Source: Micromonospora sp. NBC_01699 | GTDB lineage: Bacteria > Actinomycetota > Actinomycetes > Mycobacteriales > Micromonosporaceae | Length of the DNA stretch: 64,000 nucleotides | Assembly (NCBI RefSeq): GCF_036250065.1 | Contig: NZ_CP109199.1 | Span: 2,356,001-2,420,000 of the forward strand | Reading direction: 5' to 3' | Notes under the pieces: generated by a model | What the model saw: the letters and a program-made list of their open reading frames with translations, nothing else | The model's database searches: none | Told to the model about the DNA's origin: nothing | Shown here: piece by piece, positions 1-64,000 of the stretch | Layout of the letters: each line of letters starts with the position of its first letter | Position numbering within the stretch: position 1 is the first letter of the stretch | Program-made: the position numbers and the translations under genes

Positions 1-258
1 TGGATGGCACGCCGGCCGGCGGAGATCGCCGGGCTGCCGACCAAGGGGCGGATCGAGCCCGGTGCCGACGCCGACCTGGTCGCGTTCAACCCCGACGGCC
101 GGTTCACCGTCGAGCCGGCCCTGCTGCGGCACCGCCACCCGACCACCCCGTACGCCGGTCGGAAGTTGTTCGGCGAGGTCCGCGCCACCTGGCTGCGCGG
201 CGACCCGGTCCGGCCGGACCAGCCGCCGCGCGGCCGGTTCCTGCGCCGGGGGGCCTGA
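1..258 (+). CDS. allB: Allantoinase, C-terminal end (cut by window start)
   Basis: This is the last 85 or so residues of a cyclic amidohydrolase; the 5' part lies outside the window. The segment GRIEPGADADLVAFNPDG is the typical tail of the dihydroorotase/allantoinase fold, where the chain returns to the small beta domain, and TPYAGRKLFGEV is the usual allantoinase ending. Allantoinase opens the hydantoin ring of allantoin to give allantoate. Its stop codon overlaps the start of the allantoicase gene (TGATG), so the two consecutive pathway enzymes are probably translationally coupled. The catalytic metal ligands cannot be checked because they are not in the window. Confidence 0.85.
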   Translation, partial: WMARRPAEIAGLPTKGRIEPGADADLVAFNPDGRFTVEPALLRHRHPTTPYAGRKLFGEVRATWLRGDPVRPDQPPRGRFLRRGA

Positions 259-1352
259 TGGCCGACTTCACCGAGCTGCCCGACCTCGCCTCCCGGCTGC
301 TCGGCGGGTCGGTGGTCGACGCCAACGACGAGTTCTTCGCCGCCCGGGACAACCTGGTCAACACCGGCCCGCCGACGTTCACCCCGCAGACCTTCGGGGC
401 CAAGGGCCAGGTGTACGACGGCTGGGAGACCCGCCGCCGCCGTGAACCCGGCGACGACCACGCGATCGTCCGGCTCGGCGCCGCCGGGATCATCTCCGGG
501 GTGGTGGTCGACACCGCCTTCTTCACCGGCAACTACCCGCCGTACGTCTCCGTGCAGGCGTGCGGGCTGGAGGGCTACCCGAGCCCGGCCGAGCTGGCCG
601 CCGCCGACTGGCTGCCGATCGTGCCCCGCTCGGCGGTGCGGGGCGACACGAAGAACGCCTTCCCGGTGACGGACCCGCACCGGTTCACCCACGTACGGCT
701 GGTCATCCACCCGGATGGCGGGGTGGCCCGGCTGCGGGTGCACGGCATCGTCGTACCCGATCCCCGGCTTTTCCCCGACGGCCTGGTCGACCTCGCGGCG
801 CTGGAGTACGGCGGCCTGGTGACCGATTGCAGCAACCGGTTCTACGGTTCACCGAACCAGCTCATCGCGCCCGGTCTGGCCCGGGTGATGGGCGAGGGCT
901 GGGAGACCGCGCGACGCCGGGACACCGGCAACGACTGGGTACGCGTCCGCCTCGCCGCCCCCGGTCGGATCCGCCTCGCCGAGCTGGACACCAGCCACTT
1001 CAAGGGAAACGCGCCCGGCGCCGCCGCGCTGCGCGGCATCGACACCCGGTACGCCGATCCGGCCGACGAGTGGGCCTGGTTCGACCTGCTGCCCCGCGTC
1101 CGCCTGCAACCGGACACCCGACACCGGTTCCCCCTGCCCGACGCCCGCACCGCAACCGAGGTCCGACTGGACGTCTACCCCGACGGCGGAATGGCCCGCC
1201 TCCGCCTCCCCGGCCGAGTTTCCCCCGACGACCTGGCAACCCTGCGCCACCGCTGGTGGACCTCCCTCCCCCCAGCCCACCAACGCCACTCCTCCGCCAC
1301 CCCCATCCCCCCGGACACCCCCTGGCGCCGCTCCCTCCCACCCCCCACCTAG
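258..1352 (+). CDS. alc: Allantoicase
   Basis: The enzyme hydrolyses allantoate to ureidoglycolate and urea, following allantoinase. The 364-residue protein shows the internal duplication of the family: two jelly-roll halves, about residues 15-170 and 185-330, each with a WET(R/A)RRR segment and a matching (V/L)DT..F.GN motif (VVVDTAFFTGNYPPY and ELDTSHFKGN). Length is normal for the family. The last 30 residues are Pro/Ser-rich and low in information. The TAG stop at 1350-1352 is remarkable: its TA is the target duplication of an inserted IS630 element and its G is the first base of that element, so the reading frame ends where it did before insertion. Confidence 0.93.
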   Translation: MADFTELPDLASRLLGGSVVDANDEFFAARDNLVNTGPPTFTPQTFGAKGQVYDGWETRRRREPGDDHAIVRLGAAGIISGVVVDTAFFTGNYPPYVSVQACGLEGYPSPAELAAADWLPIVPRSAVRGDTKNAFPVTDPHRFTHVRLVIHPDGGVARLRVHGIVVPDPRLFPDGLVDLAALEYGGLVTDCSNRFYGSPNQLIAPGLARVMGEGWETARRRDTGNDWVRVRLAAPGRIRLAELDTSHFKGNAPGAAALRGIDTRYADPADEWAWFDLLPRVRLQPDTRHRFPLPDARTATEVRLDVYPDGGMARLRLPGRVSPDDLATLRHRWWTSLPPAHQRHSSATPIPPDTPWRRSLPPPT

Positions 1353-1371
1353 TGCCTTGACCACCAACGTT
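1352..1371 (+). repeat. Left terminal inverted repeat of IS630 element
   Basis: The sequence GTGCCTTGACCACCAACGTT starts right after the TA duplication and is repeated exactly, in inverse orientation, at 3332-3351. Its first G completes the allantoicase TAG stop codon. Confidence 0.85.
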
Positions 1372-1438
1372 GGCCGGGTCCAATGACACGCCGGACCGGG
1401 TTCATGGTGTGAGGTTCGATGGGGTCGAGGCTGTGCGG

Positions 1439-2557
1439 GTGGCAGAACCCGTTCGAGTACGCCGATTGAGTGATCAAGAGGGTCAGCGGTTGCAACGCCT
1501 GGTGCGTCGCGGTACCGGCTCGGTTGTCCGGCTGCGGCGGGCGATGGTTGTGCTCGCCTCGGCCGGAGGGAACACCGTGCCGGCGATCGCCCGCCTCGTG
1601 CAGGCCGACGAGGATTCCGTGCGGCAGGTGATCCACCGGTTCAACGAGCAGGGGATGCCCAGCCTGGACCCTCGGTGGGCGGGTGGCCGTCCCCGCCAGA
1701 TCAGTCCTGACGATGAGGCCTTCATCGTCGCGACGGCCAACACCCGCCCGATGAAGCTCGGGCGCCCGTTCACCAGGTGGAGCATCCGCAAGCTCGCCGA
1801 GTACCTCGCCGGCAACCCGGACCGGGTCGTCATGGTGGGACGTGAACGTCTGCGGCAGTACCTGCGCAAACATGAGATCACTTTCCAGCGGACAAAGACG
1901 TGGAAGGAGTCCAACGACCCGCAACGAGAGACGAAACTGACCCGTATCGAGCACGTCACCACCCAGTTCTCGGACCGGGTGTTCGCGTTCGACGAGTTCG
2001 GGCCACTCGCGGTCCGTCCGCAGACCGGAAGCGGATGGCACCCGAAAGGCCGGCCACACCGGCTGCCGGCGAACTATCACAAGCTGCACGGTGTCCGGCA
2101 GTTCCACGGCTGCTACTCCGTCGGCGACGACACCCTCTGGGGTGTCATCCGCCACCGTAAATCCGCGACGAACACCCTGACCGCGCTCAAGTCGATCCGC
2201 GCCGCCCGACCGGACGGGGCACCGATCTACATCATCCTGGACAACCTGTCGGCACACAAAGGCCCGGCGATCAGGGCCTGGGCGGCCCGGAACAAGGTCG
2301 AACTGTATTTCACCCCGACCTACGCCTCCTGGGCCAACCCCATCGAGGCCCACTTCGGGCCGTTACGCACTTTTGTCATTGCCGGCTCCGACCACCCCAA
2401 CCACGTCGCTCTCGGCCGGCACCTGCACGCCTACCTACGGTGGCGCAACGCGAATGCCCGCCACCCCGACGTCCTCGCCGCCCAACGACGCGAACGCGCC
2501 CGCATCCGCAGCGAACGCCAACAACGCTGGGGCCAACCCACCACAAAAGCGGCCTGA
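1439..2557 (+). CDS. IS630 family transposase
   Basis: This DDE transposase cuts and pastes the element at TA sites. The N-terminal third (residues 1-120) holds a helix-turn-helix with the phrase VIHRFNEQG and a GGRPRQISPDDE linker. The catalytic core follows, with the three acidic residues visible in FAFDEFGPL, YIILDNLSAH and ANPIEAHFGPLR. The C-terminus is rich in Arg and ends 13 bases before the inner copy of the inverted repeat. The GTG at 1439 (protein MAEPVRVRRLSDQEG) is preferred because a GAGG lies eight bases upstream and homologues begin there; an in-frame TTG at 1370 is less likely. The frame is intact, so the element may be active. Confidence 0.9.
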   Translation: MAEPVRVRRLSDQEGQRLQRLVRRGTGSVVRLRRAMVVLASAGGNTVPAIARLVQADEDSVRQVIHRFNEQGMPSLDPRWAGGRPRQISPDDEAFIVATANTRPMKLGRPFTRWSIRKLAEYLAGNPDRVVMVGRERLRQYLRKHEITFQRTKTWKESNDPQRETKLTRIEHVTTQFSDRVFAFDEFGPLAVRPQTGSGWHPKGRPHRLPANYHKLHGVRQFHGCYSVGDDTLWGVIRHRKSATNTLTALKSIRAARPDGAPIYIILDNLSAHKGPAIRAWAARNKVELYFTPTYASWANPIEAHFGPLRTFVIAGSDHPNHVALGRHLHAYLRWRNANARHPDVLAAQRRERARIRSERQQRWGQPTTKAA

Positions 2558-2569
2558 CCAACCCCAACC

Positions 2570-2587
2570 AACGTTGCAGTCAAGGCC
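2570..2587 (-). repeat. Inner, imperfect inverted repeat copy
   Basis: Read on the minus strand this is GGCCTTGACTGCAACGTT. It shares the blocks GCCTTGAC and CAACGTT with the left end but is two bases shorter. It is followed by TA (2588-2589), which also forms part of the TAG stop of the passenger gene. It looks like the natural right end of the basic IS. Confidence 0.65.
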
Positions 2588-3279
2588 TAGTCGGGGCCAA
2601 CCAAGAGGACGAAGGTGCGTGCCAGGCCGAAACGGTCGGTACGCGGCCAATTCAGGGCGGCGAGCGCCGCAGCGGACGGTTCGTGCCGCTGGCCGTTGAT
2701 CCGGACTTCACTCTCGGTGAAGTCGCCGCCCTGGCCGACCAGCATGCGAACGCCATTGAGATATGGGCGGTCGAGCCCGTCCGCGATCACCGGCGCCAGG
2801 GTCGACCACGGCATCGCCTCGGCGAACCACTCCTGCTTACCTCGCGATCCGTCAACGGACCACCCGGTCACACTGCCGACGATCGCATGCCAGCCGGCGA
2901 ACCCGCCCTGGTCGCCGGACCTGAAGTGGTTCGCCAGTCGCCCCTGCTGCTCGATCATCTCTAGGACCGTTACCAGGCAGGTCTCAATCCACGCCTGGAT
3001 CGCCTGACGGGCCGCCTCGACCGGATCGGCCGCGAGGCCAAGCGTGCAGTCGACGACCGTTGGCACGTCCGGCCGGTCTACATTCAGCAGGATTTCCAGG
3101 TCCAGGTGGCGGTAATCGTCGCTGTCCGACGGAAGAACCCGGACGCCCAACGATCCCGACCGCAGCATCGGCCCGTCGGTCAGCAGCCACTCGCCACCGA
3201 CCTCGGCAAGCATGGGCGCGGCAAGCTCCAGCACACGCTCGGCAGGGAGGGGCTGTGGCGTCGGACGCGGGTCGATCAT
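2587..3279 (-). CDS. DUF6348-like protein (IS passenger)
   Basis: The 230-residue cytoplasmic protein has no signal peptide or membrane segment. Its order of features (VVDCTLGLAADPVEAARQAI near 80-100, GWHAIVGSVTG near 137-147, NGVRMLVGQGG near 183-193, LNWPR and ARTFVLLVG at the end) matches my memory of the DUF6348 family, whose function is unknown. The gene lies between the inner and outer right ends of the IS630 element and is convergent with the transposase, so it travels with the element if the outer ends are used. Its TAG stop is built from the inner TA site. No resistance or regulatory motif is recognisable. Confidence 0.65.
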   Translation of the reverse strand: MIDPRPTPQPLPAERVLELAAPMLAEVGGEWLLTDGPMLRSGSLGVRVLPSDSDDYRHLDLEILLNVDRPDVPTVVDCTLGLAADPVEAARQAIQAWIETCLVTVLEMIEQQGRLANHFRSGDQGGFAGWHAIVGSVTGWSVDGSRGKQEWFAEAMPWSTLAPVIADGLDRPYLNGVRMLVGQGGDFTESEVRINGQRHEPSAAALAALNWPRTDRFGLARTFVLLVGPD

Positions 3280-3331
3280 GGTGGTTCACAGTACCGGCAA
3301 CGCTCGGTGCCGTGGGCCGAGCAACACCGTG

Positions 3332-3351
3332 AACGTTGGTGGTCAAGGCAC
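3332..3351 (-). repeat. Right (outer) terminal inverted repeat of IS630 element
   Basis: This is the exact inverse of the left end at 1352-1371, followed by TA at 3352-3353. The perfect match suggests that the outer pair of ends was used in the last transposition. Confidence 0.85.
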
Positions 3352-3357
3352 TAGCGA

Positions 3358-4044
3358 TCAGGGGAGGGGGGATTCGCCGCCGGGGTAGGCGAAGGAGGAG
3401 CGGGGGGAGTAGAAGCCCCAGGTGATCTCCAAGGGGTTTGCCGGGCGGAGGGGCCAGGTGGAGTGGTTGGGGTCCAGGAACTCCACGGATTCGATCTCGA
3501 ACGGGTCGACCGGTTCGGCGACGAACGGGTAGTTTCCGCTGATCCGCTGGCCGTCGACGTCGGTGACGTACCGAAGCTGACCCCGGTTGACCGCCTCGCC
3601 GGTGTTACCGACCCGGGCGGTGGTCCGGATCACCGGTACGCCGTCGGACTCGGTGGTGGCGACCAGTCGCCGGCCAGTGACCTCGATCGTGGTCCGGCCG
3701 ACGCTGGCGGGGGCGCCACGGGCGGCGGCGTACTCCCGGACCACCGGGCTGGAGTTGAAGTAGTGCGTCCACCAGCGGCCGGGGGTCACCCCGTCGGGGG
3801 CGTCCAGACCGGCCAGGTCCGGGCCGAGGTAGGTGAGCGAGTAGGCGCCGAAACCGGAGGTCTGGCCCGCGTGGTCGACCACGTACTGGTTCATGAAGAC
3901 CTGGCGGTTCGCCATCGGCTCCAGCCCGTTGGGCACCAGCGCCGCGACCGCGTCGGGGTCGGCCGGCAACCAGCCGAAGTAGATCATGCGGCTGTTCACG
4001 ACGAGTTGCGCCGCGACGGGTTCTGGCGTGACAGGATCGGTCAC
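3358..4044 (-). CDS. Acetoacetate decarboxylase-like protein
   Basis: The 228-residue soluble protein resembles the acetoacetate decarboxylase superfamily: it begins with a strand and the phrase DAVAALVPNGLEP, continues with MNQYVVDHAGQTSGFGAYSLTYLG in the middle, and ends with strand-rich sequence. The Schiff-base lysine of true decarboxylases (in an E-P-K-K context) is not visible; the corresponding stretch reads ASVGRTTIEVTGRR. It is therefore more likely a binding protein or a different enzyme of that fold than a decarboxylase. It is convergent with the ureide genes; its stop codon lies four bases from the IS630 element. The family call is moderate. Confidence 0.55.
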   Translation of the reverse strand: MTDPVTPEPVAAQLVVNSRMIYFGWLPADPDAVAALVPNGLEPMANRQVFMNQYVVDHAGQTSGFGAYSLTYLGPDLAGLDAPDGVTPGRWWTHYFNSSPVVREYAAARGAPASVGRTTIEVTGRRLVATTESDGVPVIRTTARVGNTGEAVNRGQLRYVTDVDGQRISGNYPFVAEPVDPFEIESVEFLDPNHSTWPLRPANPLEITWGFYSPRSSFAYPGGESPLP

Positions 4045-4201
4045 CGGGTGCCTCCGTACCGTGGACGAGCGGGTCGGGACGCGACGGGTTCAGCACCGTC
4101 CGCGACCAACCATGAGTAATCGCGACGCTACGGCTTGTCCATTATGGAGGGCAACGACGGATAGACGACACTCGGACCGACCGGCCGCCGGACCGCCCCG
4201 A

Positions 4202-5422
4202 CTACCCGGCCAGCCGGGCCGCGTCGGCCAGGTGATGCGGGACGTCGGCCAGGTGGAACGGCCGTTCGCTCGGTTCGATCCGGGCCACGAAGTGCGCGTA
4301 CACGGCGGCGTTGCGCAGGGCCGCGACCGGACGCAGCAGCCGCAGCGCGCGTTCCGGGTCGGCGGCCGGGTGGCTCGCCCGCCAACGGCTGGCCCAGGAG
4401 CGGACCAGCGTGGTCGTGTCGTCCGGCGACAGTCGCTCGGACAGGCGCAGGAGGTCGAAGGCGGGATGGCCGACGAAGGCGTCCCCCCAGTCGATCAACA
4501 CCCGCCGGTTGCCGTCGTTGCGGACGTTGCCCGGATGCAGGTCACCGTGGACCAGGGTGTCGGGCAGGCCGCAGGCGGCGATCGCGGCGAGCCGGGCGTC
4601 GAGGTTGGCCAGGAGCGACCGTACGCCGCTCAGGTCCGCCCCGCTCGCCGTCAGCACGTCGGTCACCGTCCGCGCCAGTCGGGCCCCGCGAAGATCGGGT
4701 ACGCCCGAATCGACCAGCTCCCGCACGTACGGGATCGAGGCGAGCTGGATCCGGTGCTGGTCGGCGGCGATGGCGTCCCGTCCGGTGACGTCCACCCCGT
4801 ACCAGTCGTCGCCGGGGACGTGGTCGAGCAGCATCCGTCCGGTTTTGTCGGCGGCGAGCAGCGGCGGCGCGAGTTCGGGCGCCACCCGACCGAGCCAGCG
4901 CAGTACCGCCGCCTCGTGCCGGAAGAAGGCCGGTACCTGCTTCAGCCAGACCGGCGTACGGCTTTTCGCCGGCTCTGCCGGATCCAGGCGCCAGATGGTG
5001 GACAGGTTCCAGGCCCGCCGCTGGCTGCCGGTGACCGGTGCGCGGCCGAGTCGGGCCAACTCGTCGGCCGCCCAGTCCAGGCTGCGCCGGGGACCGCCCG
5101 GTTCGGCCCACGGCGCGCGTGACGGGTGCGGCGTCCCCACGGCGTCGAGCGTGGCAGGGTCGAGCGGGGTCAGGTCGAGGGTGGCCGCCGCCGGTGCGGT
5201 CCGGCCGAGTTGGGCCAGGTAGGTGACCGCCCCGCCGTGCGGCTCGGGCCGTTCGGTGTGCAGCAGCCGCAGCACGGCGACGTCGATTCCGTGCGTACGC
5301 CGGGCACCCTCCACGACATCGGTCATCTCCTGCCACCAGGGCGCCGGCACGTCGTAGGCGGGCAGCGCGCCCAGCGGTACGCCATCGGCGCCCACCAGCA
5401 CAAGCGTGACCGTACGCGACAC
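4202..5422 (-). CDS. Aminoglycoside phosphotransferase-family kinase
   Basis: The protein carries the kinase-like phosphotransferase fold. The Brenner-type motif LVHGDLHPGN supplies the catalytic Asp and metal-binding Asn, and VLIDWGDAFVGHPAFDLLRL supplies the DFG-like metal Asp. An extra N-terminal domain of roughly 130 residues with an alternating hydrophobic pattern (TVTLVLVGADGVPLG) precedes the kinase lobe; its role is unknown. The substrate cannot be named, and many such genes in actinobacteria are not resistance genes. The start is uncertain: GTG at 5422 begins the conserved-looking sequence, ATG at 5470 is in frame upstream, and neither has a strong ribosome site. Confidence 0.75.
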   Translation of the reverse strand: MSRTVTLVLVGADGVPLGALPAYDVPAPWWQEMTDVVEGARRTHGIDVAVLRLLHTERPEPHGGAVTYLAQLGRTAPAAATLDLTPLDPATLDAVGTPHPSRAPWAEPGGPRRSLDWAADELARLGRAPVTGSQRRAWNLSTIWRLDPAEPAKSRTPVWLKQVPAFFRHEAAVLRWLGRVAPELAPPLLAADKTGRMLLDHVPGDDWYGVDVTGRDAIAADQHRIQLASIPYVRELVDSGVPDLRGARLARTVTDVLTASGADLSGVRSLLANLDARLAAIAACGLPDTLVHGDLHPGNVRNDGNRRVLIDWGDAFVGHPAFDLLRLSERLSPDDTTTLVRSWASRWRASHPAADPERALRLLRPVAALRNAAVYAHFVARIEPSERPFHLADVPHHLADAARLAG

Positions 5423-5730
5423 GAGGCGGGACGCTACCCGGTCGGCACGTCCGGCACCATCGGTATACATCCGACCGGAAATCCTGCCGATAACTGGGAC
5501 AGAACGGACTCGCCCTGCACACCTCGGCGGTCCCGTCCGGAGAACCGCGAAATTGCTGCCCCGTACCGGTTTCCGTGCCCTCAGATTGGCTAATCGGATC
5601 CAGGTTGGCACGTCCGGCGCGCCACCGCCGCGATCGGCAGACGTGACCGACGCGTCCGGCAGGACACGGCATACCGGTACGTCGGCGTGACCAGGCCATT
5701 TGTCGAGCAGGAGACAGGGGAGGAACGAGC
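5423..5730. other. Divergent promoter region, no gene seen
   Basis: About 300 bases separate the phosphotransferase (leftward) from a small membrane protein gene (rightward). The stretch around 5580-5600 (AGATTGGCTAATCGGATC) is AT-richer than its surroundings and may contain promoter sequence. No convincing ORF or repeat is visible. The last 20 bases hold a strong ribosome site for the next gene. Confidence 0.4.
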
Positions 5731-5862
5731 ATGGCCAGCGAGGTTGTCGACAGCACCCCGGACCAGCCCGACCAGGCGGTTGAAGGTGAACGCGGAGCCC
5801 TGGTCGCGGTATTCGTGATGGTGGTGCTCGGCGTGGTGGGGATCTTCGCCGTCTCCGCCTGA
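5731..5862 (+). CDS. Small single-span membrane protein
   Basis: This 43-residue protein starts at an ATG with a very good ribosome site (GGGGAGGAACGAGC). The first half is acidic and polar (DSTPDQPDQAVEGE). The second half is one hydrophobic helix, VAVFVMVVLGVVGIFAVSA, which runs to the C-terminus. It is followed at once by a hairpin terminator, so it seems to be a single-gene transcript. The size and topology suggest a subunit or modulator of a membrane complex, but there is no partner gene nearby to say which. The function is unknown. Confidence 0.7.
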   Translation: MASEVVDSTPDQPDQAVEGERGALVAVFVMVVLGVVGIFAVSA

Positions 5863-5881
5863 CCGGGACCGCCGGTGTTAT

Positions 5882-5909
5882 CCGGTGAACGGGGGTTCCC
5901 GTTCACCGG
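5882..5909 (+). terminator. Hairpin after small membrane protein gene
   Basis: Arms CCGGTGAAC (5882-5890) and GTTCACCGG (5901-5909) form a perfect 9-bp stem about 20 bases after the stop codon. There is no T-tract, which is usual in high-GC actinobacteria. Confidence 0.6.
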
Positions 5910-5917
5910 GGTGTCCC

Positions 5918-5986
5918 TTCCGTTGATCATGAAGTTAGCGCGGGTGCGTGTCCGAAATGCCCGCATTAACTTCATGATCAACGGAA
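5918..5986. repeat. Long perfect inverted repeat between convergent genes
   Basis: Two 20-base arms, TTCCGTTGATCATGAAGTTA (5918-5937) and its exact reverse complement (5967-5986), surround a 29-base loop that itself can form a 5-bp stem (5940-5944 with 5960-5964). The arms are far richer in AT than the flanks. The element is symmetrical, so it could stop transcription from either side. I recall TTGATCATGAAGTTA-type palindromes as common interspersed elements in Micromonospora genomes; this needs a genome search. Confidence 0.75.
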
Positions 5987-5991
5987 GCAAT

Positions 5992-6023
5992 CGGCCCCCG
6001 TACCGGGATCGGTACGGGGGCCG
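5992..6023 (-). terminator. Hairpin terminator of the pirin operon
   Basis: Arms CGGCCCCCGTACC (5992-6004) and GGTACGGGGGCCG (6011-6023) make a perfect 13-bp stem with a 6-base loop, nine bases beyond the pirin stop codon. This is the third hairpin in 142 bases. Confidence 0.7.
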
Positions 6024-6031
6024 GCATCCGG

Positions 6032-7021
6032 TTACGGGCGCGGAGTGCTCCCGTCGGTGTGCGGGACCCGGGCGGCGGGAATGACGCCCAGGCGACCGGC
6101 CTGGTAGTCCTCGAACGCCTTGACCAGTTCGTCGCGGGTGTTCATGACAAACGGGCCGTACTGCGCCACCGGTTCGCGGATCGGCAGGCCACCCATGATG
6201 TAGAGGTCGAGCACGGGCGTGTTCGAGTCCTGCTGTTCGTCGGCGGCGAACCGTAGCGCCTCGCCCGGTCCGTGGACCGCGAGCTGTCCGGTATGCACCG
6301 GCCGGCGTTCGGTGCCGACGGTGCCCCGGCCGCCGAGCACGTAGACCAGGGCGTTGAAGTCGGAGCGCCAGGGCAGGTCGACGGTGGCGCCGGGTTGCAC
6401 CGTCACGTGGGTGATGGTGATCGGCGTGAAGGTCGAGCCGGGCCCCCGGTGGCCGTCGATCTCACCGGCGATGACCCGCAGCAGCGCGCCGCCGTCCGGG
6501 GTGGTCAGCAGCGCCGACTCCCTGCCCCGGATGTCCTGGTAGCGCGGCGGGTTCATCTTCGCCGCGCGGGGCAGGTTGACCCAGAGCTGGAGGCCGTGGA
6601 AAAGGCCACCGCTCATCACCAGGTGCTCCGGCGGTGCCTCGATGTGGAGCAGGCCGCTACCGGCGGTCATCCACTGGGTGTCCCCGTCGGTGATGGTGCC
6701 GCCGCCACCGTTGGAGTCCTGGTGGTCGAAGATCCCGTCGATGATGTACGTGACCGTCTCGAACCCGCGGTGCGGGTGCCACGGGGTTCCCTTCGGCTCG
6801 CCCGGCGCATAGTCGACCTCGCCCATCTGGTCCAGGTGGATGAACGGGTCGAGTTCGGGCATCGGCACCCCGGCGAAGGCGCGACGGACCGGGAAGCCCT
6901 CGCCCTCGAAGCCGCTGGGCGCGGTGATCACCCGGCGTACCTTCCGATATTCGGTGGTCTGTTCGTCGAGTCGCGGCAGCCGCGGCAGGACCAGCACGTT
7001 TTCCACGGTGATCGCGGGCAT
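6032..7021 (-). CDS. Pirin family protein
   Basis: This bicupin protein of 329 residues is of normal to slightly long size for the family. The N-terminal cupin keeps all four metal ligands of pirins: His82 and His84 in PWHPHRGFETVTY, then His126 and Glu128 in LLHIEAPPEH. Bacterial pirins include quercetin dioxygenases and proteins that bind metabolic enzymes or regulators; the sequence alone does not say which. It lies 12 bases after a MarR regulator on the same strand and is very probably co-transcribed with it. This arrangement usually means response to phenolic or oxidative signals sensed by the MarR protein. Confidence 0.92.
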   Translation of the reverse strand: MPAITVENVLVLPRLPRLDEQTTEYRKVRRVITAPSGFEGEGFPVRRAFAGVPMPELDPFIHLDQMGEVDYAPGEPKGTPWHPHRGFETVTYIIDGIFDHQDSNGGGGTITDGDTQWMTAGSGLLHIEAPPEHLVMSGGLFHGLQLWVNLPRAAKMNPPRYQDIRGRESALLTTPDGGALLRVIAGEIDGHRGPGSTFTPITITHVTVQPGATVDLPWRSDFNALVYVLGGRGTVGTERRPVHTGQLAVHGPGEALRFAADEQQDSNTPVLDLYIMGGLPIREPVAQYGPFVMNTRDELVKAFEDYQAGRLGVIPAARVPHTDGSTPRP

Positions 7022-7033
7022 CGTCGTACTCCC

Positions 7034-7519
7034 TTAACTGATGTTGGTCGTGGCGTCGGAGGAGGGTCGGCCGGGGGCCAGGCGTTCGCCGAGCCGGTCG
7101 AAGACGCGGGTGAGGACGGCGAGTTCGGTTTCGCTGAGGTCGTCCATCAGGTGTTGCCGGACGGATGCCGCGTGCTGTGGTGCCGCTTCCCGCAGGGTCA
7201 GCAGCCCGGCGGCGGTGAGCACCGCCTCGCTGCCGCGCCGGTCGTCCGGACAGGGCTGCCGGGTGACCAGGCCGCGCTTCTCCATGTTCGAGATCTGGTA
7301 CGTCAGCCGGCTCGGTGAGAAGACCAGTTGCCCGGCCAGCTCACCCATCCGGAGCCGCTGACCGGGGGTTTCGGAGAGCAGGACCAGCACCTGGTAGTCG
7401 GCGAGGCTCAACTCGCTCGTCGCGCGCAACTCGTCCTCCAGCTTGTTGAACAACCGCTGGCTCGACTCGATGTACGCGCGCCAGCAGCCGAGCTGAGCGC
7501 TGTTCAAACTCTGTGTCAC
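7034..7519 (-). CDS. MarR family transcriptional regulator
   Basis: This winged-helix dimeric repressor has 161 residues. The helix-turn-helix reads MGELAGQLVFSPSRLTYQIS (about residues 77-96) and the wing contains the usual basic CPDDRRGSEAVLT segment. It heads a two-gene unit with pirin and most likely represses its own promoter. The upstream region has an AT-rich patch (7535-7556) that is the obvious operator candidate. The start is an internal GTG-type codon with sequence TQSLNSAQLGCWRAYI, which begins the dimerisation helix; no better start is evident. Confidence 0.9.
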   Translation of the reverse strand: MTQSLNSAQLGCWRAYIESSQRLFNKLEDELRATSELSLADYQVLVLLSETPGQRLRMGELAGQLVFSPSRLTYQISNMEKRGLVTRQPCPDDRRGSEAVLTAAGLLTLREAAPQHAASVRQHLMDDLSETELAVLTRVFDRLGERLAPGRPSSDATTNIS

Positions 7520-7767
7520 GCCGGAAGACTAGCACTCCTTCAAATTAGAAACAAACATCCAGCCCCGCTCTGCATCGGCACCCCCAGCTCGACTGGACAA
7601 GTCCTACGGGTTTGAAGAAACTGCCTCGGTCGACCTGTTCGAGGTGACCGGTGCCGCCCGTCCGTGCGTCCATACGGGCAACCGGGTCGGGACTGGCCGG
7701 GAACTTCACGAGCGTGGGCGGCGACCAACAGGGCGAAAGCAAGCGACCCTGAAGACAGAGGAAGTAC
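7520..7767. promoter_or_regulatory. Divergent promoter region of marR-pirin and pcuC-dyp
   Basis: The 248-base gap contains one AT-rich island, CTTCAAATTAGAAACAAACA (7532-7551), close to the MarR start. It stands out against the GC-rich surroundings and probably includes the -10 region and the MarR binding site. The side facing the copper chaperone gene ends in AGAGGAAGTAC, its ribosome site. Confidence 0.45.
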
Positions 7768-8376
7768 ATGCGAACAGCCCCGTCGCCCGCTCCACGACGG
7801 CGTACAACACTCGTGACCATCGTCTGCGCCGCCGTGGCGTCGCTGGCCCTGATCGGCGCCACGGCCGGTTGCGGCGGTTCCGAGCCGGCCGAGAGCCCGG
7901 CCAGCCCGAGTGCTTCGGCGACGGCCGGACCCTTCAGCCTGCGCGACCCGTGGGTCAAGGCGGCGGACTCGGGGATGACGGCGGCGTTCGGCACCCTGGT
8001 CAACGACAGCGACACCGATGTCACCGTGGTGAGCGCCGCCTCCTCGGTGTCACCGATGGAGCTGCACGAGATGACCATGAAGGACGGCAAGATGGTCATG
8101 CAGCCCAAGGCCGACGGTCTGGTCGTCAAGGCTCACGGCACGCACGTGCTGGAGCCCAGCGGCGACCACCTGATGCTGATGAAGCTGGCGAAGCCGGTCA
8201 GGTCCGGCGACGAGGTCGCCTTCACGTTGACCTTCGCCGACGGCGGCACCGCCGAGTTCAGGGCGATCGTCAAGCCGTTCGCCGGGGCCGGGGAGAGCTA
8301 CGACCCGGGCGCGGGCATGAACATGGACCCCACCGCGAGCCCCGGCCCGGGGATGAGCATGAGTCCGGCGGCATGA
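7768..8376 (+). CDS. PCu(A)C-type periplasmic/secreted copper chaperone lipoprotein
   Basis: The 202-residue protein has an N-terminal signal with a lipobox-like ATAGC ending at Cys35, so it should be anchored outside the membrane. The PCu(A)C domain (about 55-170) shows the copper ligands in the order expected: His and Met in SPMELHEM, then His and Met in SGDHLMLM. The C-terminal 30 residues are Met-rich (GAGMNMDP, GPGMSMSP) and may bind more copper. It overlaps the DyP peroxidase gene by ATGA, so the two are made together. Family members deliver Cu(I) to cytochrome oxidase; here the context suggests a role linked to extracellular metal or oxidative chemistry. Confidence 0.88.
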   Translation: MRTAPSPAPRRRTTLVTIVCAAVASLALIGATAGCGGSEPAESPASPSASATAGPFSLRDPWVKAADSGMTAAFGTLVNDSDTDVTVVSAASSVSPMELHEMTMKDGKMVMQPKADGLVVKAHGTHVLEPSGDHLMLMKLAKPVRSGDEVAFTLTFADGGTAEFRAIVKPFAGAGESYDPGAGMNMDPTASPGPGMSMSPAA

Positions 8377-9608
8377 CGGACCAGTCCACCCACCGTCCGG
8401 TGAGCAGGCGGCGTCTGCTCACCGGCGGGTCCGTCGCGGTCGGCGGGATCCTCGCCGGAGCGGGTACGGTCGCCGCCGTCCACGCCGCCGCCGACACACC
8501 CCCGGCGCCCCACCCCGCCCCGGCTGTCGAGATCGGTACGGCAACCGAGCCGTTCCACGGCCCCCGGCAGGCCGGTATCGCCACCGACCCGCAGTCACAC
8601 GCCGCGTTCGTCGCCCTCACCCTGAATCCGGGCACCGACCGGGCGGCGCTGGTCCGGCTGATGCGGCTGCTCTGCGACGACGCCGCCCGGCTGACCCGGG
8701 GCGAGCCCGCCCTTGCCGACACCGAACGGGAACTGGCCCTGCTCCCCGCCCGGCTCACCATCACGTTCGGGTTCGGACCGGCCCTGTACCACGCCGCCGG
8801 CCTCGCGGACCGGCGTCCCGCGTCCGTCGCCGACCTGCCACCGTTTCCGATCGACCGGCTGCAACCCGCCTGGTCCGGGGGTGACCTGCTGCTCCAGATC
8901 TGCGCCGACGACCCGCTCACCGTCGCCCACGCCCAGCGGATGCTGGTCAAGGACGCCCGCCCGTTCGGGACGGTGCGCTGGGTCCAGCAGGGTTTCCGCC
9001 GCGCTGCGGGGATCCAGCCGCAGCCGCACACCCAGCGCAATGTCCTCGGTCAGCTCGACGGGACCGCCAACCCGAAGCCCGGCACCACCGCCTTCGACCA
9101 GGCCGTCTGGGTGCCCGACGGTCCGGACTGGCTGCGTGACAGCACGACGCTGGTGGTGCGGCGGATCCGCGCCGAACTGGAGACGTGGGATCTGCTCGGC
9201 CGGGCCGACAAGGAACTCGCGGTCGGTCGGCGGCTGGACAGCGGCGCGCCGTTGAGCGGCACCGCCGAGCACGACGAGCCCGACTTCGCGGTCACCGACG
9301 CCACCGGGCTGCCCGCCATTCCCGACTTCGCCCACATCAGTCGCGCCCACACCACCGACGACCGGCTGCGCCTCCTGCGCCGCCCGTACAACTACGACGG
9401 CGCGCCGAGCCCGGACGGCCATCCGGACACCGGGCTGATCTTCGCCTCCTACCAGGCCGACATCGAACGACAGTTCCTGCCGATCCAACGCCGCCTCGCC
9501 GAACTGGACCTGCTCAACGAGTGGACCACCCCGATCGGCTCGGCCGTCTTCGCCATCCCGCCCGGCTGCGCGCCGGACGGTTGGGTAGGCGAGCAACTTC
9601 TCGGCTGA
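8373..9608 (+). CDS. Tat-exported DyP-type haem peroxidase
   Basis: The 411-residue protein begins with a twin-arginine signal (SRRRLLTGG at 11-19, followed by a hydrophobic run to about residue 40), so it is exported folded with haem. The hallmark GxxDG motif is present as GQLDGTANP with catalytic Asp229. The proximal haem ligand is probably His326 in HISRAHTTDD. DyP peroxidases oxidise dyes, phenols and lignin-type compounds with hydrogen peroxide; the Tat-exported actinobacterial group also includes EfeB-like deferrochelatases. No EfeU or EfeO gene lies nearby, and the partner is instead a copper chaperone. The start ATG overlaps the upstream stop. Confidence 0.93.
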   Translation: MTDQSTHRPVSRRRLLTGGSVAVGGILAGAGTVAAVHAAADTPPAPHPAPAVEIGTATEPFHGPRQAGIATDPQSHAAFVALTLNPGTDRAALVRLMRLLCDDAARLTRGEPALADTERELALLPARLTITFGFGPALYHAAGLADRRPASVADLPPFPIDRLQPAWSGGDLLLQICADDPLTVAHAQRMLVKDARPFGTVRWVQQGFRRAAGIQPQPHTQRNVLGQLDGTANPKPGTTAFDQAVWVPDGPDWLRDSTTLVVRRIRAELETWDLLGRADKELAVGRRLDSGAPLSGTAEHDEPDFAVTDATGLPAIPDFAHISRAHTTDDRLRLLRRPYNYDGAPSPDGHPDTGLIFASYQADIERQFLPIQRRLAELDLLNEWTTPIGSAVFAIPPGCAPDGWVGEQLLG

Positions 9609-9711
9609 CCGCCCGGCGGAGATCGGGTGGCTCGGTGCCGGCAACCCGATCTCCGTGTCCGTACGAGAAATGCGAGGTCGCGCCCGGTTCGGGGTGGGAG
9701 ACTGCACGACC

Positions 9712-10245
9712 GTGGAGCCGTTGCAGATATCCGTACCCGGTCTGTTGCTGCGTCCGTGGCGCGCGCAGGACGCGCCCGAGGTCATGGCGGCCATGCGCGA
9801 GCCGGCGATCGCCCGGTGGAACGCCGCGCCGAGCGCCGCCGCCGGCCTCGAAGGCGCACGGGAGTGGGTCCGGCGCCGGGCCGACTGGTCCGGCGGGGAC
9901 CACGCCTCGTTCGCGATGGCCGAACCGTCGACCGGGGAGTTACTCGGCTCGGTCTCGCTGCACCGGATCTTCGACGGTGCCGGCTCGATCGGGTACTGGA
10001 CCCTCGCCCCGGTACGCGGACGCGGCCTGGCCGCGCTCGCCGTCGCCACGGTGACCGGCTGGGCGTTCCAGCGGTTGAGCCTGCACCGGATCGAACTGTG
10101 CCACGCCGTCGCCAACGCCTCCTCCTGCCGGGTGGCGCAGAAGGCGGGTTACCTGCTGGAGGGCACCCTGCGCGAGTCGTACCGGTACGGCGACCAGCAG
10201 CGTCACGATGAACACATCCACGGCCGGTTGGCCACGGACGCCTGA
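9712..10245 (+). CDS. GNAT family N-acetyltransferase (RimJ/RimL-like)
   Basis: The 177-residue protein has the pattern of the RimJ/RimL group that acetylates N-terminal amines or small molecules: LLLRPWRAQDAPEV at the start, IGYWTLAPVRGRGLA as the acetyl-CoA pyrophosphate loop (Q/R-x-x-G-x-A type) and ANASSCRVAQKAGYLLEGTLR near the end. The GTG at 9712 is chosen because the family sequence starts there; the in-frame ATG at 9655 would add 19 poorly conserved residues. It has its own promoter space and no obvious functional link to its neighbours. Confidence 0.85.
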   Translation: MEPLQISVPGLLLRPWRAQDAPEVMAAMREPAIARWNAAPSAAAGLEGAREWVRRRADWSGGDHASFAMAEPSTGELLGSVSLHRIFDGAGSIGYWTLAPVRGRGLAALAVATVTGWAFQRLSLHRIELCHAVANASSCRVAQKAGYLLEGTLRESYRYGDQQRHDEHIHGRLATDA

Positions 10246-10278
10246 CCCGACCGCCGCCAGCGGGCTAGCCTGGGCCGG

Positions 10279-10863
10279 GTGGACGAACTTGATCTCAGCG
10301 ACTGGCGTGAGCGGGTGGCCCGGCTCTACCTCTCCGACCTGGACCTGACCGGCTTCCGGACCGCTCGGGACGGGTTGTTCGCCCGGCATCCGCAGTCACC
10401 GATCCCGGCCGACGAACGGCCGGAGTTCACCGGTCTGCGGTACTTCCCCGAGAATCCCGAGGCCGTGGTCGAGGTCGCGGTGCGCCCGGCCGAGGGCCAG
10501 CTGCGAATCGACACCGGCGGGCCCGACGGGGTCGTCCGGTACCGCCGGGTCGGGGTCGCGCAGACGCCGTGGGGTCCGCTGACCCTCTGGTGGATCGAGG
10601 CGTACGGCGGCGGCCTGTTCCTGCCGTACCGGGACGGCACCTGCGGGCCCGACTCGTACGGTGGTGGCCGTTATCTGACCGACACGGTCAAGGGCACCTT
10701 CGGGCGGGGGGTCACCGTGCTGCCCGGCGACCGGCTCCGCCTCGACTTCAACTACGGCTACAACCCGAGCTGCGCCTACGACGACCGCTGGGCGTGCCCG
10801 CTCGCCCCGACCGAGAACCGGGTGACCGCCCCGATCGAGGCCGGCGAGCTGAGGTACGCGTGA
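10279..10863 (+). CDS. DUF1684 family protein
   Basis: The 194-residue cytoplasmic protein begins at a GTG. It matches DUF1684 by memory of the conserved phrases: RLYLSDLDLTGFR near the start, FLPYRDGTCGPDSYGGGRYL in the middle, and LDFNYGYNPSCAYDDRWACPLAP near the end. The Cys, Asp and Asn residues in the last motif are the most conserved part of the family. The biochemical role is not established. It lies 33 bases after the acetyltransferase, so a shared transcript is possible. Confidence 0.85.
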   Translation: MDELDLSDWRERVARLYLSDLDLTGFRTARDGLFARHPQSPIPADERPEFTGLRYFPENPEAVVEVAVRPAEGQLRIDTGGPDGVVRYRRVGVAQTPWGPLTLWWIEAYGGGLFLPYRDGTCGPDSYGGGRYLTDTVKGTFGRGVTVLPGDRLRLDFNYGYNPSCAYDDRWACPLAPTENRVTAPIEAGELRYA

Positions 10864-10899
10864 GCCCCTCGGCACCGCTCCCGGAAGGTGACGAGGGGC
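10864..10899. terminator. Hairpin between convergent genes
   Basis: GCCCCTCG (10864-10871) directly follows the DUF1684 stop codon and pairs with CGAGGGGC (10892-10899). The gap to the convergent gene is only 52 bases, so the hairpin may serve both. Confidence 0.5.
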
Positions 10900-10915
10900 C
10901 CCGGTACGACTTCTG

Positions 10916-11488
10916 TCAGCCGGTGGCCGGTTGCCAGTTCATCCGGCTCAACACCTGCCGGGCCTGGTCGGCGAGGTCGGCGTCGACGGTGACCGCGTAC
11001 TCACGGGCGCGCAGGGTGGCCGCCGAGGTGAAGTCGCGTCGGCCGCCGGTGCTGGCGTGCGCGATGGCGCCGAAGATCGCGCCCCAGGCGGCACCGATCA
11101 GCAGTCCGGCGACGATCACGGCCCACCAGTTGCCGACGGTGAAGATGCCGAACAGGAGCCCGATGAACAGCCCGAACCAGGCACCGGTGGCCAGCCCCGC
11201 CACGGCGGCCCGTGCCGTCGTCAGGCGCCCCAGCACCGTCTCCACCAGCGCCAGGTTGGTGCCGATGATGGCGGTACGTTCCACCGGGAACCGGTTGTCG
11301 GCGAGAAAGTCGACCGCCTGTTGTGCCCCGGAGTAGTCCGGGTACGACGCCATGGTCACGGTCGGACGGGTATTGCCGCCAGCGCCCGGCATACCCACTC
11401 CACCGGCCGGACCGGGTGGCAGGTTGGCGCCACCACCGAGCAGGCCCGGTATCGCTGCCCGCCCACTGGAGGACATGGGTGTGGTCAT
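10916..11488 (-). CDS. YflT-type general stress membrane protein
   Basis: The 190-residue protein has a Gly/Pro-rich N-terminus, then the YflT-like domain (VTMASYPDYSGAQQAVDFLADNRFPVERTAIIGTNL at 45-80), and a glycine-zipper-like hydrophobic stretch (AAVAGLATGAWFGLFIGLLF, then VIVAGLLIGAAWGAIFGAIA) before a soluble C-terminal tail. This layout is typical of actinobacterial general stress proteins. Two hydrophobic segments suggest membrane insertion. It lies alone on its transcript with a ribosome site (GGAGGCAGCTG) before the ATG. The function is unknown beyond stress association in relatives. Confidence 0.8.
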   Translation of the reverse strand: MTTPMSSSGRAAIPGLLGGGANLPPGPAGGVGMPGAGGNTRPTVTMASYPDYSGAQQAVDFLADNRFPVERTAIIGTNLALVETVLGRLTTARAAVAGLATGAWFGLFIGLLFGIFTVGNWWAVIVAGLLIGAAWGAIFGAIAHASTGGRRDFTSAATLRAREYAVTVDADLADQARQVLSRMNWQPATG

Positions 11489-11607
11489 CAGCTGCCTCCT
11501 TCGTCAACGCCCCGGTTTCCCGCCCCGGTACGGCGCTAACCCGTACCCACCGGCCGATGGGCGCCGGTCCGGTTTGGTCCCCGGCGTCCCGTCCGTGCCG
11601 ACGTGCG

Positions 11608-11643
11608 GGAGCCCCGCGCCGGATGAGCGTGGCGCGGGGCTCC
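11608..11643 (-). terminator. Terminator of the GH6 cellulase gene
   Basis: Arms GGAGCCCCGCGCC (11608-11620) and GGCGCGGGGCTCC (11631-11643) form a perfect 13-bp stem with a 10-base loop, 19 bases downstream of the cellulase stop codon. Confidence 0.75.
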
Positions 11644-11662
11644 GGTACCAGCTGGGTGGGGG

Positions 11663-16345
<4,683 letters not shown>

Positions 16346-16375
16346 CTCCACCCCCACCCCAAGATCCGCACTAAT

Positions 16376-16423
16376 GTAGAGAAAGAGTGGTTATCCGCGA
16401 CGGGATAGCCACTCTTTCTCTAC
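16376..16423. repeat. Palindromic element, family shared with 25,624
   Basis: The arms at 16376-16396 and 16403-16423 pair over 21 bases with one G-T wobble, around the loop GCGACG. The core GAGTGGTTATCCGCG recurs almost exactly in the palindrome at 25624-25668. The right arm contains the stop codon of the convergent OsmC gene. It can serve as a bidirectional terminator for the dehydrogenase and OsmC genes. Confidence 0.75.
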
Positions 16424-16914
16424 GCGAGCGGGGCGAGCGGGGATGGGGGGAGGGTGAGTGGTTGGTGGCGTACGGGGAAGTTGACCGAGTTGGCGATGAA
16501 GCACTGGCGGTTGGCCTCGGTGTGCAGCTCTCGCGCCTGGTCGAGTTGGTCCGGGGCGGCGACGGTCACCGTGGGGTGAAGGGTCACCTCGGTGAAGTGT
16601 CCGCCGCCGCCGGAGGTCCTGGCGAGCAGCCCTTCCGGGTGGTCGACATAGTTGGTGACCACCACTCCCGCGTCGGCGCAGACGTGCAGGTACGCCAGCA
16701 GGTGGCACTGGGACAGGGCGGCTACCAGCAACTGTTCGGGATTCCACCGGTCGGCCGCGCCCCGGAACATCGGGTCGGCCGAGCCGAGCAGCGGCGGTAC
16801 GCCGGGCGCGGTGACCTCGTGCGCGCGGCTGTAGCCCCGGTACTCGGCGGTGCCGGTGCCCAGGTTCCCGGTCCAGGTGAGGGTCAGCTGGTAGCGGTGC
16901 GTAATTTTCGGCAC
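16420..16914 (-). CDS. OsmC family peroxidase
   Basis: The 164-residue protein has the two redox cysteines of the OsmC/Ohr fold: the peroxidatic Cys in LSQCHLLAYL and the resolving Cys in NRQCFIANSV. The N-terminal strand-rich half (HRYQLTLTWTGNLGTGTAEY) is typical of the OsmC subgroup. It reduces organic hydroperoxides using thiols. The last codons and the TAG stop lie inside the right arm of the long hairpin at 16376-16423, so the C-terminus is partly dictated by the repeat. A repressor of the OhrR type is not adjacent. Confidence 0.9.
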   Translation of the reverse strand: MPKITHRYQLTLTWTGNLGTGTAEYRGYSRAHEVTAPGVPPLLGSADPMFRGAADRWNPEQLLVAALSQCHLLAYLHVCADAGVVVTNYVDHPEGLLARTSGGGGHFTEVTLHPTVTVAAPDQLDQARELHTEANRQCFIANSVNFPVRHQPLTLPPSPLAPLA

Positions 16915-17040
16915 GGGTCACTCCTTCGGACGAGAGACGGCTATCCGATCTCCACGTGCGGTGGCCGAACCGCCGCGCGTAGGGTGCCAACCGGAGGAGC
17001 GGACGACGGGGAGGTACGTCTTGAGCCGGTGGTACGACAG

Positions 17041-17988
17041 ATGACCATTGTGCCGCGAGCCGTGCCCCGATCCGGTGCCCTGCGCCACGAGGCGATGTTC
17101 TACCGCGGTGACGACGACTACCTCGGCGGCGTACGCGGGTTCGTCGAGGCGGGGCTGGCGCAGGCCGAACCGGTCCTGGTAGTCGTCCCCGAACCCCGGC
17201 TCGACCTGCTCCGCGACGCGGTGCCCGGCGACGGCACCGGGGTCCGGTACGTCGACATGGCCAGCGCCGGGCGCAACCCCGGCTGGATCATCCCCGGCAT
17301 CCTGTACGCCTTCCTCGCCGAGCACCCGGACAGCCGGGTACGGGTCGTGGTCGAGCCGATCTGGCCGGGCCGGGCGGCTGCGGCGTACCCCCGGTGTGTG
17401 CAGCACGAGGCGCTGGTCAACCTGGCCCTGGGCGACCAGCCGGTCGACGTCCTGTGCCCGTACGACGCGGTGGGGTTGGACGTGGACGTGATCGCCGACG
17501 CGGCCAGCACCCATCCGGTGCTGATCCGGGCCGGGGTACGTCAGAGCAGCGCCGGCTACGGCAGCCCGGAGGCGGTGGTCGACGCGTTCAACCTGCCGCT
17601 GCCCGAGCCGCCGCTGACCCCGTCCACCCTGCTGTTCAACCGGGCCGGGATGGCCGGCATGCGGGCCCTGGTCGCCGCGCTGGCCACCGAGGCCGGTCTC
17701 GCCCCGGACCGGGTCGACGACCTGCGGCTGGCCACGAACGAGATCGCCACGAACGCGGTCGTGCACGGTGGTGAGCCGGCGGTGCTGCGGGTCTGGGCCG
17801 GGCCGACCGGCATGGTCAGCGAGGTGATCGGTACCAGCGTGCTCACCGACCGGCTCGCCGGACGGCTGCCCGCCTCGCCCACCAGCGAACAGGGGCGGGG
17901 GCTGCTGCTGGTCAACCACCTCTGCGACCTGGTCCACGTGCACACCACCGACGACTCGACCACCGTACGCCTGCACGTGGACTGGTGA
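17041..17988 (+). CDS. MEDS-domain anti-sigma regulatory kinase (RsbW-like ATPase)
   Basis: The 315-residue protein joins an N-terminal MEDS sensory domain (about 15-185; HEAMFYRGDDDYLGG, PVLVVVPEPRLDLLR, CPYDA) to a C-terminal GHKL ATPase of the RsbW/SpoIIAB type (about 205-310). The N-box reads LRLATNEIATNAVVHG and the G-box EQGRGLLLVNHLCD. Such proteins bind and phosphorylate anti-sigma factor antagonists or hold sigma factors. The D-box is weak (AGPTGMVSEVIG in place of a clear D-x-G), which may reduce ATP turnover. A SpoIIE phosphatase gene lies 0.7 kb away on the other strand, a likely partner. Confidence 0.82.
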   Translation: MTIVPRAVPRSGALRHEAMFYRGDDDYLGGVRGFVEAGLAQAEPVLVVVPEPRLDLLRDAVPGDGTGVRYVDMASAGRNPGWIIPGILYAFLAEHPDSRVRVVVEPIWPGRAAAAYPRCVQHEALVNLALGDQPVDVLCPYDAVGLDVDVIADAASTHPVLIRAGVRQSSAGYGSPEAVVDAFNLPLPEPPLTPSTLLFNRAGMAGMRALVAALATEAGLAPDRVDDLRLATNEIATNAVVHGGEPAVLRVWAGPTGMVSEVIGTSVLTDRLAGRLPASPTSEQGRGLLLVNHLCDLVHVHTTDDSTTVRLHVDW

Positions 17989-18008
17989 CCGGGAGCCAAC
18001 CCGCCCGG

Positions 18009-18686
18009 TCAGGCGAGGGCGGCGACCGGGGAGTCCGCGAGTCCGGCCAGCAGGGCCGCCGGGTCGTCGAAGACGGCGGCCGCCCCGGCCCCGGCGAGTT
18101 CGCTGCGGCAGGTGCCGCCGCAGGTCAGCCCGATGCACGGGATGTCCAGGTGGCCGGCGGCGGCGACGTCCCAGATCGAGTCGCCGACGAGGACGACCCG
18201 AGCGCGATCCAGTCCGGCATGGTCCAGCGCGGCGGCCAGCAGGTCGGGCTCCGAGCCGGGCCCGGCCGTACCGGTAATCGAGATGATGCCGCCGATCACG
18301 TCGTCGGCGAGCAGCGCGGCCCGGATCGCGTCGAGTTCACGTTCGGTCGCCGAGGTGGCCAGCACCACCCGTAGTCCGCGGGCGGAACAGGCCCGGAGCA
18401 GTTCCGACGCGCCGGGCAGCGGACGCAGCCGGTCCCAGAACTCGGCGAACAGGCTGTCGTGGGCGTACCGGATCCGCTCGTCGGCCTCCCGGTCCCGTTC
18501 CGGGCCGAGCAGGTGTTGCAGCAGTCGTTCGGCGCCCATCCCGAGAGCCCGGTGGATCGCCGCCATCGGGATCTCCTGGCCGGCCTGACGCAGCGCTTCC
18601 CACCAGCTCACCGCGTGCAGATAGGCGGTGTCGACGAGGGTGCCGTCGACGTCGAACAACACCCCGGCGGGTCTGTCGGTCTCCAT
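18009..18686 (-). CDS. HAD superfamily phosphatase
   Basis: The 225-residue protein has all HAD motifs: FDVDGTLVDT (nucleophile Asp and acid Asp, residues 11-20), VVLATSATERE (motif II Ser/Thr), a conserved basic residue in the SEPDLLAAAL stretch in place of the usual K-P, and VLVGDSIWDVAAA (motif IV). The helical cap between residues 20 and 90 puts it in subclass I, near phosphoglycolate phosphatase and beta-phosphoglucomutase. It starts five bases after the stop of the SpoIIE phosphatase gene, so the two are probably one operon, but no functional link is evident. Confidence 0.85.
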   Translation of the reverse strand: METDRPAGVLFDVDGTLVDTAYLHAVSWWEALRQAGQEIPMAAIHRALGMGAERLLQHLLGPERDREADERIRYAHDSLFAEFWDRLRPLPGASELLRACSARGLRVVLATSATERELDAIRAALLADDVIGGIISITGTAGPGSEPDLLAAALDHAGLDRARVVLVGDSIWDVAAAGHLDIPCIGLTCGGTCRSELAGAGAAAVFDDPAALLAGLADSPVAALA

Positions 18687-18691
18687 GCCAC

Positions 18692-20842
18692 CTACCTGTG
18701 TACGTCGGGGTTACCCTCCGCGATCAGTATCTCGAACCAGACGGTCGATCCGCGTACGGTCGGGTCGGTGCCCCACGCGTCACTGAGCTGTTCGATCAGC
18801 CCGAGCCCCCGGCCCCGGCTGCTCAGGGTGTCGGTACGGGCCCGGGTCACCGTGCCCCGGGTGCCCTGGTCGGCCACCGACACCAGCAGCCGCTCCGGGC
18901 TGAGGTCGATCTCCACCCGGGCCGCCGTGCCGGCGTGCAGCAGCGCGTTGGTGGTCAGCTCGCTGGTGCAGAGCACCGCCGCGCCGATCACCGACTCGGC
19001 CACCTGCCAGGCGGTGAGCTGGGCGGTCAGCCATTGCCGGACCCGCCCCGGCGCGGTCGGCTCGGCCGGCATCTCCAGCGAGGCCGAGCGGCTGGGTGTC
19101 AGCGCGTGCTCCACCGCCAGCACCGCGGCGTCGTCCTCGCTCGAACCCGGCACCGCCGCGCTGGCCACCGCGCAGAGCGTACGCGGATCGCCGCCGGCGG
19201 CGGCCGCGACCGCGCTGGCGAGCGCGGCGAACCCGTCGGTCAGGCTCTGCTGCCGCCGCTCCACCACCCCGTCGCTGAACAGCAGCAGCGTGTCGCCGGG
19301 CAGGAACGGCACGGTGCTGGTCGGGCGGTGACCAACCAGGCCCAGCGGCACTCCCGGATGCACCGGTAGATACTCGGCGCTGACCGGCTCACCGACCGGG
19401 GCGCGGCGCAGCAGCGGGGCCGGGTGACCGGCGCTGGCCAGCGTCATCAGGCCGGTTCCGGGTTCGATCACCCCGTAGACCACGGTGACGAACAGCTCGT
19501 CCCGGCGGGCCTCGGTGCCCAGGCTCCCCACCAGCCGGTCGAGCCCGGACAGCACCGCCGCCGGATCCGGGTCGCTGAGCGCCAGCGCCCGCAGCGCGGC
19601 CCGGACCTGGCCCATCAGCGCGGCGGCGTGCACGTCGTGCCCGGCGACGTCACCGAGGACCACCGCCAGCCGCCCGCCGCTGAGCCGGAAGGCGTCGTAG
19701 AAGTCGCCACCGGCGGCGTTGCCGTCGACCCCGGCGTCGTAGCGGGCGGCCAGGCGCAACCTCGGCAGGTCGGGAAGCTGTTCCGGCAGCATGCTGCGTT
19801 GCAGGAGCTGGGCGGTGCCGTGCTGGTTCTCGAACCGGCGGGCCCGCTCGGCGGCCTGCGCCACCAGTTCCGCCGCGGCGGTGAGCAGTGCCCGTTCGGC
19901 CGGGGACCACGGGTGGGGGGTGCGGTAGCCGATCGTCAGCGCCCCGCGCAGCGACGGCGTACGCAGCGGCAGCGCGGCCAGCGCCTGGACCTTCTCGTCG
20001 TGCCGGTCGGTGGCGGTCGGCAGCAGCGGCTGCCCCTCGCTCCAGTAGCGTGCCGTGCCGGCGACGGCGGTGCCGATCAGCGGGGCGGGGGACTCGGTCG
20101 GGTAACCGCGCCACAGCGGCGGCAGCCGCTCGTCGGCCTCGTCGAGCAGCTCGCCCCGGACCCGCCGTACGCCGCGCCAGCCGCCGCCGTCGTCATCGAC
20201 GGCGAACGCGACCTGGTCGGCGTCGAACGACTCCAGGGCGTAGCGCAGCGCGGCCCGCGCGACGTCGTCCAGGGTGAGCGTGCCGGACAGCGCGGTGGCC
20301 AGCTCGCTCAGGCTCTGTAGGCGTCGGGTCACCTGGGTGGTCTCGACCACGATGATCAGCACGCCGATGATCCGCCCGTGCCCGTCCCGGACCGGTGAGT
20401 AGCCACGGGTGAGCACCACCTGGTCGGTCTGCTCCGGCTCGGCGGGCACCACCGGCAGCTGGCCTTCCTTCTCCAGGTAGCTCGTGCCGGTCCGGTAGAC
20501 CCGTTCGATCTCGTCGCCGACCCCGGTCAGGTGCCAGATCGCGGCGAAGACCTCGGCGGCCGGGCGGCCGAACGCCTCCGGGTGCCTGCCGCCGAGCAGC
20601 TCGGCGTAGCCGTCGTTGTAGATCAACGCGAGGTCGTCGCCGTAGGCGAGGGTCATCGGCACGGGTGAGGAGAGCACCAGGTCGACCACCGCGCGCAGGG
20701 CCGGGTCCCACCGGTCGGCCGGGCCCAGGGGCGTGTCCGCCCACCGGATTCCGGCGTCGGGCTGCCGGGACGATTCCGGCGTCGGAGACAGACCGGTCCG
20801 CCGCGAGGGGGGAGCGGGAATCCGCCCGACCGAGCCTGGCAT
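18692..20842 (-). CDS. SpoIIE-type PP2C phosphatase with PAS, GAF and ATPase domains
   Basis: The 716-residue sensor phosphatase is built from PAS (about 45-165, DDLALIYNDGYAELLGG), GAF (about 175-335), PP2C/SpoIIE phosphatase (about 355-565, GNAAGGDFYDAF and LGDVAGHDVHAAALMG with the metal-binding Asp residues) and a C-terminal GHKL ATPase (about 580-705, LCTSELTTNALLHAG and SSRGRGLGLIEQL). It should act on phosphorylated STAS antagonists in a partner-switching stress cascade, with the ATPase as a built-in kinase. The gene faces the MEDS-ATPase gene across the HAD gene. The cytoplasmic location follows from the lack of membrane segments. Confidence 0.92.
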   Translation of the reverse strand: MPGSVGRIPAPPSRRTGLSPTPESSRQPDAGIRWADTPLGPADRWDPALRAVVDLVLSSPVPMTLAYGDDLALIYNDGYAELLGGRHPEAFGRPAAEVFAAIWHLTGVGDEIERVYRTGTSYLEKEGQLPVVPAEPEQTDQVVLTRGYSPVRDGHGRIIGVLIIVVETTQVTRRLQSLSELATALSGTLTLDDVARAALRYALESFDADQVAFAVDDDGGGWRGVRRVRGELLDEADERLPPLWRGYPTESPAPLIGTAVAGTARYWSEGQPLLPTATDRHDEKVQALAALPLRTPSLRGALTIGYRTPHPWSPAERALLTAAAELVAQAAERARRFENQHGTAQLLQRSMLPEQLPDLPRLRLAARYDAGVDGNAAGGDFYDAFRLSGGRLAVVLGDVAGHDVHAAALMGQVRAALRALALSDPDPAAVLSGLDRLVGSLGTEARRDELFVTVVYGVIEPGTGLMTLASAGHPAPLLRRAPVGEPVSAEYLPVHPGVPLGLVGHRPTSTVPFLPGDTLLLFSDGVVERRQQSLTDGFAALASAVAAAAGGDPRTLCAVASAAVPGSSEDDAAVLAVEHALTPSRSASLEMPAEPTAPGRVRQWLTAQLTAWQVAESVIGAAVLCTSELTTNALLHAGTAARVEIDLSPERLLVSVADQGTRGTVTRARTDTLSSRGRGLGLIEQLSDAWGTDPTVRGSTVWFEILIAEGNPDVHR

Positions 20843-21028
20843 GCCAGCAGCCTAGCCGGCCGGCACGACACCGACGTCGATCAACGGGCCGGCGGGCGGT
20901 TCCCGGCGTTTCCACCGGATCGGGGACACCCCGTGACGCGGGCCGCCGTACGGCGCCGCCGGGTCCGGAATGAACCACGTCCGTCCGGGTACGCGGGCAG
21001 CGGTGGTCCGGGTGACGGGAGGGACGCC

Positions 21029-22141
21029 ATGCCCGCAATCTTGGCGGTACGGCGGGTCGACGTCGGCACCGAGTTGACCGAGGTCTGGAATTCGATGCTG
21101 CTGTTCGTGCCCCGCCTGATCGGCTGCGCCGGCATCCTGATGCTCGGTTGGCTGCTGGCCCGGTTCGTCCTGCGGCTGGCCATCAGGCTGCTCGACCGGT
21201 TCGGGTTCGACCAGGTCGTCCAGCGTGGCGGTCTGGGGCGGCTGGTGGCGCGTACCCGGTACCGGCCGGCGACCGTGGTCGCCCGGTTGGCGTACTACCT
21301 GCTGCTGCTGTTCACCCTGCGGCTGGCGTTCGCGATCTGGGGTCCGAACCCGGCCCATGACCTGGTCGAAGCCGTGGTCGGCTGGTTGCCGCAGGCGTTC
21401 GTCGCGCTGGTGGTGGTGGCGGTGTCGGTGGTGATCGGCAACGCCGTGCACGATCTGATCACCGACGCGCTGGGCCGGGTGTCCTACGGCCGGTTGCTGG
21501 CCGACGTGGTCTCGCTGCTGGTCATCGGGCTCGGTGTGATCGCCGCGTTCGTGCAGACCGGGGTGGCGCGGGCGGTGACCGTGCCGGTGCTCGTCGCGCT
21601 GCTGGCCACCGTCGCCGGCATCCTGGTCGTCGGGATCGGCGGGGGACTGGTCGGCCCGATGCGGGTGCGCTGGGAGCAGTGGCTGCGCCGGGTCGCCGGC
21701 GAGGCGCGGCAGCGCCGCGCGCGCGGCGAGGCGTATCCAAGGGCGGACCTCGGTTCGGCGTACGTCGAACCGGTCGTCGCCGGTCGGGCGCCGGTCCCGC
21801 CGCCGCCGGCCGCCCCTACGGTGGCCGACCCCACGTTCGCCGACGTGCCCACCTCACCGGCCCCGGACCGACTGACCACCTACGAACCCGTGCCGACCGG
21901 TCTGAGCAGTAGCTACGAGCCCGCGCCGAGCGGGCTGGCCGCTGGCTACGAGGCTGCGCCGGCCGGGCTGGCCCCCTATGAGCCGTTGCCGGAGGGGCTG
22001 ACGTCGGTCCCGCCGACGACGGAGGCCGCACCCGCCTACCGGCCCGCTCCGATCACGGAGGGACTCGCCGGTTACCCGTCCGACCTGCTCGCACCGGCCC
22101 CGGAGTGGCCGAACGGCGGCGGCGACGAACCGCCCCGGTAG
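21029..22141 (+). CDS. Mechanosensitive-channel-like membrane protein (TM-helix repeats) with YEPxPxGL tail
   Basis: The 370-residue protein starts at the ATG at 21029, seven bases after GGAGGG. Residues 20-230 contain about five hydrophobic helices with the conserved-TM-helix pattern seen in small MscS-like proteins (MLLFVPRLIGCAGILMLGWL, VRLLDRFGFDQ-like turn, VVVVAVSVVIGNAVHDLI). No full MscS beta domain follows. The cytoplasmic tail instead is Pro-rich and repeats the unit YEPxPxGL four times between about residues 285 and 330. It may sense membrane tension or act as a scaffold. The tail repeat is unusual and its role unknown. Confidence 0.75.
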   Translation: MPAILAVRRVDVGTELTEVWNSMLLFVPRLIGCAGILMLGWLLARFVLRLAIRLLDRFGFDQVVQRGGLGRLVARTRYRPATVVARLAYYLLLLFTLRLAFAIWGPNPAHDLVEAVVGWLPQAFVALVVVAVSVVIGNAVHDLITDALGRVSYGRLLADVVSLLVIGLGVIAAFVQTGVARAVTVPVLVALLATVAGILVVGIGGGLVGPMRVRWEQWLRRVAGEARQRRARGEAYPRADLGSAYVEPVVAGRAPVPPPPAAPTVADPTFADVPTSPAPDRLTTYEPVPTGLSSSYEPAPSGLAAGYEAAPAGLAPYEPLPEGLTSVPPTTEAAPAYRPAPITEGLAGYPSDLLAPAPEWPNGGGDEPPR

Positions 22142-22144
22142 GGG

Positions 22145-22357
22145 CTACTCCGCGGGACTGGCCTCGGCCGGCCGGCGGCGCATGGCGTCGTCGGCGAGGA
22201 TGACCGTGGCCACCATCAGCGCCACCACGATGCTGAACAGCCAGGAGGCATCGGGTAGGACCTGGGCGGCCACCGGGGCCTGGAGTGCGGTCAACAGGAA
22301 GCCGAACCAGGCCCAGCGGCGTTGACGCGCGGAGAAGAGACCGGAGCGTTCATGCAT
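22145..22357 (-). CDS. Small two-span membrane protein
   Basis: The 70-residue protein has two hydrophobic helices (WAWFGFLLTALQAPVAAQVL and WLFSIVVALMVATVIL) separated by a short Asp-containing turn, and a charged C-terminus (DDAMRRRPAEASPAE). It ends three bases from the convergent channel-like gene. No family was recognised. The gene reads leftward from a 172-base gap shared with the MFS transporter gene. Confidence 0.6.
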   Translation of the reverse strand: MHERSGLFSARQRRWAWFGFLLTALQAPVAAQVLPDASWLFSIVVALMVATVILADDAMRRRPAEASPAE

Positions 22358-22529
22358 CTGAAGAATTCTGCCGGGTGTTTACCCGTTCGCCCGTAGTCCG
22401 TTCGGCCGATTCTGGAGGAGCTGTCCGGTTTAGAGGGCTCTGGTGGTGGCCGTCCGGGAAGTGGTAATACTCCGGTTGCGGATATTCCGGGTGGCGGTAC
22501 CGGCCGGGGATCGGGAAGGATCGCCAGAC

Positions 22530-23738
22530 GTGTCCAACCGCCCCCGCCCCGCCCTGCTCATTCTGGCCTATCTGGCCTTCGTCAGCCTCGGCCTGCCCGA
22601 CGGCCTGCTCGGCGTCGGCTGGCCGTCGATCCGCGCGACCTTCGGGGTGCCGACCGAGGCGGTCGGGCTCCTGCTCACCGCGGGCACCATCGGCTACCTC
22701 ACGTCGAGCGTCGCGGCCGGCTTCACCCTCGCCCGGGTGGGTGTCGGCTGGCTGCTCGCCGGCAGCACCGCGCTGGCCAGCCTCGCCCTGACCGGCTACG
22801 CGCTGGCGCCCGTACTGACCGTGATGATCGTGAGCGCGTTGGTGCTGGGGCTGGGCTCCGGGGCGGTCGACTCCGGGCTCAACGCGTACGCGGCGAGCGC
22901 CTTCGGGCCGCGCCACATGAACTGGCTGCACGCGTTCTTCGGGCTCGGCGTGGCGCTCGGCCCCCTGATCATGACGAGTGCGATCGGGGCGGGACTCTCC
23001 TGGCGCTGGGGGTACGGGATCGTCGCCAGCGCACAGGTCCTGCTCGCCCTCGCGTTCGTGCTGACCGTACGGGCGTGGACCCGTACGCCGGCCCCGGACG
23101 ATTCCGGGGCGGCCGAGCCGATCGCCGCGCCGGAGCGGGTACGGATCGCCGCCACCCTGGCCCTGCCGGCGGTCTGGACCGGTGCCCTCGCGTTCGCCGT
23201 CTACGTGGGCGTCGAGGTCGGCGCCGGCCTCTGGGCCTTCCTGCTGCTCACCCAGGGGCGGGGAATCAGCGCGACGGTGGCGGGCATCTGCGTGTCGGTC
23301 TACTGGGGCAGCCTGTTCCTGGGCCGGGTGGTGCAGGGGCTGGTCGCCGAGCGGCTGGGCAGCGCGGCGGTGCTGCGGGGCAGCCTGATCGGGATGGTGG
23401 TGGGCGCGGCGCTGGTCGCCGTACCCGGTCCGGGCGCGCTGGCGGTGACCGGCCTGGCCATCATCGGCTTCGCCGCGGCCCCGGTCTTCCCGCTGCTCAC
23501 CCTGACCACCGCCGACCGGGTCGGTGCCCAGCACGCGGATCGGACCATCGGGTTGCAGATCGGCGCCGCCGGCCTCGGCGGCGCCCTGCTCCCGGCCGGG
23601 ATCGGGGTGCTGATCAGCCGGTTCGGGGTGGAGACGCTCGGCCCGTCGCTGGTGGTCTTATCGCTGCTCCTGCTCGGTCTCCACCTCGGCTCCGCCCGCC
23701 GGGGCCGTGCCACCGCCGGCCGGTTGTCGGAGGTCTGA
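22530..23738 (+). CDS. MFS transporter
   Basis: The 402-residue protein has twelve predicted membrane helices. It belongs to the FucP-like/sugar MFS type by its opening LAYLAFVSLGLPDGLLGVGWPSIRATFGVP and the second-half phrase VYWGSLFLGRVVQGLVAERLG. The substrate is not evident; related actinobacterial proteins are annotated as sugar or drug exporters. The GTG at 22530 is chosen because GGAAGGA lies nine bases upstream and the hydrophobic start follows at once. Its stop codon is directly adjacent to the end of the convergent 85-residue protein gene. Confidence 0.87.
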   Translation: MSNRPRPALLILAYLAFVSLGLPDGLLGVGWPSIRATFGVPTEAVGLLLTAGTIGYLTSSVAAGFTLARVGVGWLLAGSTALASLALTGYALAPVLTVMIVSALVLGLGSGAVDSGLNAYAASAFGPRHMNWLHAFFGLGVALGPLIMTSAIGAGLSWRWGYGIVASAQVLLALAFVLTVRAWTRTPAPDDSGAAEPIAAPERVRIAATLALPAVWTGALAFAVYVGVEVGAGLWAFLLLTQGRGISATVAGICVSVYWGSLFLGRVVQGLVAERLGSAAVLRGSLIGMVVGAALVAVPGPGALAVTGLAIIGFAAAPVFPLLTLTTADRVGAQHADRTIGLQIGAAGLGGALLPAGIGVLISRFGVETLGPSLVVLSLLLLGLHLGSARRGRATAGRLSEV

Positions 23739-23996
23739 TCAGTGCGGACCGTTGCGCCCGGTGGTCGACGGCCGGTAGGCCCGATCCGGGTCGGTCATCT
23801 CCTCCCGGTCCACCTCGGCGCTCGGCCGTCCGTCGGCCGCCTCGGCGCCGTGGCCGTACGCCGACTCCGCGCCCGCGTCGTTGCCGGTCGTGTCGTCCAC
23901 CTGGCCGTCACCGGTGGAGGCGCCCATCGCGCGCTCCAGGTCGCGCAGGGGTAGCCGTTCGTCGTCCCGCCAGACGGAGCTGTCGTTGTCGGTCAT
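23739..23996 (-). CDS. Small acidic hydrophilic protein
   Basis: The 85-residue protein is rich in Asp, Glu, Gly and Ser, with no hydrophobic core (for example DDERLPLRDLERAMGAS, then DDTTGNDAGAES). It is probably disordered. It shares zero intergenic bases with the convergent MFS gene: the two stop codons abut. It lies in a run of small stress-type genes (SRPBCC, DUF2795, ChaB). The function is unknown. Confidence 0.6.
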   Translation of the reverse strand: MTDNDSSVWRDDERLPLRDLERAMGASTGDGQVDDTTGNDAGAESAYGHGAEAADGRPSAEVDREEMTDPDRAYRPSTTGRNGPH

Positions 23997-24034
23997 GCTC
24001 TGGCCGTACCCGGCGGGTGGTGCGGCAAACCGGT

Positions 24035-24064
24035 GGTGCCCGCCGGGAGATCCCGACGGGCACC
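24035..24064 (-). terminator. Hairpin after the SRPBCC gene
   Basis: GGTGCCCG (24035-24042) pairs with CGGGCACC (24057-24064), with further partial pairing inside, 21 bases past the SRPBCC stop codon. Confidence 0.5.
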
Positions 24065-24084
24065 GGTCCGGTACGACTGCCGCA

Positions 24085-24549
24085 CTACGGCTGCGGCCGG
24101 TCCACCTTGCCGCGCCAGGCGCCGGTCTCGACGCCGCTGCGGGCCTCGATGAAGTTCTTGAACCGCTGCATGTCGCCCTTGATCCGGCGGTCGACCATGC
24201 CGAGCTTGTCGCCGGCCTTCTCGGTCAACCCCTGCGGGTCGAAGTCGAGTTGCAGGGTGACCCGGGTGTGTCCCTCGTCGAGCCGGTGGAAGGTCACCAC
24301 ACCCGCCTGGTGGGTGCCGTTCGTGGAGGTCCACGCCACCCGCTCGTCGGGTAGCTGCTCGGTGATCCGGGCGTCGAACTCGCGTTCGACCCCGACGATC
24401 CCGACCTTCCAGTGGGTCATGGTGTCGGAGACCTGGCGGACCTCCTCGACTCCCTCCATGAAGCGGGGAAAGTCCTCGAACTGGGTCCACTGGTCGTACG
24501 CGGTCCGTACGGGGACGGCCACGTCCACGGTTTCGGTTACCGCACTCAT
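24085..24549 (-). CDS. SRPBCC family (START-like/coenzyme Q-binding type) protein
   Basis: The 154-residue protein has the START-like fold signature of the polyketide-cyclase/COQ10 group: TVDVAVPVRTAYDQWTQFEDFPRFMEGVEEV at residues 5-35, a central strand ERVAWTSTNGTHQAGVVTFHRL, and the long C-terminal helix GMVDRRIKGDMQRFKNFIEAR. Such proteins bind lipids or hydrophobic ligands. The ATG at 24549 has AGGAAG about ten bases upstream. It is the downstream gene of a pair with the DUF2795 gene (65-base gap), in a stress-like gene group. Confidence 0.85.
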   Translation of the reverse strand: MSAVTETVDVAVPVRTAYDQWTQFEDFPRFMEGVEEVRQVSDTMTHWKVGIVGVEREFDARITEQLPDERVAWTSTNGTHQAGVVTFHRLDEGHTRVTLQLDFDPQGLTEKAGDKLGMVDRRIKGDMQRFKNFIEARSGVETGAWRGKVDRPQP

Positions 24550-24613
24550 CTGACTGACTTCCTTCCCTCGTCTGCCGGAAACCACCGCCACCGCGCGTAC
24601 GCGGCGGGGCAGG

Positions 24614-25024
24614 TCACCAGCGCTGCGTCTCGTTCGGATGCCCGAGTACCGCCCACACCTCGGAAACCGTACGGAACTCGGTGTCCGGGGGGAGTTGGTC
24701 CAACTGGGCGAGTATCTCGTCCGGTGCCTCGTTCTCCTCCGCGCTTCGGCGTAACGCCGCCCGGTCGCCGGGCAGCGCCGACAGGCTGATGAAGCGGCCC
24801 AGCCGGCTGCGCTCCTCGACCTCGACCGAGGTCATGCCGGCCGGTGCGCCCGAGCGGGTGTCGGCGGTCGGCGCCCTGGTCGAGCCCGGTTGGTCCTCGC
24901 CGGACGGCTCCGGTTCGCGCCACTCCTCGGCTCGGGAGCCGGCGGTGTTGTGCACCGTACTGGCCACCTCCCGGCTCATCTCGTCGTCGAGCCGCGGTCC
25001 GTGTTTGCTGCTGCCCCGGTCCAT
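24614..25024 (-). CDS. DUF2795 domain protein
   Basis: The 136-residue protein has a disordered N-terminal half (Glu/Pro/Ser-rich) and a C-terminal DUF2795 domain (about 68-130): LGRFISLSALPGDRAALRRSAEENEAPDEILAQLDQLPPDTEFRTVSEV. The family is small, helical and common in actinobacteria; its function is not known. The N-terminal tail includes REVASTVHNTAGSRAEEW, not recognised elsewhere. It is likely transcribed with the SRPBCC gene downstream. Confidence 0.8.
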   Translation of the reverse strand: MDRGSSKHGPRLDDEMSREVASTVHNTAGSRAEEWREPEPSGEDQPGSTRAPTADTRSGAPAGMTSVEVEERSRLGRFISLSALPGDRAALRRSAEENEAPDEILAQLDQLPPDTEFRTVSEVWAVLGHPNETQRW

Positions 25025-25188
25025 GTCCTATGCGCTACCCCGACGCTCCGGCGGTAAACCGAAACGCCGTCGAGCCGCCGCTGAGCTGGGCAAATGCGTT
25101 TGTCGGCGACGGTGGCGGGAAGAGTGAGGGTTGGCCGACGACAGTTCGGGGCCGGTGCGAACCGGCTCGGAGCCAGAGGAGGATGACC

Positions 25189-25590
25189 ATGCCGGGACGT
25201 GAGGTGCTTCCGAGTACGCTGCGACGTTCGCCGGACAAGGCCCAGGACACCTGGGCGAAGACGCACGATTCGGCGGTGGAGACGTACGGCGAGGGCGAAC
25301 GGGCACACCGGACGGCGTACGCGGCGGTGAAGCACTCGTTCGAGAAGGTCGGCGACCACTGGGAGCAGAAGGGCCGCCGGGGCCCGAGCGACGAGCAGGC
25401 CGCCGGTGGTGGTCCGGCCCGCCGTGCACCGACCGCCGGTGGCGTCGACGCCAACGCCTCAAAGGACCACCTGATGCAGGTGGCAAAGAAACTCGACGTC
25501 CCCGGCCGCTCCCGGATGAACAAGTCCGAACTGGTGGGCGCGATCCAGAAGATGAACACCCGCCAAACCGCCCAGGCGCGAAAGAGCTAG
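25189..25590 (+). CDS. ChaB family protein with Rho N-terminal-like domain
   Basis: The 133-residue protein joins a ChaB domain (about 1-60: LPSTLRRSPDKAQDTWAKTHDSAVETYG and AHRTAYAAVKHSFEK) to a SAP-like Rho N-terminal domain at the C-terminus (about 95-130: SKDHLMQVAKKLDVPGRSRMNKSELVGAI). The latter suggests nucleic acid binding. ChaB was first named as a cation transport regulator in E. coli, but that role does not fit this fused form. The ATG at 25189 is preferred because AGAGGAGG lies at the right distance; the ATG at 25183 would be too close to it. Confidence 0.85.
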   Translation: MPGREVLPSTLRRSPDKAQDTWAKTHDSAVETYGEGERAHRTAYAAVKHSFEKVGDHWEQKGRRGPSDEQAAGGGPARRAPTAGGVDANASKDHLMQVAKKLDVPGRSRMNKSELVGAIQKMNTRQTAQARKS

Positions 25591-25623
25591 CCCCGCGCCG
25601 CCCGAACGGGACCCCGCACCTGT

Positions 25624-25668
25624 AGAGAACTGAGTGGCTATCCGCGCGCGGATAGCCACTCAATCTCT
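25624..25668. repeat. Palindromic element, family shared with 16,376
   Basis: TGAGTGGCTATCCGCG (25631-25646) is followed directly by its exact reverse complement (25647-25662). Outer arms AGAGA and TCTCT extend it. The core matches the repeat at 16376-16423. It lies between the ends of the convergent ChaB and aldehyde dehydrogenase genes. Confidence 0.75.
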
Positions 25669-25695
25669 GTATTGGTGCCCGTCCTGGGGTGGGGG

Positions 25696-27126
25696 TTACC
25701 AGCGGTCGGGCGGGGCGGTGATGTGTACGACCTTGGTTACGGTTAGTTCGTCTAGTAGTTCGGGGCCGTATCCGAAGCCGCTGCCGCTGCCGCGGCGGGG
25801 GTGGGCGGCTCCGCCGGGCGCCCCGCCGAAGACGTTGTTGATCTTCACGGTGCCGACCGGCAGTTCCCGCCACGCCTGCTGCGCGTGGGTCATCGACCCG
25901 GTCAGTACGCTCGCCGACAACCCGTACGGCGAGTGTGCCGCCCGCGACAGGGCCTCGTCGAACGAGTCGACCACCAGCACGGGTGCGACCGGGCCGAAGG
26001 TCTCCTCGCGCATCACCGCCATCTCGTCGGAGCAGTCGACCAGCACCGTGGGCGGGTAGAAGGCGCCCGGCCCGTCCGGCACCGAACCGCCGGCGCGTAT
26101 CCGTGCCCCGTCCGCGACCGCGGCCCGTACCTGGGTGTCGACCACGGCCCGCTGCCGGCGGTCGACCAGCGGCCCGATCTCGGTCTCCGGGTCGCGTCCC
26201 GGGCCGACCCGCAGCGCCCGCGCCCGCGCGACCAGCGCGTCCACGAACCCGTCGGCGACCCCGCGCAGTACGTAGATCCGCTCCACCGCGACGCAGAGCT
26301 GCCCCGAGTTGGTGAATGCGCCCAGCGCCGCCTGCTCGGCGGCCCAGCGCGGGTCGACGTTGTCGTCGACCACCAGCGGGTCGCTGCCGCCGTTCTCCAA
26401 CAGCGCCTTCGCCCCGGTCCGGGCGCAGGTCGCGGCGATCGACCGGCCGGTGGCGGTGGAACCGACGTGGGCGACCACGTCCACCTCCTGCTCGGCCAGC
26501 GCCGCGCCGACCCGCCCACCCCCGGTGAGCAGCGACAACACGCCCGGCGGCAGGTGCGCGGCGAAGAGTCGGGCCAGCAGCCAGCCGCTCACCGGGCTGC
26601 GTTCGCTCGGTTTCCAGACCACCGCGTTGCCGGTGACCAGGGCGGCGCCGAGCAGGCCGCAGGAGACCGCCACCGGGTCGTTCCACGGCGTCAGCACCGC
26701 GACCACGCCCCTCGGCTGGACCGCCATCAGGTCGATCGCCTCCGGGTTGCCGGCGAGCGCCTGGCCGCGGTGGATCGGGCCGAGTTCGGCGTACTGGCGC
26801 AGCGTGCCGACGCCGGCCTCGACGCCGCCACGGGCCAGCCCGATCGGCCGTCCCATTTCGGCGGTCTGTGCCTCGGCGAGCTGGTCGGCGGAGGATTCCA
26901 GCAGGTCGGCGATCCGGTGCAGGGTGGCACCCCGGACCGCCGCCGGAGTGGCGGCCCAGCCGGCGGCGGCGACCCGGCTCGCCTTGACCGCCGCCGCCAC
27001 GTGCGCCTCGGTGGCCTCCGGGACGCGGGTGACCTCGGTGTCGTCGGCCGGATCGAGGATCAGCACGTCGCTCGGATCGCCGCCCGCGCCCCACACCCCG
27101 TCGATGAGTTGCTGCACCTCGTACAT
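25696..27126 (-). CDS. NAD(P)-dependent aldehyde dehydrogenase
   Basis: The 476-residue enzyme oxidises an aldehyde to an acid. The catalytic Cys is 278 in FTNSGQLCVAVERI and the general base Glu is 244 in KALLENGGSDP; cofactor-binding motifs TPWNDPVAV and WKPSERSP and the late EETFGPVAPVLVV are all present. It is of normal length. The catalytic Glu context LENGGSDP instead of LELGGKNP resembles succinate-semialdehyde and acyl-aldehyde types; the substrate cannot be set. ATG 27126 starts the usual N-terminus (MYEVQQLIDGVW). The gene is alone, with a palindromic terminator downstream. Confidence 0.9.
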   Translation of the reverse strand: MYEVQQLIDGVWGAGGDPSDVLILDPADDTEVTRVPEATEAHVAAAVKASRVAAAGWAATPAAVRGATLHRIADLLESSADQLAEAQTAEMGRPIGLARGGVEAGVGTLRQYAELGPIHRGQALAGNPEAIDLMAVQPRGVVAVLTPWNDPVAVSCGLLGAALVTGNAVVWKPSERSPVSGWLLARLFAAHLPPGVLSLLTGGGRVGAALAEQEVDVVAHVGSTATGRSIAATCARTGAKALLENGGSDPLVVDDNVDPRWAAEQAALGAFTNSGQLCVAVERIYVLRGVADGFVDALVARARALRVGPGRDPETEIGPLVDRRQRAVVDTQVRAAVADGARIRAGGSVPDGPGAFYPPTVLVDCSDEMAVMREETFGPVAPVLVVDSFDEALSRAAHSPYGLSASVLTGSMTHAQQAWRELPVGTVKINNVFGGAPGGAAHPRRGSGSGFGYGPELLDELTVTKVVHITAPPDRW

Positions 27127-27284
27127 GGCGGGCTGGATGCCCCGGTCCGACGGTGACAAACACCGTTTCGCCGGGATTGCCCCGAGGTCCGCGCCGCTCG
27201 CCGTCGGCCGGCACGGTTGCGGTGCCCGCCGCTCACGGGCGAGCACCGTACGGTCGCGCCCGTCACCGGGGCCGCCGCGTTTTG

Positions 27285-28055
27285 TTACGGAGAAGTGATG
27301 TTGCGGTGCCGGGTACGCAGCTTGAACGGCATCAGCGCGCTCTCGATCTTCGTTGCCGTGGTCATCTTCGACAGGCCGTCCCGACGTTCCTCGAACCTGA
27401 TCGGCACTTCGAGGATGGTGTGCCCGAGCTTGGTGGCCAGGTAGTGCATCTCGACCTGGAAGCTGTAGCCGTTGGACTGCACCCGGTCCAGCCCGATCGC
27501 GCGCAGCGAGTCCGCCCGCCAGATCTTGAACCCGGCGGTCAGGTCGCGGATCCGCACCCGCAGCAGGGTGTGTACGTACAGGTTGGCCCAGCCGCTGAGC
27601 GCCCGCCGGTACAGCGGCCACGCCTCGTCGAGCTGCCCGCCGGGCACGTAACGTGAGCCGATCACCACGCCGGCCTGGGTGGCGAGCAGTGCGCCGAGCA
27701 TGCCCGGCAGCGCCTCCGGCGGGTGGGACAGGTCGGCGTCCATCTGGGCCACGAAGTGCGCGCCGCCGTCGAGCGCGCGGGTCATCCCGTCGACGTACGC
27801 CCGCCCCAGCCCCTCCTTGCCGGGCCGGTGCACCACCCGTACCCGGTCGGGATGCTCGGCCGCGAGCTTGTCCGCGACGTCGCCGGTCCCGTCCGGGGAG
27901 TTGTCGTCGGCGATCAGGATGCTCAAACCCGGCAGTGGCAGGGCGAGCAGTCGGTCGACCAACACAGGCAGGTTGCCCGCCTCGTTGTAGGTGGGGACGA
28001 CGACGGTGAGCCGCTCATCCCGCCACGGGGATGGCAACTGCACGGGTTCGATCAT
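27285..28055 (-). CDS. Polyprenol-phosphate mannose synthase-like GT2
   Basis: This glycosyltransferase of 257 residues is like Dpm1/Ppm1: VVVPTYNEAGNLPVLVDRLL at the start, DDNSPDGTGDVAD for nucleotide binding, QMDADLSHPPEALPGML with the DxD metal motif, and GSRYVPGG and FQVEMHYLATKLGH further on. There is no membrane domain, as in actinobacterial Ppm1 catalytic subunits. It transfers mannose (or another sugar) from GDP-sugar to polyprenyl phosphate for use outside the membrane. The ATG at 28055 has GAGGA eight bases upstream; the ATG at 28064 is in frame but too close to it. It faces the heptose operon. Confidence 0.9.
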   Translation of the reverse strand: MIEPVQLPSPWRDERLTVVVPTYNEAGNLPVLVDRLLALPLPGLSILIADDNSPDGTGDVADKLAAEHPDRVRVVHRPGKEGLGRAYVDGMTRALDGGAHFVAQMDADLSHPPEALPGMLGALLATQAGVVIGSRYVPGGQLDEAWPLYRRALSGWANLYVHTLLRVRIRDLTAGFKIWRADSLRAIGLDRVQSNGYSFQVEMHYLATKLGHTILEVPIRFEERRDGLSKMTTATKIESALMPFKLRTRHRNITSP

Positions 28056-28313
28056 TACGGACATCCTCGTTCTGCCGACAGCGGTCACCGGAGAGGGTAG
28101 TTGCGTCGGTACCCCGGCGCGACCACCGGGCCATCCGGGTACATCCTGTTTACCACCATTCTTTGGGACGGCCACGCGCCGTACCACGGCTGCGAGGTCG
28201 GCCGAAACAGGTATCCGACCCCGTTGTCGGGAGTGTCGCACCGGTGATCCGCCACTCGATCCGGGGATTGCGGTTAGCGTGCCGGCGGCGCGGGTACCGG
28301 TGCGGAGCGCGTA
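28056..28313. promoter_or_regulatory. Divergent promoter region of GT2 and heptose operon
   Basis: About 260 bases separate the GT2 start from the first candidate ORF of the heptose operon. An AT-richer patch, CATCCTGTTTACCACCATTC (28142-28161), and GGGATTGCGGTTAGCGTGCC (28264-28283) are the best promoter candidates. No ORF was accepted here. Confidence 0.4.
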
Positions 28314-28505
28314 GTGGGCGAGAAGCAGCGCGCACAGTGGCCGCAGCAGCCGCCGGGGGCGGGCTGGGCGGTCCGGCGACCGGGCGGGACCCAGGTTTAC
28401 TCCTCCTACCCGAGGGAACCCGCCCCCCGTGCGAAACGATCAGGTCGACCCGCATCAGCGCAGGTCAGGCGGCACGATCGCCGACCCAGCGCAGGAGCGA
28501 CCTGA
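28314..28505 (+). CDS. Candidate small basic protein, leader of heptose operon
   Basis: A 63-residue ORF starts at a GTG with GGAG six bases upstream. It encodes a basic, Trp/Gln/Pro-rich peptide (MGEKQRAQWPQQPPGAGWAV) with many Arg residues and no recognisable domain. It fits before the fused HAD-GT9 gene only if that gene starts at 28624. Codon usage looks normal for the region, but the ORF could be non-coding. Confidence 0.35.
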   Translation: MGEKQRAQWPQQPPGAGWAVRRPGGTQVYSSYPREPAPRAKRSGRPASAQVRRHDRRPSAGAT

Positions 28506-28511
28506 ACCGGC

Positions 28512-28623
28512 CCGGGACCGGGTCGAGCCGATCCGACCGGAGCCGATCCGGTCCGAATCGGTCCGATCTGAGTCGATCCGGCCGGAGCCGATTCCGTCCG
28601 AATTGATCCTGTCTGAGGCTAAA
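28512..28623 (+). repeat. Imperfect 15-base tandem repeat before the HAD-GT9 start
   Basis: The stretch is built from about six or seven copies of a unit resembling CGATCCGACCGGAGC or CGGTCCGAATCG with substitutions. If translated it gives a repeating Arg-x-Glu-(Pro/Ser) pattern (EPIRSESVRSESIRPEPIPS). It could be leader DNA or a low-complexity N-terminus. Confidence 0.6.
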
Positions 28624-30333
28624 TTGTCGATCCGACCGCCGCTGTTCGACGCGGTGCTGTTCGACCGGGACGGCACGTTGGTGCACGACGTGCCGTACAA
28701 CGGGGACCCGGCGCTGGTCCGACCGGTCAGGGGCGCCCGGCAGGCGCTCGACCGGCTGCGCGCCGCCGGCCTGCGGATCGGCGTGGTCACCAACCAGTCG
28801 GGCCTGGCCAGGGGTCGGTTCAGCCGGCGCGACCTGGAACGGGTCAACGCGCGGGTGGAGGAGCTGCTGGGCCCGTTCGACACCTGGCAGATCTGTCCGC
28901 ACGCCGAGTCGGGCCCCGGGGTGGCCGGCTGTCGCTGCCGCAAGCCGTCACCCGGCATGGTCTCCGACGCCGCCCGCGCCCTCGGCACCACACCGGACCG
29001 ATGTGTCCTGGTCGGAGACATCGGCGCCGACATGACCGCCGCCGGTGCCGCCGGTGCCGCCGGAATCCTGGTCCCGACCCCGCAGACCCGCCCCGAGGAG
29101 ATCGCCTCGGCCCCGGCCGTCGCCGGTGACCTGCCGGGCGCGGTCGACCTCATCCTCCGTCGACAACGACTCGTCGCCGGCCCCGACACCGAGGCCGGTA
29201 GGGGCACCGGGACCGGTCGCGACACCGAGGCTGGCCGGGGCACCGAGGTCGGTGGAGGCGCCGGCCCGCGTCGGCGGAGAGCGCGCTGCGTGCTGGTGGC
29301 CCGGCCCGACTCGGCCGGGGACGTGCTGGTCACCGGGCCGGCGATCCGGGCGGTGGCGGCCGGTGCCGACCGGGTGGTGATGCTCTGCGGCCCGCGCGGA
29401 CGGGCGGCGGCCGAACTGTTGCCCGGCATCGACGAGCTGATCGAGTGGCCGCTGCCGTGGATCGACCCGCAACCGACCCCGGTCGACCGGTCCGAAGTGG
29501 ATCGGCTGACCCGTCGGCTCGCCGAGGTCGGCGCCGACGAGGCGGTCCTGTTCACCTCCTTCCACCAGTCCGCGTTGCCGCTGGCCCTGGTGCTGAGGAT
29601 GGCCGGGGTGGGCCGGATCGCGGCGATCAGCGACGACTACCCGGGCTCGCTGCTGGACGTACGGCACCGGGTGCCGTTGGGCATCCCGGAGACCGAACGC
29701 GCGCTGTCGCTCGCCGCGGCGGCCGGTTTCCCACTGCCCGACGGCGACGATCCGGTGCTCCGGCTGCGCGCCGGGTGCCTGGAGACCGGACCGACCGACG
29801 GCGCACTGGCCGAACCCGGTTACGTGGTGGTCCACCCCGGCTCGTCGGTGGCCGCCCGCGCCTGCCCGCCCGAAATCTGTGCCCGGATCGTGACCGCGCT
29901 CGCCGATGCCGGACACCGGGTGGTGGTCACCGGGGGGCCGGGCGAGGGGGCGCTGAGCGCGCGGGTCGCCGGCCGATCGGGTGTCGACCTCGGCGGCCAG
30001 ACCTCGCTGACCGGCCTCGCCGCGATCATCGCCCGCGCCGGGTGCCTGGTCGTCGGCAACACCGGGCCCGCGCACCTCGCCGCGGCCCTGGGTACGCCCG
30101 TGATCAGCCTCTTCGCCCCGACCGTCTCGTTCGGACAGTGGGGGCCCTACCGGGTGCCCACCGTCCGGCTCGGCGACGCCGCCGCCGGCTGCCGGCACAC
30201 CCGCGCCACCCGCTGCCCGGTGCCCGGCCACCCGTGCCTGTCCCGGGTGGAACCGGACAGCGTGGTCGAGGCCGTCCGGCTGCTCGCCATGGCCACCGCC
30301 GCGACCGAGCTGGTTCCCGGCGGCACCCTATGA
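28624..30333 (+). CDS. Fused HAD-IIIA phosphatase (GmhB-like) and GT9 heptosyltransferase-like protein
   Basis: The 569-residue protein has two parts. Residues 8-180 are a heptose-bisphosphate phosphatase of the GmhB type (AVLFDRDGTLVHDVPYNGDP, VVTNQSGLARG, a Cys/His zinc loop with CPHAESGPGVAGCRCRKPSPG, and VLVGDIGADMTAA). Residues 225-560 are a GT9 glycosyltransferase (VARPDSAGDVLVTGPAIRAV at the start and GNTGPAHLAAALGTP near the end). A Gly/Arg/Thr-rich linker joins them. TTG 28624 has TGAGG five bases upstream and starts the conserved part; a GTG at 28429 would add a 65-residue repetitive tail. It is the first enzyme of a tightly overlapping operon. Confidence 0.85.
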   Translation: MSIRPPLFDAVLFDRDGTLVHDVPYNGDPALVRPVRGARQALDRLRAAGLRIGVVTNQSGLARGRFSRRDLERVNARVEELLGPFDTWQICPHAESGPGVAGCRCRKPSPGMVSDAARALGTTPDRCVLVGDIGADMTAAGAAGAAGILVPTPQTRPEEIASAPAVAGDLPGAVDLILRRQRLVAGPDTEAGRGTGTGRDTEAGRGTEVGGGAGPRRRRARCVLVARPDSAGDVLVTGPAIRAVAAGADRVVMLCGPRGRAAAELLPGIDELIEWPLPWIDPQPTPVDRSEVDRLTRRLAEVGADEAVLFTSFHQSALPLALVLRMAGVGRIAAISDDYPGSLLDVRHRVPLGIPETERALSLAAAAGFPLPDGDDPVLRLRAGCLETGPTDGALAEPGYVVVHPGSSVAARACPPEICARIVTALADAGHRVVVTGGPGEGALSARVAGRSGVDLGGQTSLTGLAAIIARAGCLVVGNTGPAHLAAALGTPVISLFAPTVSFGQWGPYRVPTVRLGDAAAGCRHTRATRCPVPGHPCLSRVEPDSVVEAVRLLAMATAATELVPGGTL

Positions 30334-31307
30334 ACATCCTGCTCTGGCACGTGCACGGCTCCTGGACCACGTCCTTCGTGCACGGCAAGCACCGCTACCT
30401 GGTGCCGGTCACCCCGGACCGGGGCCCGTACGGGTTGGGCCGGGCCCGCACGTACCCCTGGCCGGACACGGTCGAGGAGGTGACCCCGGAGCAACTCGCG
30501 GACGCCGACGTGGACCTGGTGATCCTGCAACGGCCGGAGGAGTTCGAGCTGGCCGGTCAGTGGCTGCGCCGCCCGATCGGCGGCGCGTTGCCGGTGATCT
30601 TCGTCGAGCACAACACGCCCAAGGAGGGCGCGGTGCCGAACAGCCGGCACCCGATGGCCGACCGGGACGACCTGCTGATCGCCCACGTCACCCACTTCAA
30701 CTCGCTGTTCTGGGACACCGGCGGCACCCGGACCACGGTGGTCGAACACGGCATCGTGGACCCGGTCGCGCGCTACACCGGTGAACTCGACCGCCTCGCC
30801 GTCGTGATCAACGAACCGGTACGCCGAGGCCGGGTCACCGGCACCGACCTGCTGCCGCGCTTCGCCGAGATCGCCCCGCTGGACGTGTTCGGCCTGGGGG
30901 TGGCCGGTCTCGGTGACCATCTCGGCCTGCCGGCCGACCGGCTGACCACCCACGACGATCTTCCGCAGAGCCGGATGCAGGCCGAACTCGGCCGGCGTCG
31001 GGCGTACCTGCACCTGTGCCGGTGGACCTCGCTCGGGCTGAGCCTGATCGAGGCGATGTCGATCGGCATGCCGGTGGTCGTACTCGCCGCGACCGAGGCG
31101 GTGGCCGCGGTGCCGCCGGACGCGGGGACGCTCTCCACCAGGGTCGACACCCTCCTGGCGGCGGCGGCCCACCTGATCGAGCAGCCCGCGGCGGCCCACC
31201 GGCTCGGTGTCCGGGCCCGGGAGGCCGCCCGGACCCGGTACGGCCTGGACCGCTTCCTCACCGACTGGGACCGGCTGCTACAGGAGGAGCTATGCGGATC
31301 GCGATGA
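30330..31307 (+). CDS. Glycosyltransferase (GT-B, GT4-like)
   Basis: The 325-residue protein begins MNILLWHVHGSWTTSFVHG and continues with VDLVILQRPEEFELA and VIFVEHNTPKEGAVPN. The C-terminal half has the nucleotide-sugar site of GT-B enzymes, WTSLGLSLIEAMSIGMPVV, with the conserved Glu. Its start codon overlaps the upstream stop (ATGA). The length is short for GT4. It acts with the GT9 enzymes of the operon, probably adding a sugar to the same heptose-containing glycan. The exact donor and acceptor are unknown. Confidence 0.8.
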   Translation: MNILLWHVHGSWTTSFVHGKHRYLVPVTPDRGPYGLGRARTYPWPDTVEEVTPEQLADADVDLVILQRPEEFELAGQWLRRPIGGALPVIFVEHNTPKEGAVPNSRHPMADRDDLLIAHVTHFNSLFWDTGGTRTTVVEHGIVDPVARYTGELDRLAVVINEPVRRGRVTGTDLLPRFAEIAPLDVFGLGVAGLGDHLGLPADRLTTHDDLPQSRMQAELGRRRAYLHLCRWTSLGLSLIEAMSIGMPVVVLAATEAVAAVPPDAGTLSTRVDTLLAAAAHLIEQPAAAHRLGVRAREAARTRYGLDRFLTDWDRLLQEELCGSR

Positions 31308-32509
31308 TCTCGGAGCACGCCAGTCCGCTCGCCACGCTGGGCGGGGAGGATGCCGGTGGGCAGAACACGCACGTCGCGGAGCTCTCCGCCGCGCTGGCCG
31401 CGGCCGGGCACGACGTACGGGTCTACACCCGGCGGGACAGCGCCGACCTGCCCGATCTCGTACGGATGCTGGACGGGGTGGCCGTGGTGCACGTGCCGGC
31501 CGGTCCTGCCGAGCCGATCGTGAAGGACGCGCTGCTGCCGTACATGAAGGAGTTCAGCCGGTGGCTGGTCGCGGCGTGGCGGCGCGACGACTGGGTGCCC
31601 GACGTCGCGCACGCGCACTTCTGGATGAGCGGCCTGGCTGCGATCACCGCCGGCCGGCAGACCGGGGTGCCGGTGGTGCAGACGTACCACGCGCTGGGCA
31701 CGGTCAAGCGGCGGCACCAGGGCGCGGCCGACACCAGCCCGGCCCGCCGGATCGGTTACGAGCGGGCGCTGGGCCGGGCGATGGACCGGGTCATCGCGCA
31801 GAGCCAGGACGAGGTACGCGAACTGGTCCGGATGGGTGTGCCGCAGGACCGGATGGTGGTGGTGCCGTCCGGGGTCAACGTGGAGAACTTCTCCCCGGCC
31901 GGTCCGGTCACCGACCGGCAGCCCGGCCGGGCGCGGGTGCTGACCGTCGGCCGGTTGGTGGAACGCAAGGGCTTCCAGGACGTGATCCGGGCGATGCGCG
32001 CCGTCCCGGACGCCGAGTGTGTGATCGTCGGCGGGCCGCCGGAGGAACTGCTCGGCGAGGACCCGCAGGCCCGCAGGCTTCGGGCGCTGGCCCGCTCGTG
32101 CGGCCTCGCCGACCGGGTACGCCTGGTCGGCGCCGTGCCGCGCGAGGAGATGCCCCGGTGGTACCGGTCGGCGGACGTGCTGGTCGCCGCCCCCTGGTAC
32201 GAACCGTTCGGGCTGACCCCGCTGGAGGCGATGGCCTGCGGGGTACCGGTGATCGGGACCAGGGTCGGCGGGCTGATCGACACGGTGGTCGACGGCCGGA
32301 CCGGTGACCTGGTGCCGCCCCGTGATCCGGGGGCGCTCGGTGCCGCCATCGCCGACCTGCTGGCCGACCGGACCCGCCGGTTCGCCTACGCCCAGGCGGC
32401 CCTGGACCGGGCCCGCCAGCAGTACTCGTGGCGGCGCGCGGCGGCGGAGGTCGGCGGCGTTTACACGGCGGTCAGCGAGGTGCGTCGGCCGAGCGGGGTG
32501 GTGGCCTGA
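31292..32509 (+). CDS. Glycosyltransferase family 4
   Basis: The 405-residue GT-B enzyme starts at ATG 31292 after AGGAGGAG and overlaps the previous gene by 16 bases. The N-terminal GGEDAGGQNTHVAELSAALA is the glycine loop of the sucrose-phosphate-synthase/MshA subgroup. The C-terminal EPFGLTPLEAMACGVPVIG holds the E-x7-E donor-binding motif. It retains configuration and uses a nucleotide-activated sugar. The operon context suggests transfer onto or from heptose residues. Confidence 0.9.
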   Translation: MRIAMISEHASPLATLGGEDAGGQNTHVAELSAALAAAGHDVRVYTRRDSADLPDLVRMLDGVAVVHVPAGPAEPIVKDALLPYMKEFSRWLVAAWRRDDWVPDVAHAHFWMSGLAAITAGRQTGVPVVQTYHALGTVKRRHQGAADTSPARRIGYERALGRAMDRVIAQSQDEVRELVRMGVPQDRMVVVPSGVNVENFSPAGPVTDRQPGRARVLTVGRLVERKGFQDVIRAMRAVPDAECVIVGGPPEELLGEDPQARRLRALARSCGLADRVRLVGAVPREEMPRWYRSADVLVAAPWYEPFGLTPLEAMACGVPVIGTRVGGLIDTVVDGRTGDLVPPRDPGALGAAIADLLADRTRRFAYAQAALDRARQQYSWRRAAAEVGGVYTAVSEVRRPSGVVA

Positions 32510-33339
32510 TGACGTACTCCACCGAGGTGATCGACGCGCACCTCGCCGGTCTGGCCTCGGCCCTGCTGCCGTACCGGCGGGTGGCCGGCGACCTGGCCCG
32601 CTGGGGGGACGAGCTGGCCGACCTGCTCGCCCGGGGCGGGCGGTTGCTGGTCGCCGGCAACGGTGGCAGCGCCGCCGAGGCCCAGCACCTCGCCGCCGAG
32701 CTGGTCGGCAAGCTGCGGGCGGACCGGGCGCCGCTGTCGGCGATCGCGCTCAGCGCGGAGACCTCGTCGCTGACCGCGATCGGCAACGACTACGGCTTCG
32801 AGGAGGTCTTCGCCCGCCAGGTACGGGCGCACGGCCGCCGCGACGACATCCTGCTGCTGCTGTCGACCAGTGGCCGCAGCGCGAACCTGATCCGGGCGGC
32901 CCGCGCCGGTCGGGAGGTGGGGCTGCGCTGCTGGGCGTTCACCGGCCCGGTGCCGAACCCGCTGGCCGAGGTCTGTGCCGAGGTGCTGGCCGTACCGTCG
33001 CCGGATCCGCAGGTGGTGCAGGAACTCCACCTCGTCTCGGCGCACGTGCTCTGCGAGTATGTCGAGCTGGCGCTGCCGACCGCGCTCGGCGTACCGGCCG
33101 GCTATGCCGCGCTGCCGCTGGTCGACCCGACCGTCACGCCGGCCCCGGCCCCGGCCCCGCTGGCCGATCCGCCGCTGGTCGACGCACCGTTGGTCGATTC
33201 CGACCCGATGCTGCCGGAACTGGTCGAGCCGCCGGTGGTGGAGCGGGATCCGGGCGGGTGGCAACCGGGGGAGCACCGGCCGGTGCGGTCCCGGCGTACG
33301 CACAGCCGGGGGCCGAACGGTCGGGCGGGCGGACCGTGA
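32509..33339 (+). CDS. gmhA: SIS-domain isomerase, GmhA-like (sedoheptulose 7-phosphate isomerase)
   Basis: The first 190 residues are a phosphosugar isomerase domain (LLVAGNGGSAAEAQHLAAELVGKL, LLLSTSGRSANLIRAAR, and the late HLVSAHVLCEYVE with the His used in catalysis). GmhA converts sedoheptulose 7-phosphate to D-glycero-D-manno-heptose 7-phosphate. The protein has an extra C-terminal tail of about 85 residues, Pro/Val/Asp-rich with repeats like PPLVDAPLVD, and ending in a basic run; this tail is not part of known GmhA. Start ATG overlaps the upstream stop (TGATG), and the next gene overlaps its end. Confidence 0.9.
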   Translation: MTYSTEVIDAHLAGLASALLPYRRVAGDLARWGDELADLLARGGRLLVAGNGGSAAEAQHLAAELVGKLRADRAPLSAIALSAETSSLTAIGNDYGFEEVFARQVRAHGRRDDILLLLSTSGRSANLIRAARAGREVGLRCWAFTGPVPNPLAEVCAEVLAVPSPDPQVVQELHLVSAHVLCEYVELALPTALGVPAGYAALPLVDPTVTPAPAPAPLADPPLVDAPLVDSDPMLPELVEPPVVERDPGGWQPGEHRPVRSRRTHSRGPNGRAGGP

Positions 33340-34775
33340 CCGGGCGGTTGGTGGTCATCGGCGACACCCTGCTCGACCGCGACGTGGAGGGGGTGGTCAA
33401 CCGGCTCTGCCCGGACTCGCCGGTCCCGGTGCTGGACGAGAGCACCCACGTCGACCGGCCCGGTGGTGCCGGGCTCGCCGCCCTCTTCGCGGTCGGGCAG
33501 GGTTTCGAGGTCGCCCTGGTCACCGCGCTCGCCGACGACGCCGGTGGGGCCCGGTTGAGCAGCCTGCTCACCGCCGCCGGGGTGCACGTGTACGCGCTGC
33601 CGCTGCCCGGTGCCACGCCGGAGAAGATCCGGCTGCGGACCCGTGGCCGGGTGCTGCTGCGACTCGACCGGGGCGGTGCCGCCGGTCCGCCGGGCGAGCC
33701 GAGCGAAGCCGTACTGGAGTTGCTCGCCGGGGCGGCGGCCATCCTGGTCAGCGACTACGGTCGGGGAGTCGCCGCCCAGCCGACCCTGCGGGCGGCACTG
33801 GCGGCGGCCACCGCACCGGTGGTCTGGGACCCGCACCCGCGCGGCCCGGCGGCGGTGCCCGGCGTCCGGCTGGCCTGCCCCAACGAGGTTGAGGTACGCG
33901 AACTGGCCGGCGGTACGCCCGGCGCCTCCCGCCTGATCACCGCGTCTCGGGGGGCGAACGGACTGCGTCAGCGCTGGCGGGTCGGCGCGGTGGCGGTGAC
34001 CCTCGGTGGGGACGGCGCGCTGCTCTGCCACGCCGGCTCGACGCCGCTGGTGGTGCCGTCGCCGACCAGTGCCGACGGGGACACCTGCGGGGCCGGGGAC
34101 CGGTTCGCCGCCGCCGCGACCGTGGCACTGGCCCGTGGCGCGCTGGTGTCCGAGGCGGTGCAGCAGGCGGTCGGCGAGGCGTCCGCGTACGTGGCCGGTG
34201 GGGGAGTGGCGGCTGCCGTACCGGCCCCGGTCGCCGAACCGGTGTCGATCCCCGTTGCCGATGGTGGGCCACGGATCGGTGCGGCGGCGGCCGGTGCGCT
34301 GGTCGCCGAGGTCCGGGCGGCCGGCGGAACGGTGGTCGCCACCGGGGGCTGCTTCGACCTGCTGCACGCCGGACACCTGGCCACCCTGGAGGCGGCCCGC
34401 CGGCTCGGTGACTGCCTGGTCGTCTGCCTCAACTCCGACGCGAGCGTCGCCGGGCTGAAGGGCCCGGACCGCCCCCTGGTCCCGCAGTACGACCGCGGCC
34501 GGCTGCTGGCCGCGCTCGGCTGCGTCGACGCCGTGGTGATCTTCGACGAGTCCACCCCGCACGCGTCCCTGTCCTGGCTGCGACCGGACGTCTGGGTCAA
34601 GGGCGGCGACTACGGCACCGGCGGCGGGGACGAACCGGACCTGCCCGAGGCCGAGATCGTCCACCGCTGGGGTGGGCACACGGTGGTGGTGCCGTACCTC
34701 GACGGTCGGTCCACCACCGGCATGATCGCGCTGGCCCGGACGGCCGCGCGACGCCTGACGGGAGGAGCGCGATGA
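33336..34775 (+). CDS. hldE: Bifunctional heptose kinase/adenylyltransferase (HldE)
   Basis: The 479-residue enzyme has a PfkB-type kinase (about 1-310; HVDRPGGAGLAALFAVGQG, and the active-site DGDTCGAGDRFAAAATVALA) and a cytidylyltransferase-like domain (about 325-470; ATGGCFDLLHAGHLATL with the HxGH motif, LNSDASVAGLKGPDRPL, and VKGGDY). It phosphorylates D-glycero-D-manno-heptose 7-phosphate at C1 and, after dephosphorylation by GmhB, adds AMP to give ADP-heptose. GTG start overlaps the gmhA stop (GTGA). All steps to ADP-D,D-heptose are now present in the operon. Confidence 0.92.
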   Translation: MTGRLVVIGDTLLDRDVEGVVNRLCPDSPVPVLDESTHVDRPGGAGLAALFAVGQGFEVALVTALADDAGGARLSSLLTAAGVHVYALPLPGATPEKIRLRTRGRVLLRLDRGGAAGPPGEPSEAVLELLAGAAAILVSDYGRGVAAQPTLRAALAAATAPVVWDPHPRGPAAVPGVRLACPNEVEVRELAGGTPGASRLITASRGANGLRQRWRVGAVAVTLGGDGALLCHAGSTPLVVPSPTSADGDTCGAGDRFAAAATVALARGALVSEAVQQAVGEASAYVAGGGVAAAVPAPVAEPVSIPVADGGPRIGAAAAGALVAEVRAAGGTVVATGGCFDLLHAGHLATLEAARRLGDCLVVCLNSDASVAGLKGPDRPLVPQYDRGRLLAALGCVDAVVIFDESTPHASLSWLRPDVWVKGGDYGTGGGDEPDLPEAEIVHRWGGHTVVVPYLDGRSTTGMIALARTAARRLTGGAR

Positions 34776-35473
34776 CCGAAACCATGCCCGGCGCGGGTCC
34801 GGCCGTACTGGTCACCGGTGGGTCCAGCGGGCTCGGCGCGGCGGTGGTCACGGCCGTTGCGAAGTCCGGCGGCCGGCCGTACGTGCTGGACCGGCGGGCA
34901 CCCGCCGACGGGGTGCCGTGGGTCGAGTGCGACCTCGCCGACACCCGTGCCGCCGAGCGGGCCACCCGCGAACTCGCCGAGCGGGCCGGTGGGCTCGACG
35001 GGCTGGTGACCGCCGCCGGTGTGGACGTGCCGGGTCGGCTGGTCGACGTGCCCGCCGAAACCTGGGAACGGGTGGTGACGGTGGACCTGCTGGCCACCGC
35101 CGCGGTGATCCGGGCGGCGTTGCCGTACCTGGAACGGTCGCACGGAACGGTGGTCACCGTCGCCTCGACGCTGGGCGTGAAGGCGGTCGGTGACGCGACC
35201 GCGTACTGCGCGGCGAAGTTCGGGGTGGTCGGCTTCACCCGCGCGCTCGCCGCCGAGCTCGCCGGCTCGGTCGGGGTGACGCTGCTGGTGCCGGGCGGGA
35301 TGCGGACGGCCTTCTTCGACGAGCGTACGGAGCAGTACCGGCCGGGCGCCGACGCGGTGCTCAACGACCCGGCGAGTGTGGCGGCCTCGGTGCTGTTCGC
35401 GCTCAGCCAGCCACCCGGCTGCGCGATCCGGGAACTCGTGGTGTGCGCCGAGCGCGAATCGTCGTACCCGTGA
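34772..35473 (+). CDS. SDR family oxidoreductase
   Basis: The 233-residue classical short-chain dehydrogenase has a TGGSSGLGAAV cofactor loop, the NAG-type motif as TAAGVDVPG, catalytic Ser in VASTLGV, and Tyr/Lys in YCAAK. It is far shorter than HldD, the extended SDR that epimerises ADP-heptose, and lacks its C-terminal substrate domain. It may instead reduce or oxidise a sugar or be an unrelated passenger of the operon. It overlaps hldE by four bases (ATGA) and the next gene by GTGA. Confidence 0.9.
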   Translation: MTETMPGAGPAVLVTGGSSGLGAAVVTAVAKSGGRPYVLDRRAPADGVPWVECDLADTRAAERATRELAERAGGLDGLVTAAGVDVPGRLVDVPAETWERVVTVDLLATAAVIRAALPYLERSHGTVVTVASTLGVKAVGDATAYCAAKFGVVGFTRALAAELAGSVGVTLLVPGGMRTAFFDERTEQYRPGADAVLNDPASVAASVLFALSQPPGCAIRELVVCAERESSYP

Positions 35474-36531
35474 TCCTGGTCTTGCGGGCCCTCGGTGTCG
35501 GCGACCTGGCGACCGCGGTCCCGGCGCTGCGTGGCCTGCGCGCCGCGTTCCCGGACCGGACCCTGGCGCTGGCCGCGCCGGTCTGGCTGGAGCCGCTGGT
35601 CGACCTGGTCGGCGGGGTCGACCGGCTGGTGCCGACGGATGGCCTGGAGGGGGTCGAGTGGCCGGGGCCGGCGCCGCACTGGGCGGTGAACCTGCACGGG
35701 CGCGGGCCGCGTTCGCATCGGCTGCTCCAGGCCGCCGGCCCGGAGCGGCTGTGCGCGTTCCACAACGAGGAGGCGGACCACACCGACGGTCCGCCGTGGT
35801 CGGCCGACGAGCACGAGGTGGACCGTTGGTGCCGGCTTCTCGACTGGTACGACGTCCCGAGCGACCCGACCGACCTGTCCCTGCGCCGGCCCAGCCCGCA
35901 CCGGGTGCCGGTCGGCGTGACGGTGGTCCACCCCGGCGCCAAGATCGCGGCGAAGCGCTGGTCACCGGGCCGGTTCGCGGCGGTCGCCCGTGAACTGGGC
36001 CGGTCCGGTCACCGGGTGGTGGTCACCGGCTCCGCCGCCGAACGTGACCTGGCCGAACAGGTCGCCCACCGGGCCGGTCTGCCCGGCACCGCCGTGCTCG
36101 CCGGCCGGCTCGACCTGTCCGGGTTGGCCGCGGTGGTAGCGCACAGCCGGCTCGTGGTCAGCGCCGACACCGGCGTCGCGCACCTGGCCACCGCGTACGG
36201 CATCCCGTCGGTGGTGCTGTTCGGCCCGGTCCGCCCCGAGCACTGGGGTCCGCCCGTCGACCGCCCCTGGCACCGCGCCCTCTGGGCGGCGGCCCTGGCC
36301 GAATCCGCTCCCGATACCGGCTCTGAGCTGCCGGAACTTGATCCCGAGGTGCCGGACTCGGTGCCGGTCGAGGGCGACAGCGAACGGTTCCGGCCCCACC
36401 CGACGCTGGCCGCGATCGGGATCGAACAGGTGCTCGCCGCCGTGGACGAGGTCGACCACGTCCGACCGGTACGGACGGCGGGGGCGACGTCGCGAGCGGT
36501 GGCCCGGGACCGCCATGCGATTGCGACGTAG
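35470..36531 (+). CDS. GT9 glycosyltransferase (heptosyltransferase-like)
   Basis: The 353-residue protein starts at GTG 35470 (VILVLRALGVGDLATAVPALRGLRAAFP), the usual GT9 opening, with the ADP-heptose site in VVHPGAKIAAKRWSPGRF and SADTGVAHLATAYGIPSVVLFG. The pattern matches heptosyltransferases WaaC/WaaF. The C-terminal 60 residues form a low-complexity tail rich in Asp, Glu and Pro. It is the second GT9 of the operon, so at least two heptose transfers may occur. The acceptor in this monoderm is unknown. Confidence 0.9.
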   Translation: MILVLRALGVGDLATAVPALRGLRAAFPDRTLALAAPVWLEPLVDLVGGVDRLVPTDGLEGVEWPGPAPHWAVNLHGRGPRSHRLLQAAGPERLCAFHNEEADHTDGPPWSADEHEVDRWCRLLDWYDVPSDPTDLSLRRPSPHRVPVGVTVVHPGAKIAAKRWSPGRFAAVARELGRSGHRVVVTGSAAERDLAEQVAHRAGLPGTAVLAGRLDLSGLAAVVAHSRLVVSADTGVAHLATAYGIPSVVLFGPVRPEHWGPPVDRPWHRALWAAALAESAPDTGSELPELDPEVPDSVPVEGDSERFRPHPTLAAIGIEQVLAAVDEVDHVRPVRTAGATSRAVARDRHAIAT

Positions 36532-37495
36532 CGATCCGGCCACCCCCGGGTACGGGCGCCGCCGTCGTGGTCGCGGTGTGAGCTTCGTGGATCCGGGTGG
36601 TCGGCCGATCCGCGACCGGGACGAGCTGGAGCGGTTGCGGGGACTGGTGATCCCGCCCGCGTGGCGGGACGTCTGGATCTGCCCGCACCCGGCCGGGCAC
36701 ATCCAGGCCACGGGTATCGACGCCGCCGGCCGCAAGCAGTACCTCTACCACCCGCTGTGGCGGATCCGGCAGGACGAGGCGAAGTTCGACCACGTACTGG
36801 AGGTGGCCGCCCGGTTGCCGGTGCTCCGGGAGCGGGTCGGCACCGACCTGGCCGGGCGCGGGCTGGGCCGGGAACGGGTGCTGGCCACGGTGGCGAGCCT
36901 GCTCGACTCCGGCACCTTCCGGATCGGCAGCGACCAGTACGCGGCCGGCGACGACCCCACCTTCGGCGTCGCCACGCTCCGCCCCGAACACACCCGTGCC
37001 CGGCGCGGCTGCGTGGTGTTCGAGTTCCCGGCCAAGGGCGGTATCGCGCGGGTGCAGCGGATCGACGACCCCGGCCTCTGTGCGGTGCTGCGGGACCTGC
37101 GCAACCGGCGGCGCGACGCGGATCGGCTGTTCGGCTACTGGGACGGCCACGGCTGGCGGGACGTACGCAGCGACGAGATCAACGAGTATCTGCGGGCGGC
37201 CAGTGGTGGCGAGATGACCGCGAAGGACTTCCGCACCTGGCACGCGACTTTGCGCACATCACGGGCGTTGGCGCGGCTGGGGCCGGAGCGGTCGGAGACG
37301 AGGCGCAAGCGGGTGGTCGCCGGGGTCATGCGCGAGGTGGCTGAGCTGCTCGGCAACACCCCGGCCGTGGCCCGAGCGTCGTACGTGGACCCGAGGCTGA
37401 TCGACCGCTACCACGACGGCCAGACGGTCGAGATCGACCCCACCGCCCCACCCGAGGCGATCGAGCGAGCGGTTATCAACTTCCTGTCGGAGTGA
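36515..37495 (+). CDS. DNA topoisomerase IB
   Basis: The 326-residue poxvirus/eukaryote-like type IB topoisomerase is common in actinobacteria. It relaxes supercoils through a 3'-phosphotyrosyl bond; the nucleophile is Tyr290 in ASYVDPRLIDRY. Other active-site residues lie in KQYLYHPLWR, RIGSDQYA, KGGI and TWHATL. The start ATG lies inside the end of the GT9 gene, so it is read through from the heptose operon. The last 120 bases are duplicated, in decayed form, 5.2 kb downstream at 42602-42755, which marks this 3' end as an insertion boundary. Confidence 0.93.
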   Translation: MRLRRSDPATPGYGRRRRGRGVSFVDPGGRPIRDRDELERLRGLVIPPAWRDVWICPHPAGHIQATGIDAAGRKQYLYHPLWRIRQDEAKFDHVLEVAARLPVLRERVGTDLAGRGLGRERVLATVASLLDSGTFRIGSDQYAAGDDPTFGVATLRPEHTRARRGCVVFEFPAKGGIARVQRIDDPGLCAVLRDLRNRRRDADRLFGYWDGHGWRDVRSDEINEYLRAASGGEMTAKDFRTWHATLRTSRALARLGPERSETRRKRVVAGVMREVAELLGNTPAVARASYVDPRLIDRYHDGQTVEIDPTAPPEAIERAVINFLSE

Positions 37496-37755
37496 ATGCG
37501 AAACGCGGCCGAGCTCATCCGGACGGGGGCGGCGAGCTGAGTGCCGTGGCGTGCACGATCGCGTTGAGTGGCACACCGGCCAGACTTGACTGGCTGACCG
37601 CCGACCCGGCAGGCCAGCCATGTTGCGCCTATAAGAACCATTTCGACCCGATTCACACCTAGTCGAAATGCCGGCATCGTTCCACAGATCGTGTCTGAAT
37701 CAAAAAGCTGAGGGATTGTCGGACTCGACGTGCGATCTACTCTCCTTCATCCGCA

Positions 37756-38493
37756 GTAGACCCGTCATATGACCGAGCGACCGCTTATCCTTCCGACCTG
37801 TCCGACGCCCGCTGGTCCCTGATCGCCCCCCGGCTGACCGCGTGGCGTCAGGCCCGAACCGACGCCGGCGTCGGCGGCCGAACCGCTACCCACGACCTTC
37901 GAGAAATCTTCAACGCGATCCTCTACGTCAACCGCACCGGCATCGCCTGGCGCTACCTGGCCCCACGACCTGCCACCGTGGCAGACGGTCTACTGGTACT
38001 TCACGACATGGACGGGCGACGGCATCTTCACCCAACTCAACTACCAGCTCACCGGCCTGGTCCGCGACCACAGCGGGCGACAGGCGACACCCACCGCGTC
38101 CATCATGGACACCCAGAGCGTGAAGACCTCCACCAACGTCCCGACCGCGACCCAGGGCACCGACGCCGGCAAGAAGATCGTGGGCCGCAAGCGCGGGATC
38201 GTCACCGACGCCCTCGGCCTACTGCTCGCGGTCATCGTCACCGCGGCCAGCGTCAGCGACAACATGATCGGCATGGACCTGCTCAACCAAGCCGCCGCCA
38301 CGTATCCCACCCTGACCAAGACATGGGCCGATGCCGGCTTCAAGAACCGAGTTGTCGAACATGGTGCCACTCTTGGCCTCGACGTCGAGATCGTCACCAA
38401 GGATCCGCAGGTCCAAGGCTTCAGCGTAGTCAAGCGCCGATGGGTGGTCGAGCGCACACTGGGCTGGCTCATGCAGCACCGTCGGCTCGTGCG
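37756..38493 (+). pseudogene. IS5-family transposase, frameshifted and truncated
   Basis: The first part reads SYDRATAYPSDLSDARWSLI (from 37768) to GIAWRYL near 37965. There the frame shifts at CTGGCCCCAC and resumes as HDLPPWQTVYWYFTTWTGDG. The catalytic region then follows (SIMDTQSVKTS with the first Asp, VTDALGLLLAVIVTAAS, TWADAGFKN, and RWVVERTLGWLMQHRRLVRE with the Glu). Homologues continue after RRLVR; here the sequence turns into unrelated bases at about 38490 and stops at 38513-38515. In this IS group a frameshift can be programmed, but the missing 3' end makes the copy dead. Confidence 0.8.
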
Positions 38494-38511
38494 CGAGAGG
38501 AGTGCAACCAT

Positions 38512-39279
38512 ATGAACCTGTCAAGATTCAAGCCGGATCTTCCGCAACTCTCAACGGAATGGATCGAGGCCCGCCGCCTGGCGCTTATCAACGAGATCAA
38601 CAGGAACCCGAAAGCGGCGGCATCTAAGCGTTGGCTCCCGAGCTTTTCTGTGCGTTTCGGCCTCGCCTCGATCGCGGTCGGAGTCGTTGCTGTCATTATC
38701 ATTATGGCGCTGGGGACGACGCCTCCCATCGAATCCGCTTACGCGTCATGGACAGCGATACCCCATCCCGCAACTCCGACCGAAGCGACGAGGATGGCCG
38801 ACGAATGCCGAGATCGACTCACCAAAATGAAAGGCCCAAGCAGTCAAAGCGTGCCCAGTAACCTAATACTCGCCGAACAACGAGGGAATATAACAACGGT
38901 CATGCTAGGTGGGCCGAACAGCTATGCATTCTGTCTCCTTTCGCCCAACCAGGCCTTCTCAGGGCGAGGTGAGACCACGGGCAGCCCCAAGGAGGGGGTC
39001 GAAGTTATAAGCTCCCCTGTTAGGCATAATGGCGGCGGCACCGCACGCGTTTTTCTCGCCCAAATAGGCCCGGACGTGACTGCAGTGGACATCGTTACAA
39101 TAGATCAGGGCCGGATTACCGCCACCGTCGCAAAGGGTTGGTGCGTCGCGTGGTGGCCGTCTGCAACCACGGCGGTCGAGCTTCTGGTGACGGGTCGGAC
39201 CGGCACAACCGCTGCACAGAAACTTGACCCACCGCCCACAGACAATGGGTTGCCCTCGACCGTTGTTCGACCTTCTTGA
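38512..39279 (+). CDS. Membrane-anchored hypothetical protein
   Basis: The 255-residue protein has a cytoplasmic N-terminus of about 45 residues, one hydrophobic helix (FGLASIAVGVVAVIIIMALG, about 50-69) and an outer domain of about 180 residues beginning TTPPIESAYASWTAIPHPAT. The layout is like anti-sigma or ECF-linked membrane proteins of actinobacteria, whose outer domain often starts with a similar AxASWTAxP phrase, but no sigma factor gene is present: the IS remnant lies directly upstream. The gene may have lost its partner. Its codons are less GC-biased than the surroundings. Confidence 0.7.
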   Translation: MNLSRFKPDLPQLSTEWIEARRLALINEINRNPKAAASKRWLPSFSVRFGLASIAVGVVAVIIIMALGTTPPIESAYASWTAIPHPATPTEATRMADECRDRLTKMKGPSSQSVPSNLILAEQRGNITTVMLGGPNSYAFCLLSPNQAFSGRGETTGSPKEGVEVISSPVRHNGGGTARVFLAQIGPDVTAVDIVTIDQGRITATVAKGWCVAWWPSATTAVELLVTGRTGTTAAQKLDPPPTDNGLPSTVVRPS

Positions 39280-39361
39280 CCGGCCGCTTGTGCTGGACCG
39301 CCTCAACGTGTGGCACTCCTTTCTCCCGTCGCGTACGGGTGGTCAGGTGGTCGCGGGACGT

Positions 39362-39643
39362 TCAAACCGATCGCAGCCGGCGGCGGATCGGCGGGTCGTG
39401 GATCCAGCCGATGAAGCGGGCTTCGGCTTGTTCGGGGGTCAGGTCGGGCAGGGTCGCGGTTGCTTTGTCGCGGAAGGCGCCCATCACCTCGGCGAGTCGT
39501 GGTCGGTTGCCCTGGTAGAGGGACCACATTCGGCGGCGGAAGATCTGGCAGGGCCATTCCTCGTTGTCGTCGCGGCAGTGCCAGTCGTCGCCGGGGCGGT
39601 GCGGGGCGCCCATCGGGACGTCAGCGTCCGGGTCGTGTTCCAC
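39362..39643 (-). CDS. Micro-operon gene 8: hypothetical protein
   Basis: The 93-residue soluble protein starts at a GTG with GGAGAG upstream. It contains DDWHCRDDNEEWPCQIFRRRMW (two Cys spaced by ten residues) and a helical C-terminal half (PDLTPEQAEARFIGWIHDPP). It is the last gene of the leftward operon. No family was recognised; such proteins occur near integrative elements in this group by my recollection. Confidence 0.65.
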   Translation of the reverse strand: MEHDPDADVPMGAPHRPGDDWHCRDDNEEWPCQIFRRRMWSLYQGNRPRLAEVMGAFRDKATATLPDLTPEQAEARFIGWIHDPPIRRRLRSV

Positions 39644-39658
39644 GTTCGTTCTCTCCGT

Positions 39659-39892
39659 TCAGAGCAGGTGGACCCGCTCGGTGCCGCCGTCGGGGTTCCG
39701 CACGGTGAGGCTTCCCCCGCCCCGTTCGGTCAGGTCGAGGACCAGGTCGAAGACCACGAGCGCCCGGTTGATCGTGTCCGTCTTCGTGTCCCCCGTACGG
39801 GCGCGCGCCGAGGCGAGCGCGTCGACCGCGCGGGGCACCAGGTTGACCGTCACCTTCGTCAGCGCCGACCGGTCCGGCACCGGGTCAGCCAC
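39659..39892 (-). CDS. Micro-operon gene 7: ribbon-helix-helix-like protein
   Basis: The 77-residue protein reads LTKVTVNLVPRAVDALASAR then TGDTKTDTINRALVVFDLV, the strand-helix-helix pattern of CopG/Arc DNA-binding proteins. The tail GGSLTVRNPDGGTERVHLL is a short strand hairpin. It may regulate the operon or act as an antitoxin-like DNA binder, but no toxin partner is evident. GTG start overlaps the stop of gene 6. Confidence 0.75.
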   Translation of the reverse strand: MADPVPDRSALTKVTVNLVPRAVDALASARARTGDTKTDTINRALVVFDLVLDLTERGGGSLTVRNPDGGTERVHLL

Positions 39893-40100
39893 GACGTCTA
39901 CCGACCACGATCATCGGTACCGTCGGGGCCGGTGGTCGGGTCTTGCACGACCAGCACGGGCACGAGCACGGCGCCCACGGCAGCCACGACTTCGACCACG
40001 GCTTGACCCAACCCCCACACCGGTCACACTTCCCGCTGCCACCACCACAGTTCATGCACAACGGCCCGTCCACCGCCGCGGTAAGCGGTCCGTCCGTCAC
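39885..40100 (-). CDS. Micro-operon gene 6: Cys-rich zinc-knuckle-like protein
   Basis: The 71-residue protein starts at GTG 40100 with GGAGG five bases upstream and overlaps gene 5 by GTGA. It has eight Cys: CMNCGGGSGKCDRCGG forms a CxxC-x6-CxxC zinc ribbon, and CSCPCWSC follows after a Trp-rich turn. The N-terminal half is a likely metal-binding module and the end is basic (VVGRRRG). The function is unknown. Confidence 0.7.
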   Translation of the reverse strand: MTDGPLTAAVDGPLCMNCGGGSGKCDRCGGWVKPWSKSWLPWAPCSCPCWSCKTRPPAPTVPMIVVGRRRG

Positions 40101-40276
40101 CGGGCCTCCACTGCCACCGGCGCCATTTTTTGTTGCTCGCGTTGCGCCCAGGCCAGTTGCTCGCACCCGTCCGGCCGGCACTGCGGGCACCGGCGCGCAC
40201 CGGTGTGGCCCCGGATCGTCTCGTTCACCGCCCACACGATCGCCGCCCGAGTCAGCGGCTCATCCTGCCTACTCAC
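40097..40276 (-). CDS. Micro-operon gene 5: small Cys-motif protein
   Basis: The 59-residue protein starts at GTG 40276 after GGGGGAG and overlaps both neighbours by four bases. It begins VSRQDEPLTRAAIVWAVNET, carries the motif CPQCRPDGC (C-x2-C-x4-C), and then a helical QLAWAQREQQK stretch. The motif spacing is the same as in gene 4. No known family was recognised. Confidence 0.65.
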   Translation of the reverse strand: MSRQDEPLTRAAIVWAVNETIRGHTGARRCPQCRPDGCEQLAWAQREQQKMAPVAVEAR

Positions 40277-40482
40277 GACTCCCCCTTTTCTGCGCCGTTC
40301 CGCGTACCGGTGCTCACGTCACGCGCGAGCGCCTGAAGGAACTCGATCGCACGATCCATGTACGGGCACCCGTACTGGGTGCAGTGGAGGCAGACCGGCC
40401 GCCAGAGGCGCGAATTACGGTGCCGCATGACCTCACTCCGAGCGATCCACTTCAACGTCTCGATGCTCAATTGCCCGCTCAT
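40273..40482 (-). CDS. Micro-operon gene 4: small Cys-motif protein
   Basis: The 69-residue protein starts at ATG 40482. It reads LSIETLKWIARSEVMRHRNS, then CLHCTQYGC (C-x2-C-x4-C) and a helical tail YMDRAIEFLQALARD. The motif resembles gene 5 in spacing and position, so the two may share an origin. It overlaps gene 5 by four bases. Confidence 0.65.
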   Translation of the reverse strand: MSGQLSIETLKWIARSEVMRHRNSRLWRPVCLHCTQYGCPYMDRAIEFLQALARDVSTGTRNGAEKGES

Positions 40483-40485
40483 CGG

Positions 40486-40764
40486 TCACCCCGTCGGGTT
40501 GCGCCGGATACGCCCGGACATCCCGATGGCGAAGAACTCCATCGGCAGGTTCCGACGGTCGCGGTCGTATCGGCCCTCGTTGGGCATGCGCCGCCGTGTA
40601 CCGGGGGCAGTGGGCAGGTCGGGCAGCCCCTCACCGGGGATCTCCGGGTCGGTGGTCTGGTTCGTCTCGTCGTCACTCACCGGGTGTGCCTCCATCTCGA
40701 ACGGTCGGGTGAACATCGCGCGGCAGGCGCGGTCGTACTCGGGACCAGCACGTCGTCGCGTCAT
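40486..40764 (-). CDS. Micro-operon gene 3: hypothetical protein
   Basis: The 92-residue protein is taken to start at ATG 40764, which overlaps the stop of gene 2 as ATGA; a GTG at 40797 is also in frame. The sequence is charged (RRRAGPEYDRACRAMFTRPFE), with an acidic middle (DDETNQTTDPEIPGEGL) and a basic C-terminus. No hydrophobic core is visible, so it may be disordered or bind a partner. No family was recognised. Confidence 0.6.
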   Translation of the reverse strand: MTRRRAGPEYDRACRAMFTRPFEMEAHPVSDDETNQTTDPEIPGEGLPDLPTAPGTRRRMPNEGRYDRDRRNLPMEFFAIGMSGRIRRNPTG

Positions 40765-41081
40765 GACCACCGACTTGGGTCGGTCGCGGTCAGACACCGC
40801 TCACACCCGAACGGACACGGAGGCCGCCGATAACCCGGAAGCGCAGTAGTCCGCACCACACCGACCCGGCCCGCCACCCGCTCACCCTCCGGCCCCAGCT
40901 CGACCCCCACCAGGGCAACCCAATCCGTACGACCCAACCTCACATCAACGGGGTAATGCGTCACCCGCAGACGAAGGTCCTGCCAACCCTCGGGCCACTC
41001 GAACGGCCCATGACCGAGCAGGCACGACGTCGGATCGATCGTGAACACGTCACCGACCTTGACCAACGGCTTATCCGACAT
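40761..41081 (-). CDS. Micro-operon gene 2: hypothetical beta-rich protein
   Basis: The 106-residue protein starts at ATG 41081 and overlaps gene 1 by 11 bases. It reads VKVGDVFTIDPTSCLLGHGP, DLRLRVTHYPVD and WVALVGVELGPEGERVAGRV, an alternating strand pattern that suggests a small barrel, and ends with CPFGCERC, a possible metal site. The function is unknown. Confidence 0.65.
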   Translation of the reverse strand: MSDKPLVKVGDVFTIDPTSCLLGHGPFEWPEGWQDLRLRVTHYPVDVRLGRTDWVALVGVELGPEGERVAGRVGVVRTTALPGYRRPPCPFGCERCLTATDPSRWS

Positions 41082-41265
41082 GACAGCCCCCATCGCGGGG
41101 CAGGCAGTAGCCCGTGCGCTGCCCGAACGTCAGCAACGGCCCGAGGAGAAGCGTCGGACCAGCCCACACCGGGCGGTCGGACGGCGGCGGAATGGGCGGC
41201 TGCGGCGCGGCAGCCCCGAGGAACCACGGCCAGGCGCAGCCCCGCCAACGGCGAACCAGGAACAC
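41071..41265 (-). CDS. Micro-operon gene 1: small hydrophobic protein
   Basis: The 64-residue protein starts at GTG 41265 with AGGAGG eight bases upstream, one of the best ribosome sites in the island. It is basic at the N-terminus, then Trp/Pro/Ala-rich and moderately hydrophobic (WPWFLGAAAPQPPIPPP, GPTLLLGPLLTFGQR) and ends with Cys-containing GYCLPRDGGCHVG. It heads the operon. The function is unknown. Confidence 0.6.
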   Translation of the reverse strand: MFLVRRWRGCAWPWFLGAAAPQPPIPPPSDRPVWAGPTLLLGPLLTFGQRTGYCLPRDGGCHVG

Positions 41266-41460
41266 TCTCGACACCTCCTGTGAGCTGTGGGAAGGGGCGC
41301 TCCCACCTCCCCTCGGGAGCGCCCCCGCTGACGCAGCCGCCGGGCTCGAACCTCCACCGACCACGCCTCCTTACCGATCACCCTGCCTCGGGTGGCCGGA
41401 CATGCACACTCCGTTGATGTATGGTCCTCGAAGGTCACGGACATCCATTAGGGAGGCTGG
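41266..41460. promoter_or_regulatory. Divergent promoter region of micro-operon and XRE gene
   Basis: The 195-base gap must hold both promoters. Near the XRE gene, TTGATGTATGGTCCTCG (41414-41430) is AT-richer and probably its promoter region. Near the operon lies a strong hairpin (41294-41325). A segment GGCTCGAACCTCC (41341-41353) resembles a tRNA T-loop but no tRNA can be folded. Confidence 0.5.
41294..41325 (-). terminator. Leader hairpin (attenuator-like) before micro-operon
   Basis: GGGGCGCTCCC (41294-41304) and GGGAGCGCCCC (41315-41325) form a perfect 11-bp stem with a 10-base loop, 29 bases before the first start codon of the leftward operon. In the leader it could act as an attenuator, or as a DNA operator for the XRE protein. 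Confidence 0.5.
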
Positions 41461-42228
41461 ATGAACCATGCACTTGTAGCGGCGATGGCTGAGGTCGGCG
41501 AGACCACCGACTCTCTCGCAGCTCAGTTAGGTGTTGACCCGAAGACGGCAGGGCGTTGGATCACCCCTGGACGGATACCGCAGCCAAGGCGACGATTCAA
41601 GATCGCCGAGATCCTGAAGAAGGACGTTGGTGACCTTTAGCCGGACGTCCTGCGGCGAAAAGAGCCCGTCTGGTTCCGCCAGTGGACCGAAAATGAGCGC
41701 GAGGCGAAGGCGCTGCGCTGGTTCGAACTGACATGGGTGCCGGGCCTTCTTCAGACCGAGGCGTACGCGCGGGCGACGCTGGAGGGCGAAGATCTGACCT
41801 CTGCGGAGGTCGAACAGCTCGTCATCGGTCGCCTCGCGCGGCAGTCCATCCTGCGGCGGGACCGGCCGCCGCTCCTGATCGCCGTCATTGACGCCGGGGT
41901 GCTCTACCGCTCCGCCTACGGGGACCGCGAGCTGATGCGCGAGCAGTGCGCCTACCTCGCCGAGTGCGCAGAGCTGAAAACAGTGCAGATACACATGATT
42001 CCCAGGGACATCGGCATGTACCCCGGCCTCGGCGGACCGTTCACGATCGCCGAGATGCCCGAGGGTGGCCGGATCGCCCACGTCGACAGCCAGGCCGAGG
42101 CTCAGATCGTCGAGAAGCCGTCGAAGATTGCTACGCTGGAACGACGGTGGGAACGCATCCGGGGGGAAGCCCTCCCGCGAGCACAGTCCCTAGAACTGAT
42201 CAGGGAAGCGGCGGCATCATGGACGTGA
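41461..42228 (+). pseudogene. XRE regulator with DUF5753, interrupted by an in-frame amber codon
   Basis: The frame opens with MNHALVAAMAEVGETTDSLA and a helix-turn-helix (QLGVDPKTAGRWITPGRIPQ), reaches ILKKDVGDL, then has TAG at 41638-41640, and continues in the same frame as PDVLRRKEPVWFRQWTENE and through the whole DUF5753 domain (LTWVPGLLQTEAYARATLEG, GLGGPFTIAEMPEGG) to 42228. Homologues have Trp at the stop position, so a single TGG to TAG change is likely. The gene is either a new pseudogene, a truncated 59-residue DNA-binding protein, or read through at low level. The ATG at 41737 could restart translation of the ligand domain. Confidence 0.85.
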
Positions 42229-42407
42229 GCGGCGCACAGTGGCGCAAGAGCACCAGGAGCGGCAACAACGGCGGCAACTGTGTAGAGGTCGCTGACAACC
42301 TCGCGAGCGTCGTGCTTGTCCGCGACACAAAGGACCGTGACGGCGGCACGCTGACCTTCGGGCCGGAGGCGTGGCGCGCGTTCGTCGGGCTGGCAAAGCA
42401 GCAGTAA
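42219..42407 (+). CDS. DUF397 family small protein
   Basis: This 62-residue protein is of the DUF397 family: SGAQWRKSTRSGNNGGNCVEVA, VLVRDTKDRDGGTLTF and WRAFVGLAKQQ. Such proteins are encoded directly after WhiJ-like XRE/DUF5753 regulators throughout actinobacteria and are thought to modulate them. Here it overlaps the end of the amber-interrupted regulator gene by ten bases, so its translation may depend on ribosomes reaching that end. Confidence 0.9.
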   Translation: MDVSGAQWRKSTRSGNNGGNCVEVADNLASVVLVRDTKDRDGGTLTFGPEAWRAFVGLAKQQ

Positions 42408-42452
42408 ACGCCCGTAGCGGGCACGGGCGCCCCGTCCGCTGGCGACCCTGAC

Positions 42453-42522
42453 GAAAAACGTCATTCTCTATTCCTCCTCAAGAGCAGCGAACTCTTCAGG
42501 GAAATAGAGAATGACGTTTTTC
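42453..42522. repeat. Long perfect inverted repeat
   Basis: GAAAAACGTCATTCTCTATT (42453-42472) pairs exactly with 42503-42522 over 20 bases, with a second small stem AAGAG/CTCTT inside the loop. It is AT-rich and lies 46 bases after the DUF397 stop codon, at the edge of the island. It can act as a bidirectional terminator or be the relic of a small transposon. Confidence 0.7.
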
Positions 42523-42601
42523 CGTCCGCCGCGTCGGTGTCACCGCACGTTGTAGTGCCCTGCGCTCTCCGGAGGTGAGTAGACCCTCGCTCGCCGGAGC
42601 G

Positions 42602-42755
42602 ATGCCGTGGTGTCCCCGGTACCGGGATGCCCAGACGTCCTATGTGGACCCGAGGTTGATCGACCATTACCACGGGGGCCAGACGATCGCGATCGACCCG
42701 ACCGCCCCACGCGGAGGCGATCGAGGGAGCGGTTGTCAATTTCCTGTCGAGCTGT
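42602..42755 (+). pseudogene. Remnant of topoisomerase IB 3' end
   Basis: The DNA repeats the last 120 bases of the topoisomerase IB gene with roughly 85 percent identity by eye: the active-site Tyr segment is kept as SYVDPRLIDHYHGGQT, followed by IAIDPTAP. An extra base at CCCACGCGGAGG (42702-42713, versus CCCACCCGAGG in the intact gene) shifts the frame, and the stop codon is lost. Sequence upstream of 42620 is only vaguely similar. It is a non-functional second boundary of the island. Confidence 0.85.
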
Positions 42756-42774
42756 ACGTCTTCGTCCCTCGTTC

Positions 42775-43344
42775 TCACCCCTGACGAGGGCTGACTCCCG
42801 TCACAGCCAGGTCGAATAGCCGGTTCGCCTCGGTCGCCGGGTCCGGGTGGTGTTCCGTGGCCAGGGCGATGCCGGTGATCAGTGTGAGCAGGTCGGTGAG
42901 GGTCACGCCCGATGCGACCGCGCCGGCCTGCACCGCGCGGCGTACCAGTGGTTCGCCTGCCTCGGTGAGTTGCGCGGTGGCGCAGTGCTCGTGCGGTTCG
43001 TCGGGGTCGGCCGTCTGGTCGCGGGTCAGTGCCATCGCCAGGCCCCGGATGGAGGCGGCGGACGAGGTGACGGCGCTCAGCCACTCCAGCAGGGCGGCGC
43101 GGGTGTCGGCGGCACCGGTCAGGTCGCGGGCGTGGGCGCACAGGATCTCGATCCGTGCGGCGAAGACCGCCTCCAGCAGTGCGTGGCGGCTGGGAAAGTG
43201 CCGGCGCACGGTGGCCGAGCCGACCCCCGCGATGCGGGCGATCTGCTCCAGGGACGCGTCGGCACCGTAGGCCGCGATCTCCTCCTCGGCCACGGCGAGC
43301 AGGCGCGCGTAGTTGCGCCGGGCGTCCGCGCGCTGGGCGGTCAT
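42775..43344 (-). CDS. TetR/AcrR family transcriptional regulator
   Basis: The 189-residue repressor has the helix-turn-helix ASLEQIARIAGVGSATVRRHFPSRHALLEAV near the N-terminus and a helical ligand-binding domain. The C-terminus ends SPRQG. ATG 43344 is chosen because GAGGTGA lies just upstream; GTG 43353 is in frame. It is divergent from an NmrA-like oxidoreductase, and a clean 23-base palindrome sits between them, so it very probably represses that gene and itself. Confidence 0.92.
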   Translation of the reverse strand: MTAQRADARRNYARLLAVAEEEIAAYGADASLEQIARIAGVGSATVRRHFPSRHALLEAVFAARIEILCAHARDLTGAADTRAALLEWLSAVTSSAASIRGLAMALTRDQTADPDEPHEHCATAQLTEAGEPLVRRAVQAGAVASGVTLTDLLTLITGIALATEHHPDPATEANRLFDLAVTGVSPRQG

Positions 43345-43399
43345 GGGCGTCACCTCGAAGCTTGCTAAGTGGCGGGGTCCTCCGTATCGTAGCGAAGCA

Positions 43400-43422
43400 T
43401 AAACGGCGGCCCCCGCCGTTTA
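43400..43422. promoter_or_regulatory. TetR operator palindrome
   Basis: TAAACGGCGG-CCC-CCGCCGTTTA has two perfect 10-base half-sites separated by three bases. It lies in the 104-base gap between the divergent tetR and nmrA-like genes, where it would cover both promoters. Confidence 0.75.
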
Positions 43423-43448
43423 GTGTATGCGCAGGCCAGAGGAGCCCC

Positions 43449-44387
43449 ATGTCTACCGATCCCGCCCCCGTTCTGGTCACCGGCGCCACCGGCCGGCAGG
43501 GCGGCGCCACCGCCCGCGCCCTGCTCGCGGCCGGCGTCCCCGTCCGGGCGCTGGTCCGCGACCCCGCAACCGACCGGGCGAAGGCCGTCGAGGCGCTCGG
43601 CGCCGAGTTGGTCACCGGCGATCTCCACGACCGCGACTCCGTGACCAGGGCCGCGCAAGGAGCCCGCGCTGTCTTCTCGGTGCAGATGGCCGAGTTCAAG
43701 GCGGGCGCCTTCGACTTCGACGGCGAACTGACCCAGGCCGTCAACCTGATCGAGGGCGCGCTGGCGGCGGGCGTACCGCAGTTTGTGCACACGTCCGTCT
43801 CCGGCGCCAGCCGGTACACCGAGATCCCCGGCTGGGCCGAGGGCCGCTGGGCGTCGATGGAGCGCCCCCTGGGAACCAAGGCCAAGATCGAGGACCGGGT
43901 ACGCGAAGCGGGCTTCCCGCACTGGACGCTCATCAAGCCGAGCTTCTTCATGGACAATTTCCTGCCCTCGATGGCATTCCTGTTCCCGCGCGGCGTGGAG
44001 GGTGGCCTGGTGAGCGTCCTGAAGCCGGACACCCGGCTCTCCCTCGTCGCGACCCCGGACATCGGTACGGCAGCCGCCGCAGCCCTGACCGCACCCGATC
44101 GGTGGCACCGGATCGAACTGGAACTGGCGAGCGACTACCTGACGATGACGGATATCGCCGCTGCCCTCTCCCGCGCGCTCGGCACCGAGCTGACCGCGCC
44201 CAACATGACGGTGGAGCAGGCGACCGCAGCCGGGATGCCGGGGATGGGCGCCTCACACGAATTCATGAACGTGTCCGGTCAACCCGCCCGCCCCGAGTAC
44301 GCGCGGGCCCTCGGTATCCCACTCACCACCTTCGAGGAATGGGCGCACGAACACCTCCGCGCAGCCGGGCGCCGCCAGGGAAACTAA
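43449..44387 (+). CDS. NmrA-like NAD(P)-binding oxidoreductase
   Basis: The 312-residue atypical SDR opens with VLVTGATGRQGGATARALLA, the glycine loop of NmrA/HSCARG proteins, followed by VPVRALVRDP where NADPH is bound. There is no Tyr-x3-Lys active site, and SVSGASRYTEIPGW replaces it, as in redox-sensing or isoflavone-reductase-like members. It starts at ATG 43449 with AGAGGAG five bases upstream. The TetR operator just before it suggests induction by a small molecule or toxic compound. Confidence 0.88.
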   Translation: MSTDPAPVLVTGATGRQGGATARALLAAGVPVRALVRDPATDRAKAVEALGAELVTGDLHDRDSVTRAAQGARAVFSVQMAEFKAGAFDFDGELTQAVNLIEGALAAGVPQFVHTSVSGASRYTEIPGWAEGRWASMERPLGTKAKIEDRVREAGFPHWTLIKPSFFMDNFLPSMAFLFPRGVEGGLVSVLKPDTRLSLVATPDIGTAAAAALTAPDRWHRIELELASDYLTMTDIAAALSRALGTELTAPNMTVEQATAAGMPGMGASHEFMNVSGQPARPEYARALGIPLTTFEEWAHEHLRAAGRRQGN

Positions 44388-44396
44388 CGCTTTCAA

Positions 44397-44442
44397 CTCG
44401 TACATCATCTTTTGCGTACGTACACCAAAGATGGTGTACGAG
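44397..44442. repeat. Inverted repeat after the NmrA-like gene
   Basis: CTCGTACATCATCTTTT (44397-44413) pairs with CAAAGATGGTGTACGAG (44426-44442) over 17 bases with two G-T-type mismatches; the loop contains GCGTACGTAC, itself palindromic. It lies ten bases after the stop codon and is a plausible terminator, but its AT-rich arms also look like a regulator site. Confidence 0.6.
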
Positions 44443-44609
44443 ATCGATGCATCATGCGTCCGCCTGGCGTGCCCCGATGGCGTCGATTGCCGGAGTGGCG
44501 GTGCGGGTGCCCCGGCTCGACGCCCGCCCGCCGCCGCATCGCCGGCTAACCGTCACTCGGGAGCCGATCACCGCATCTCGTGTCCATGCGGGCCTTCTAG
44601 GATCGGCCG

Positions 44610-45641
44610 GTGAAGACGCCGCCGCTGCCGCCGGGAACGCTCGACCGTCTACCGGGGCTGGCCGACCTAGGCAGAACCGCCACCAGACTGCACCCGCGTC
44701 CCGGGGCGGTCGGCGTACGGGACAGCCACGTCGGGGGACCGCTGTGGTGGCCGGCGGACGAACCCCGGCCCACCTGCGAGCACCCGTACATGGTGCGGGA
44801 GGAGGTGCCGATCCCGGCCGAACTGGTGGACCGGATGCGGGCCGCCGAGGCTCGGCGTACGGTCGCTCATCAGCTCGCCGACGGCGAGCGCGAGCTGCGC
44901 GACGAGATCGCCGACCTGGTCGGGCCCGGTTTCACCGGTTGGGGTTCGCGCGACGGCGGCCCGATGGTCGGCTACCGGTACGTCGCCCGCCCGCACCCGA
45001 CGCCCCACCCGATGCTGCCGGTGGCCCAGTTGCGGGCCGACGACGTCCCGGACCTGCCCCGGCCCGGTGGCGCCGACCTGCTCCAGGTGCTCTGGTGCCC
45101 GTTCGAGCACCAGCAGACCCGCAGTTGGGGACCGACGGTGAGCCTGCACTGGCGTCGCGAGGCGGAGCTGACCGGGGTCCCGACCGAGCCGCCGACCGGC
45201 GAGATCGGCGAGATCGGCAACGAGGTCTACCGGCCCCGGCCCTGTCGCCTGCACCCCGAGCAGGTCGTGGAGTACCCATATCCCGAGGAGTTACCGGAGG
45301 AGCTACGGGGACGTGTGGACGACGACTACGTGAGCACGTTCATGATGCCCGGCTGGAAGGTCGGCGGGTACGCCAACTGGAGCGTCACCGATCCACACGA
45401 GACACCCTGCCCGAGTTGCGCCGGCCCGACCGGGTTGACCCTGGTTGTCGATTCGAAGGAGTACGACGGCGGCACCCGCGACCGGTGGCGGCCGGTCGAG
45501 GAGCAGCACCTGGAGTGGGCCGACCCGGAGCGCTTCGACTCGCAAGAGCCGACCGGTGTCCAGGTGGGCAGGTGGGGGGCGCTGCGAATCTTCACCTGTC
45601 CGCGCTGCCCGGACACGCCGTTTCTGCTCGACGTGCAGTGA
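44610..45641 (+). CDS. DUF1963-like protein
   Basis: The 343-residue cytoplasmic protein starts at GTG 44610. SHVGGPLWWPADEPRPTCEHP and the late PVAQLRADDVPDLPRPGGADLLQVLWCP are the marks of the YwqG/DUF1963 fold, and GRWGALRIFTCPRCPDTPFLLDVQ at the end with CPSCAGPTG earlier suggests a zinc pair. The role of the family is unknown; members occur near toxin-immunity genes in other phyla. No such gene is adjacent here. Confidence 0.75.
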   Translation: MKTPPLPPGTLDRLPGLADLGRTATRLHPRPGAVGVRDSHVGGPLWWPADEPRPTCEHPYMVREEVPIPAELVDRMRAAEARRTVAHQLADGERELRDEIADLVGPGFTGWGSRDGGPMVGYRYVARPHPTPHPMLPVAQLRADDVPDLPRPGGADLLQVLWCPFEHQQTRSWGPTVSLHWRREAELTGVPTEPPTGEIGEIGNEVYRPRPCRLHPEQVVEYPYPEELPEELRGRVDDDYVSTFMMPGWKVGGYANWSVTDPHETPCPSCAGPTGLTLVVDSKEYDGGTRDRWRPVEEQHLEWADPERFDSQEPTGVQVGRWGALRIFTCPRCPDTPFLLDVQ

Positions 45642-45650
45642 CCCGAGCGC

Positions 45651-46748
45651 TCACTCCAGGGCGAGCCGGAACCAGTCCACCAGGAGTTCGAGCACTCGCC
45701 GACGACCGTCGAACATGGCCAGGTCGTCGCGGCTGTCGTACTGCTGGCTCCGGTCGGGGTTGTGCCGGTGGAGGGCGGCGAGCATGCCGGGGGCGAGCCA
45801 GAAGTATTTCGCGGCGGCGCCGAGCATGATCGCCCGGCGTACCTCCGCGGCGTCGACGGCCGGGGCGAGTCCGCGCTGGTAGCCGGCGCGGACCGCGTCG
45901 GCCACGTCGTCGAGCAGGTCCACGTCGACCAGGCCGTCGAAGAAGGTGTCCAGGATCAGGTTGGCGGCGTCCTCACCGATCGGGCCCGGCCCGACGAAGG
46001 TCCAGTCGAGCAGCACCGGCCCACTCTCGTCCACGATGAGGTTCATCGGCCACACGTCATGGTGGCCCAGCGTCCGGGGCAGCGCGTCGGTGGCGGCGAG
46101 TACGTCGTACCGCCGTTCCCACAGCGACCGCAACCCCGCGCGCAGGTCCTCGGGCCAGGTCTGCACCGCCACCGGATGGTCCCAGTCCACCGTCTCCGGC
46201 ACCGGCCGCGACGTCGTGTACGCCCGCAGCCAGTCCCGCGACAGCCACTCCGCCCCCGTCTCCCGCCCCAGCCAGGCCGAGTGGGCGACCCCCAGCCGGT
46301 AGCCGAACTCGCCCAACTGCTCCGGTGAGCACCCCATGCCGGGCCGCCCGGGTACGTCCGCCAGCCACAGCGCCACCGACCCGTCGGCCCGGTCGACGGA
46401 GTCGAGCAGCACCGGCGCCCGGATCCCGGCCACCGCGTACGCCTCCGTTGCCAGCCCGGTCCGGTAGGCGAGCACCTCCCGCTGCCAGTAGTTCCAGTGA
46501 GCCGGGTCGGTGCTGGTCGCCCAGTGCGGGGGATGGTCGTCGCGCCGGTTCGGGGTGGCGATCTTGAGGATTGCCGAGCCGGTGTCGCGTTGGACCCGCC
46601 AGATGCCGCCGGTGGCCGCGTTGAACGGGTTGTGTCCCAGCGCCTCCACCGACCACCCGTCCCGGATCAGGTCAGCGCGCTGGCGTGCGACCTGTTCGAG
46701 TACCGCCCGGAGCCCGGCGACGACCTCGGCAAGGCTCACCGACACCAC
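45651..46748 (-). CDS. Aminoglycoside phosphotransferase-family protein
   Basis: The 365-residue protein has the APH/choline-kinase fold: nucleotide-loop region GGIWRVQRDTGSAILKI, catalytic LGHHDVWPMNLIV in which His-Asp replaces the usual His-Gly-Asp, and LLDWTFVGPGPIGEDAANLI with the metal Asp. The catalytic phrase is kept in variant form, so activity is likely but the substrate is unknown. The start lies within a run of GTG codons near 46739-46748 and cannot be set firmly. Confidence 0.82.
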   Translation of the reverse strand: MVSVSLAEVVAGLRAVLEQVARQRADLIRDGWSVEALGHNPFNAATGGIWRVQRDTGSAILKIATPNRRDDHPPHWATSTDPAHWNYWQREVLAYRTGLATEAYAVAGIRAPVLLDSVDRADGSVALWLADVPGRPGMGCSPEQLGEFGYRLGVAHSAWLGRETGAEWLSRDWLRAYTTSRPVPETVDWDHPVAVQTWPEDLRAGLRSLWERRYDVLAATDALPRTLGHHDVWPMNLIVDESGPVLLDWTFVGPGPIGEDAANLILDTFFDGLVDVDLLDDVADAVRAGYQRGLAPAVDAAEVRRAIMLGAAAKYFWLAPGMLAALHRHNPDRSQQYDSRDDLAMFDGRRRVLELLVDWFRLALE

Positions 46749-46817
46749 CTGATGCCCACGGGAACATAGCCTACCGCCGATGTGATCCCACAGTTGACAG
46801 TGCTGCGGCGGCGCTGG

Positions 46818-47744
46818 TTAGCCCGTCCCGACCCGTCCGGCGGTCGCCGGAAGTGTGGCCAGGAACGGGACGAGGGCGGCGGCCAGTTGTTCCGGGGCCT
46901 CCTCGGCCATGTGGTGCCCGCTCTCGATCGGCCCGCCGCCGCGCAGGTCGGACGCCCAGTCGCGCCAGACCGCGAGGACGTCGCCGTACAGGTCCTCCAG
47001 GTCGTCGCGGCTGGACCAGAGGACCAGGGTCGGGCAGTCGACCCGTCGGCCGGCGGCCCGGTCCGCGTCGTCCGCCGCCCGGTCGACGCCGAGACCGGCC
47101 CGGTAGTCCTCCAGCATGGCCCGGACCGTGGCCGGGTCGTGGATCGCCTCCCGGTAGTCGGCGTGGTTCTCGGCGCCCATCCGGTCGGGGTCGCCGCCGT
47201 ACCAGGCGTCGGGGTCGGCGAGGATGGCCCGCTCGGGCTTGTCCGGCTGGGCGAAGAAGAACCAGTGCCACCAGGCGGTCGCGAACCTGCTGCCGGCCCT
47301 GGCCAGCGCCTCACCGATCGGCACGCAGTCGAGCACGGCCAGCCCGGTCACCGCCGTCGGGGCGTCGAGGGCCAGCCGGGTCGCGACGTAGCTGCCCCGG
47401 TCGTGACCGACCACGGCAAACCGCTCGTGGCCGAGCCGGCGCATCAGCTCCACGATGTCGCCGGCCATCGCCCGCTTCGAGTACGGCGCGTGGTCGTCGG
47501 TGGTGGCCGGCTTCGACGAACGGCCGTACCCGCGCAGGTCGGGGCAGACCACCGTGTGACCGGCCGCGACCAGCAGCGGCGCCACCCGGTGCCAGGTGGT
47601 GTGCGTACGCGGGTGGCCGTGCAGCAGCACCACCGGTGGTCCGGAACCGCCGGCGCGTACCCGTAGCCGTGCGGGACCGACGTCGACTGTCTGCTGGTCG
47701 AAGCCCTCGAAGAACACCTCGGCACTGTTCCCGTACCGGTCCAC
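46818..47744 (-). CDS. Alpha/beta hydrolase, haloacetate dehalogenase-like
   Basis: The roughly 308-residue enzyme has the fluoroacetate dehalogenase pattern: VVLLHGHPRTHTTWHRVAPLL with the oxyanion residue, VCPDLRGYGRSSKP, nucleophile Asp in VVGHDRGSYVATRLALD, FFFAQPDKPERAIL, the acid in LVLWSSRDDLEDLYGDVL, and His in ESGHHMAEEAPEQL. Asp as nucleophile distinguishes it from esterases. GTG 47744 is taken as start; a TTG at 47759 is also possible. It hydrolyses small halo-acids or epoxides; the substrate is not known. Confidence 0.87.
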   Translation of the reverse strand: MDRYGNSAEVFFEGFDQQTVDVGPARLRVRAGGSGPPVVLLHGHPRTHTTWHRVAPLLVAAGHTVVCPDLRGYGRSSKPATTDDHAPYSKRAMAGDIVELMRRLGHERFAVVGHDRGSYVATRLALDAPTAVTGLAVLDCVPIGEALARAGSRFATAWWHWFFFAQPDKPERAILADPDAWYGGDPDRMGAENHADYREAIHDPATVRAMLEDYRAGLGVDRAADDADRAAGRRVDCPTLVLWSSRDDLEDLYGDVLAVWRDWASDLRGGGPIESGHHMAEEAPEQLAAALVPFLATLPATAGRVGTG

Positions 47745-47805
47745 CGGCAATCCCCACAACCGTCACCGACTGGTGTGGACGGCGGTCCACCGGCGACAAT
47801 GGGTC

Positions 47806-48843
47806 ATGGGGATCATTCGACCCGAGGACGAGGGTTGGACGGGGGCACTGCGAGAGGTCGCCGAGCGGCAGCGGGCCGAACTCGACCTCCACCCGCCGCC
47901 CTGGCCGGTCTACGGGTTGGCCGATTCGGTGGAGTCCGGCTGGCTCGCCGGTTGGTCCCGGCAGGACGGCATCACCGTCTCGATCGAGATCGGGTACGGG
48001 CTGCCGGTGGACGAGAGCTGGCTGCTGGTGGAGACCCAGCCGCGTACGGGTAGCTTCTTCCACTCCCTCGACCGCCTGCTCGCCGACCAGTTCGCCGCCC
48101 AGGGGCGGGACTACCCGGTGCCCGGCGAACTGCCGGCCGGGTCGGCCCCGGACCTGCCGGCGGCGCCCCGGTCGCAACCGGTCGAGGTGATGGTCGACGG
48201 TACGCCGACGTCCGCGCTGGTCCAACGGGTGGAGGCGTACGTGGTGTGGCGGGCGGTGCTCGACGAGGTGGTGGTGACGGTGACCGGGCGGGGCGTGTCG
48301 ACGCTGCCCGCGCTGGTCCGGCTCACCGACCTCGACTCGTACGTGTCCCGGCGCGGCGAGCACATGACGGCGCTCGACCCCGGACCCCGGCCGGAGCCCG
48401 TACCGCTGACCGGCCCGGACTCGACCCAACCGCTCTGGGCACATCACGGACTGTTGGCGATGACGATCGCCCGGCGGGCCGAGAACGCGGCGCGACGGGC
48501 GCTCAACCGCCCGCACGGCCGGCTCGACGCCGAGTGGGGACCGCGCTGGGACGCGGCGATCCGCCGGCAGCAGGAGCTTCGCGAGCAGAGTGGGACCGAT
48601 GCCCGAGAGACGGTGACGGCGATGGTCGCCCAGGTCGGCGACCTCCAGGAGCGCGCACCCTGGTGGCGGCGGGACCGGCTGCGGCAGCGGGCGCTCAACG
48701 AGGTGGTCTGGGTGACCGCGACCGGCGAGCAGAACGTACGCAGTGCCGCCGCGCAGCTCGCCTGGTCGGTCCAGCCGGAGGCGGGACTCGACGCGTGGCA
48801 GCGGTGGGCGGACGAGCAGGGCTGGGCCGAGGGACGGGGCTGA
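47806..48843 (+). CDS. Hypothetical protein, conserved-looking
   Basis: The 345-residue soluble protein starts at ATG 47806 (MGIIRPEDEGWTGALREVAE). It is rich in Trp and Arg, with long helical stretches (RAENAARRALNRPHGRLDAEWG; RDRLRQRALNEVVWVTATGEQ). No family was recognised. Codon usage is normal for the region. It reads rightward from the gap shared with the dehalogenase gene, and a short tandem repeat follows it. Confidence 0.65.
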   Translation: MGIIRPEDEGWTGALREVAERQRAELDLHPPPWPVYGLADSVESGWLAGWSRQDGITVSIEIGYGLPVDESWLLVETQPRTGSFFHSLDRLLADQFAAQGRDYPVPGELPAGSAPDLPAAPRSQPVEVMVDGTPTSALVQRVEAYVVWRAVLDEVVVTVTGRGVSTLPALVRLTDLDSYVSRRGEHMTALDPGPRPEPVPLTGPDSTQPLWAHHGLLAMTIARRAENAARRALNRPHGRLDAEWGPRWDAAIRRQQELREQSGTDARETVTAMVAQVGDLQERAPWWRRDRLRQRALNEVVWVTATGEQNVRSAAAQLAWSVQPEAGLDAWQRWADEQGWAEGRG

Positions 48844-48918
48844 GCCGATCAGGCCGGGCCGGGGCTGAATCGGTCCGGCCGAGGATCGGGGCTGAGCCGG
48901 TCAGCGGGCCGGGGCGGA
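48838..48918 (+). repeat. Three imperfect copies of a ~26-base repeat
   Basis: The unit GGGGCTGAGCCG-ATCAGGCCGGGCC occurs three times with changes, starting at the stop codon of the hypothetical gene and filling most of the gap to the next convergent gene. It has no obvious hairpin. Confidence 0.5.
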
Positions 48919-48951
48919 CGTGCCCGACCCGCCGATCGGGTCAGCTCGAAC

Positions 48952-49395
48952 TCAGCCGACGGGTTCGAGGATGACGACCGGGATCTGCCGGTCGGTCTTG
49001 GTCTGGTACTCCGCGTACGGCGGGAAGACCGAGACCACGTTCTGCCACAGCGCCGGCTTCTCCTCCGGCGTCGCGGTACGCGCCCGTGCCGCGAAGACGT
49101 CCGCGCCGACCTGGACCGTGACCTCCGGGTTGTCGGTCAGGTTGAGGTACCAGGACGGGTGTTTCGGAGCCCCGCCGCTCGACGCGACCAGCAGCAGGTT
49201 GTCGCCGTCGCGGCCGTAGATCAGCGCGGTCCGGTGCAACTTGCCCGACTTACGACCCCGGACGGTGAGCAGCAGCGTCGGGTAGCCGTTCCAGAACTGG
49301 CCCTCCTTGCCGTCGCTGTCCACGTACGAGCGGATGTGGTTGGCCACCCATTCGCTCGGGCTGTCCTGGACCTCTTCGGTCTCGTGCACTGCCAT
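48952..49395 (-). CDS. F420-dependent nitroreductase-family (DDN-like) protein
   Basis: The 147-residue split beta-barrel protein is like Mycobacterium Ddn: NGYPTLLLTVRGRKSGKLHRTALIYGRDGDNLLLVASSGGAPKHPSWYLNLTDNPEV is the family signature binding deazaflavin F420. Such enzymes reduce quinones or nitro compounds with F420H2. It is of normal length. It is downstream of a 167-residue hypothetical gene on the same strand (19-base gap). Confidence 0.9.
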   Translation of the reverse strand: MAVHETEEVQDSPSEWVANHIRSYVDSDGKEGQFWNGYPTLLLTVRGRKSGKLHRTALIYGRDGDNLLLVASSGGAPKHPSWYLNLTDNPEVTVQVGADVFAARARTATPEEKPALWQNVVSVFPPYAEYQTKTDRQIPVVILEPVG

Positions 49396-49414
49396 CTTCT
49401 CCCTCTCCTTCGGG

Positions 49415-49918
49415 TCAGTCGTTGAGCACCTCGGCGAGCCGGTCCCGGAAGCGTCGCTCGGCGTCGCTCACGGCCTCGCCGCCGATGCCGAGGATGCCGC
49501 CGCTGGGCGCGGCCGACACCACCTGGTCGGCGATCTCGACCAACCAGTGCTCGTACGCGCCAACCTCGCCCTCGTGCACCTTGTTCCCGAGCAGGGTCAC
49601 CACGCTCTTGGCCCGCAGCAGCACGTCGCTGATCAACGCCTGCGGATCGCTCGGCTCGATCACCGGCAGTTCCTCGCCGTTCTCCGGGTCACCGGCGCGG
49701 TTGATCACCTCGCCGGCCACCGCGGCGACCAGCGGGCTGGCCGACTCCCGGCCGGCGGAGATCGCCTCCAGGCCGGCGGCGTTCTCGCTGCGGGTGCGCC
49801 GGGCGCCGTTCGACTCGGCCGCGCTCGCCGCGCTCAGCACCGCCTGCGGCAGGCCGACGAGCAGCCCCCACTCCTCGTCGGAGAACCCGAACTCGGTGAA
49901 TACCGGCTGGTCGGTCAC
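49415..49918 (-). CDS. Hypothetical actinobacterial protein
   Basis: The 167-residue soluble, mostly helical, acidic protein starts with FTEFGFSDEEWGLLVGLPQAVLSAASAAE and has VVSAAPSGGILGIGGEAVSDAERRFRDRLAEVL at the end. The phrase GGILGIGGE.VS.AE is familiar from a widespread actinobacterial family without known function. It is likely co-transcribed with the DDN-like gene. Confidence 0.7.
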   Translation of the reverse strand: MTDQPVFTEFGFSDEEWGLLVGLPQAVLSAASAAESNGARRTRSENAAGLEAISAGRESASPLVAAVAGEVINRAGDPENGEELPVIEPSDPQALISDVLLRAKSVVTLLGNKVHEGEVGAYEHWLVEIADQVVSAAPSGGILGIGGEAVSDAERRFRDRLAEVLND

Positions 49919-50074
49919 GGCATGCCCCTTTCCGTACGTCGATCAACAAGCGAGCGTCCGGTGGCCGACCAGGATCCGGCACCGGACAGGGTTGGATCAG
50001 GTGACAGGTTAGATCAGGTCGACCTCAACGGTGCGTTACCCCCGCGGGCGGTCGTGTCAAACGAGTCGGGCGGC

Positions 50075-50209
50075 TCAGCGGCCGCCCCTGCCGAACACCG
50101 AGCGGATCGCCGCGATCAGCAGCAGCGTCCCGAGTACGGCGCCGACCAGGCGTACGCCGGGGATGTCGTACCAGCTTGTGTCCTGCGCGGCGAGCGGAAT
50201 CAGGCCCAT
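50075..50209 (-). CDS. Small single-span membrane protein
   Basis: The 44-residue protein starts at ATG 50209 (MGLIPLAAQDTSWYDIPGVR). One hydrophobic helix, LVGAVLGTLLLIAAI, lies near the C-terminus, which ends in basic residues (RSVFGRGGR). No family was recognised. It reads leftward from the same gap as the GH3 gene. Confidence 0.55.
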   Translation of the reverse strand: MGLIPLAAQDTSWYDIPGVRLVGAVLGTLLLIAAIRSVFGRGGR

Positions 50210-50248
50210 CCCAGCATTGTCGTACGACTGCCGGAACGGCGCATCCCG

Positions 50249-50280
50249 CTAATAGAAAGGTTTATTGACTATTTCCTGGG
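50249..50280 (+). promoter_or_regulatory. AT-rich promoter patch before GH3 gene
   Basis: CTAATAGAAAGGTTTATTGA (50249-50268) followed by CTATTTCCTGGG is the only AT-rich stretch in this gap and lies about 80-110 bases before the GH3 start. It resembles, loosely, the GAAA-x-TTTC sites seen upstream of sugar-hydrolase genes controlled by ROK-type regulators in actinobacteria. Confidence 0.4.
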
Positions 50281-50356
50281 CCGGTGTGACCATGGCAGCA
50301 CGCGCCGCGACCGGACCGGCGCGTATTCACTGTGGATAACGGGGGTACCGAGCCTG

Positions 50357-51874
50357 ATGAGCACACCGACGGGCGGCCTTTCGATTCTGGCCGCGGCGGT
50401 CCTGCAACCGGGTTTCGAGGGCACTGCCGCTCCGCCGGACTGGGTGCGCCGCTGGCTCGCTGAGGGGCTCGGCGGCGTCGCCCTCTTCGCCCGCAACGTA
50501 CGCGACACCGAGCAGGTGTCCGCCCTCACCGCCGCACTGCGGGCCGAGCGGCCGGACGTGCTGGTGTCGATCGACGAGGAGGCCGGCGACGTCACCCGGT
50601 TCGAGTCCCGGCTCGGCAGCTCCCGGCCCGGCAACCTCGCCCTCGGCGCGATCGACGACCCGGAACTGACCGAGCGGGTGGCCCGCGACCTCGGCGCCGA
50701 CCTGGCCGCCGCCGGCATCACCCTGAACTACGCGCCGGTCGCCGACGTCAACTCCAACCCCGACAACCCGGTCATCGGCGTACGCGCCTTCGGGGCCGAC
50801 TCCGCCCTGGTGGCCCGCCAGACCGCCGCCTGGGTACGCGGACTCCAGGCCGCCGGGGTGGCCGCCTGCGCCAAGCACTTCCCCGGACACGGTGACACCA
50901 GCGTCGACTCGCACATCGACGTACCCCGGATCGGGGCGACCCGGGACCGGCTCGACGCGGTCGAGCTGCCGCCGTTCCGGGCCGCGATCGACGCCGGGGT
51001 GCAGGCCATCATGACCGGTCACCTGCTGGTCCCGGCGATCGACGGCGAGTGGCCGGCGACACTGAGTCGCCGGGTGCTTAACGGACTGCTCCGCGAGGAG
51101 CTCGGCTTCCAGGGTGTGGTGATCACCGACGGGATCGAGATGCGGGCCGTCGCCGACCGCTACGGCCTCGAAGCCGTGGCCGTACGCGCGCTGGCCAGCG
51201 GGGTGGACGCGATCTGCGTCGGTGGCGACCACGCCGACGAGGAGACCGCCCGCCGGCTGCGGGACGCGATAGTCGCCGCGGTGATCAGCGGGGAGCTGCC
51301 GGAGGAGCGACTGGTCGAGGCCGCCAAGCGGGTCGGTCAGCTCGCCGCCTGGACCACCGCCGCCCGCGCCGAGCGGCCGGAGTGGTCCGGTTCGGGTCCG
51401 GACGGTTCGGTGATCGGGCTGGCGGCGGCCCGGCGGGCGGTCCGGGTGATCGCGACCGCCGACGCCGCCGCGCTGCCGCTCACCGGCCCGGCGCACGTGG
51501 TGGAGTTCGCGCCGCCGCGCAACATCGCGATCGGCGCGGAGACGCCGTGGGGAGTGGCCGAGCCGCTCGCCGCACTGCTGCCGGGCACCTCCACGATCCG
51601 GCTGGCCGCCGAGGACCTGCCGGCCGGCGACCGGCTGCCGTCCTCCCTGCTCGCCCCGGCGGTGGGTCGCCCGCTCGTACTGGTGGTCCGGGACCTGCAC
51701 CGGCACGACTGGATGGCCGCCACCGTGGCAGGAATGCTGGCGGTACGCCCCGACGCCGTGGTGGTGGAACTCGGTGTGCCGGAGCTGGTCACCGGCCGGA
51801 TCCACCTGTCGACGTACGGCGCCACCCGGGCCGGTGCCCGGGCGGCGGCCGAACTGCTCGCCGGTCCCTCCTGA
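50357..51874 (+). CDS. GH3 beta-N-acetylhexosaminidase (NagZ-like)
   Basis: The 505-residue enzyme has a GH3 barrel (about 20-340) with KHFPGHGDTSVDSHIDVP, whose Asp/His pair acts in catalysis in NagZ enzymes, LVSIDEEAGDVTRF at the substrate end, and nucleophile Asp in VVITDGIEMRAV. A C-terminal GH3-C-like domain (about 365-500) follows. There is no signal peptide, so it is cytosolic and probably trims GlcNAc from imported muropeptide or chitin fragments. ATG 50357 is taken as start. Confidence 0.9.
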   Translation: MSTPTGGLSILAAAVLQPGFEGTAAPPDWVRRWLAEGLGGVALFARNVRDTEQVSALTAALRAERPDVLVSIDEEAGDVTRFESRLGSSRPGNLALGAIDDPELTERVARDLGADLAAAGITLNYAPVADVNSNPDNPVIGVRAFGADSALVARQTAAWVRGLQAAGVAACAKHFPGHGDTSVDSHIDVPRIGATRDRLDAVELPPFRAAIDAGVQAIMTGHLLVPAIDGEWPATLSRRVLNGLLREELGFQGVVITDGIEMRAVADRYGLEAVAVRALASGVDAICVGGDHADEETARRLRDAIVAAVISGELPEERLVEAAKRVGQLAAWTTAARAERPEWSGSGPDGSVIGLAAARRAVRVIATADAAALPLTGPAHVVEFAPPRNIAIGAETPWGVAEPLAALLPGTSTIRLAAEDLPAGDRLPSSLLAPAVGRPLVLVVRDLHRHDWMAATVAGMLAVRPDAVVVELGVPELVTGRIHLSTYGATRAGARAAAELLAGPS

Positions 51875-51891
51875 AAGGACGATCGACAGCG

Positions 51892-51919
51892 CGCTGGGTC
51901 ACGTGATAGTGACCCAGCG
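51892..51919 (+). terminator. Terminator of the GH3 gene
   Basis: CGCTGGGTCAC (51892-51902) and GTGACCCAGCG (51909-51919) form a perfect 11-bp stem with a 6-base loop, followed by TCTATTT. The stem starts 18 bases after the GH3 stop codon. Confidence 0.8.
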
Positions 51920-52026
51920 TCTATTTGTCGGTCGGGGGTCGATCGCCCACAGTCCATAACGGAATCAATCCAATCTTTACGAAGGGTGCCCCCACCTTCA
52001 CGGCTAGTCGCGGTATTGTCCGTCCG

Positions 52027-52806
52027 GTGACCCCCCGCTGGCAGCGGGCCGCGATGATGCCGTCCTGGATCCGCTGGCTTCCCTGCTCCTTTGTCTACCT
52101 GACCGTCGTCCCTGGCCCGGTGCCGTTCCGGCGCTCGGCCTGGAACGGTCTCGTGCCCTGGGACGACGCGCTCTGGTGCGATCCCGGCGACGTGGAGGAC
52201 TGGGTGGCCCGCTCAAGACAACGCCATCCGCGCCGGGAGGCCGCGCACGCCGAGTTGCACGCGCGCGAGCACTACGACTGGATGGTCGAGGTACGCGGGG
52301 CGCGGATCGACCTGTTCGGCGAGATGTGCCGGCGCCGGGACCTGCCGATCCCGCACACCGTCGGCGAGCTGCTGCCCTGCCTCGTCGGGTTCGGCCTGTT
52401 CGAGGTCGAGCACGACGGCGCCACCACCGACCCGTGGGTACGCCCCCGACTGGACCTTGATCCGCTCGACGTACTGCCGCTCTCGGCCGAGGAACGCGAC
52501 CTTGAGGCCCGCGCCCAGCGCGACGACCGGGCGGTGCTGATGGCCATCGCGGTCCGCCGGCTGGCCCAGCGCACCCGGCGGCGGTGGCGGCGCCGGCAGG
52601 TCAGCACCAACCTGACCGGGCTGGCCGAGGTCTCCGGCCTGCCGGTGGAGCTGACCAGACAGGCCCTGACCGACCTCGGCGAGATCGCCGACCTGAGCCT
52701 GGACTGGCACGACGGCGACGGACGGGTACGACTGACCGTGCCCTGGCCCGACTTCCGGCTGCGCTTCCCGTTCACCGAGCTGCCCGCCCCCGAGCACGCC
52801 GTCTGA
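52027..52806 (+). CDS. DUF6042-like protein
   Basis: The 259-residue soluble protein, taken from GTG 52027, opens MPSWIRWLPCSFVYL-like sequence and has DIPHTVGELLP-type phrases (LPIPHTVGELLPCLVGFGLFEVE) and DVLPLSAEERDLEARAQRDDR in the middle, then a winged-helix-like C-terminus (NLTGLAEVSGLPVELTRQALTDL). It resembles DUF6042 from memory. The C-terminal part may bind DNA. An ATG at 52054 is an alternative start. Confidence 0.55.
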   Translation: MTPRWQRAAMMPSWIRWLPCSFVYLTVVPGPVPFRRSAWNGLVPWDDALWCDPGDVEDWVARSRQRHPRREAAHAELHAREHYDWMVEVRGARIDLFGEMCRRRDLPIPHTVGELLPCLVGFGLFEVEHDGATTDPWVRPRLDLDPLDVLPLSAEERDLEARAQRDDRAVLMAIAVRRLAQRTRRRWRRRQVSTNLTGLAEVSGLPVELTRQALTDLGEIADLSLDWHDGDGRVRLTVPWPDFRLRFPFTELPAPEHAV

Positions 52807-52854
52807 GGTCGACTGCCGAGCACACCGGTCACGGCGGGGCGGCCGGGTGGCGGG

Positions 52855-54090
52855 TCAGCCGCGAGGGCTCAGTCGGTCGAGTTCGGTGAGCAGCCGATCC
52901 ACCTCGTCGGCGGTGTTGTAGTGGTAGACGCTGGCGCGCACCGCGCCGCCGCTGTCGCGCAACCCCATCGCCTGGAAGTACTCGTAGGCGTAGTAGTCAC
53001 CGGCGGAGACACAGATGCCGAGTGCGCCCAGGGCCGCCGCGGTCTCGGCCGGTGCCTGCCCGGCGACCCGGAACGAGACCGTGGGGCAGCGGTGCCGGGG
53101 CGAGCCGTAGACGGTGACGGCGGGCAGCGCGGCCAGCCCGCTCAGCAGCCGCTCGAAGATCGACTCCTCGTAGCTCCGTACCGCGCTCAGGCTTGCCCGC
53201 AGTCGGGCCCGGCGGTCGGCGGCGGTGTCGACCGGGTCGGCGACGCCGGCCAGTTCGGCCAGGCCGGCCAGGTGGTCGACGGCGGCGCGCACGCCGGCGA
53301 GCAGCGGGAAGCTCGGGGTGCCGAACTCGAACCGGTCCGGCGCCGTGTCCGCCGACGGGATCAGTTTCGCCGGCCGCAGCGGCTCCCACACCGACGGCGC
53401 GGCCACCACCGCGGCCAGGTGCGGGCCCGACCACTTGTAGGCGCTGGTGACGAAGAAGTCGGCGCCCAGTTGCGCCAGGTCGGTCGGGCCGTGCGGCGCG
53501 ACGTGTACGCCGTCGACGTAGACCAGCGCGCCGGCCGCGTGCGCGAGCTTGGCGATCGCCGGCAGGTCCGGGACGGTACCGATGGCGTTGCTGCCGCCGG
53601 TGACCGCGACCAGCCTGGTCCGGTCGTTGACCAGCTCGGCGTACTGGTCGGTGGGCAGCTCACCGCTGTCCGGGTCGAACCGCGCCCAGCGTACGGTCGC
53701 GCCGGCCGTCTCGGCCGCCTGCACCCACGGGCGCACGTTCGCGTCGTGGTCGAGCTGGGAGAGCACCACCTCGTCGCCCGGCCGCCAGGTCCGCGAGACC
53801 GTCCGCGCCACGGTGTACGTCAACGCCGTCGCGCTCGGCCCGAACACCACCCCGTCGGGCACCCCGCCGACCAGGTCGGCGACTGCCGCACGGGCCTCGT
53901 CCACCAGCCGGTACGCCCGCTGGCCCGCCACGTTGGCGGTGCTCCGGTTGGCCACCGCCGTACGCATGGTCTGCGCCACCGCGTCGGCGACCCCGGCGGC
54001 CACCTGGCTGCCCCCGGCCCCGTCGAGGTGCAGGTAGCCCTCGGTGAGAGCGGGGTAGGCGGCCCGGACCCGGGCGATGTCGTACGGCAT
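52855..54090 (-). CDS. Cysteine desulfurase-like PLP enzyme
   Basis: The 411-residue class V aminotransferase-fold protein has PLP lysine Lys219 in VTSAYKWSGPHLA, Asp/His in YVDGVHVAPHG and SQLDHDANVRPW. It belongs to the branch annotated as cysteine desulfurase-like (VHLDGAGGSQVA-type start HLDGAGGSQV). The catalytic Cys loop of true SufS/IscS is not evident; GICVSAGDYYAYEY contains the only candidate. No SufE or Suf genes are near. It may act on another sulfur or amine substrate. Confidence 0.87.
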   Translation of the reverse strand: MPYDIARVRAAYPALTEGYLHLDGAGGSQVAAGVADAVAQTMRTAVANRSTANVAGQRAYRLVDEARAAVADLVGGVPDGVVFGPSATALTYTVARTVSRTWRPGDEVVLSQLDHDANVRPWVQAAETAGATVRWARFDPDSGELPTDQYAELVNDRTRLVAVTGGSNAIGTVPDLPAIAKLAHAAGALVYVDGVHVAPHGPTDLAQLGADFFVTSAYKWSGPHLAAVVAAPSVWEPLRPAKLIPSADTAPDRFEFGTPSFPLLAGVRAAVDHLAGLAELAGVADPVDTAADRRARLRASLSAVRSYEESIFERLLSGLAALPAVTVYGSPRHRCPTVSFRVAGQAPAETAAALGALGICVSAGDYYAYEYFQAMGLRDSGGAVRASVYHYNTADEVDRLLTELDRLSPRG

Positions 54091-54190
54091 GCGGGCACGA
54101 TATCCGGTCGAAGATCGTTACCGTGCACGAGCATGGTCGCATGCTTCTCGTACCCTTGTTGGGGTGAATAGCCCCCGCAGGTATCCCAGA

Positions 54191-54520
54191 ATGACGTTTG
54201 TCCGCCGTACCGCCGGTCTTGCCGCCGGTCTCGCCCTCGGTGCGGCCCTGCTCGCCGGCTGTAGCTCCGAGGGTGCCTCCACCGACTGTGGCATCGACCA
54301 GTGCACGGTCACCTTCGACCGGGGTGTCGAGGCCAACGCCTCGATCCTCGGCGTGAACGCCAAGCTGGTCAAGGCCGAGGGCGACCAGGTGACCATCGAG
54401 GTTGCCGGCGAGCAACTCACCCTGACTGTTGGCCAGCAGGCCACCGAGATCGGCGGCATGGCGGTGACCCTACAGAGCGTCACCGACAGCCAGGTCCAGG
54501 TGCAGATCGGCAAGCTCTGA
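54191..54520 (+). CDS. Small secreted lipoprotein
   Basis: The 109-residue protein has a signal peptide with lipobox LLAGC (Cys at residue 24). The mature part is small and strand-rich (DCGIDQCTVTFDRGVEANASILGVN, then QVTIEVAGEQLTLTVGQQ), and two Cys in DCGIDQC could form a disulfide. ATG 54191 is chosen; GTG 54164 is in frame upstream. No family was recognised. It is probably bound to the outside of the membrane. Confidence 0.75.
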   Translation: MTFVRRTAGLAAGLALGAALLAGCSSEGASTDCGIDQCTVTFDRGVEANASILGVNAKLVKAEGDQVTIEVAGEQLTLTVGQQATEIGGMAVTLQSVTDSQVQVQIGKL

Positions 54521-54662
54521 TCCGGTAGGCCGCCGCCCGGGTGGCGGCGCCGCCGAGCGGAGCGCGGCGGCCGGGGCCGACCCCGGCCGCCACCGCCCGG
54601 CCGCACCGGCGGTGTGTCGGGGCCGACGTTTGGAAATCACCCCGAACGGTCAATGACACCCC

Positions 54663-55496
54663 ATGTCGATGACCCGCGGTGCCGAAGCCACCGCCTCCCG
54701 TGCCGCCTCCCGCGCCGCGAACAGCCCCGCCCTGGCCGCGCTGGCCCGGGCCGGGTTCGTCGGCTACGGAATCGTCCACCTCCTCTTCGCCTGGCTGGCG
54801 TTGCAGATCGCGTTCGGCACCGCCGACGACGACGGCGACCAGTCCGGCGCCCTGCGTACGCTGGCCGAACAGCCGCTCGGCCGGTTCCTGGTGATCGCGA
54901 TCGCGGTCGGCCTGCTGGCCATGGCGATCTGGCAGGCCTTCGAGGCCGCCATCGGGCACACCGAGGACCGGGGCCGCGAACGGGTGCTCGAACGCCTCGC
55001 CTCCGCCGGCCGGACGCTCGTCTACCTCTACTTCGCCTACACCGCGTACCAGGTGTTCAACCACGCCAACTCGTCCAGCGCCGACAAGTCTCAGGCGCTG
55101 ACCGAGGAGCTGATGGCCTCCGCTGGCGGTCGCTGGCTGGTCGGGCTGGCCGGGCTCGCGCTCGCCGCGCTCGGCGTCGGCCTGGTCGTCTACGGGGTGA
55201 AGAAGCACTTCGAGAAGCACCTGATGACCGGTCAGATGAGCCCGCAGACCCGGACCCTGAGCCGCCGGCTGGGCGTCGCCGGTTACAGCGCCAAGGGCGT
55301 CGCGTACGGCATCGCCGGGGTTCTGTTGCTGACCGCCGCCGTCAACTACGACCCGGACCGGGCCCGTGGGCTGGACGCCGCGCTGCACACCCTGCGCGAG
55401 CAGACGTACGGCACGTTCCTGCTGTCGCTGGTCGCGCTCGGTATCGCGGCGTTCGGGGCCTTCTGTTTCGTGCAGGCCTGGTATCGCAAGGTTTAG
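54663..55496 (+). CDS. DUF1206 membrane protein
   Basis: The 277-residue protein with six hydrophobic helices in three pairs matches DUF1206, whose unit appears three times: LARAGFVGYGIVHLLFAWLAL, LASAGRTLVYLYFAYTAY and LGVAGYSAKGVAYGIAGVLLL. The repeats show internal triplication. It is an actinobacterial integral membrane family of unknown function. A mechanosensitive channel gene follows 145 bases later. Confidence 0.9.
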   Translation: MSMTRGAEATASRAASRAANSPALAALARAGFVGYGIVHLLFAWLALQIAFGTADDDGDQSGALRTLAEQPLGRFLVIAIAVGLLAMAIWQAFEAAIGHTEDRGRERVLERLASAGRTLVYLYFAYTAYQVFNHANSSSADKSQALTEELMASAGGRWLVGLAGLALAALGVGLVVYGVKKHFEKHLMTGQMSPQTRTLSRRLGVAGYSAKGVAYGIAGVLLLTAAVNYDPDRARGLDAALHTLREQTYGTFLLSLVALGIAAFGAFCFVQAWYRKV

Positions 55497-55641
55497 CCTG
55501 AAACCACCGCAACTGCTCAGAGGCCGAGGAACCCGTACCGCATGACCGGTGTTCCCCGCAGGCCGGCGCCAGCCGCCGACCCGCGCGGGACACCGGTCAC
55601 CTGTGCGTGGGAAACCCCGGCCGGTCCCAGGGGAGACAGAC

Positions 55642-56856
55642 GTGCCGGAAGTACCGGAGTACGCCGAGACCATCGCCGCCGCGCTCGTCGCCGCGGCGCT
55701 CGCCCTGCTCGTCGCCGAGGTGCTCTACCGCGCCCTGCGCTGGCTCGGCCGGCGGTCACTGTTACTGGTCGAACTGTCCGAACACGGGCACCGGCCGTTC
55801 CAACTCGCCGGAACGGTGTTCGCCGTCCAGGTCGCGGTACGCGGCAGCACCGACTACGCGCGCCACTCCACCTGGCGTACGGCGGTGCTGCACCTGCTGG
55901 TGCTGGGGGTGATCGCCGGCGCGGCCTGGCTGGTGGGCGCCGTACTGCTGGCCGCCGAGGACACCGCGCTGGCCCGGTTCCGCACCGACGTACCGGACAA
56001 CCGGCAGGCCCGGCGGATCAAGACCCAGGTGGTGATGCTGCGCCGGGTCACCATCGCGGTGATCGTCGTGCTCGCCGTCGGTGCCGCCCTGATGACCTTC
56101 CCCAGCGTCCGGGGCGTCGGCGCGAGCGTGCTCGCCTCCGCCGGGGTGATCGGCGTGGTCGCCGCGCTGGCCGCGCAGACCGTACTCGGCAACGTCTTCG
56201 CCGGCATCCAACTCGCCTTCAGCGACGCGGTACGCCTCGACGACGTGGTGGTGGTCGAGGGGGAGTGGGGACGGATCGAGGAGCTGACCCTCAGCTACGT
56301 GGTGGTCCAGATCTGGGACGACCGGCGGCTGATCCTGCCGACCTCGTACTTCACCAGCAAGCCGTTCCAGAACTGGACCCGCACCCGGGCGGCGGTGCTC
56401 GGCACGGCCGAGTTCGATGTGGACTGGTCGGTGCCGGTCCAGCTGATGCGCGAGGAGTTGCGCCGGCTGGTGGAGGGGACCGAGCTGTGGGACGGGCGGG
56501 TCTGCGTACTCCAGGTCACCGAGGCCACCGGTGGCCTGGTCCGGGTCCGGGCCCTGGTCAGCGCCGCCGACGCGCCGAGCCTGTGGGACCTGCGCTGCCT
56601 GGTCCGGGAACACCTGGTCGCCTGGATCCGGGACCAGCGTCCGATCGCCCTGCCCCGGACCAGGGCCGAGATCGGCGACGCCCACGGCGGCTTCGACTGG
56701 CAGGCGGTCCGGCCGCCCGGTCGGGGTGGGCCGGTGCCGGCCGCGCAGGCCCGCGACGATGCCCGGGTGTTCGGCGGCAGCGACGACGGCGACGCGCGCA
56801 GCAGCACCTTCGTCGGACCGGACGAACCGGTCGACGCCAACGCCACCAGGGGCTAG
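55642..56856 (+). CDS. MscS-type mechanosensitive ion channel
   Basis: The 404-residue protein has four or five membrane helices (VAAALALLVAEVLYRAL, LVLGVIAGAAWLVGAVLL, RVTIAVIVVLAVGAALM) and the pore helix and beta domain of MscS (GASVLASAGVIGVVAALAAQTVLGNVFAGIQLAF, then DDVVVVEGEWGRIEEL). The alpha/beta C-terminal vestibule follows to residue 360, and the last 45 residues are a Gly/Asp-rich tail. It opens under membrane tension and releases solutes. GTG 55642 has GGGGAG before it. Confidence 0.9.
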   Translation: MPEVPEYAETIAAALVAAALALLVAEVLYRALRWLGRRSLLLVELSEHGHRPFQLAGTVFAVQVAVRGSTDYARHSTWRTAVLHLLVLGVIAGAAWLVGAVLLAAEDTALARFRTDVPDNRQARRIKTQVVMLRRVTIAVIVVLAVGAALMTFPSVRGVGASVLASAGVIGVVAALAAQTVLGNVFAGIQLAFSDAVRLDDVVVVEGEWGRIEELTLSYVVVQIWDDRRLILPTSYFTSKPFQNWTRTRAAVLGTAEFDVDWSVPVQLMREELRRLVEGTELWDGRVCVLQVTEATGGLVRVRALVSAADAPSLWDLRCLVREHLVAWIRDQRPIALPRTRAEIGDAHGGFDWQAVRPPGRGGPVPAAQARDDARVFGGSDDGDARSSTFVGPDEPVDANATRG

Positions 56857-56996
56857 GAAGCGGCGCTTCCTGGGCTGATTCGCCTCCGGGGGGCCGTTGC
56901 TTCCTTCAGGGTGGGAGGGGGACGAATCTTTCGCCGAACAGGATTGCCCGCCTGCGACTCGGGGCATACAGGTCGGCAGGCGGATAGGAGGACACC

Positions 56997-57431
56997 ATGG
57001 CCGACCTGCGCGATGGCAAGGTCACCCGGCCGGTGGCCGAACAGTCGGTCGCCGAGCTGGTGCAGCACGGTACCGAACAGGTGTCGAAGCTGATCCGCGA
57101 CGAACTGGCGCTGGCCCGCGCCGAACTCACCCAGAAGGGCAAGCACGCCGGGATCGGCGTCGGGCTCTTCGGTGGCGGCGGCGCCCTCGCCTTCTACGGA
57201 CTGGGCGCGCTGGTCGCCACGGTCATCCTGGCGCTGGACCTGGTGCTGCCGGCCTGGGCCGCGGCTCTGATCATCGCCGGGGTGCTGTTCGTCGGGGCCG
57301 GGCTGCTCGCCTTCATCGGCAAGAGCCAGGTGAGCCGGGCGGTACCCCCGATGCCGAGCGCGGCGGTGCGCAGCATGCGCGCCGACGTCGACACGGTCAC
57401 CGCAGCGGTCAAGGACAGGGGACAGCCATGA
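56997..57431 (+). CDS. Actinobacterial Holin-X family membrane protein
   Basis: The 144-residue protein has an N-terminal amphipathic helix (VAELVQHGTEQVSKLIRDELALARAEL) and two hydrophobic helices (GVGLFGGGGALAFYGLGALVATVILAL and LIIAGVLFVGAGLLAFIG). It matches the Holin-X family. It is not a lysis protein in context: it is the first gene of a three-gene unit with DUF3618 and DUF4235 proteins that is widespread in actinobacteria. Ribosome site AGGAGGAC precedes the ATG. Confidence 0.9.
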   Translation: MADLRDGKVTRPVAEQSVAELVQHGTEQVSKLIRDELALARAELTQKGKHAGIGVGLFGGGGALAFYGLGALVATVILALDLVLPAWAAALIIAGVLFVGAGLLAFIGKSQVSRAVPPMPSAAVRSMRADVDTVTAAVKDRGQP

Positions 57432-57778
57432 CATTGAGTAATGGCCACGGTGACCACGAAGCGTTGCGGGATGAAATCCGGCAAACCCGTGCTGAGCTGG
57501 CCGAAACAGTCCAGGCGCTGGCCGCCAAGGCGGACGTGAAGGCGCGGATCAAGGGTTCGGCCGCCCAGGTCACCGGCCGGCTGCGCGACCAGGCCGCCCA
57601 CGTCACCGGGCAGGCCCGGACCCAGGCGGGGGAGCGGGCCGAGGAGGTCCGCTCGTCGGTGTCGGAGGCGAACCGGGCGGTCCAGCGCCAGCCGGTACCG
57701 TGGGCCGCCGGTGCGCTCGCCGTGGCGGCGCTGGCGGCGGCGGTCGCGTACCTGGTGCTGCGCCGGGGGCGGCGGTGA
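57428..57778 (+). CDS. DUF3618 family protein
   Basis: The 116-residue protein has the DUF3618 signature ALRDEIRQTRAELAETVQALAAKADVKAR near the start, a Gln/Ala-rich amphipathic middle, and one C-terminal membrane helix (WAAGALAVAALAAAVAYLVL). It overlaps Holin-X by ATGA. It may link a membrane complex to the cytoplasm; the function is unproven. Confidence 0.9.
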   Translation: MTLSNGHGDHEALRDEIRQTRAELAETVQALAAKADVKARIKGSAAQVTGRLRDQAAHVTGQARTQAGERAEEVRSSVSEANRAVQRQPVPWAAGALAVAALAAAVAYLVLRRGRR

Positions 57779-58047
57779 GCACGGGGCTCGGCCGGGCCGC
57801 CTACAAACCGGTCGGCCTGCTGCTCGGCATGGGCGCCGGAGTGCTGGCCGGGGCCCTGTTCCGGCAGGTCTGGAAGGTGACCGCGGGCGATGGCGAGGCG
57901 CCCAGTGCGATCGACGAGGACCGGGGCTGGGGCGAGATCCTGGCCGCCGCGGCGTTGCAGGGGGCGATCTTCGCCGTCGTCCGGGCCGCCGTGGACCGGG
58001 GCAGTGCGGTCGGCGTACGCCGGATGACCGGCCGCTGGCCGCAGTAA
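57775..58047 (+). CDS. DUF4235 family protein
   Basis: The 90-residue protein has two hydrophobic helices (GLLLGMGAGVLAGALFRQVW and AAALQGAIFAVVRAAVDRG) around EDRGWGEILA, the DUF4235 pattern. GTG overlaps the DUF3618 stop (GTGA). It is the third member of the trio; the function is unknown. Confidence 0.88.
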   Translation: MSTGLGRAAYKPVGLLLGMGAGVLAGALFRQVWKVTAGDGEAPSAIDEDRGWGEILAAAALQGAIFAVVRAAVDRGSAVGVRRMTGRWPQ

Positions 58048-58610
58048 CCGTCACCGGTCGGTAGTCGTGACCGCCGCGGTGACCGTAACCGGTCGTCGTG
58101 ACCGGCACCCGGATGGTGGACCGACTCGTCGTCGCCGGCGGCACTCGCAAACGCTATGCGAACTCCTGGCAAAGGTGCCGAAGTGGTCCTTTGTTCGCCA
58201 CTCGATCGCTCTCGGTATCCGGCATGGGTCCCTATCGCCACCGCCGGTAACCATAAGCGGGTACGACGATGCGTGAAGGTGTCCCGTCGGCCCGCGCGGC
58301 CGAGCATCATGGACTCCCGGCGTACCCGCGATGTACGGCTGGAAAGGGCCCCTGACCGGGCGATCGTCGCCCGAGGACGGGTCCGCGATCGATCGCCGGG
58401 CGAGCAAGTCACGGGCGTTCAGGTCACATGTCGGAGAATATCGTCGGGTAGGCTGTGCGAAGTTTTTGCGTACGTGGTTTGCTGTTCCCCGCTGTTAGAG
58501 ACAGCGGGGTGGAGATGTCTCCCTTCGTGGGGGCCGCTCAGGCGCCGCTGCTCGAAAACGGCCAACCGGCCGCACGGCGTGCTCGGCCGCCAGTTTAGAA
58601 GGAGATACAC
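58048..58610 (+). promoter_or_regulatory. Long gap and leader of the cold-shock gene
   Basis: No ORF was accepted in these 560 bases. At 58048-58100 short repeats of GTGACCG-type sequence occur. At 58487-58509 CCCCGCTGT and ACAGCGGGG form a perfect 9-bp hairpin with a 5-base loop, within what is probably the 5' leader of the cold-shock mRNA (promoter candidate near 58455-58475, GTGCGAAGTTTTTGCG). A long structured leader is a normal feature of cold-shock genes and may control translation by temperature. The ribosome site is AGAAGGAGATACAC. Confidence 0.5.
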
Positions 58611-58814
58611 ATGGCGCAGGGAACCGTGAAGTGGTTCAACGCAGACAAGGGCTTCGGCTTCATCACCGTCGACGGCGGGGGTGCTGACGTGTTCGTCCAC
58701 TTCTCGGCGATCCAGTCCAGCGGCTACCGCACGCTGGAGGAGAACCAGCGAGTGGAGTTCGAGATCGCTCAGGGCCAGAAGGGCCCGCAGGCTGAGCAGG
58801 TCCGCCCACTCTGA
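58611..58814 (+). CDS. Cold-shock protein (CspA family)
   Basis: The 67-residue single-stranded nucleic acid binder has RNP1 KGFGFITV and RNP2 VFVHFSAI, the standard OB fold. It acts as an RNA chaperone that melts structure in the cold. Its ribosome site is unusually strong. A hairpin follows ten bases after the stop codon. Identity to known actinobacterial CspA-type proteins is high by eye. Confidence 0.96.
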
Positions 58815-58823
58815 TTCAGTGAC

Positions 58824-58905
58824 GGCCGGCCGCCGCCGGCCCTGTAATTGATCCAGCACGGATCGACGTCGAGCCCCGTGGCCAGCAGTGGTCACGGGGC
58901 TCGAC
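58824..58905. terminator. Two hairpins after the cold-shock gene
   Basis: GGCCGGC (58824-58830) pairs with GCCGGCC (58835-58841). A second stem, GTCGAGCCCCGTG (58868-58880) with CACGGGGCTCGAC (58893-58905), is perfect over 13 bases. The second can serve both the cold-shock gene and the convergent aldo/keto reductase. Confidence 0.7.
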
Positions 58906-58952
58906 GCGTTTTCGGACCGGGCAGGCCGGGGCCGGGTGCCGGTCCGGGTGCG

Positions 58953-58982
58953 CCGTGGCGCCGGGTAGCCCCGGCGCCACGG
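58953..58982 (-). terminator. Hairpin terminator of aldo/keto reductase gene
   Basis: CCGTGGCGCCGG (58953-58964) and CCGGCGCCACGG (58971-58982) form a perfect 12-bp stem, 8 bases past the stop codon. Confidence 0.7.
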
Positions 58983-58990
58983 GAGGGCAT

Positions 58991-59974
58991 CTACCAGCGG
59001 TTGTGTACCTGGGGCCGGATCAGCTCGTCGTAGACGGCGTTGACGCTGGCCAGCGTGTCCGCCGGCAGCGGTGCCAGATCGGCCGCGGCCACGTTGCCGC
59101 GAGCCTGACCGGGGTTGCGGGCACCGGGGATGACCACGGTGACGCCCGGCTGGTCGATCACCCACCGGAGCGCGAACTGGGCCATCGTCGCTCCCGCCGG
59201 CACCAGTGGGCGCAGCCGCCCCACGGCCGCCAGGCCGACGCTGAAGTCGACCCCGGAGAAGGTCTCGCCGACGTCGAACGCCTGGCCCTGTCGGTTGTAG
59301 TTGCGGTGGTCGTCGGCGCCGAACGTGGTGTGCTCGTCGTACCGGCCGGAGAGCAGGCCGCTGGCGAGCGGTACGCGGGCGATGATGCCGACTCCGGCGT
59401 CGACCGCCGCGGGCAGCACCCGCTCCAGCGGCTTGAGCCGGAACGCGTTGAGGATGATCTGGACGCTGACGATGCCCGGTCGGGCGATCGCCGCCAGGGC
59501 CTCCTCGCAGGTCTCCACGCTCACCCCGTACGCGGCGATCCGCTCCTGCGCGACCAGGGTGTCGAGGGCGTCGTAGACCCGATCGTCGCCAAAGACCGAC
59601 GTGGGCGGGCAGTGCAACTGGACCAGGTCGAGCCGGTCCACCCCGAGGTTGGTCCGGGACCGGTCGGTCCAGGCCCGGAAGTTGTCCAGGGTGTAGGACT
59701 CGGGGACCTGCGGCACCCGCCGGCCCATCTTGGTCGCCACGGTCAGCCCGGCGTTCGGGCGCTCCCGCAGGAACCGTCCGATCAGCTGCTCGCTGCGTCC
59801 GTCGCCGTACACGTCGGCGGTGTCGAGGAAGGTGACCCCCGATTCGACCGCCGTGGCCAGGATGTCGAGGGCCTCGTCCTCGCCGACCGTGCCCCAGTCC
59901 GCGCCGAGTTGCCAGGCCCCGAGCCCGACCACACCGACCTCACGCCCCAATCGGGGGAAGCTGCGCTTTTCCAC
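58991..59974 (-). CDS. Aldo/keto reductase
   Basis: The 327-residue TIM-barrel NADPH oxidoreductase has the catalytic Asp/Tyr in FLDTADVYGDGRSEQL, Lys in VATKMGRR, and His in DLVQLHCPP (His-Cys instead of His-Tyr). ARNPGQARGNVAAADL near the end binds NADP. GTG 59974 starts the normal N-terminus (EKRSFPRLGREVGVVGLGAWQLG). It reduces aldehydes or ketones; the substrate is not known. Just upstream is a symmetrical AT-rich palindrome (60028-60053) likely bound by a repressor. Confidence 0.92.
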   Translation of the reverse strand: MEKRSFPRLGREVGVVGLGAWQLGADWGTVGEDEALDILATAVESGVTFLDTADVYGDGRSEQLIGRFLRERPNAGLTVATKMGRRVPQVPESYTLDNFRAWTDRSRTNLGVDRLDLVQLHCPPTSVFGDDRVYDALDTLVAQERIAAYGVSVETCEEALAAIARPGIVSVQIILNAFRLKPLERVLPAAVDAGVGIIARVPLASGLLSGRYDEHTTFGADDHRNYNRQGQAFDVGETFSGVDFSVGLAAVGRLRPLVPAGATMAQFALRWVIDQPGVTVVIPGARNPGQARGNVAAADLAPLPADTLASVNAVYDELIRPQVHNRW

Positions 59975-60027
59975 GCACCGGAGCCTAGACCCCCGGGGCC
60001 GACGGGATGCCGGCCTGCCCCTATCCT

Positions 60028-60053
60028 CCAAACAAAACGTACGTACGGTTTGG
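60028..60053. promoter_or_regulatory. Palindromic operator candidate
   Basis: CCAAAC at 60028-60033 mirrors GTTTGG at 60048-60053, and the centre ACGTACGT (60037-60044) is a perfect palindrome on the same axis. The form is that of a TetR-type operator. It lies 54 bases before the aldo/keto reductase start. No tetR gene is adjacent. Confidence 0.5.
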
Positions 60054-60394
60054 AAGCCGACGCGGTCGGCTACGCCACCCTGCTGACCGGCGCCGGGTGC
60101 GCGGTGGACGCCTGGGAAACTACCTACGTGCACCTGCTACCCGCCCGTGACCAGGTCGACAATCCGGTGTTGAGCTGGATGGAGGGGACCGCGCTGCGAC
60201 CGGTCCGGTCCGGCCTCGGCGGCGACACCACCGCCTGGGCCGACTTCCGGGTCGCGCTCGACGAGCGGCTGACCGAGGCGTACCCGATCCGGGACGGCCT
60301 GGTGTACTTCCCGTTCCGTCGCCACTTCTTCGTCGCCCGGACCGGCGCACATGCCGTGGCCGGCGCACCACCCGTAGTGAGGAAAAACTCGTGA
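60050..60394 (+). pseudogene. Truncated trans-aconitate 2-methyltransferase
   Basis: About 114 residues are left, from VGYATLLTGAGCAVDAWETTYVHLLP through WMEGTALRPV to FPFRRHFFVARTG, which is the C-terminal half of Tam-type SAM methyltransferases. The N-terminal half with the SAM-binding GCGTG loop is missing; upstream bases hold the operator palindrome instead. No start codon or ribosome site is credible. It overlaps the adenosine deaminase start by four bases, so the two genes once formed an operon. Confidence 0.75.
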
Positions 60395-61416
60395 CCGACC
60401 TGTCGGCCTTCATCGCCGGACTGCCCAAGGTGGAACTGCACGTGCACCACGTCGGTTCCGCGTCACCGCGGATCGTGGCCGAACTGGCCGCCCGGCACGA
60501 GGGGCGTACCCCGGTGCCCGCCGACCCGGCCGCCCTCGCCGACTACTTCGCCTTCCGCGACTTCGCCCACTTCATCGAGGTCTACCTGAGCGTGGTGGAC
60601 CTGATCCGGGACCCCGACGACGTCCGGATCCTGACCTTCGAGGTGGCCCGCGAACTGGCCCGCCAGGAGGTCCGGTACGCCGAGCTGACCATCACCCCGT
60701 ACTCGCACGTCCGGCGCGGGATCCCGGCGCCGGCGTTCTGCGAGGCGATCGAGGACGCCCGCAAGGCCGCCGGCGCCGAACTCGGCATCGAACTGCGCTG
60801 GTGCTTCGACATCCCCGGTGAGGCCGGACTGCCGGCCGCCGAGGAGACGCTGCGGATCGCCCTGGAGGAGCGCCCGGAGGGGCTGGTCAGTTTCGGACTC
60901 GGCGGGCCGGAGATCGGGGTGCCCCGGCCGCAGTTCAAGCCGTACTTCGACCAGGCGCGGGCGGCCGGCCTGCGTTCGGTGCCGCACGCCGGGGAGACCA
61001 CCGGCCCGGAGACGATCTGGGACGCGTTGCGCGAACTGGGCGCGGAACGGATCGGGCACGGCATCTCGGCCGTCCGGGATCCGCAACTGCTGGAGTACCT
61101 GGCGCAGCGGCAGATCGCGCTGGAGGTCTGCCCGACGTCGAACGTACGGACCCGCGCGGTCCCGGCGATCGAGGCGCACCCGCTGCCCGCACTGGTCGCC
61201 GCCGGGGTGCTGGTCACCATCAACTCCGATGACCCGCCGATGTTCGGCACCACCCTGGAGCAGGAGTACGCGGTCGCGGCCAACCTGCTCGACCTCGGCC
61301 CGGACGGGGTGGCCGCCCTGGCCCGCAACGCGGTCACCGCGTCCTTCCTGCCCGCACCGGAGCAGCGGCGGTTCAGCGCCGAGATCGACGACTACCTCGC
61401 CACCAACGGATCCTGA
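60391..61416 (+). CDS. Adenosine deaminase-like enzyme
   Basis: The 341-residue metal-dependent TIM-barrel deaminase has zinc ligands His17 and His19 in VELHVHHVGS, His in SVPHAGETTGP with the catalytic Glu, and INSDDPPMFG with the Asp pair. The variant HVHHVGSASP instead of HVHLEGS marks an actinobacterial subgroup that may use adenosine or a related 6-aminopurine, including aminodeoxyfutalosine; the substrate is uncertain. GTG start overlaps the methyltransferase remnant. Confidence 0.88.
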   Translation: MTDLSAFIAGLPKVELHVHHVGSASPRIVAELAARHEGRTPVPADPAALADYFAFRDFAHFIEVYLSVVDLIRDPDDVRILTFEVARELARQEVRYAELTITPYSHVRRGIPAPAFCEAIEDARKAAGAELGIELRWCFDIPGEAGLPAAEETLRIALEERPEGLVSFGLGGPEIGVPRPQFKPYFDQARAAGLRSVPHAGETTGPETIWDALRELGAERIGHGISAVRDPQLLEYLAQRQIALEVCPTSNVRTRAVPAIEAHPLPALVAAGVLVTINSDDPPMFGTTLEQEYAVAANLLDLGPDGVAALARNAVTASFLPAPEQRRFSAEIDDYLATNGS

Positions 61417-61855
61417 TCGCGAGCAGAAATGGGGCTGGCCCGGCGCGGGGTGCTGCGGGCGGCCGCGCCGGGCCAGCGTACGTGGGCGAACGCCACGGTG
61501 CCGGGCCGACCGAGGGGGCGGTCGGACGGCGCCGTGGCGTCGCCGAGCTGGCGCGCGCGACGGGACGGGGTGTGGGGGACCAAGTCCCGCCGCGCGCACG
61601 AATTCCCGCCGGACCGCGTGGGAAGTGATAGTCCGGCGGAACTGGTGGGATCGGTGCCAATCCTGCCAGTGCCGAGCACGGTGTGCCGCGCGGTTAATCC
61701 AGACCTAAGCTGAACTTGAAGATTTCTTACTGATTTCCGGTAAGCAACGGGCCCCGACACACCACAGTGGTGTGTCGGGGCCCGGAAACCTGTGTGGACG
61801 GTCAGCGGTGGCGGCGGACCGCCGTCGGTCGCAACGGTGGGGACACGCCCCGCAG
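61417..61855. other. Intergenic region without accepted gene
   Basis: The 439-base gap between the convergent adenosine deaminase and histidine kinase genes holds no convincing ORF. An AT-rich stretch (61694-61745, ending TTTCTTACTGATTTCCGGTA at 61724-61743) precedes a very strong hairpin (61749-61783). The pair looks like a promoter-less terminator, or the end of a small RNA. Confidence 0.4.
61749..61783. terminator. Strong hairpin between convergent genes
   Basis: GGGCCCCGACACACCA (61749-61764) and TGGTGTGTCGGGGCCC (61768-61783) form a perfect 16-bp stem with a 3-base loop. It is 333 bases from the deaminase stop and 73 from the kinase stop. Confidence 0.75.
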
Positions 61856-63274
61856 TCAGCTCTCCGTACCGCCGGATTTTGGCTGGCGACGGCCCTTGCC
61901 GTCGCGCTCCCGGGCCAACCGGCCGACCAGCCCGAACCGGCTGACCTGACGCGGCGTCGCCTCCGGATCGGCGAGCAGCATCACCACGCTGGCCCCGCCG
62001 AGCCGGGCCCGGTCGATGCTGACCGAGCCGTTCGCCTGGAGCGCCACCCGGCGGGCGATGTCCAGCCCCAGACCGGTCGAACCCCGGTCACTCGTGCCCC
62101 GGCGCAGGGCCCGATCCGGGTTGGCGATACCCGGCCCGGCGTCGTCGACCCGAACCGCTATGTAACCGTCCCGCCGGGACACCGCGACCTCGAACGCCGT
62201 GCCCTGCGGGGTGTAGCGGAACACGTTGCCGAGCACCGCGTCGAGCGCCGCCGCCAACTCGGCCCTCGGCACCGGTACGGGGATGCGCAACTGGGCGCCG
62301 CTGATCCGGTGCGGCCGGTTCTGGTCCCCGGCGAGCGCCGCCCAGAACACCATCCGGTCCCGGACCACCTCGCTGACGTCGCACATGCCCGGTTCGGTCT
62401 CCTGCACGACCGTCTTGCGGGTGGTGTTGATCAGCACGTCGATCTCACCCTCCAGGGTGACGATCGCCTGCCGGATCCGCCGGATCGTCCGGCGTCGGTC
62501 GAGTTCCGCCTCGCTGAACGAACCGACGCTGGTGTCGTCGGAGTCGAGCGCGTCGGCGTCGAGCCGCAGCACGGTCAGCGGCGTACGCAACCGGTGCGAC
62601 AGGTCGGCGACCAGTTCACGTTCGTCGGTACGGGAGGTGACCAGGCGGTCCGCCATCCGGTTGAACGCGTACCCGGCCTCGGCCAGCTCCCGTGGACCGC
62701 TCGGCTCGATCCGCAGGTCGAGATCGCCGTCGCCGACCGCGAGCGCGGCCTGGACCAGTCCACGGGCGGACGCGACCGCCCGGCCGGCGAGCCGGTCCAC
62801 CACGATCACCGAGACCACGACCAGCCCGATCGCGATGGCGATCAGGGTGAGCCAGCGACCACCGGCCCCCGGCTGGAGTGCCGAGTCGGGGATGAACACC
62901 TCGACCACCGCGACCCGGTCGCCGAGCGACGCCGGCTCCAGCCGGACCACCCCGCCGTCCACGTCGGCGATCACCAGCTCACCGCTGGCGCGGGCCCGGT
63001 CGACGTCGTCCTCGCTGGCGCGCGGGGTGCCGCCGGTCTCCAGCCCGTGCACCACCGGCCGGTCGGTCGGACCGTCGGCGAACTGGCCGATCACCTGGGT
63101 CAGCATGGTCGCGTCCGCCCCGGCGGCCAGTGCGCCGACCACCACGGCGGCGTGCCGCCCGGCGTCGGCGAGCGCGTGCTCCCGCGCCTCCTGCTGGAGC
63201 GAGATTCCGAGCGGGATGAGGAAGGCGAGGGCGACGATCGAGGTCATGCCGGCCCCGAGGTAGGCCAGCGCCAA
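61856..63274 (-). CDS. HAMP-type sensor histidine kinase
   Basis: The roughly 472-residue membrane kinase has a first helix (GLRLALAYLGAGMTSIVALAF), an outer sensor of about 120 residues, a second helix (WLTLIAIAIGLVVVSVIVV), HAMP (about 170-225), His-kinase dimerisation domain with the phospho-His in LVADLSHRLRTPLTVLRLD, and an ATPase domain (VLGNVFRYTPQGTAFEV; DDAGPGI; STGLGLDIARRVA). It pairs with the regulator directly upstream, whose stop codon ends two bases before the TTG at 63274; ATG 63247 is an alternative start. Confidence 0.9.
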   Translation of the reverse strand: MALAYLGAGMTSIVALAFLIPLGISLQQEAREHALADAGRHAAVVVGALAAGADATMLTQVIGQFADGPTDRPVVHGLETGGTPRASEDDVDRARASGELVIADVDGGVVRLEPASLGDRVAVVEVFIPDSALQPGAGGRWLTLIAIAIGLVVVSVIVVDRLAGRAVASARGLVQAALAVGDGDLDLRIEPSGPRELAEAGYAFNRMADRLVTSRTDERELVADLSHRLRTPLTVLRLDADALDSDDTSVGSFSEAELDRRRTIRRIRQAIVTLEGEIDVLINTTRKTVVQETEPGMCDVSEVVRDRMVFWAALAGDQNRPHRISGAQLRIPVPVPRAELAAALDAVLGNVFRYTPQGTAFEVAVSRRDGYIAVRVDDAGPGIANPDRALRRGTSDRGSTGLGLDIARRVALQANGSVSIDRARLGGASVVMLLADPEATPRQVSRFGLVGRLARERDGKGRRQPKSGGTES

Positions 63275-63276
63275 CC

Positions 63277-63966
63277 TCAGTCCGGTGCCACCAACCGGAA
63301 CCCGACCCCCCGCACGGTGCGCAGGTAGCGGGGTTTCGCTGCGGACTCGCCCAGTTTGCGACGAAGCCAATACAGATGCACGTCGATTGTCTGATCCTCG
63401 CCGACCGACGGTTGCCGCCATACCTCCTCCAACAGTTCCCGGCGGGACACTACCCGGCCCGGTCGCGCGGCGAGATAGGCCAGCACGTCGAATTCCTTGC
63501 GGGTCAGTGCGAGCGGTACGCCGTCGAGCAGCGCGCTGCGCTCACCGACGTCGACCCGCAGGCCGCCGACCTCGTGTACGGCAGGTGCCACCGTACGGCT
63601 GGCCCGGCCGGCCCGGCGCAGCACGGTGGTGATCCGGGCGTCCAGGTGCGCGCCGGTGAACGGCTTGACCATGTAGTCGTCCGCCCCGGCCCGGAGCAGC
63701 CGGACCACCGACTGCTCGTCGTCGCGGGCGGTGGCGATGATGATCGGCACGTCGGTGATGCCGCGCAGCATCCGTAACGCGTCGGCCCCGTCAAGGTCGG
63801 GTAGTCCGAGATCCAGCACCACCAGATCGGGAGTTTCGGCGGCGACCCGGCGCAGGGCGTCGAGAGCCGTGCCGACCGCGTGCACCGCGTGCCCACGATC
63901 GGCCAGGGAGCGCAGCATCGCGCCGCGCACGACGTGGTCATCCTCGACCAGGAGCACCGTGGCCAC
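63277..63966 (-). CDS. OmpR family response regulator
   Basis: The 229-residue regulator has a receiver domain with phospho-Asp52 in VVLDLGLPDLDG and Lys in YMVKPFTG, and a winged-helix DNA-binding domain (LTRKEFDVLAYLAARPGRVVSRRELLEEVW, then TIDVHLYWLRRKLG). It is made from a GTG at 63966 and is co-transcribed with the histidine kinase. The signal is unknown; the pair is of the TcrA/CseBC-like type with a membrane-proximal sensor. Confidence 0.93.
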   Translation of the reverse strand: MATVLLVEDDHVVRGAMLRSLADRGHAVHAVGTALDALRRVAAETPDLVVLDLGLPDLDGADALRMLRGITDVPIIIATARDDEQSVVRLLRAGADDYMVKPFTGAHLDARITTVLRRAGRASRTVAPAVHEVGGLRVDVGERSALLDGVPLALTRKEFDVLAYLAARPGRVVSRRELLEEVWRQPSVGEDQTIDVHLYWLRRKLGESAAKPRYLRTVRGVGFRLVAPD

Positions 63967-64000
63967 GTGAAGACCGTACTGCCCCTGGCAAGTGCGGCGG

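Follow-up and report, generated by a model that had tools for sequence, protein, structure and literature searches.

Known systems

Hotspots that lack integrases and fill by recombination in the flanking core genes have been described; the model outlined there is double homologous recombination (PMC5635113), which presumably would leave no duplicated gene end. For Vibrio, homology-facilitated illegitimate recombination (HFIR) that leaves displaced genes downstream has been proposed: as presented for the T6SS insertions, new DNA uses shared sequence as its anchor, the former 3' part ends up downstream, and the pieces stand in series (PMC5361080, which also cites Rhs loci for displaced 3' regions). 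AICEs with tyrosine recombinases, as surveyed in PMC3218068, use mostly the 3' ends of tRNA genes as sites. WhiJ/BldB-type clusters are described as an XRE-DUF5753 gene followed by a DUF397 gene, with many dispersed paralogs per genome (PMC10294661, PMC10364602), and in S. venezuelae an abaA-type ATPase gene adjoins 5 of 10 such loci (PMC10294661).

The locus studied here lies within a 64,000-nucleotide stretch of Micromonospora sp. NBC_01699 (the window). Like the integrase-less hotspots, it has stable flanks, strongly variable filling, accessory genes, and no integrase that we could find, but one duplicated gene end is left. It resembles the Vibrio insertions in its serial arrangement and in a 3' part left downstream of new DNA that may have been anchored in shared sequence; the displaced pieces in Vibrio are whole immunity genes, whereas here we see 120 bases from the end of a housekeeping-type gene, in decayed form. 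As in AICEs, the insert follows a gene end and comes with a direct repeat, but no tyrosine integrase was found, and a Pfam scan of the island ORFs found no transfer or replication family. Finally, the insert carries an XRE-DUF5753 gene followed by a DUF397 gene, as in WhiJ/BldB-type clusters, but its XRE gene is interrupted by a stop, none of the ORFs tested is an abaA-like ATPase, and there are five small minus-strand ORFs and a hairpin in addition.

A repeated gene end behind topoisomerase IB

The features of the locus are as follows (window coordinates; G002 is a congener).

36578..37495, + strand: DNA topoisomerase IB gene, intact, start codon uncertain (Pfam Topoisom_I and Top1B_N_bact)
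37370..37489, + strand: repeat, left copy; intact in-frame gene end (repeat alignment)
37496..37616, no strand: left edge of the insert; no match to G002 beyond the stop codon
37617..38496, + strand: transposon remnant, cut short at its right end (Pfam DDE_Tnp_1)
38512..39279, + strand: ORF with a hydrophobic stretch and without a Pfam match (ORF list, Pfam)
39298..42522, no strand: dispersed XRE-DUF397 cassette (own-genome copies at 71-89%; Pfam DUF5753, DUF397)
41461-42228, within the cassette: XRE/DUF5753 gene, XRE part interrupted by an in-frame TAG at 41638-41640 (Pfam DUF5753)
42219-42407, within the cassette: DUF397 gene (Pfam DUF397)
42453..42522, + strand: A/T-tracted hairpin with 20-nt perfect arms, behind the DUF397 gene (z -8.1)
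42523..42626, no strand: right flank of the cassette, common with the own-genome cassette at 2.00 Mb up to base 42626
42629..42749, + strand: repeat, second copy; decayed topoisomerase IB 3' end, the candidate seam (alignment, tree)
42775..43353, - strand: TetR-family regulator (Pfam)
43449..44387, + strand: NmrA-like NAD(P)-binding protein (Pfam; match to G002 ends at 44359)
44361..44523, no strand: dispersed palindromic repeat (z -6.8 for 44367-44477)
44610..45641, + strand: resident downstream gene (G002 homology resumes at about 44555-44580)
50444..51874, + strand: glycosyl hydrolase 3 (GH3) gene, right-hand hotspot anchor (Pfam, relatives' loci)

An earlier note, made from the window's letters alone, had reported that the end of the topoisomerase IB gene recurs about 5.2 kb downstream in frameshifted form, with lower-GC DNA in between. 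Both observations hold. The last 120 bases of the gene (37370-37489) are found again at 42629-42749 and are 86% alike. The direct repeat has two segments, 37370-37454 / 42629-42713 (84%) and 37454-37489 / 42714-42749 (92%), with a spacing of 5259-5260. Over 120 alignment columns, there are 17 mismatches and one base inserted in the second copy, which is therefore frameshifted; the repeat ends 6 bases short of the gene's end. When the gene end was compared with the 10 kb downstream by BLAST, the match covered 114 nt at 86.8% identity (E 4e-35), so the repeat is not due to chance. At E <= 0.001, the topoisomerase protein matches its own genome twice, in the intact gene and in the piece at 42629-42749. 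The repeated gene end is thus confirmed as real, and the left copy is the normal end of a gene whose protein is 90-92% identical in the congeners G001 and G002. GC per kilobase is 0.61-0.68 across 37 to 43 kb, as against 0.70-0.77 in the adjacent kilobases on both sides.

Extent and content of the extra DNA

In G002, the topoisomerase gene joins, after 52 bases, DNA equivalent to window position 44580. Therefore, about 7 kb is extra here, including the TetR-NmrA pair. It stretches from 37496 to about 44555-44580, passing the second copy by 1.8 kb. The earlier note had the island bracketed by the two copies, which is correct for the left edge but not for the right; it also expected an empty allele to join the topoisomerase end to the TetR region, but G002 joins it to the gene at 44610 instead. 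No native downstream sequence directly follows the second copy: the TetR-NmrA block stands there, and homology comes back only where the extra DNA ends.

Near the left edge, 37549-37580 matches DNA to the left of another copy of the cassette (34 nt, 94%; locus L206, 2728807-2728840 of the same genome). Next is the transposon remnant, which we take to be of the IS5 type; two other copies keep agreeing for about 150 nt beyond the point where this one stops. An Rfam search of 36500-45000 found nothing at gathering thresholds.

The main cargo of the insert is the cassette, which is made up of five small minus-strand ORFs, the XRE/DUF5753 gene, the DUF397 gene, and the hairpin. Whole or partial copies are present at the ten other loci that we inspected in this genome, of which the closest full-length copy is 79% identical, and the hairpin accompanies the cassette at eight places. 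Pfam found no HATPase among the five small ORFs. On the right, 42548-42626 matches the flank of the cassette at 2.00 Mb (79 nt, 81%). The last base of this flank homology is 42626 and the first base of the topoisomerase homology is 42629, which makes an abrupt, nonhomologous junction. Junction structure alone does not separate HFIR from other insertions. An upstream extension of the remnant beyond 42627 lacked significance (370 of 500 shuffles) and was rejected; 42548-42626 is cassette flank. At the nine other cassette loci that were compared, with the gene end included in the query, there was no match to topoisomerase.

The TetR-NmrA block is 83% identical to G002, and 83 and 82% identical to other genera; for most of the collinear DNA, identity to G002 lies at 86-92%, within a full range of 82-92%. 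Because the block is no nearer to G002 than to other genera, it was probably acquired separately. G002 has a TetR-NmrA pair of its own on the other side, at a distance of about 29 kb; relocation from that position is unlikely, given that the identity to G002 is not above that to other genera.

A hotspot in relatives

The gap behind the topoisomerase gene is empty in G002 and is filled in G001 by 34.5 kb with two XRE-DUF397 cassettes. Across named relatives, the upstream neighbor is nearly fixed in its distance (967-1132 bp in the 71 of 80 where it was located), and the gap to the next common gene, the GH3 anchor, varies from 442 to 9475 bp (located in 69 of 80). The interval from topoisomerase IB to the next common gene is a content hotspot, with stable flanks and a high turnover of fillers, where these soil bacteria frequently exchange DNA. 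In the 79 of 80 loci that could be tested there was no second gene end comparable to the remnant; six of the relatives' loci had gene-end matches of 25-36 nt (E 1e-4 to 1e-3). The remnant was in no other genome among 354 from the family, in a weak test that failed to detect even the topoisomerase end of G001 itself.

Lineage and decay of the second copy

A tree built from 18 gene ends places the remnant as sister to the genome's own topoisomerase gene (local support, 0.965), and 6 of 120 sites are common to these two copies alone. The branch of the own gene since the split is approximately zero. Ten of the differences between the copies fall on the remnant's side, one falls on the own gene's side, and six are ambiguous; the remnant's ten resolved changes are distributed 3/4/3 over codon positions. 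By these comparisons, the second copy stems from this lineage and evolves like noncoding DNA, without coding constraint, which agrees with the earlier view of a decaying right copy. Since there are ten differences on its side and one on the other, the remnant has changed beyond expectation and may already have been slightly diverged on arrival.

The same note proposed that an element brought a replacement end for the gene. We rejected this idea, as divergence in 120-base bins along the gene gave no replacement signal in the left copy, although a very near donor would go unnoticed. Between G002 and G001, too, the bin that changes fastest is the last 120 bases, and divergence between our genome and G002 is higher in two other bins than in the gene-end bin. 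Tandem duplication of the gene end together with downstream DNA was also rejected: the sequences after the two copies align no better than chance (44 of 500 shuffles).

How the insert may have formed

We give about an even chance to the explanation that two hotspot fillers were joined in series by HFIR, with the spare gene end as the seam. One filler would be the XRE-DUF397 cassette block (37496-42626) and the other the TetR-NmrA block (about 42750-44555); either may have come second. DNA from a close relative would recombine in shared sequence, either the topoisomerase gene or genes to its right, and the opposite side would be joined without real homology. A second gene end of about 120 bases would stay between the fillers as a seam, which would decay afterwards. 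What is observed is the hotspot with its empty and alternative alleles, the two edges of the seam, and the remnant's lineage and decay; HFIR is the inferred mechanism. It predicts an abrupt junction such as the one at 42626/42629, as do the rival explanations. The remnant's position as sister to the own gene, the probably separate acquisition of the TetR-NmrA block, and the failure to find a tyrosine integrase also speak for this reading. The insert begins right behind the stop codon of the intact gene, which would fit an HFIR anchor, but the crossover itself left no mark. Of the parental alleles, the cassette-bearing one is seen in G001. The other would be topoisomerase followed directly by TetR-NmrA, which was found at none of 80 named relatives' loci (DNA up to 10 kb downstream) and at none of 29 loci with the pair (about 1.5 kb on each side; 58 genomes have the pair). 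Therefore, a required parental allele is unseen, which counts against this explanation, as does the rarity of HFIR in the settings measured in PMC5361080 and PMC3240628. The remnant's excess of change and the lack of native sequence right behind it weigh against it too.

An integrase-bearing element could instead have inserted site-specifically in the 3' end of topoisomerase IB, bringing a 120-base copy; its integrase and transfer genes would then have disappeared over time. The geometry fits, with an intact gene end, an insert, and a second gene end; the direct repeat lies at both borders and reaches to within 6 bases of the gene's end; and elements in the 3' ends of genes are common. However, a PF00589 search in three genomes found no tyrosine integrase in the island (the nearest match is about 254 kb away). 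A profile built from 18 integrase domains recovered its positive control but no integrase in the window interval, in G001's 34.5-kb island, or at 80 loci in the available DNA (up to 10 kb) behind topoisomerase IB; serine recombinases were covered only by the Pfam scans of selected ORFs. Together with the lack of a comparable second gene end in the 79 of 80 loci that could be tested, this leaves an integrase-made island unsupported: of the proposal that an element integrated in the gene's 3' end, insertion behind the gene end is supported and the integrase is not. The lack of topoisomerase matches at the nine other cassette loci also argues against it, and the second copy is not followed by native DNA, which a later insertion could hide. 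Our literature search for topoisomerase IB as an island site brought up one paper, an archaeal recombinase review. We consider this origin quite unlikely.

Local duplication is unlikely as well. Repair of a break in the end of the topoisomerase gene would have captured a cassette fragment from the same genome, leaving about 120 bases on both sides and involving no foreign DNA. The near-zero own-gene branch means that the copies began alike, and the genome holds many related cassettes as a possible source. But the insert also has the IS5-type remnant and an ORF that are absent from other cassette loci, the closest full-length own copy of the cassette is just 79% identical, and G001 fills the same gap differently. 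It is exceedingly improbable that the remnant is a chance match or comes from a different topoisomerase gene: G001 and G002 each have a second topoisomerase IB (71 and 68% protein identity), which is absent from this genome, but the longest alignment of the remnant to these paralogs is 51 nt (best E, 7e-5), compared to 114 nt for its own gene.

The scar is instructive, but the event behind it is probably of an ordinary kind. We think it improbable that, more broadly, islands in these filamentous bacteria expand integrase-free through successive rounds of one-sided recombination in the core gene next to a hotspot, each leaving a short dead gene end, and that the 3.2-kb cassette, taken as a repeatedly copied unit, spreads without a transposase of its own. 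Dead gene ends of this sort are readable records of how a hotspot filled where no integrase is visible. Counting, across a genome, the truncated and decaying 3' ends that lie between accessory blocks could apportion the growth of actinobacterial islands between recombination in flanking genes and mobile elements.

Hairpin and palindromic repeat

We also considered whether the cassette's hairpin covaries: in 4 of 26 base pairs both partners have changed and still pair, but the covariation term (+0.28) gave no net support. Another candidate was native intergenic DNA, with the last topoisomerase codons, starting at 44492. It looked suggestive by single-base shuffles (5 of 500) but was weakened by window pieces (242 of 4000) and dinucleotide shuffles (43 of 2000), and it was set aside. 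Part of this stretch, up to 44523, belongs to the dispersed palindromic repeat, which also contains the last codons of the NmrA-like gene.

A second topoisomerase IB end at the seam of two blocks

The topoisomerase IB gene ends at 37495, and, as the earlier note had claimed, its final 120 bases are repeated 5.26 kb downstream: 37370-37489 and 42629-42749 form a direct repeat, with 17 mismatches and one inserted base across 120 aligned columns. When the gene end was compared to the 10 kb downstream with BLAST, the match covered 114 nt at 86.8% identity (E = 4e-35). The topoisomerase protein has two matches in its own genome, the intact gene and this remnant. The lower-GC DNA that had been described here is also real: GC per kb drops to 0.61-0.68 from 37 to 43 kb.

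Features downstream of the topoisomerase IB gene
After 37495: left stretch, in which one segment of 34 bases matches DNA to the left of another cassette
Stops at 38496, plus strand: IS5-type remnant, cut off (Pfam; comparison with other copies)
Between the IS5-type remnant and the cassette: ORF without a Pfam match
39298-42522: XRE-DUF397 cassette, with whole or partial copies at ten other inspected loci of this genome
44361-44523: dispersed palindromic repeat (z -6.8), with copies elsewhere in this genome

The remnant is the join of a cassette block (37496-42626) and a TetR-NmrA block (about 42750-44555), because the flank of a cassette abuts it on one side and the TetR-NmrA pair on the other. 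Specifically, the DNA that follows the hairpin of the cassette at 2.00 Mb (L210) aligns to 42548-42626 (81% identity); this match ends abruptly at 42626, and the remnant starts at 42629. The remnant lacks a counterpart to the gene's final six bases, and the minus-strand TetR gene terminates 25 bases downstream.

By sequence, the remnant is a dead gene copy from this lineage that arose after the split from G002, one of the two congeners that we compared (the other is G001). This reading rests on a tree, on exclusively shared sites, and on an even spread across codon positions. In the tree of 18 gene ends, the own gene is the sister of the remnant (local support 0.965), and 6 of the 120 sites are exclusive to these two. 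The remnant is 86.8% identical to its own gene end, 78.5% to that of G002, and 74.6% to that of G001. As for which copy stays nearer to the relatives, which the earlier note had asked, ten of the 17 differences are on the remnant's side, one is on the gene's side, and six are ambiguous. The ten changes fall 3/4/3 by codon position, whereas the differences between the own gene and G002 in the same stretch (3/3/12) are dominated by third positions. One result fits poorly: the remnant is rich in changes (branch length 0.19) and the own copy is almost unchanged (about zero), despite a 22% third-position difference from G002 over the whole gene. A duplication as young as the own copy implies would mean that the remnant changed too fast. 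The remnant may have been slightly diverged on arrival, or the small numbers may be misleading.

G001 and G002 also contain a second topoisomerase IB gene, which is absent from this genome. We rejected the idea that the remnant is a piece of this second gene: the longest alignment to it was 51 nt, with a best E value of 7e-5.

Extent of the insert and the hotspot

In G002, which is island-free, the topoisomerase end joins the equivalent of 44580 after 52 bases, and not the TetR gene region as had been expected. The extra DNA thus spans 37496 to about 44555-44580, with the TetR-NmrA pair inside it. G002's own pair sits upstream of topoisomerase, at a distance of about 29 kb, and is 83% identical. 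This is about as similar as the top matches from other genera (83 and 82%), while collinear DNA is mostly 86-92% identical to G002 (range 82-92), so the copy here is probably a separate acquisition. The pair occurs in 58 of 354 family genomes, counting this genome and G002.

The interval downstream of topoisomerase IB is a hotspot. We surveyed up to 10 kb downstream at 80 named Micromonosporaceae loci. The upstream neighbor, which we take to be a short-chain dehydrogenase-type gene, was located at 71 of these, at a distance of 967-1132 bp. On the downstream side, the next gene in common is a glycosyl hydrolase 3, detected at 69 loci at a median distance of 6623 bp (442 to 9475 bp); at the other 11, the gap may be longer or the contig may end first. 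The gap from topoisomerase IB to glycosyl hydrolase 3 is 12.9 kb here, 7.9 kb in G002, and 43 kb in G001, and it contains an XRE-DUF397 pair at 2 of the 80 loci. At the place where G002 lacks the island, G001 has 34.5 kb, with 32 called ORFs; the 20 that we scanned with Pfam include MerR, MarR, and LysR regulators, three beta-lactamase-fold proteins, an enolase, a transporter, and a transposase (presumably IS3-type). This allele of the hotspot, at 6783.6-6818.0 kb of G001 (L134/L135), also has a pair of similar XRE-DUF397 cassettes, separated by about 4.8 kb.

The cassette and the palindromic repeat

The cassette comprises five small minus-strand ORFs, an XRE/DUF5753 gene, and a DUF397 gene (Pfam); in this copy, one in-frame TAG separates the HTH and DUF5753 parts of the XRE gene (41461-42228). 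It belongs to the actinobacterial WhiJ/BldB-type family, which has many paralogs per genome according to a passage in PMC10294661. In Streptomyces coelicolor, 14 pairs of the XRE-DUF397 type were tested and described as regulators, not toxin-antitoxin systems (a passage in PMC10364602).

The other copies are near 1.06, 2.00, 2.29, 2.34, 2.73, 2.91, 4.44, 4.67, 5.31, and 7.35 Mb (71-89% identity), with weaker matches beyond those. Near 2.91 Mb, the left part is alone, and near 4.44 Mb, the right part is alone. Among copies with both parts, protein identity is 68-89% for DUF397, often 66-93% for the small ORFs (some 29-51%), and 30-51% for the DUF5753 part of XRE, as if the middle had been swapped or diversified faster than the outer parts.

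The hairpin that closes the cassette (z -8.1) occurs at eight places in this genome, each directly 3' of a DUF397 gene; it had no match near the 1.06, 2.29, and 2.34 Mb cassettes. We infer that it is a bidirectional terminator. An alignment of eight copies has changes on both sides in 4 of its 26 pairs, but the covariation term (+0.28) gives no net support for covariation.

The TetR-NmrA match to G002 ends at 44359, and the palindromic repeat, which here encodes NmrA's last codons, starts at 44361. Copies in this genome are about 70-160 bases long. Of nine other places inspected, a cassette lies no more than about 300 bases away at five, but not at the other four. At another cassette locus (L204), the repeat is 13 bases past the hairpin, and a copy in G002 is close to two of the small cassette ORFs.

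Origin of the scar

This is a real scar within a real hotspot, and known processes explain it reasonably. The earlier note had proposed that an element integrated in the 3' end of the gene, and the insert is possibly a relic of an element that has since lost its integrase. However, the closest tyrosine-integrase match in this genome is about 254 kb away. An integrase profile that we made from 18 domains in these genomes picked up its positive control but had no hits in this interval, in the G001 island, or in the up to 10 kb surveyed downstream at the 80 loci, and no site-specific recombinase was found among the 20 scanned ORFs of the G001 allele. Nor did any of the 79 loci with sufficient downstream DNA show a comparable second gene end; six had short matches (25-36 nt, E = 1e-4 to 1e-3). 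When 354 family genomes were searched at the DNA level, the remnant was found in its own genome only; since the threshold caught the gene end of G002 and missed that of G001, what this shows is that the same seam is not common in close relatives.

Our analysis favors homology-facilitated illegitimate recombination between two filler alleles as the most likely origin. The donor would be a relative's DNA with one filler beside the topoisomerase end, and the recipient chromosome would carry the other. One crossover would occur in homologous sequence and the opposite end would be joined without real homology, which would leave a gene end between the fillers. With entry of the cassette block from the left, the remnant would be the displaced gene end of the resident; with entry of the TetR-NmrA block from the right, it would be the donor's gene end. 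The repeat at 44361, which follows cassettes elsewhere too, would fit the latter order. Such recombination is known to occur, infrequently, in transformable species and during conjugation of E. coli (PMC5361080, PMC3240628). The interest of the scar lies in the clean anatomy of its seam.

Elsewhere in the window, ARAGORN called a tRNA-Asn (55727-55818) inside a strong 404-codon ORF from a simple gene caller (55642-56856); one call or the other may be in error.
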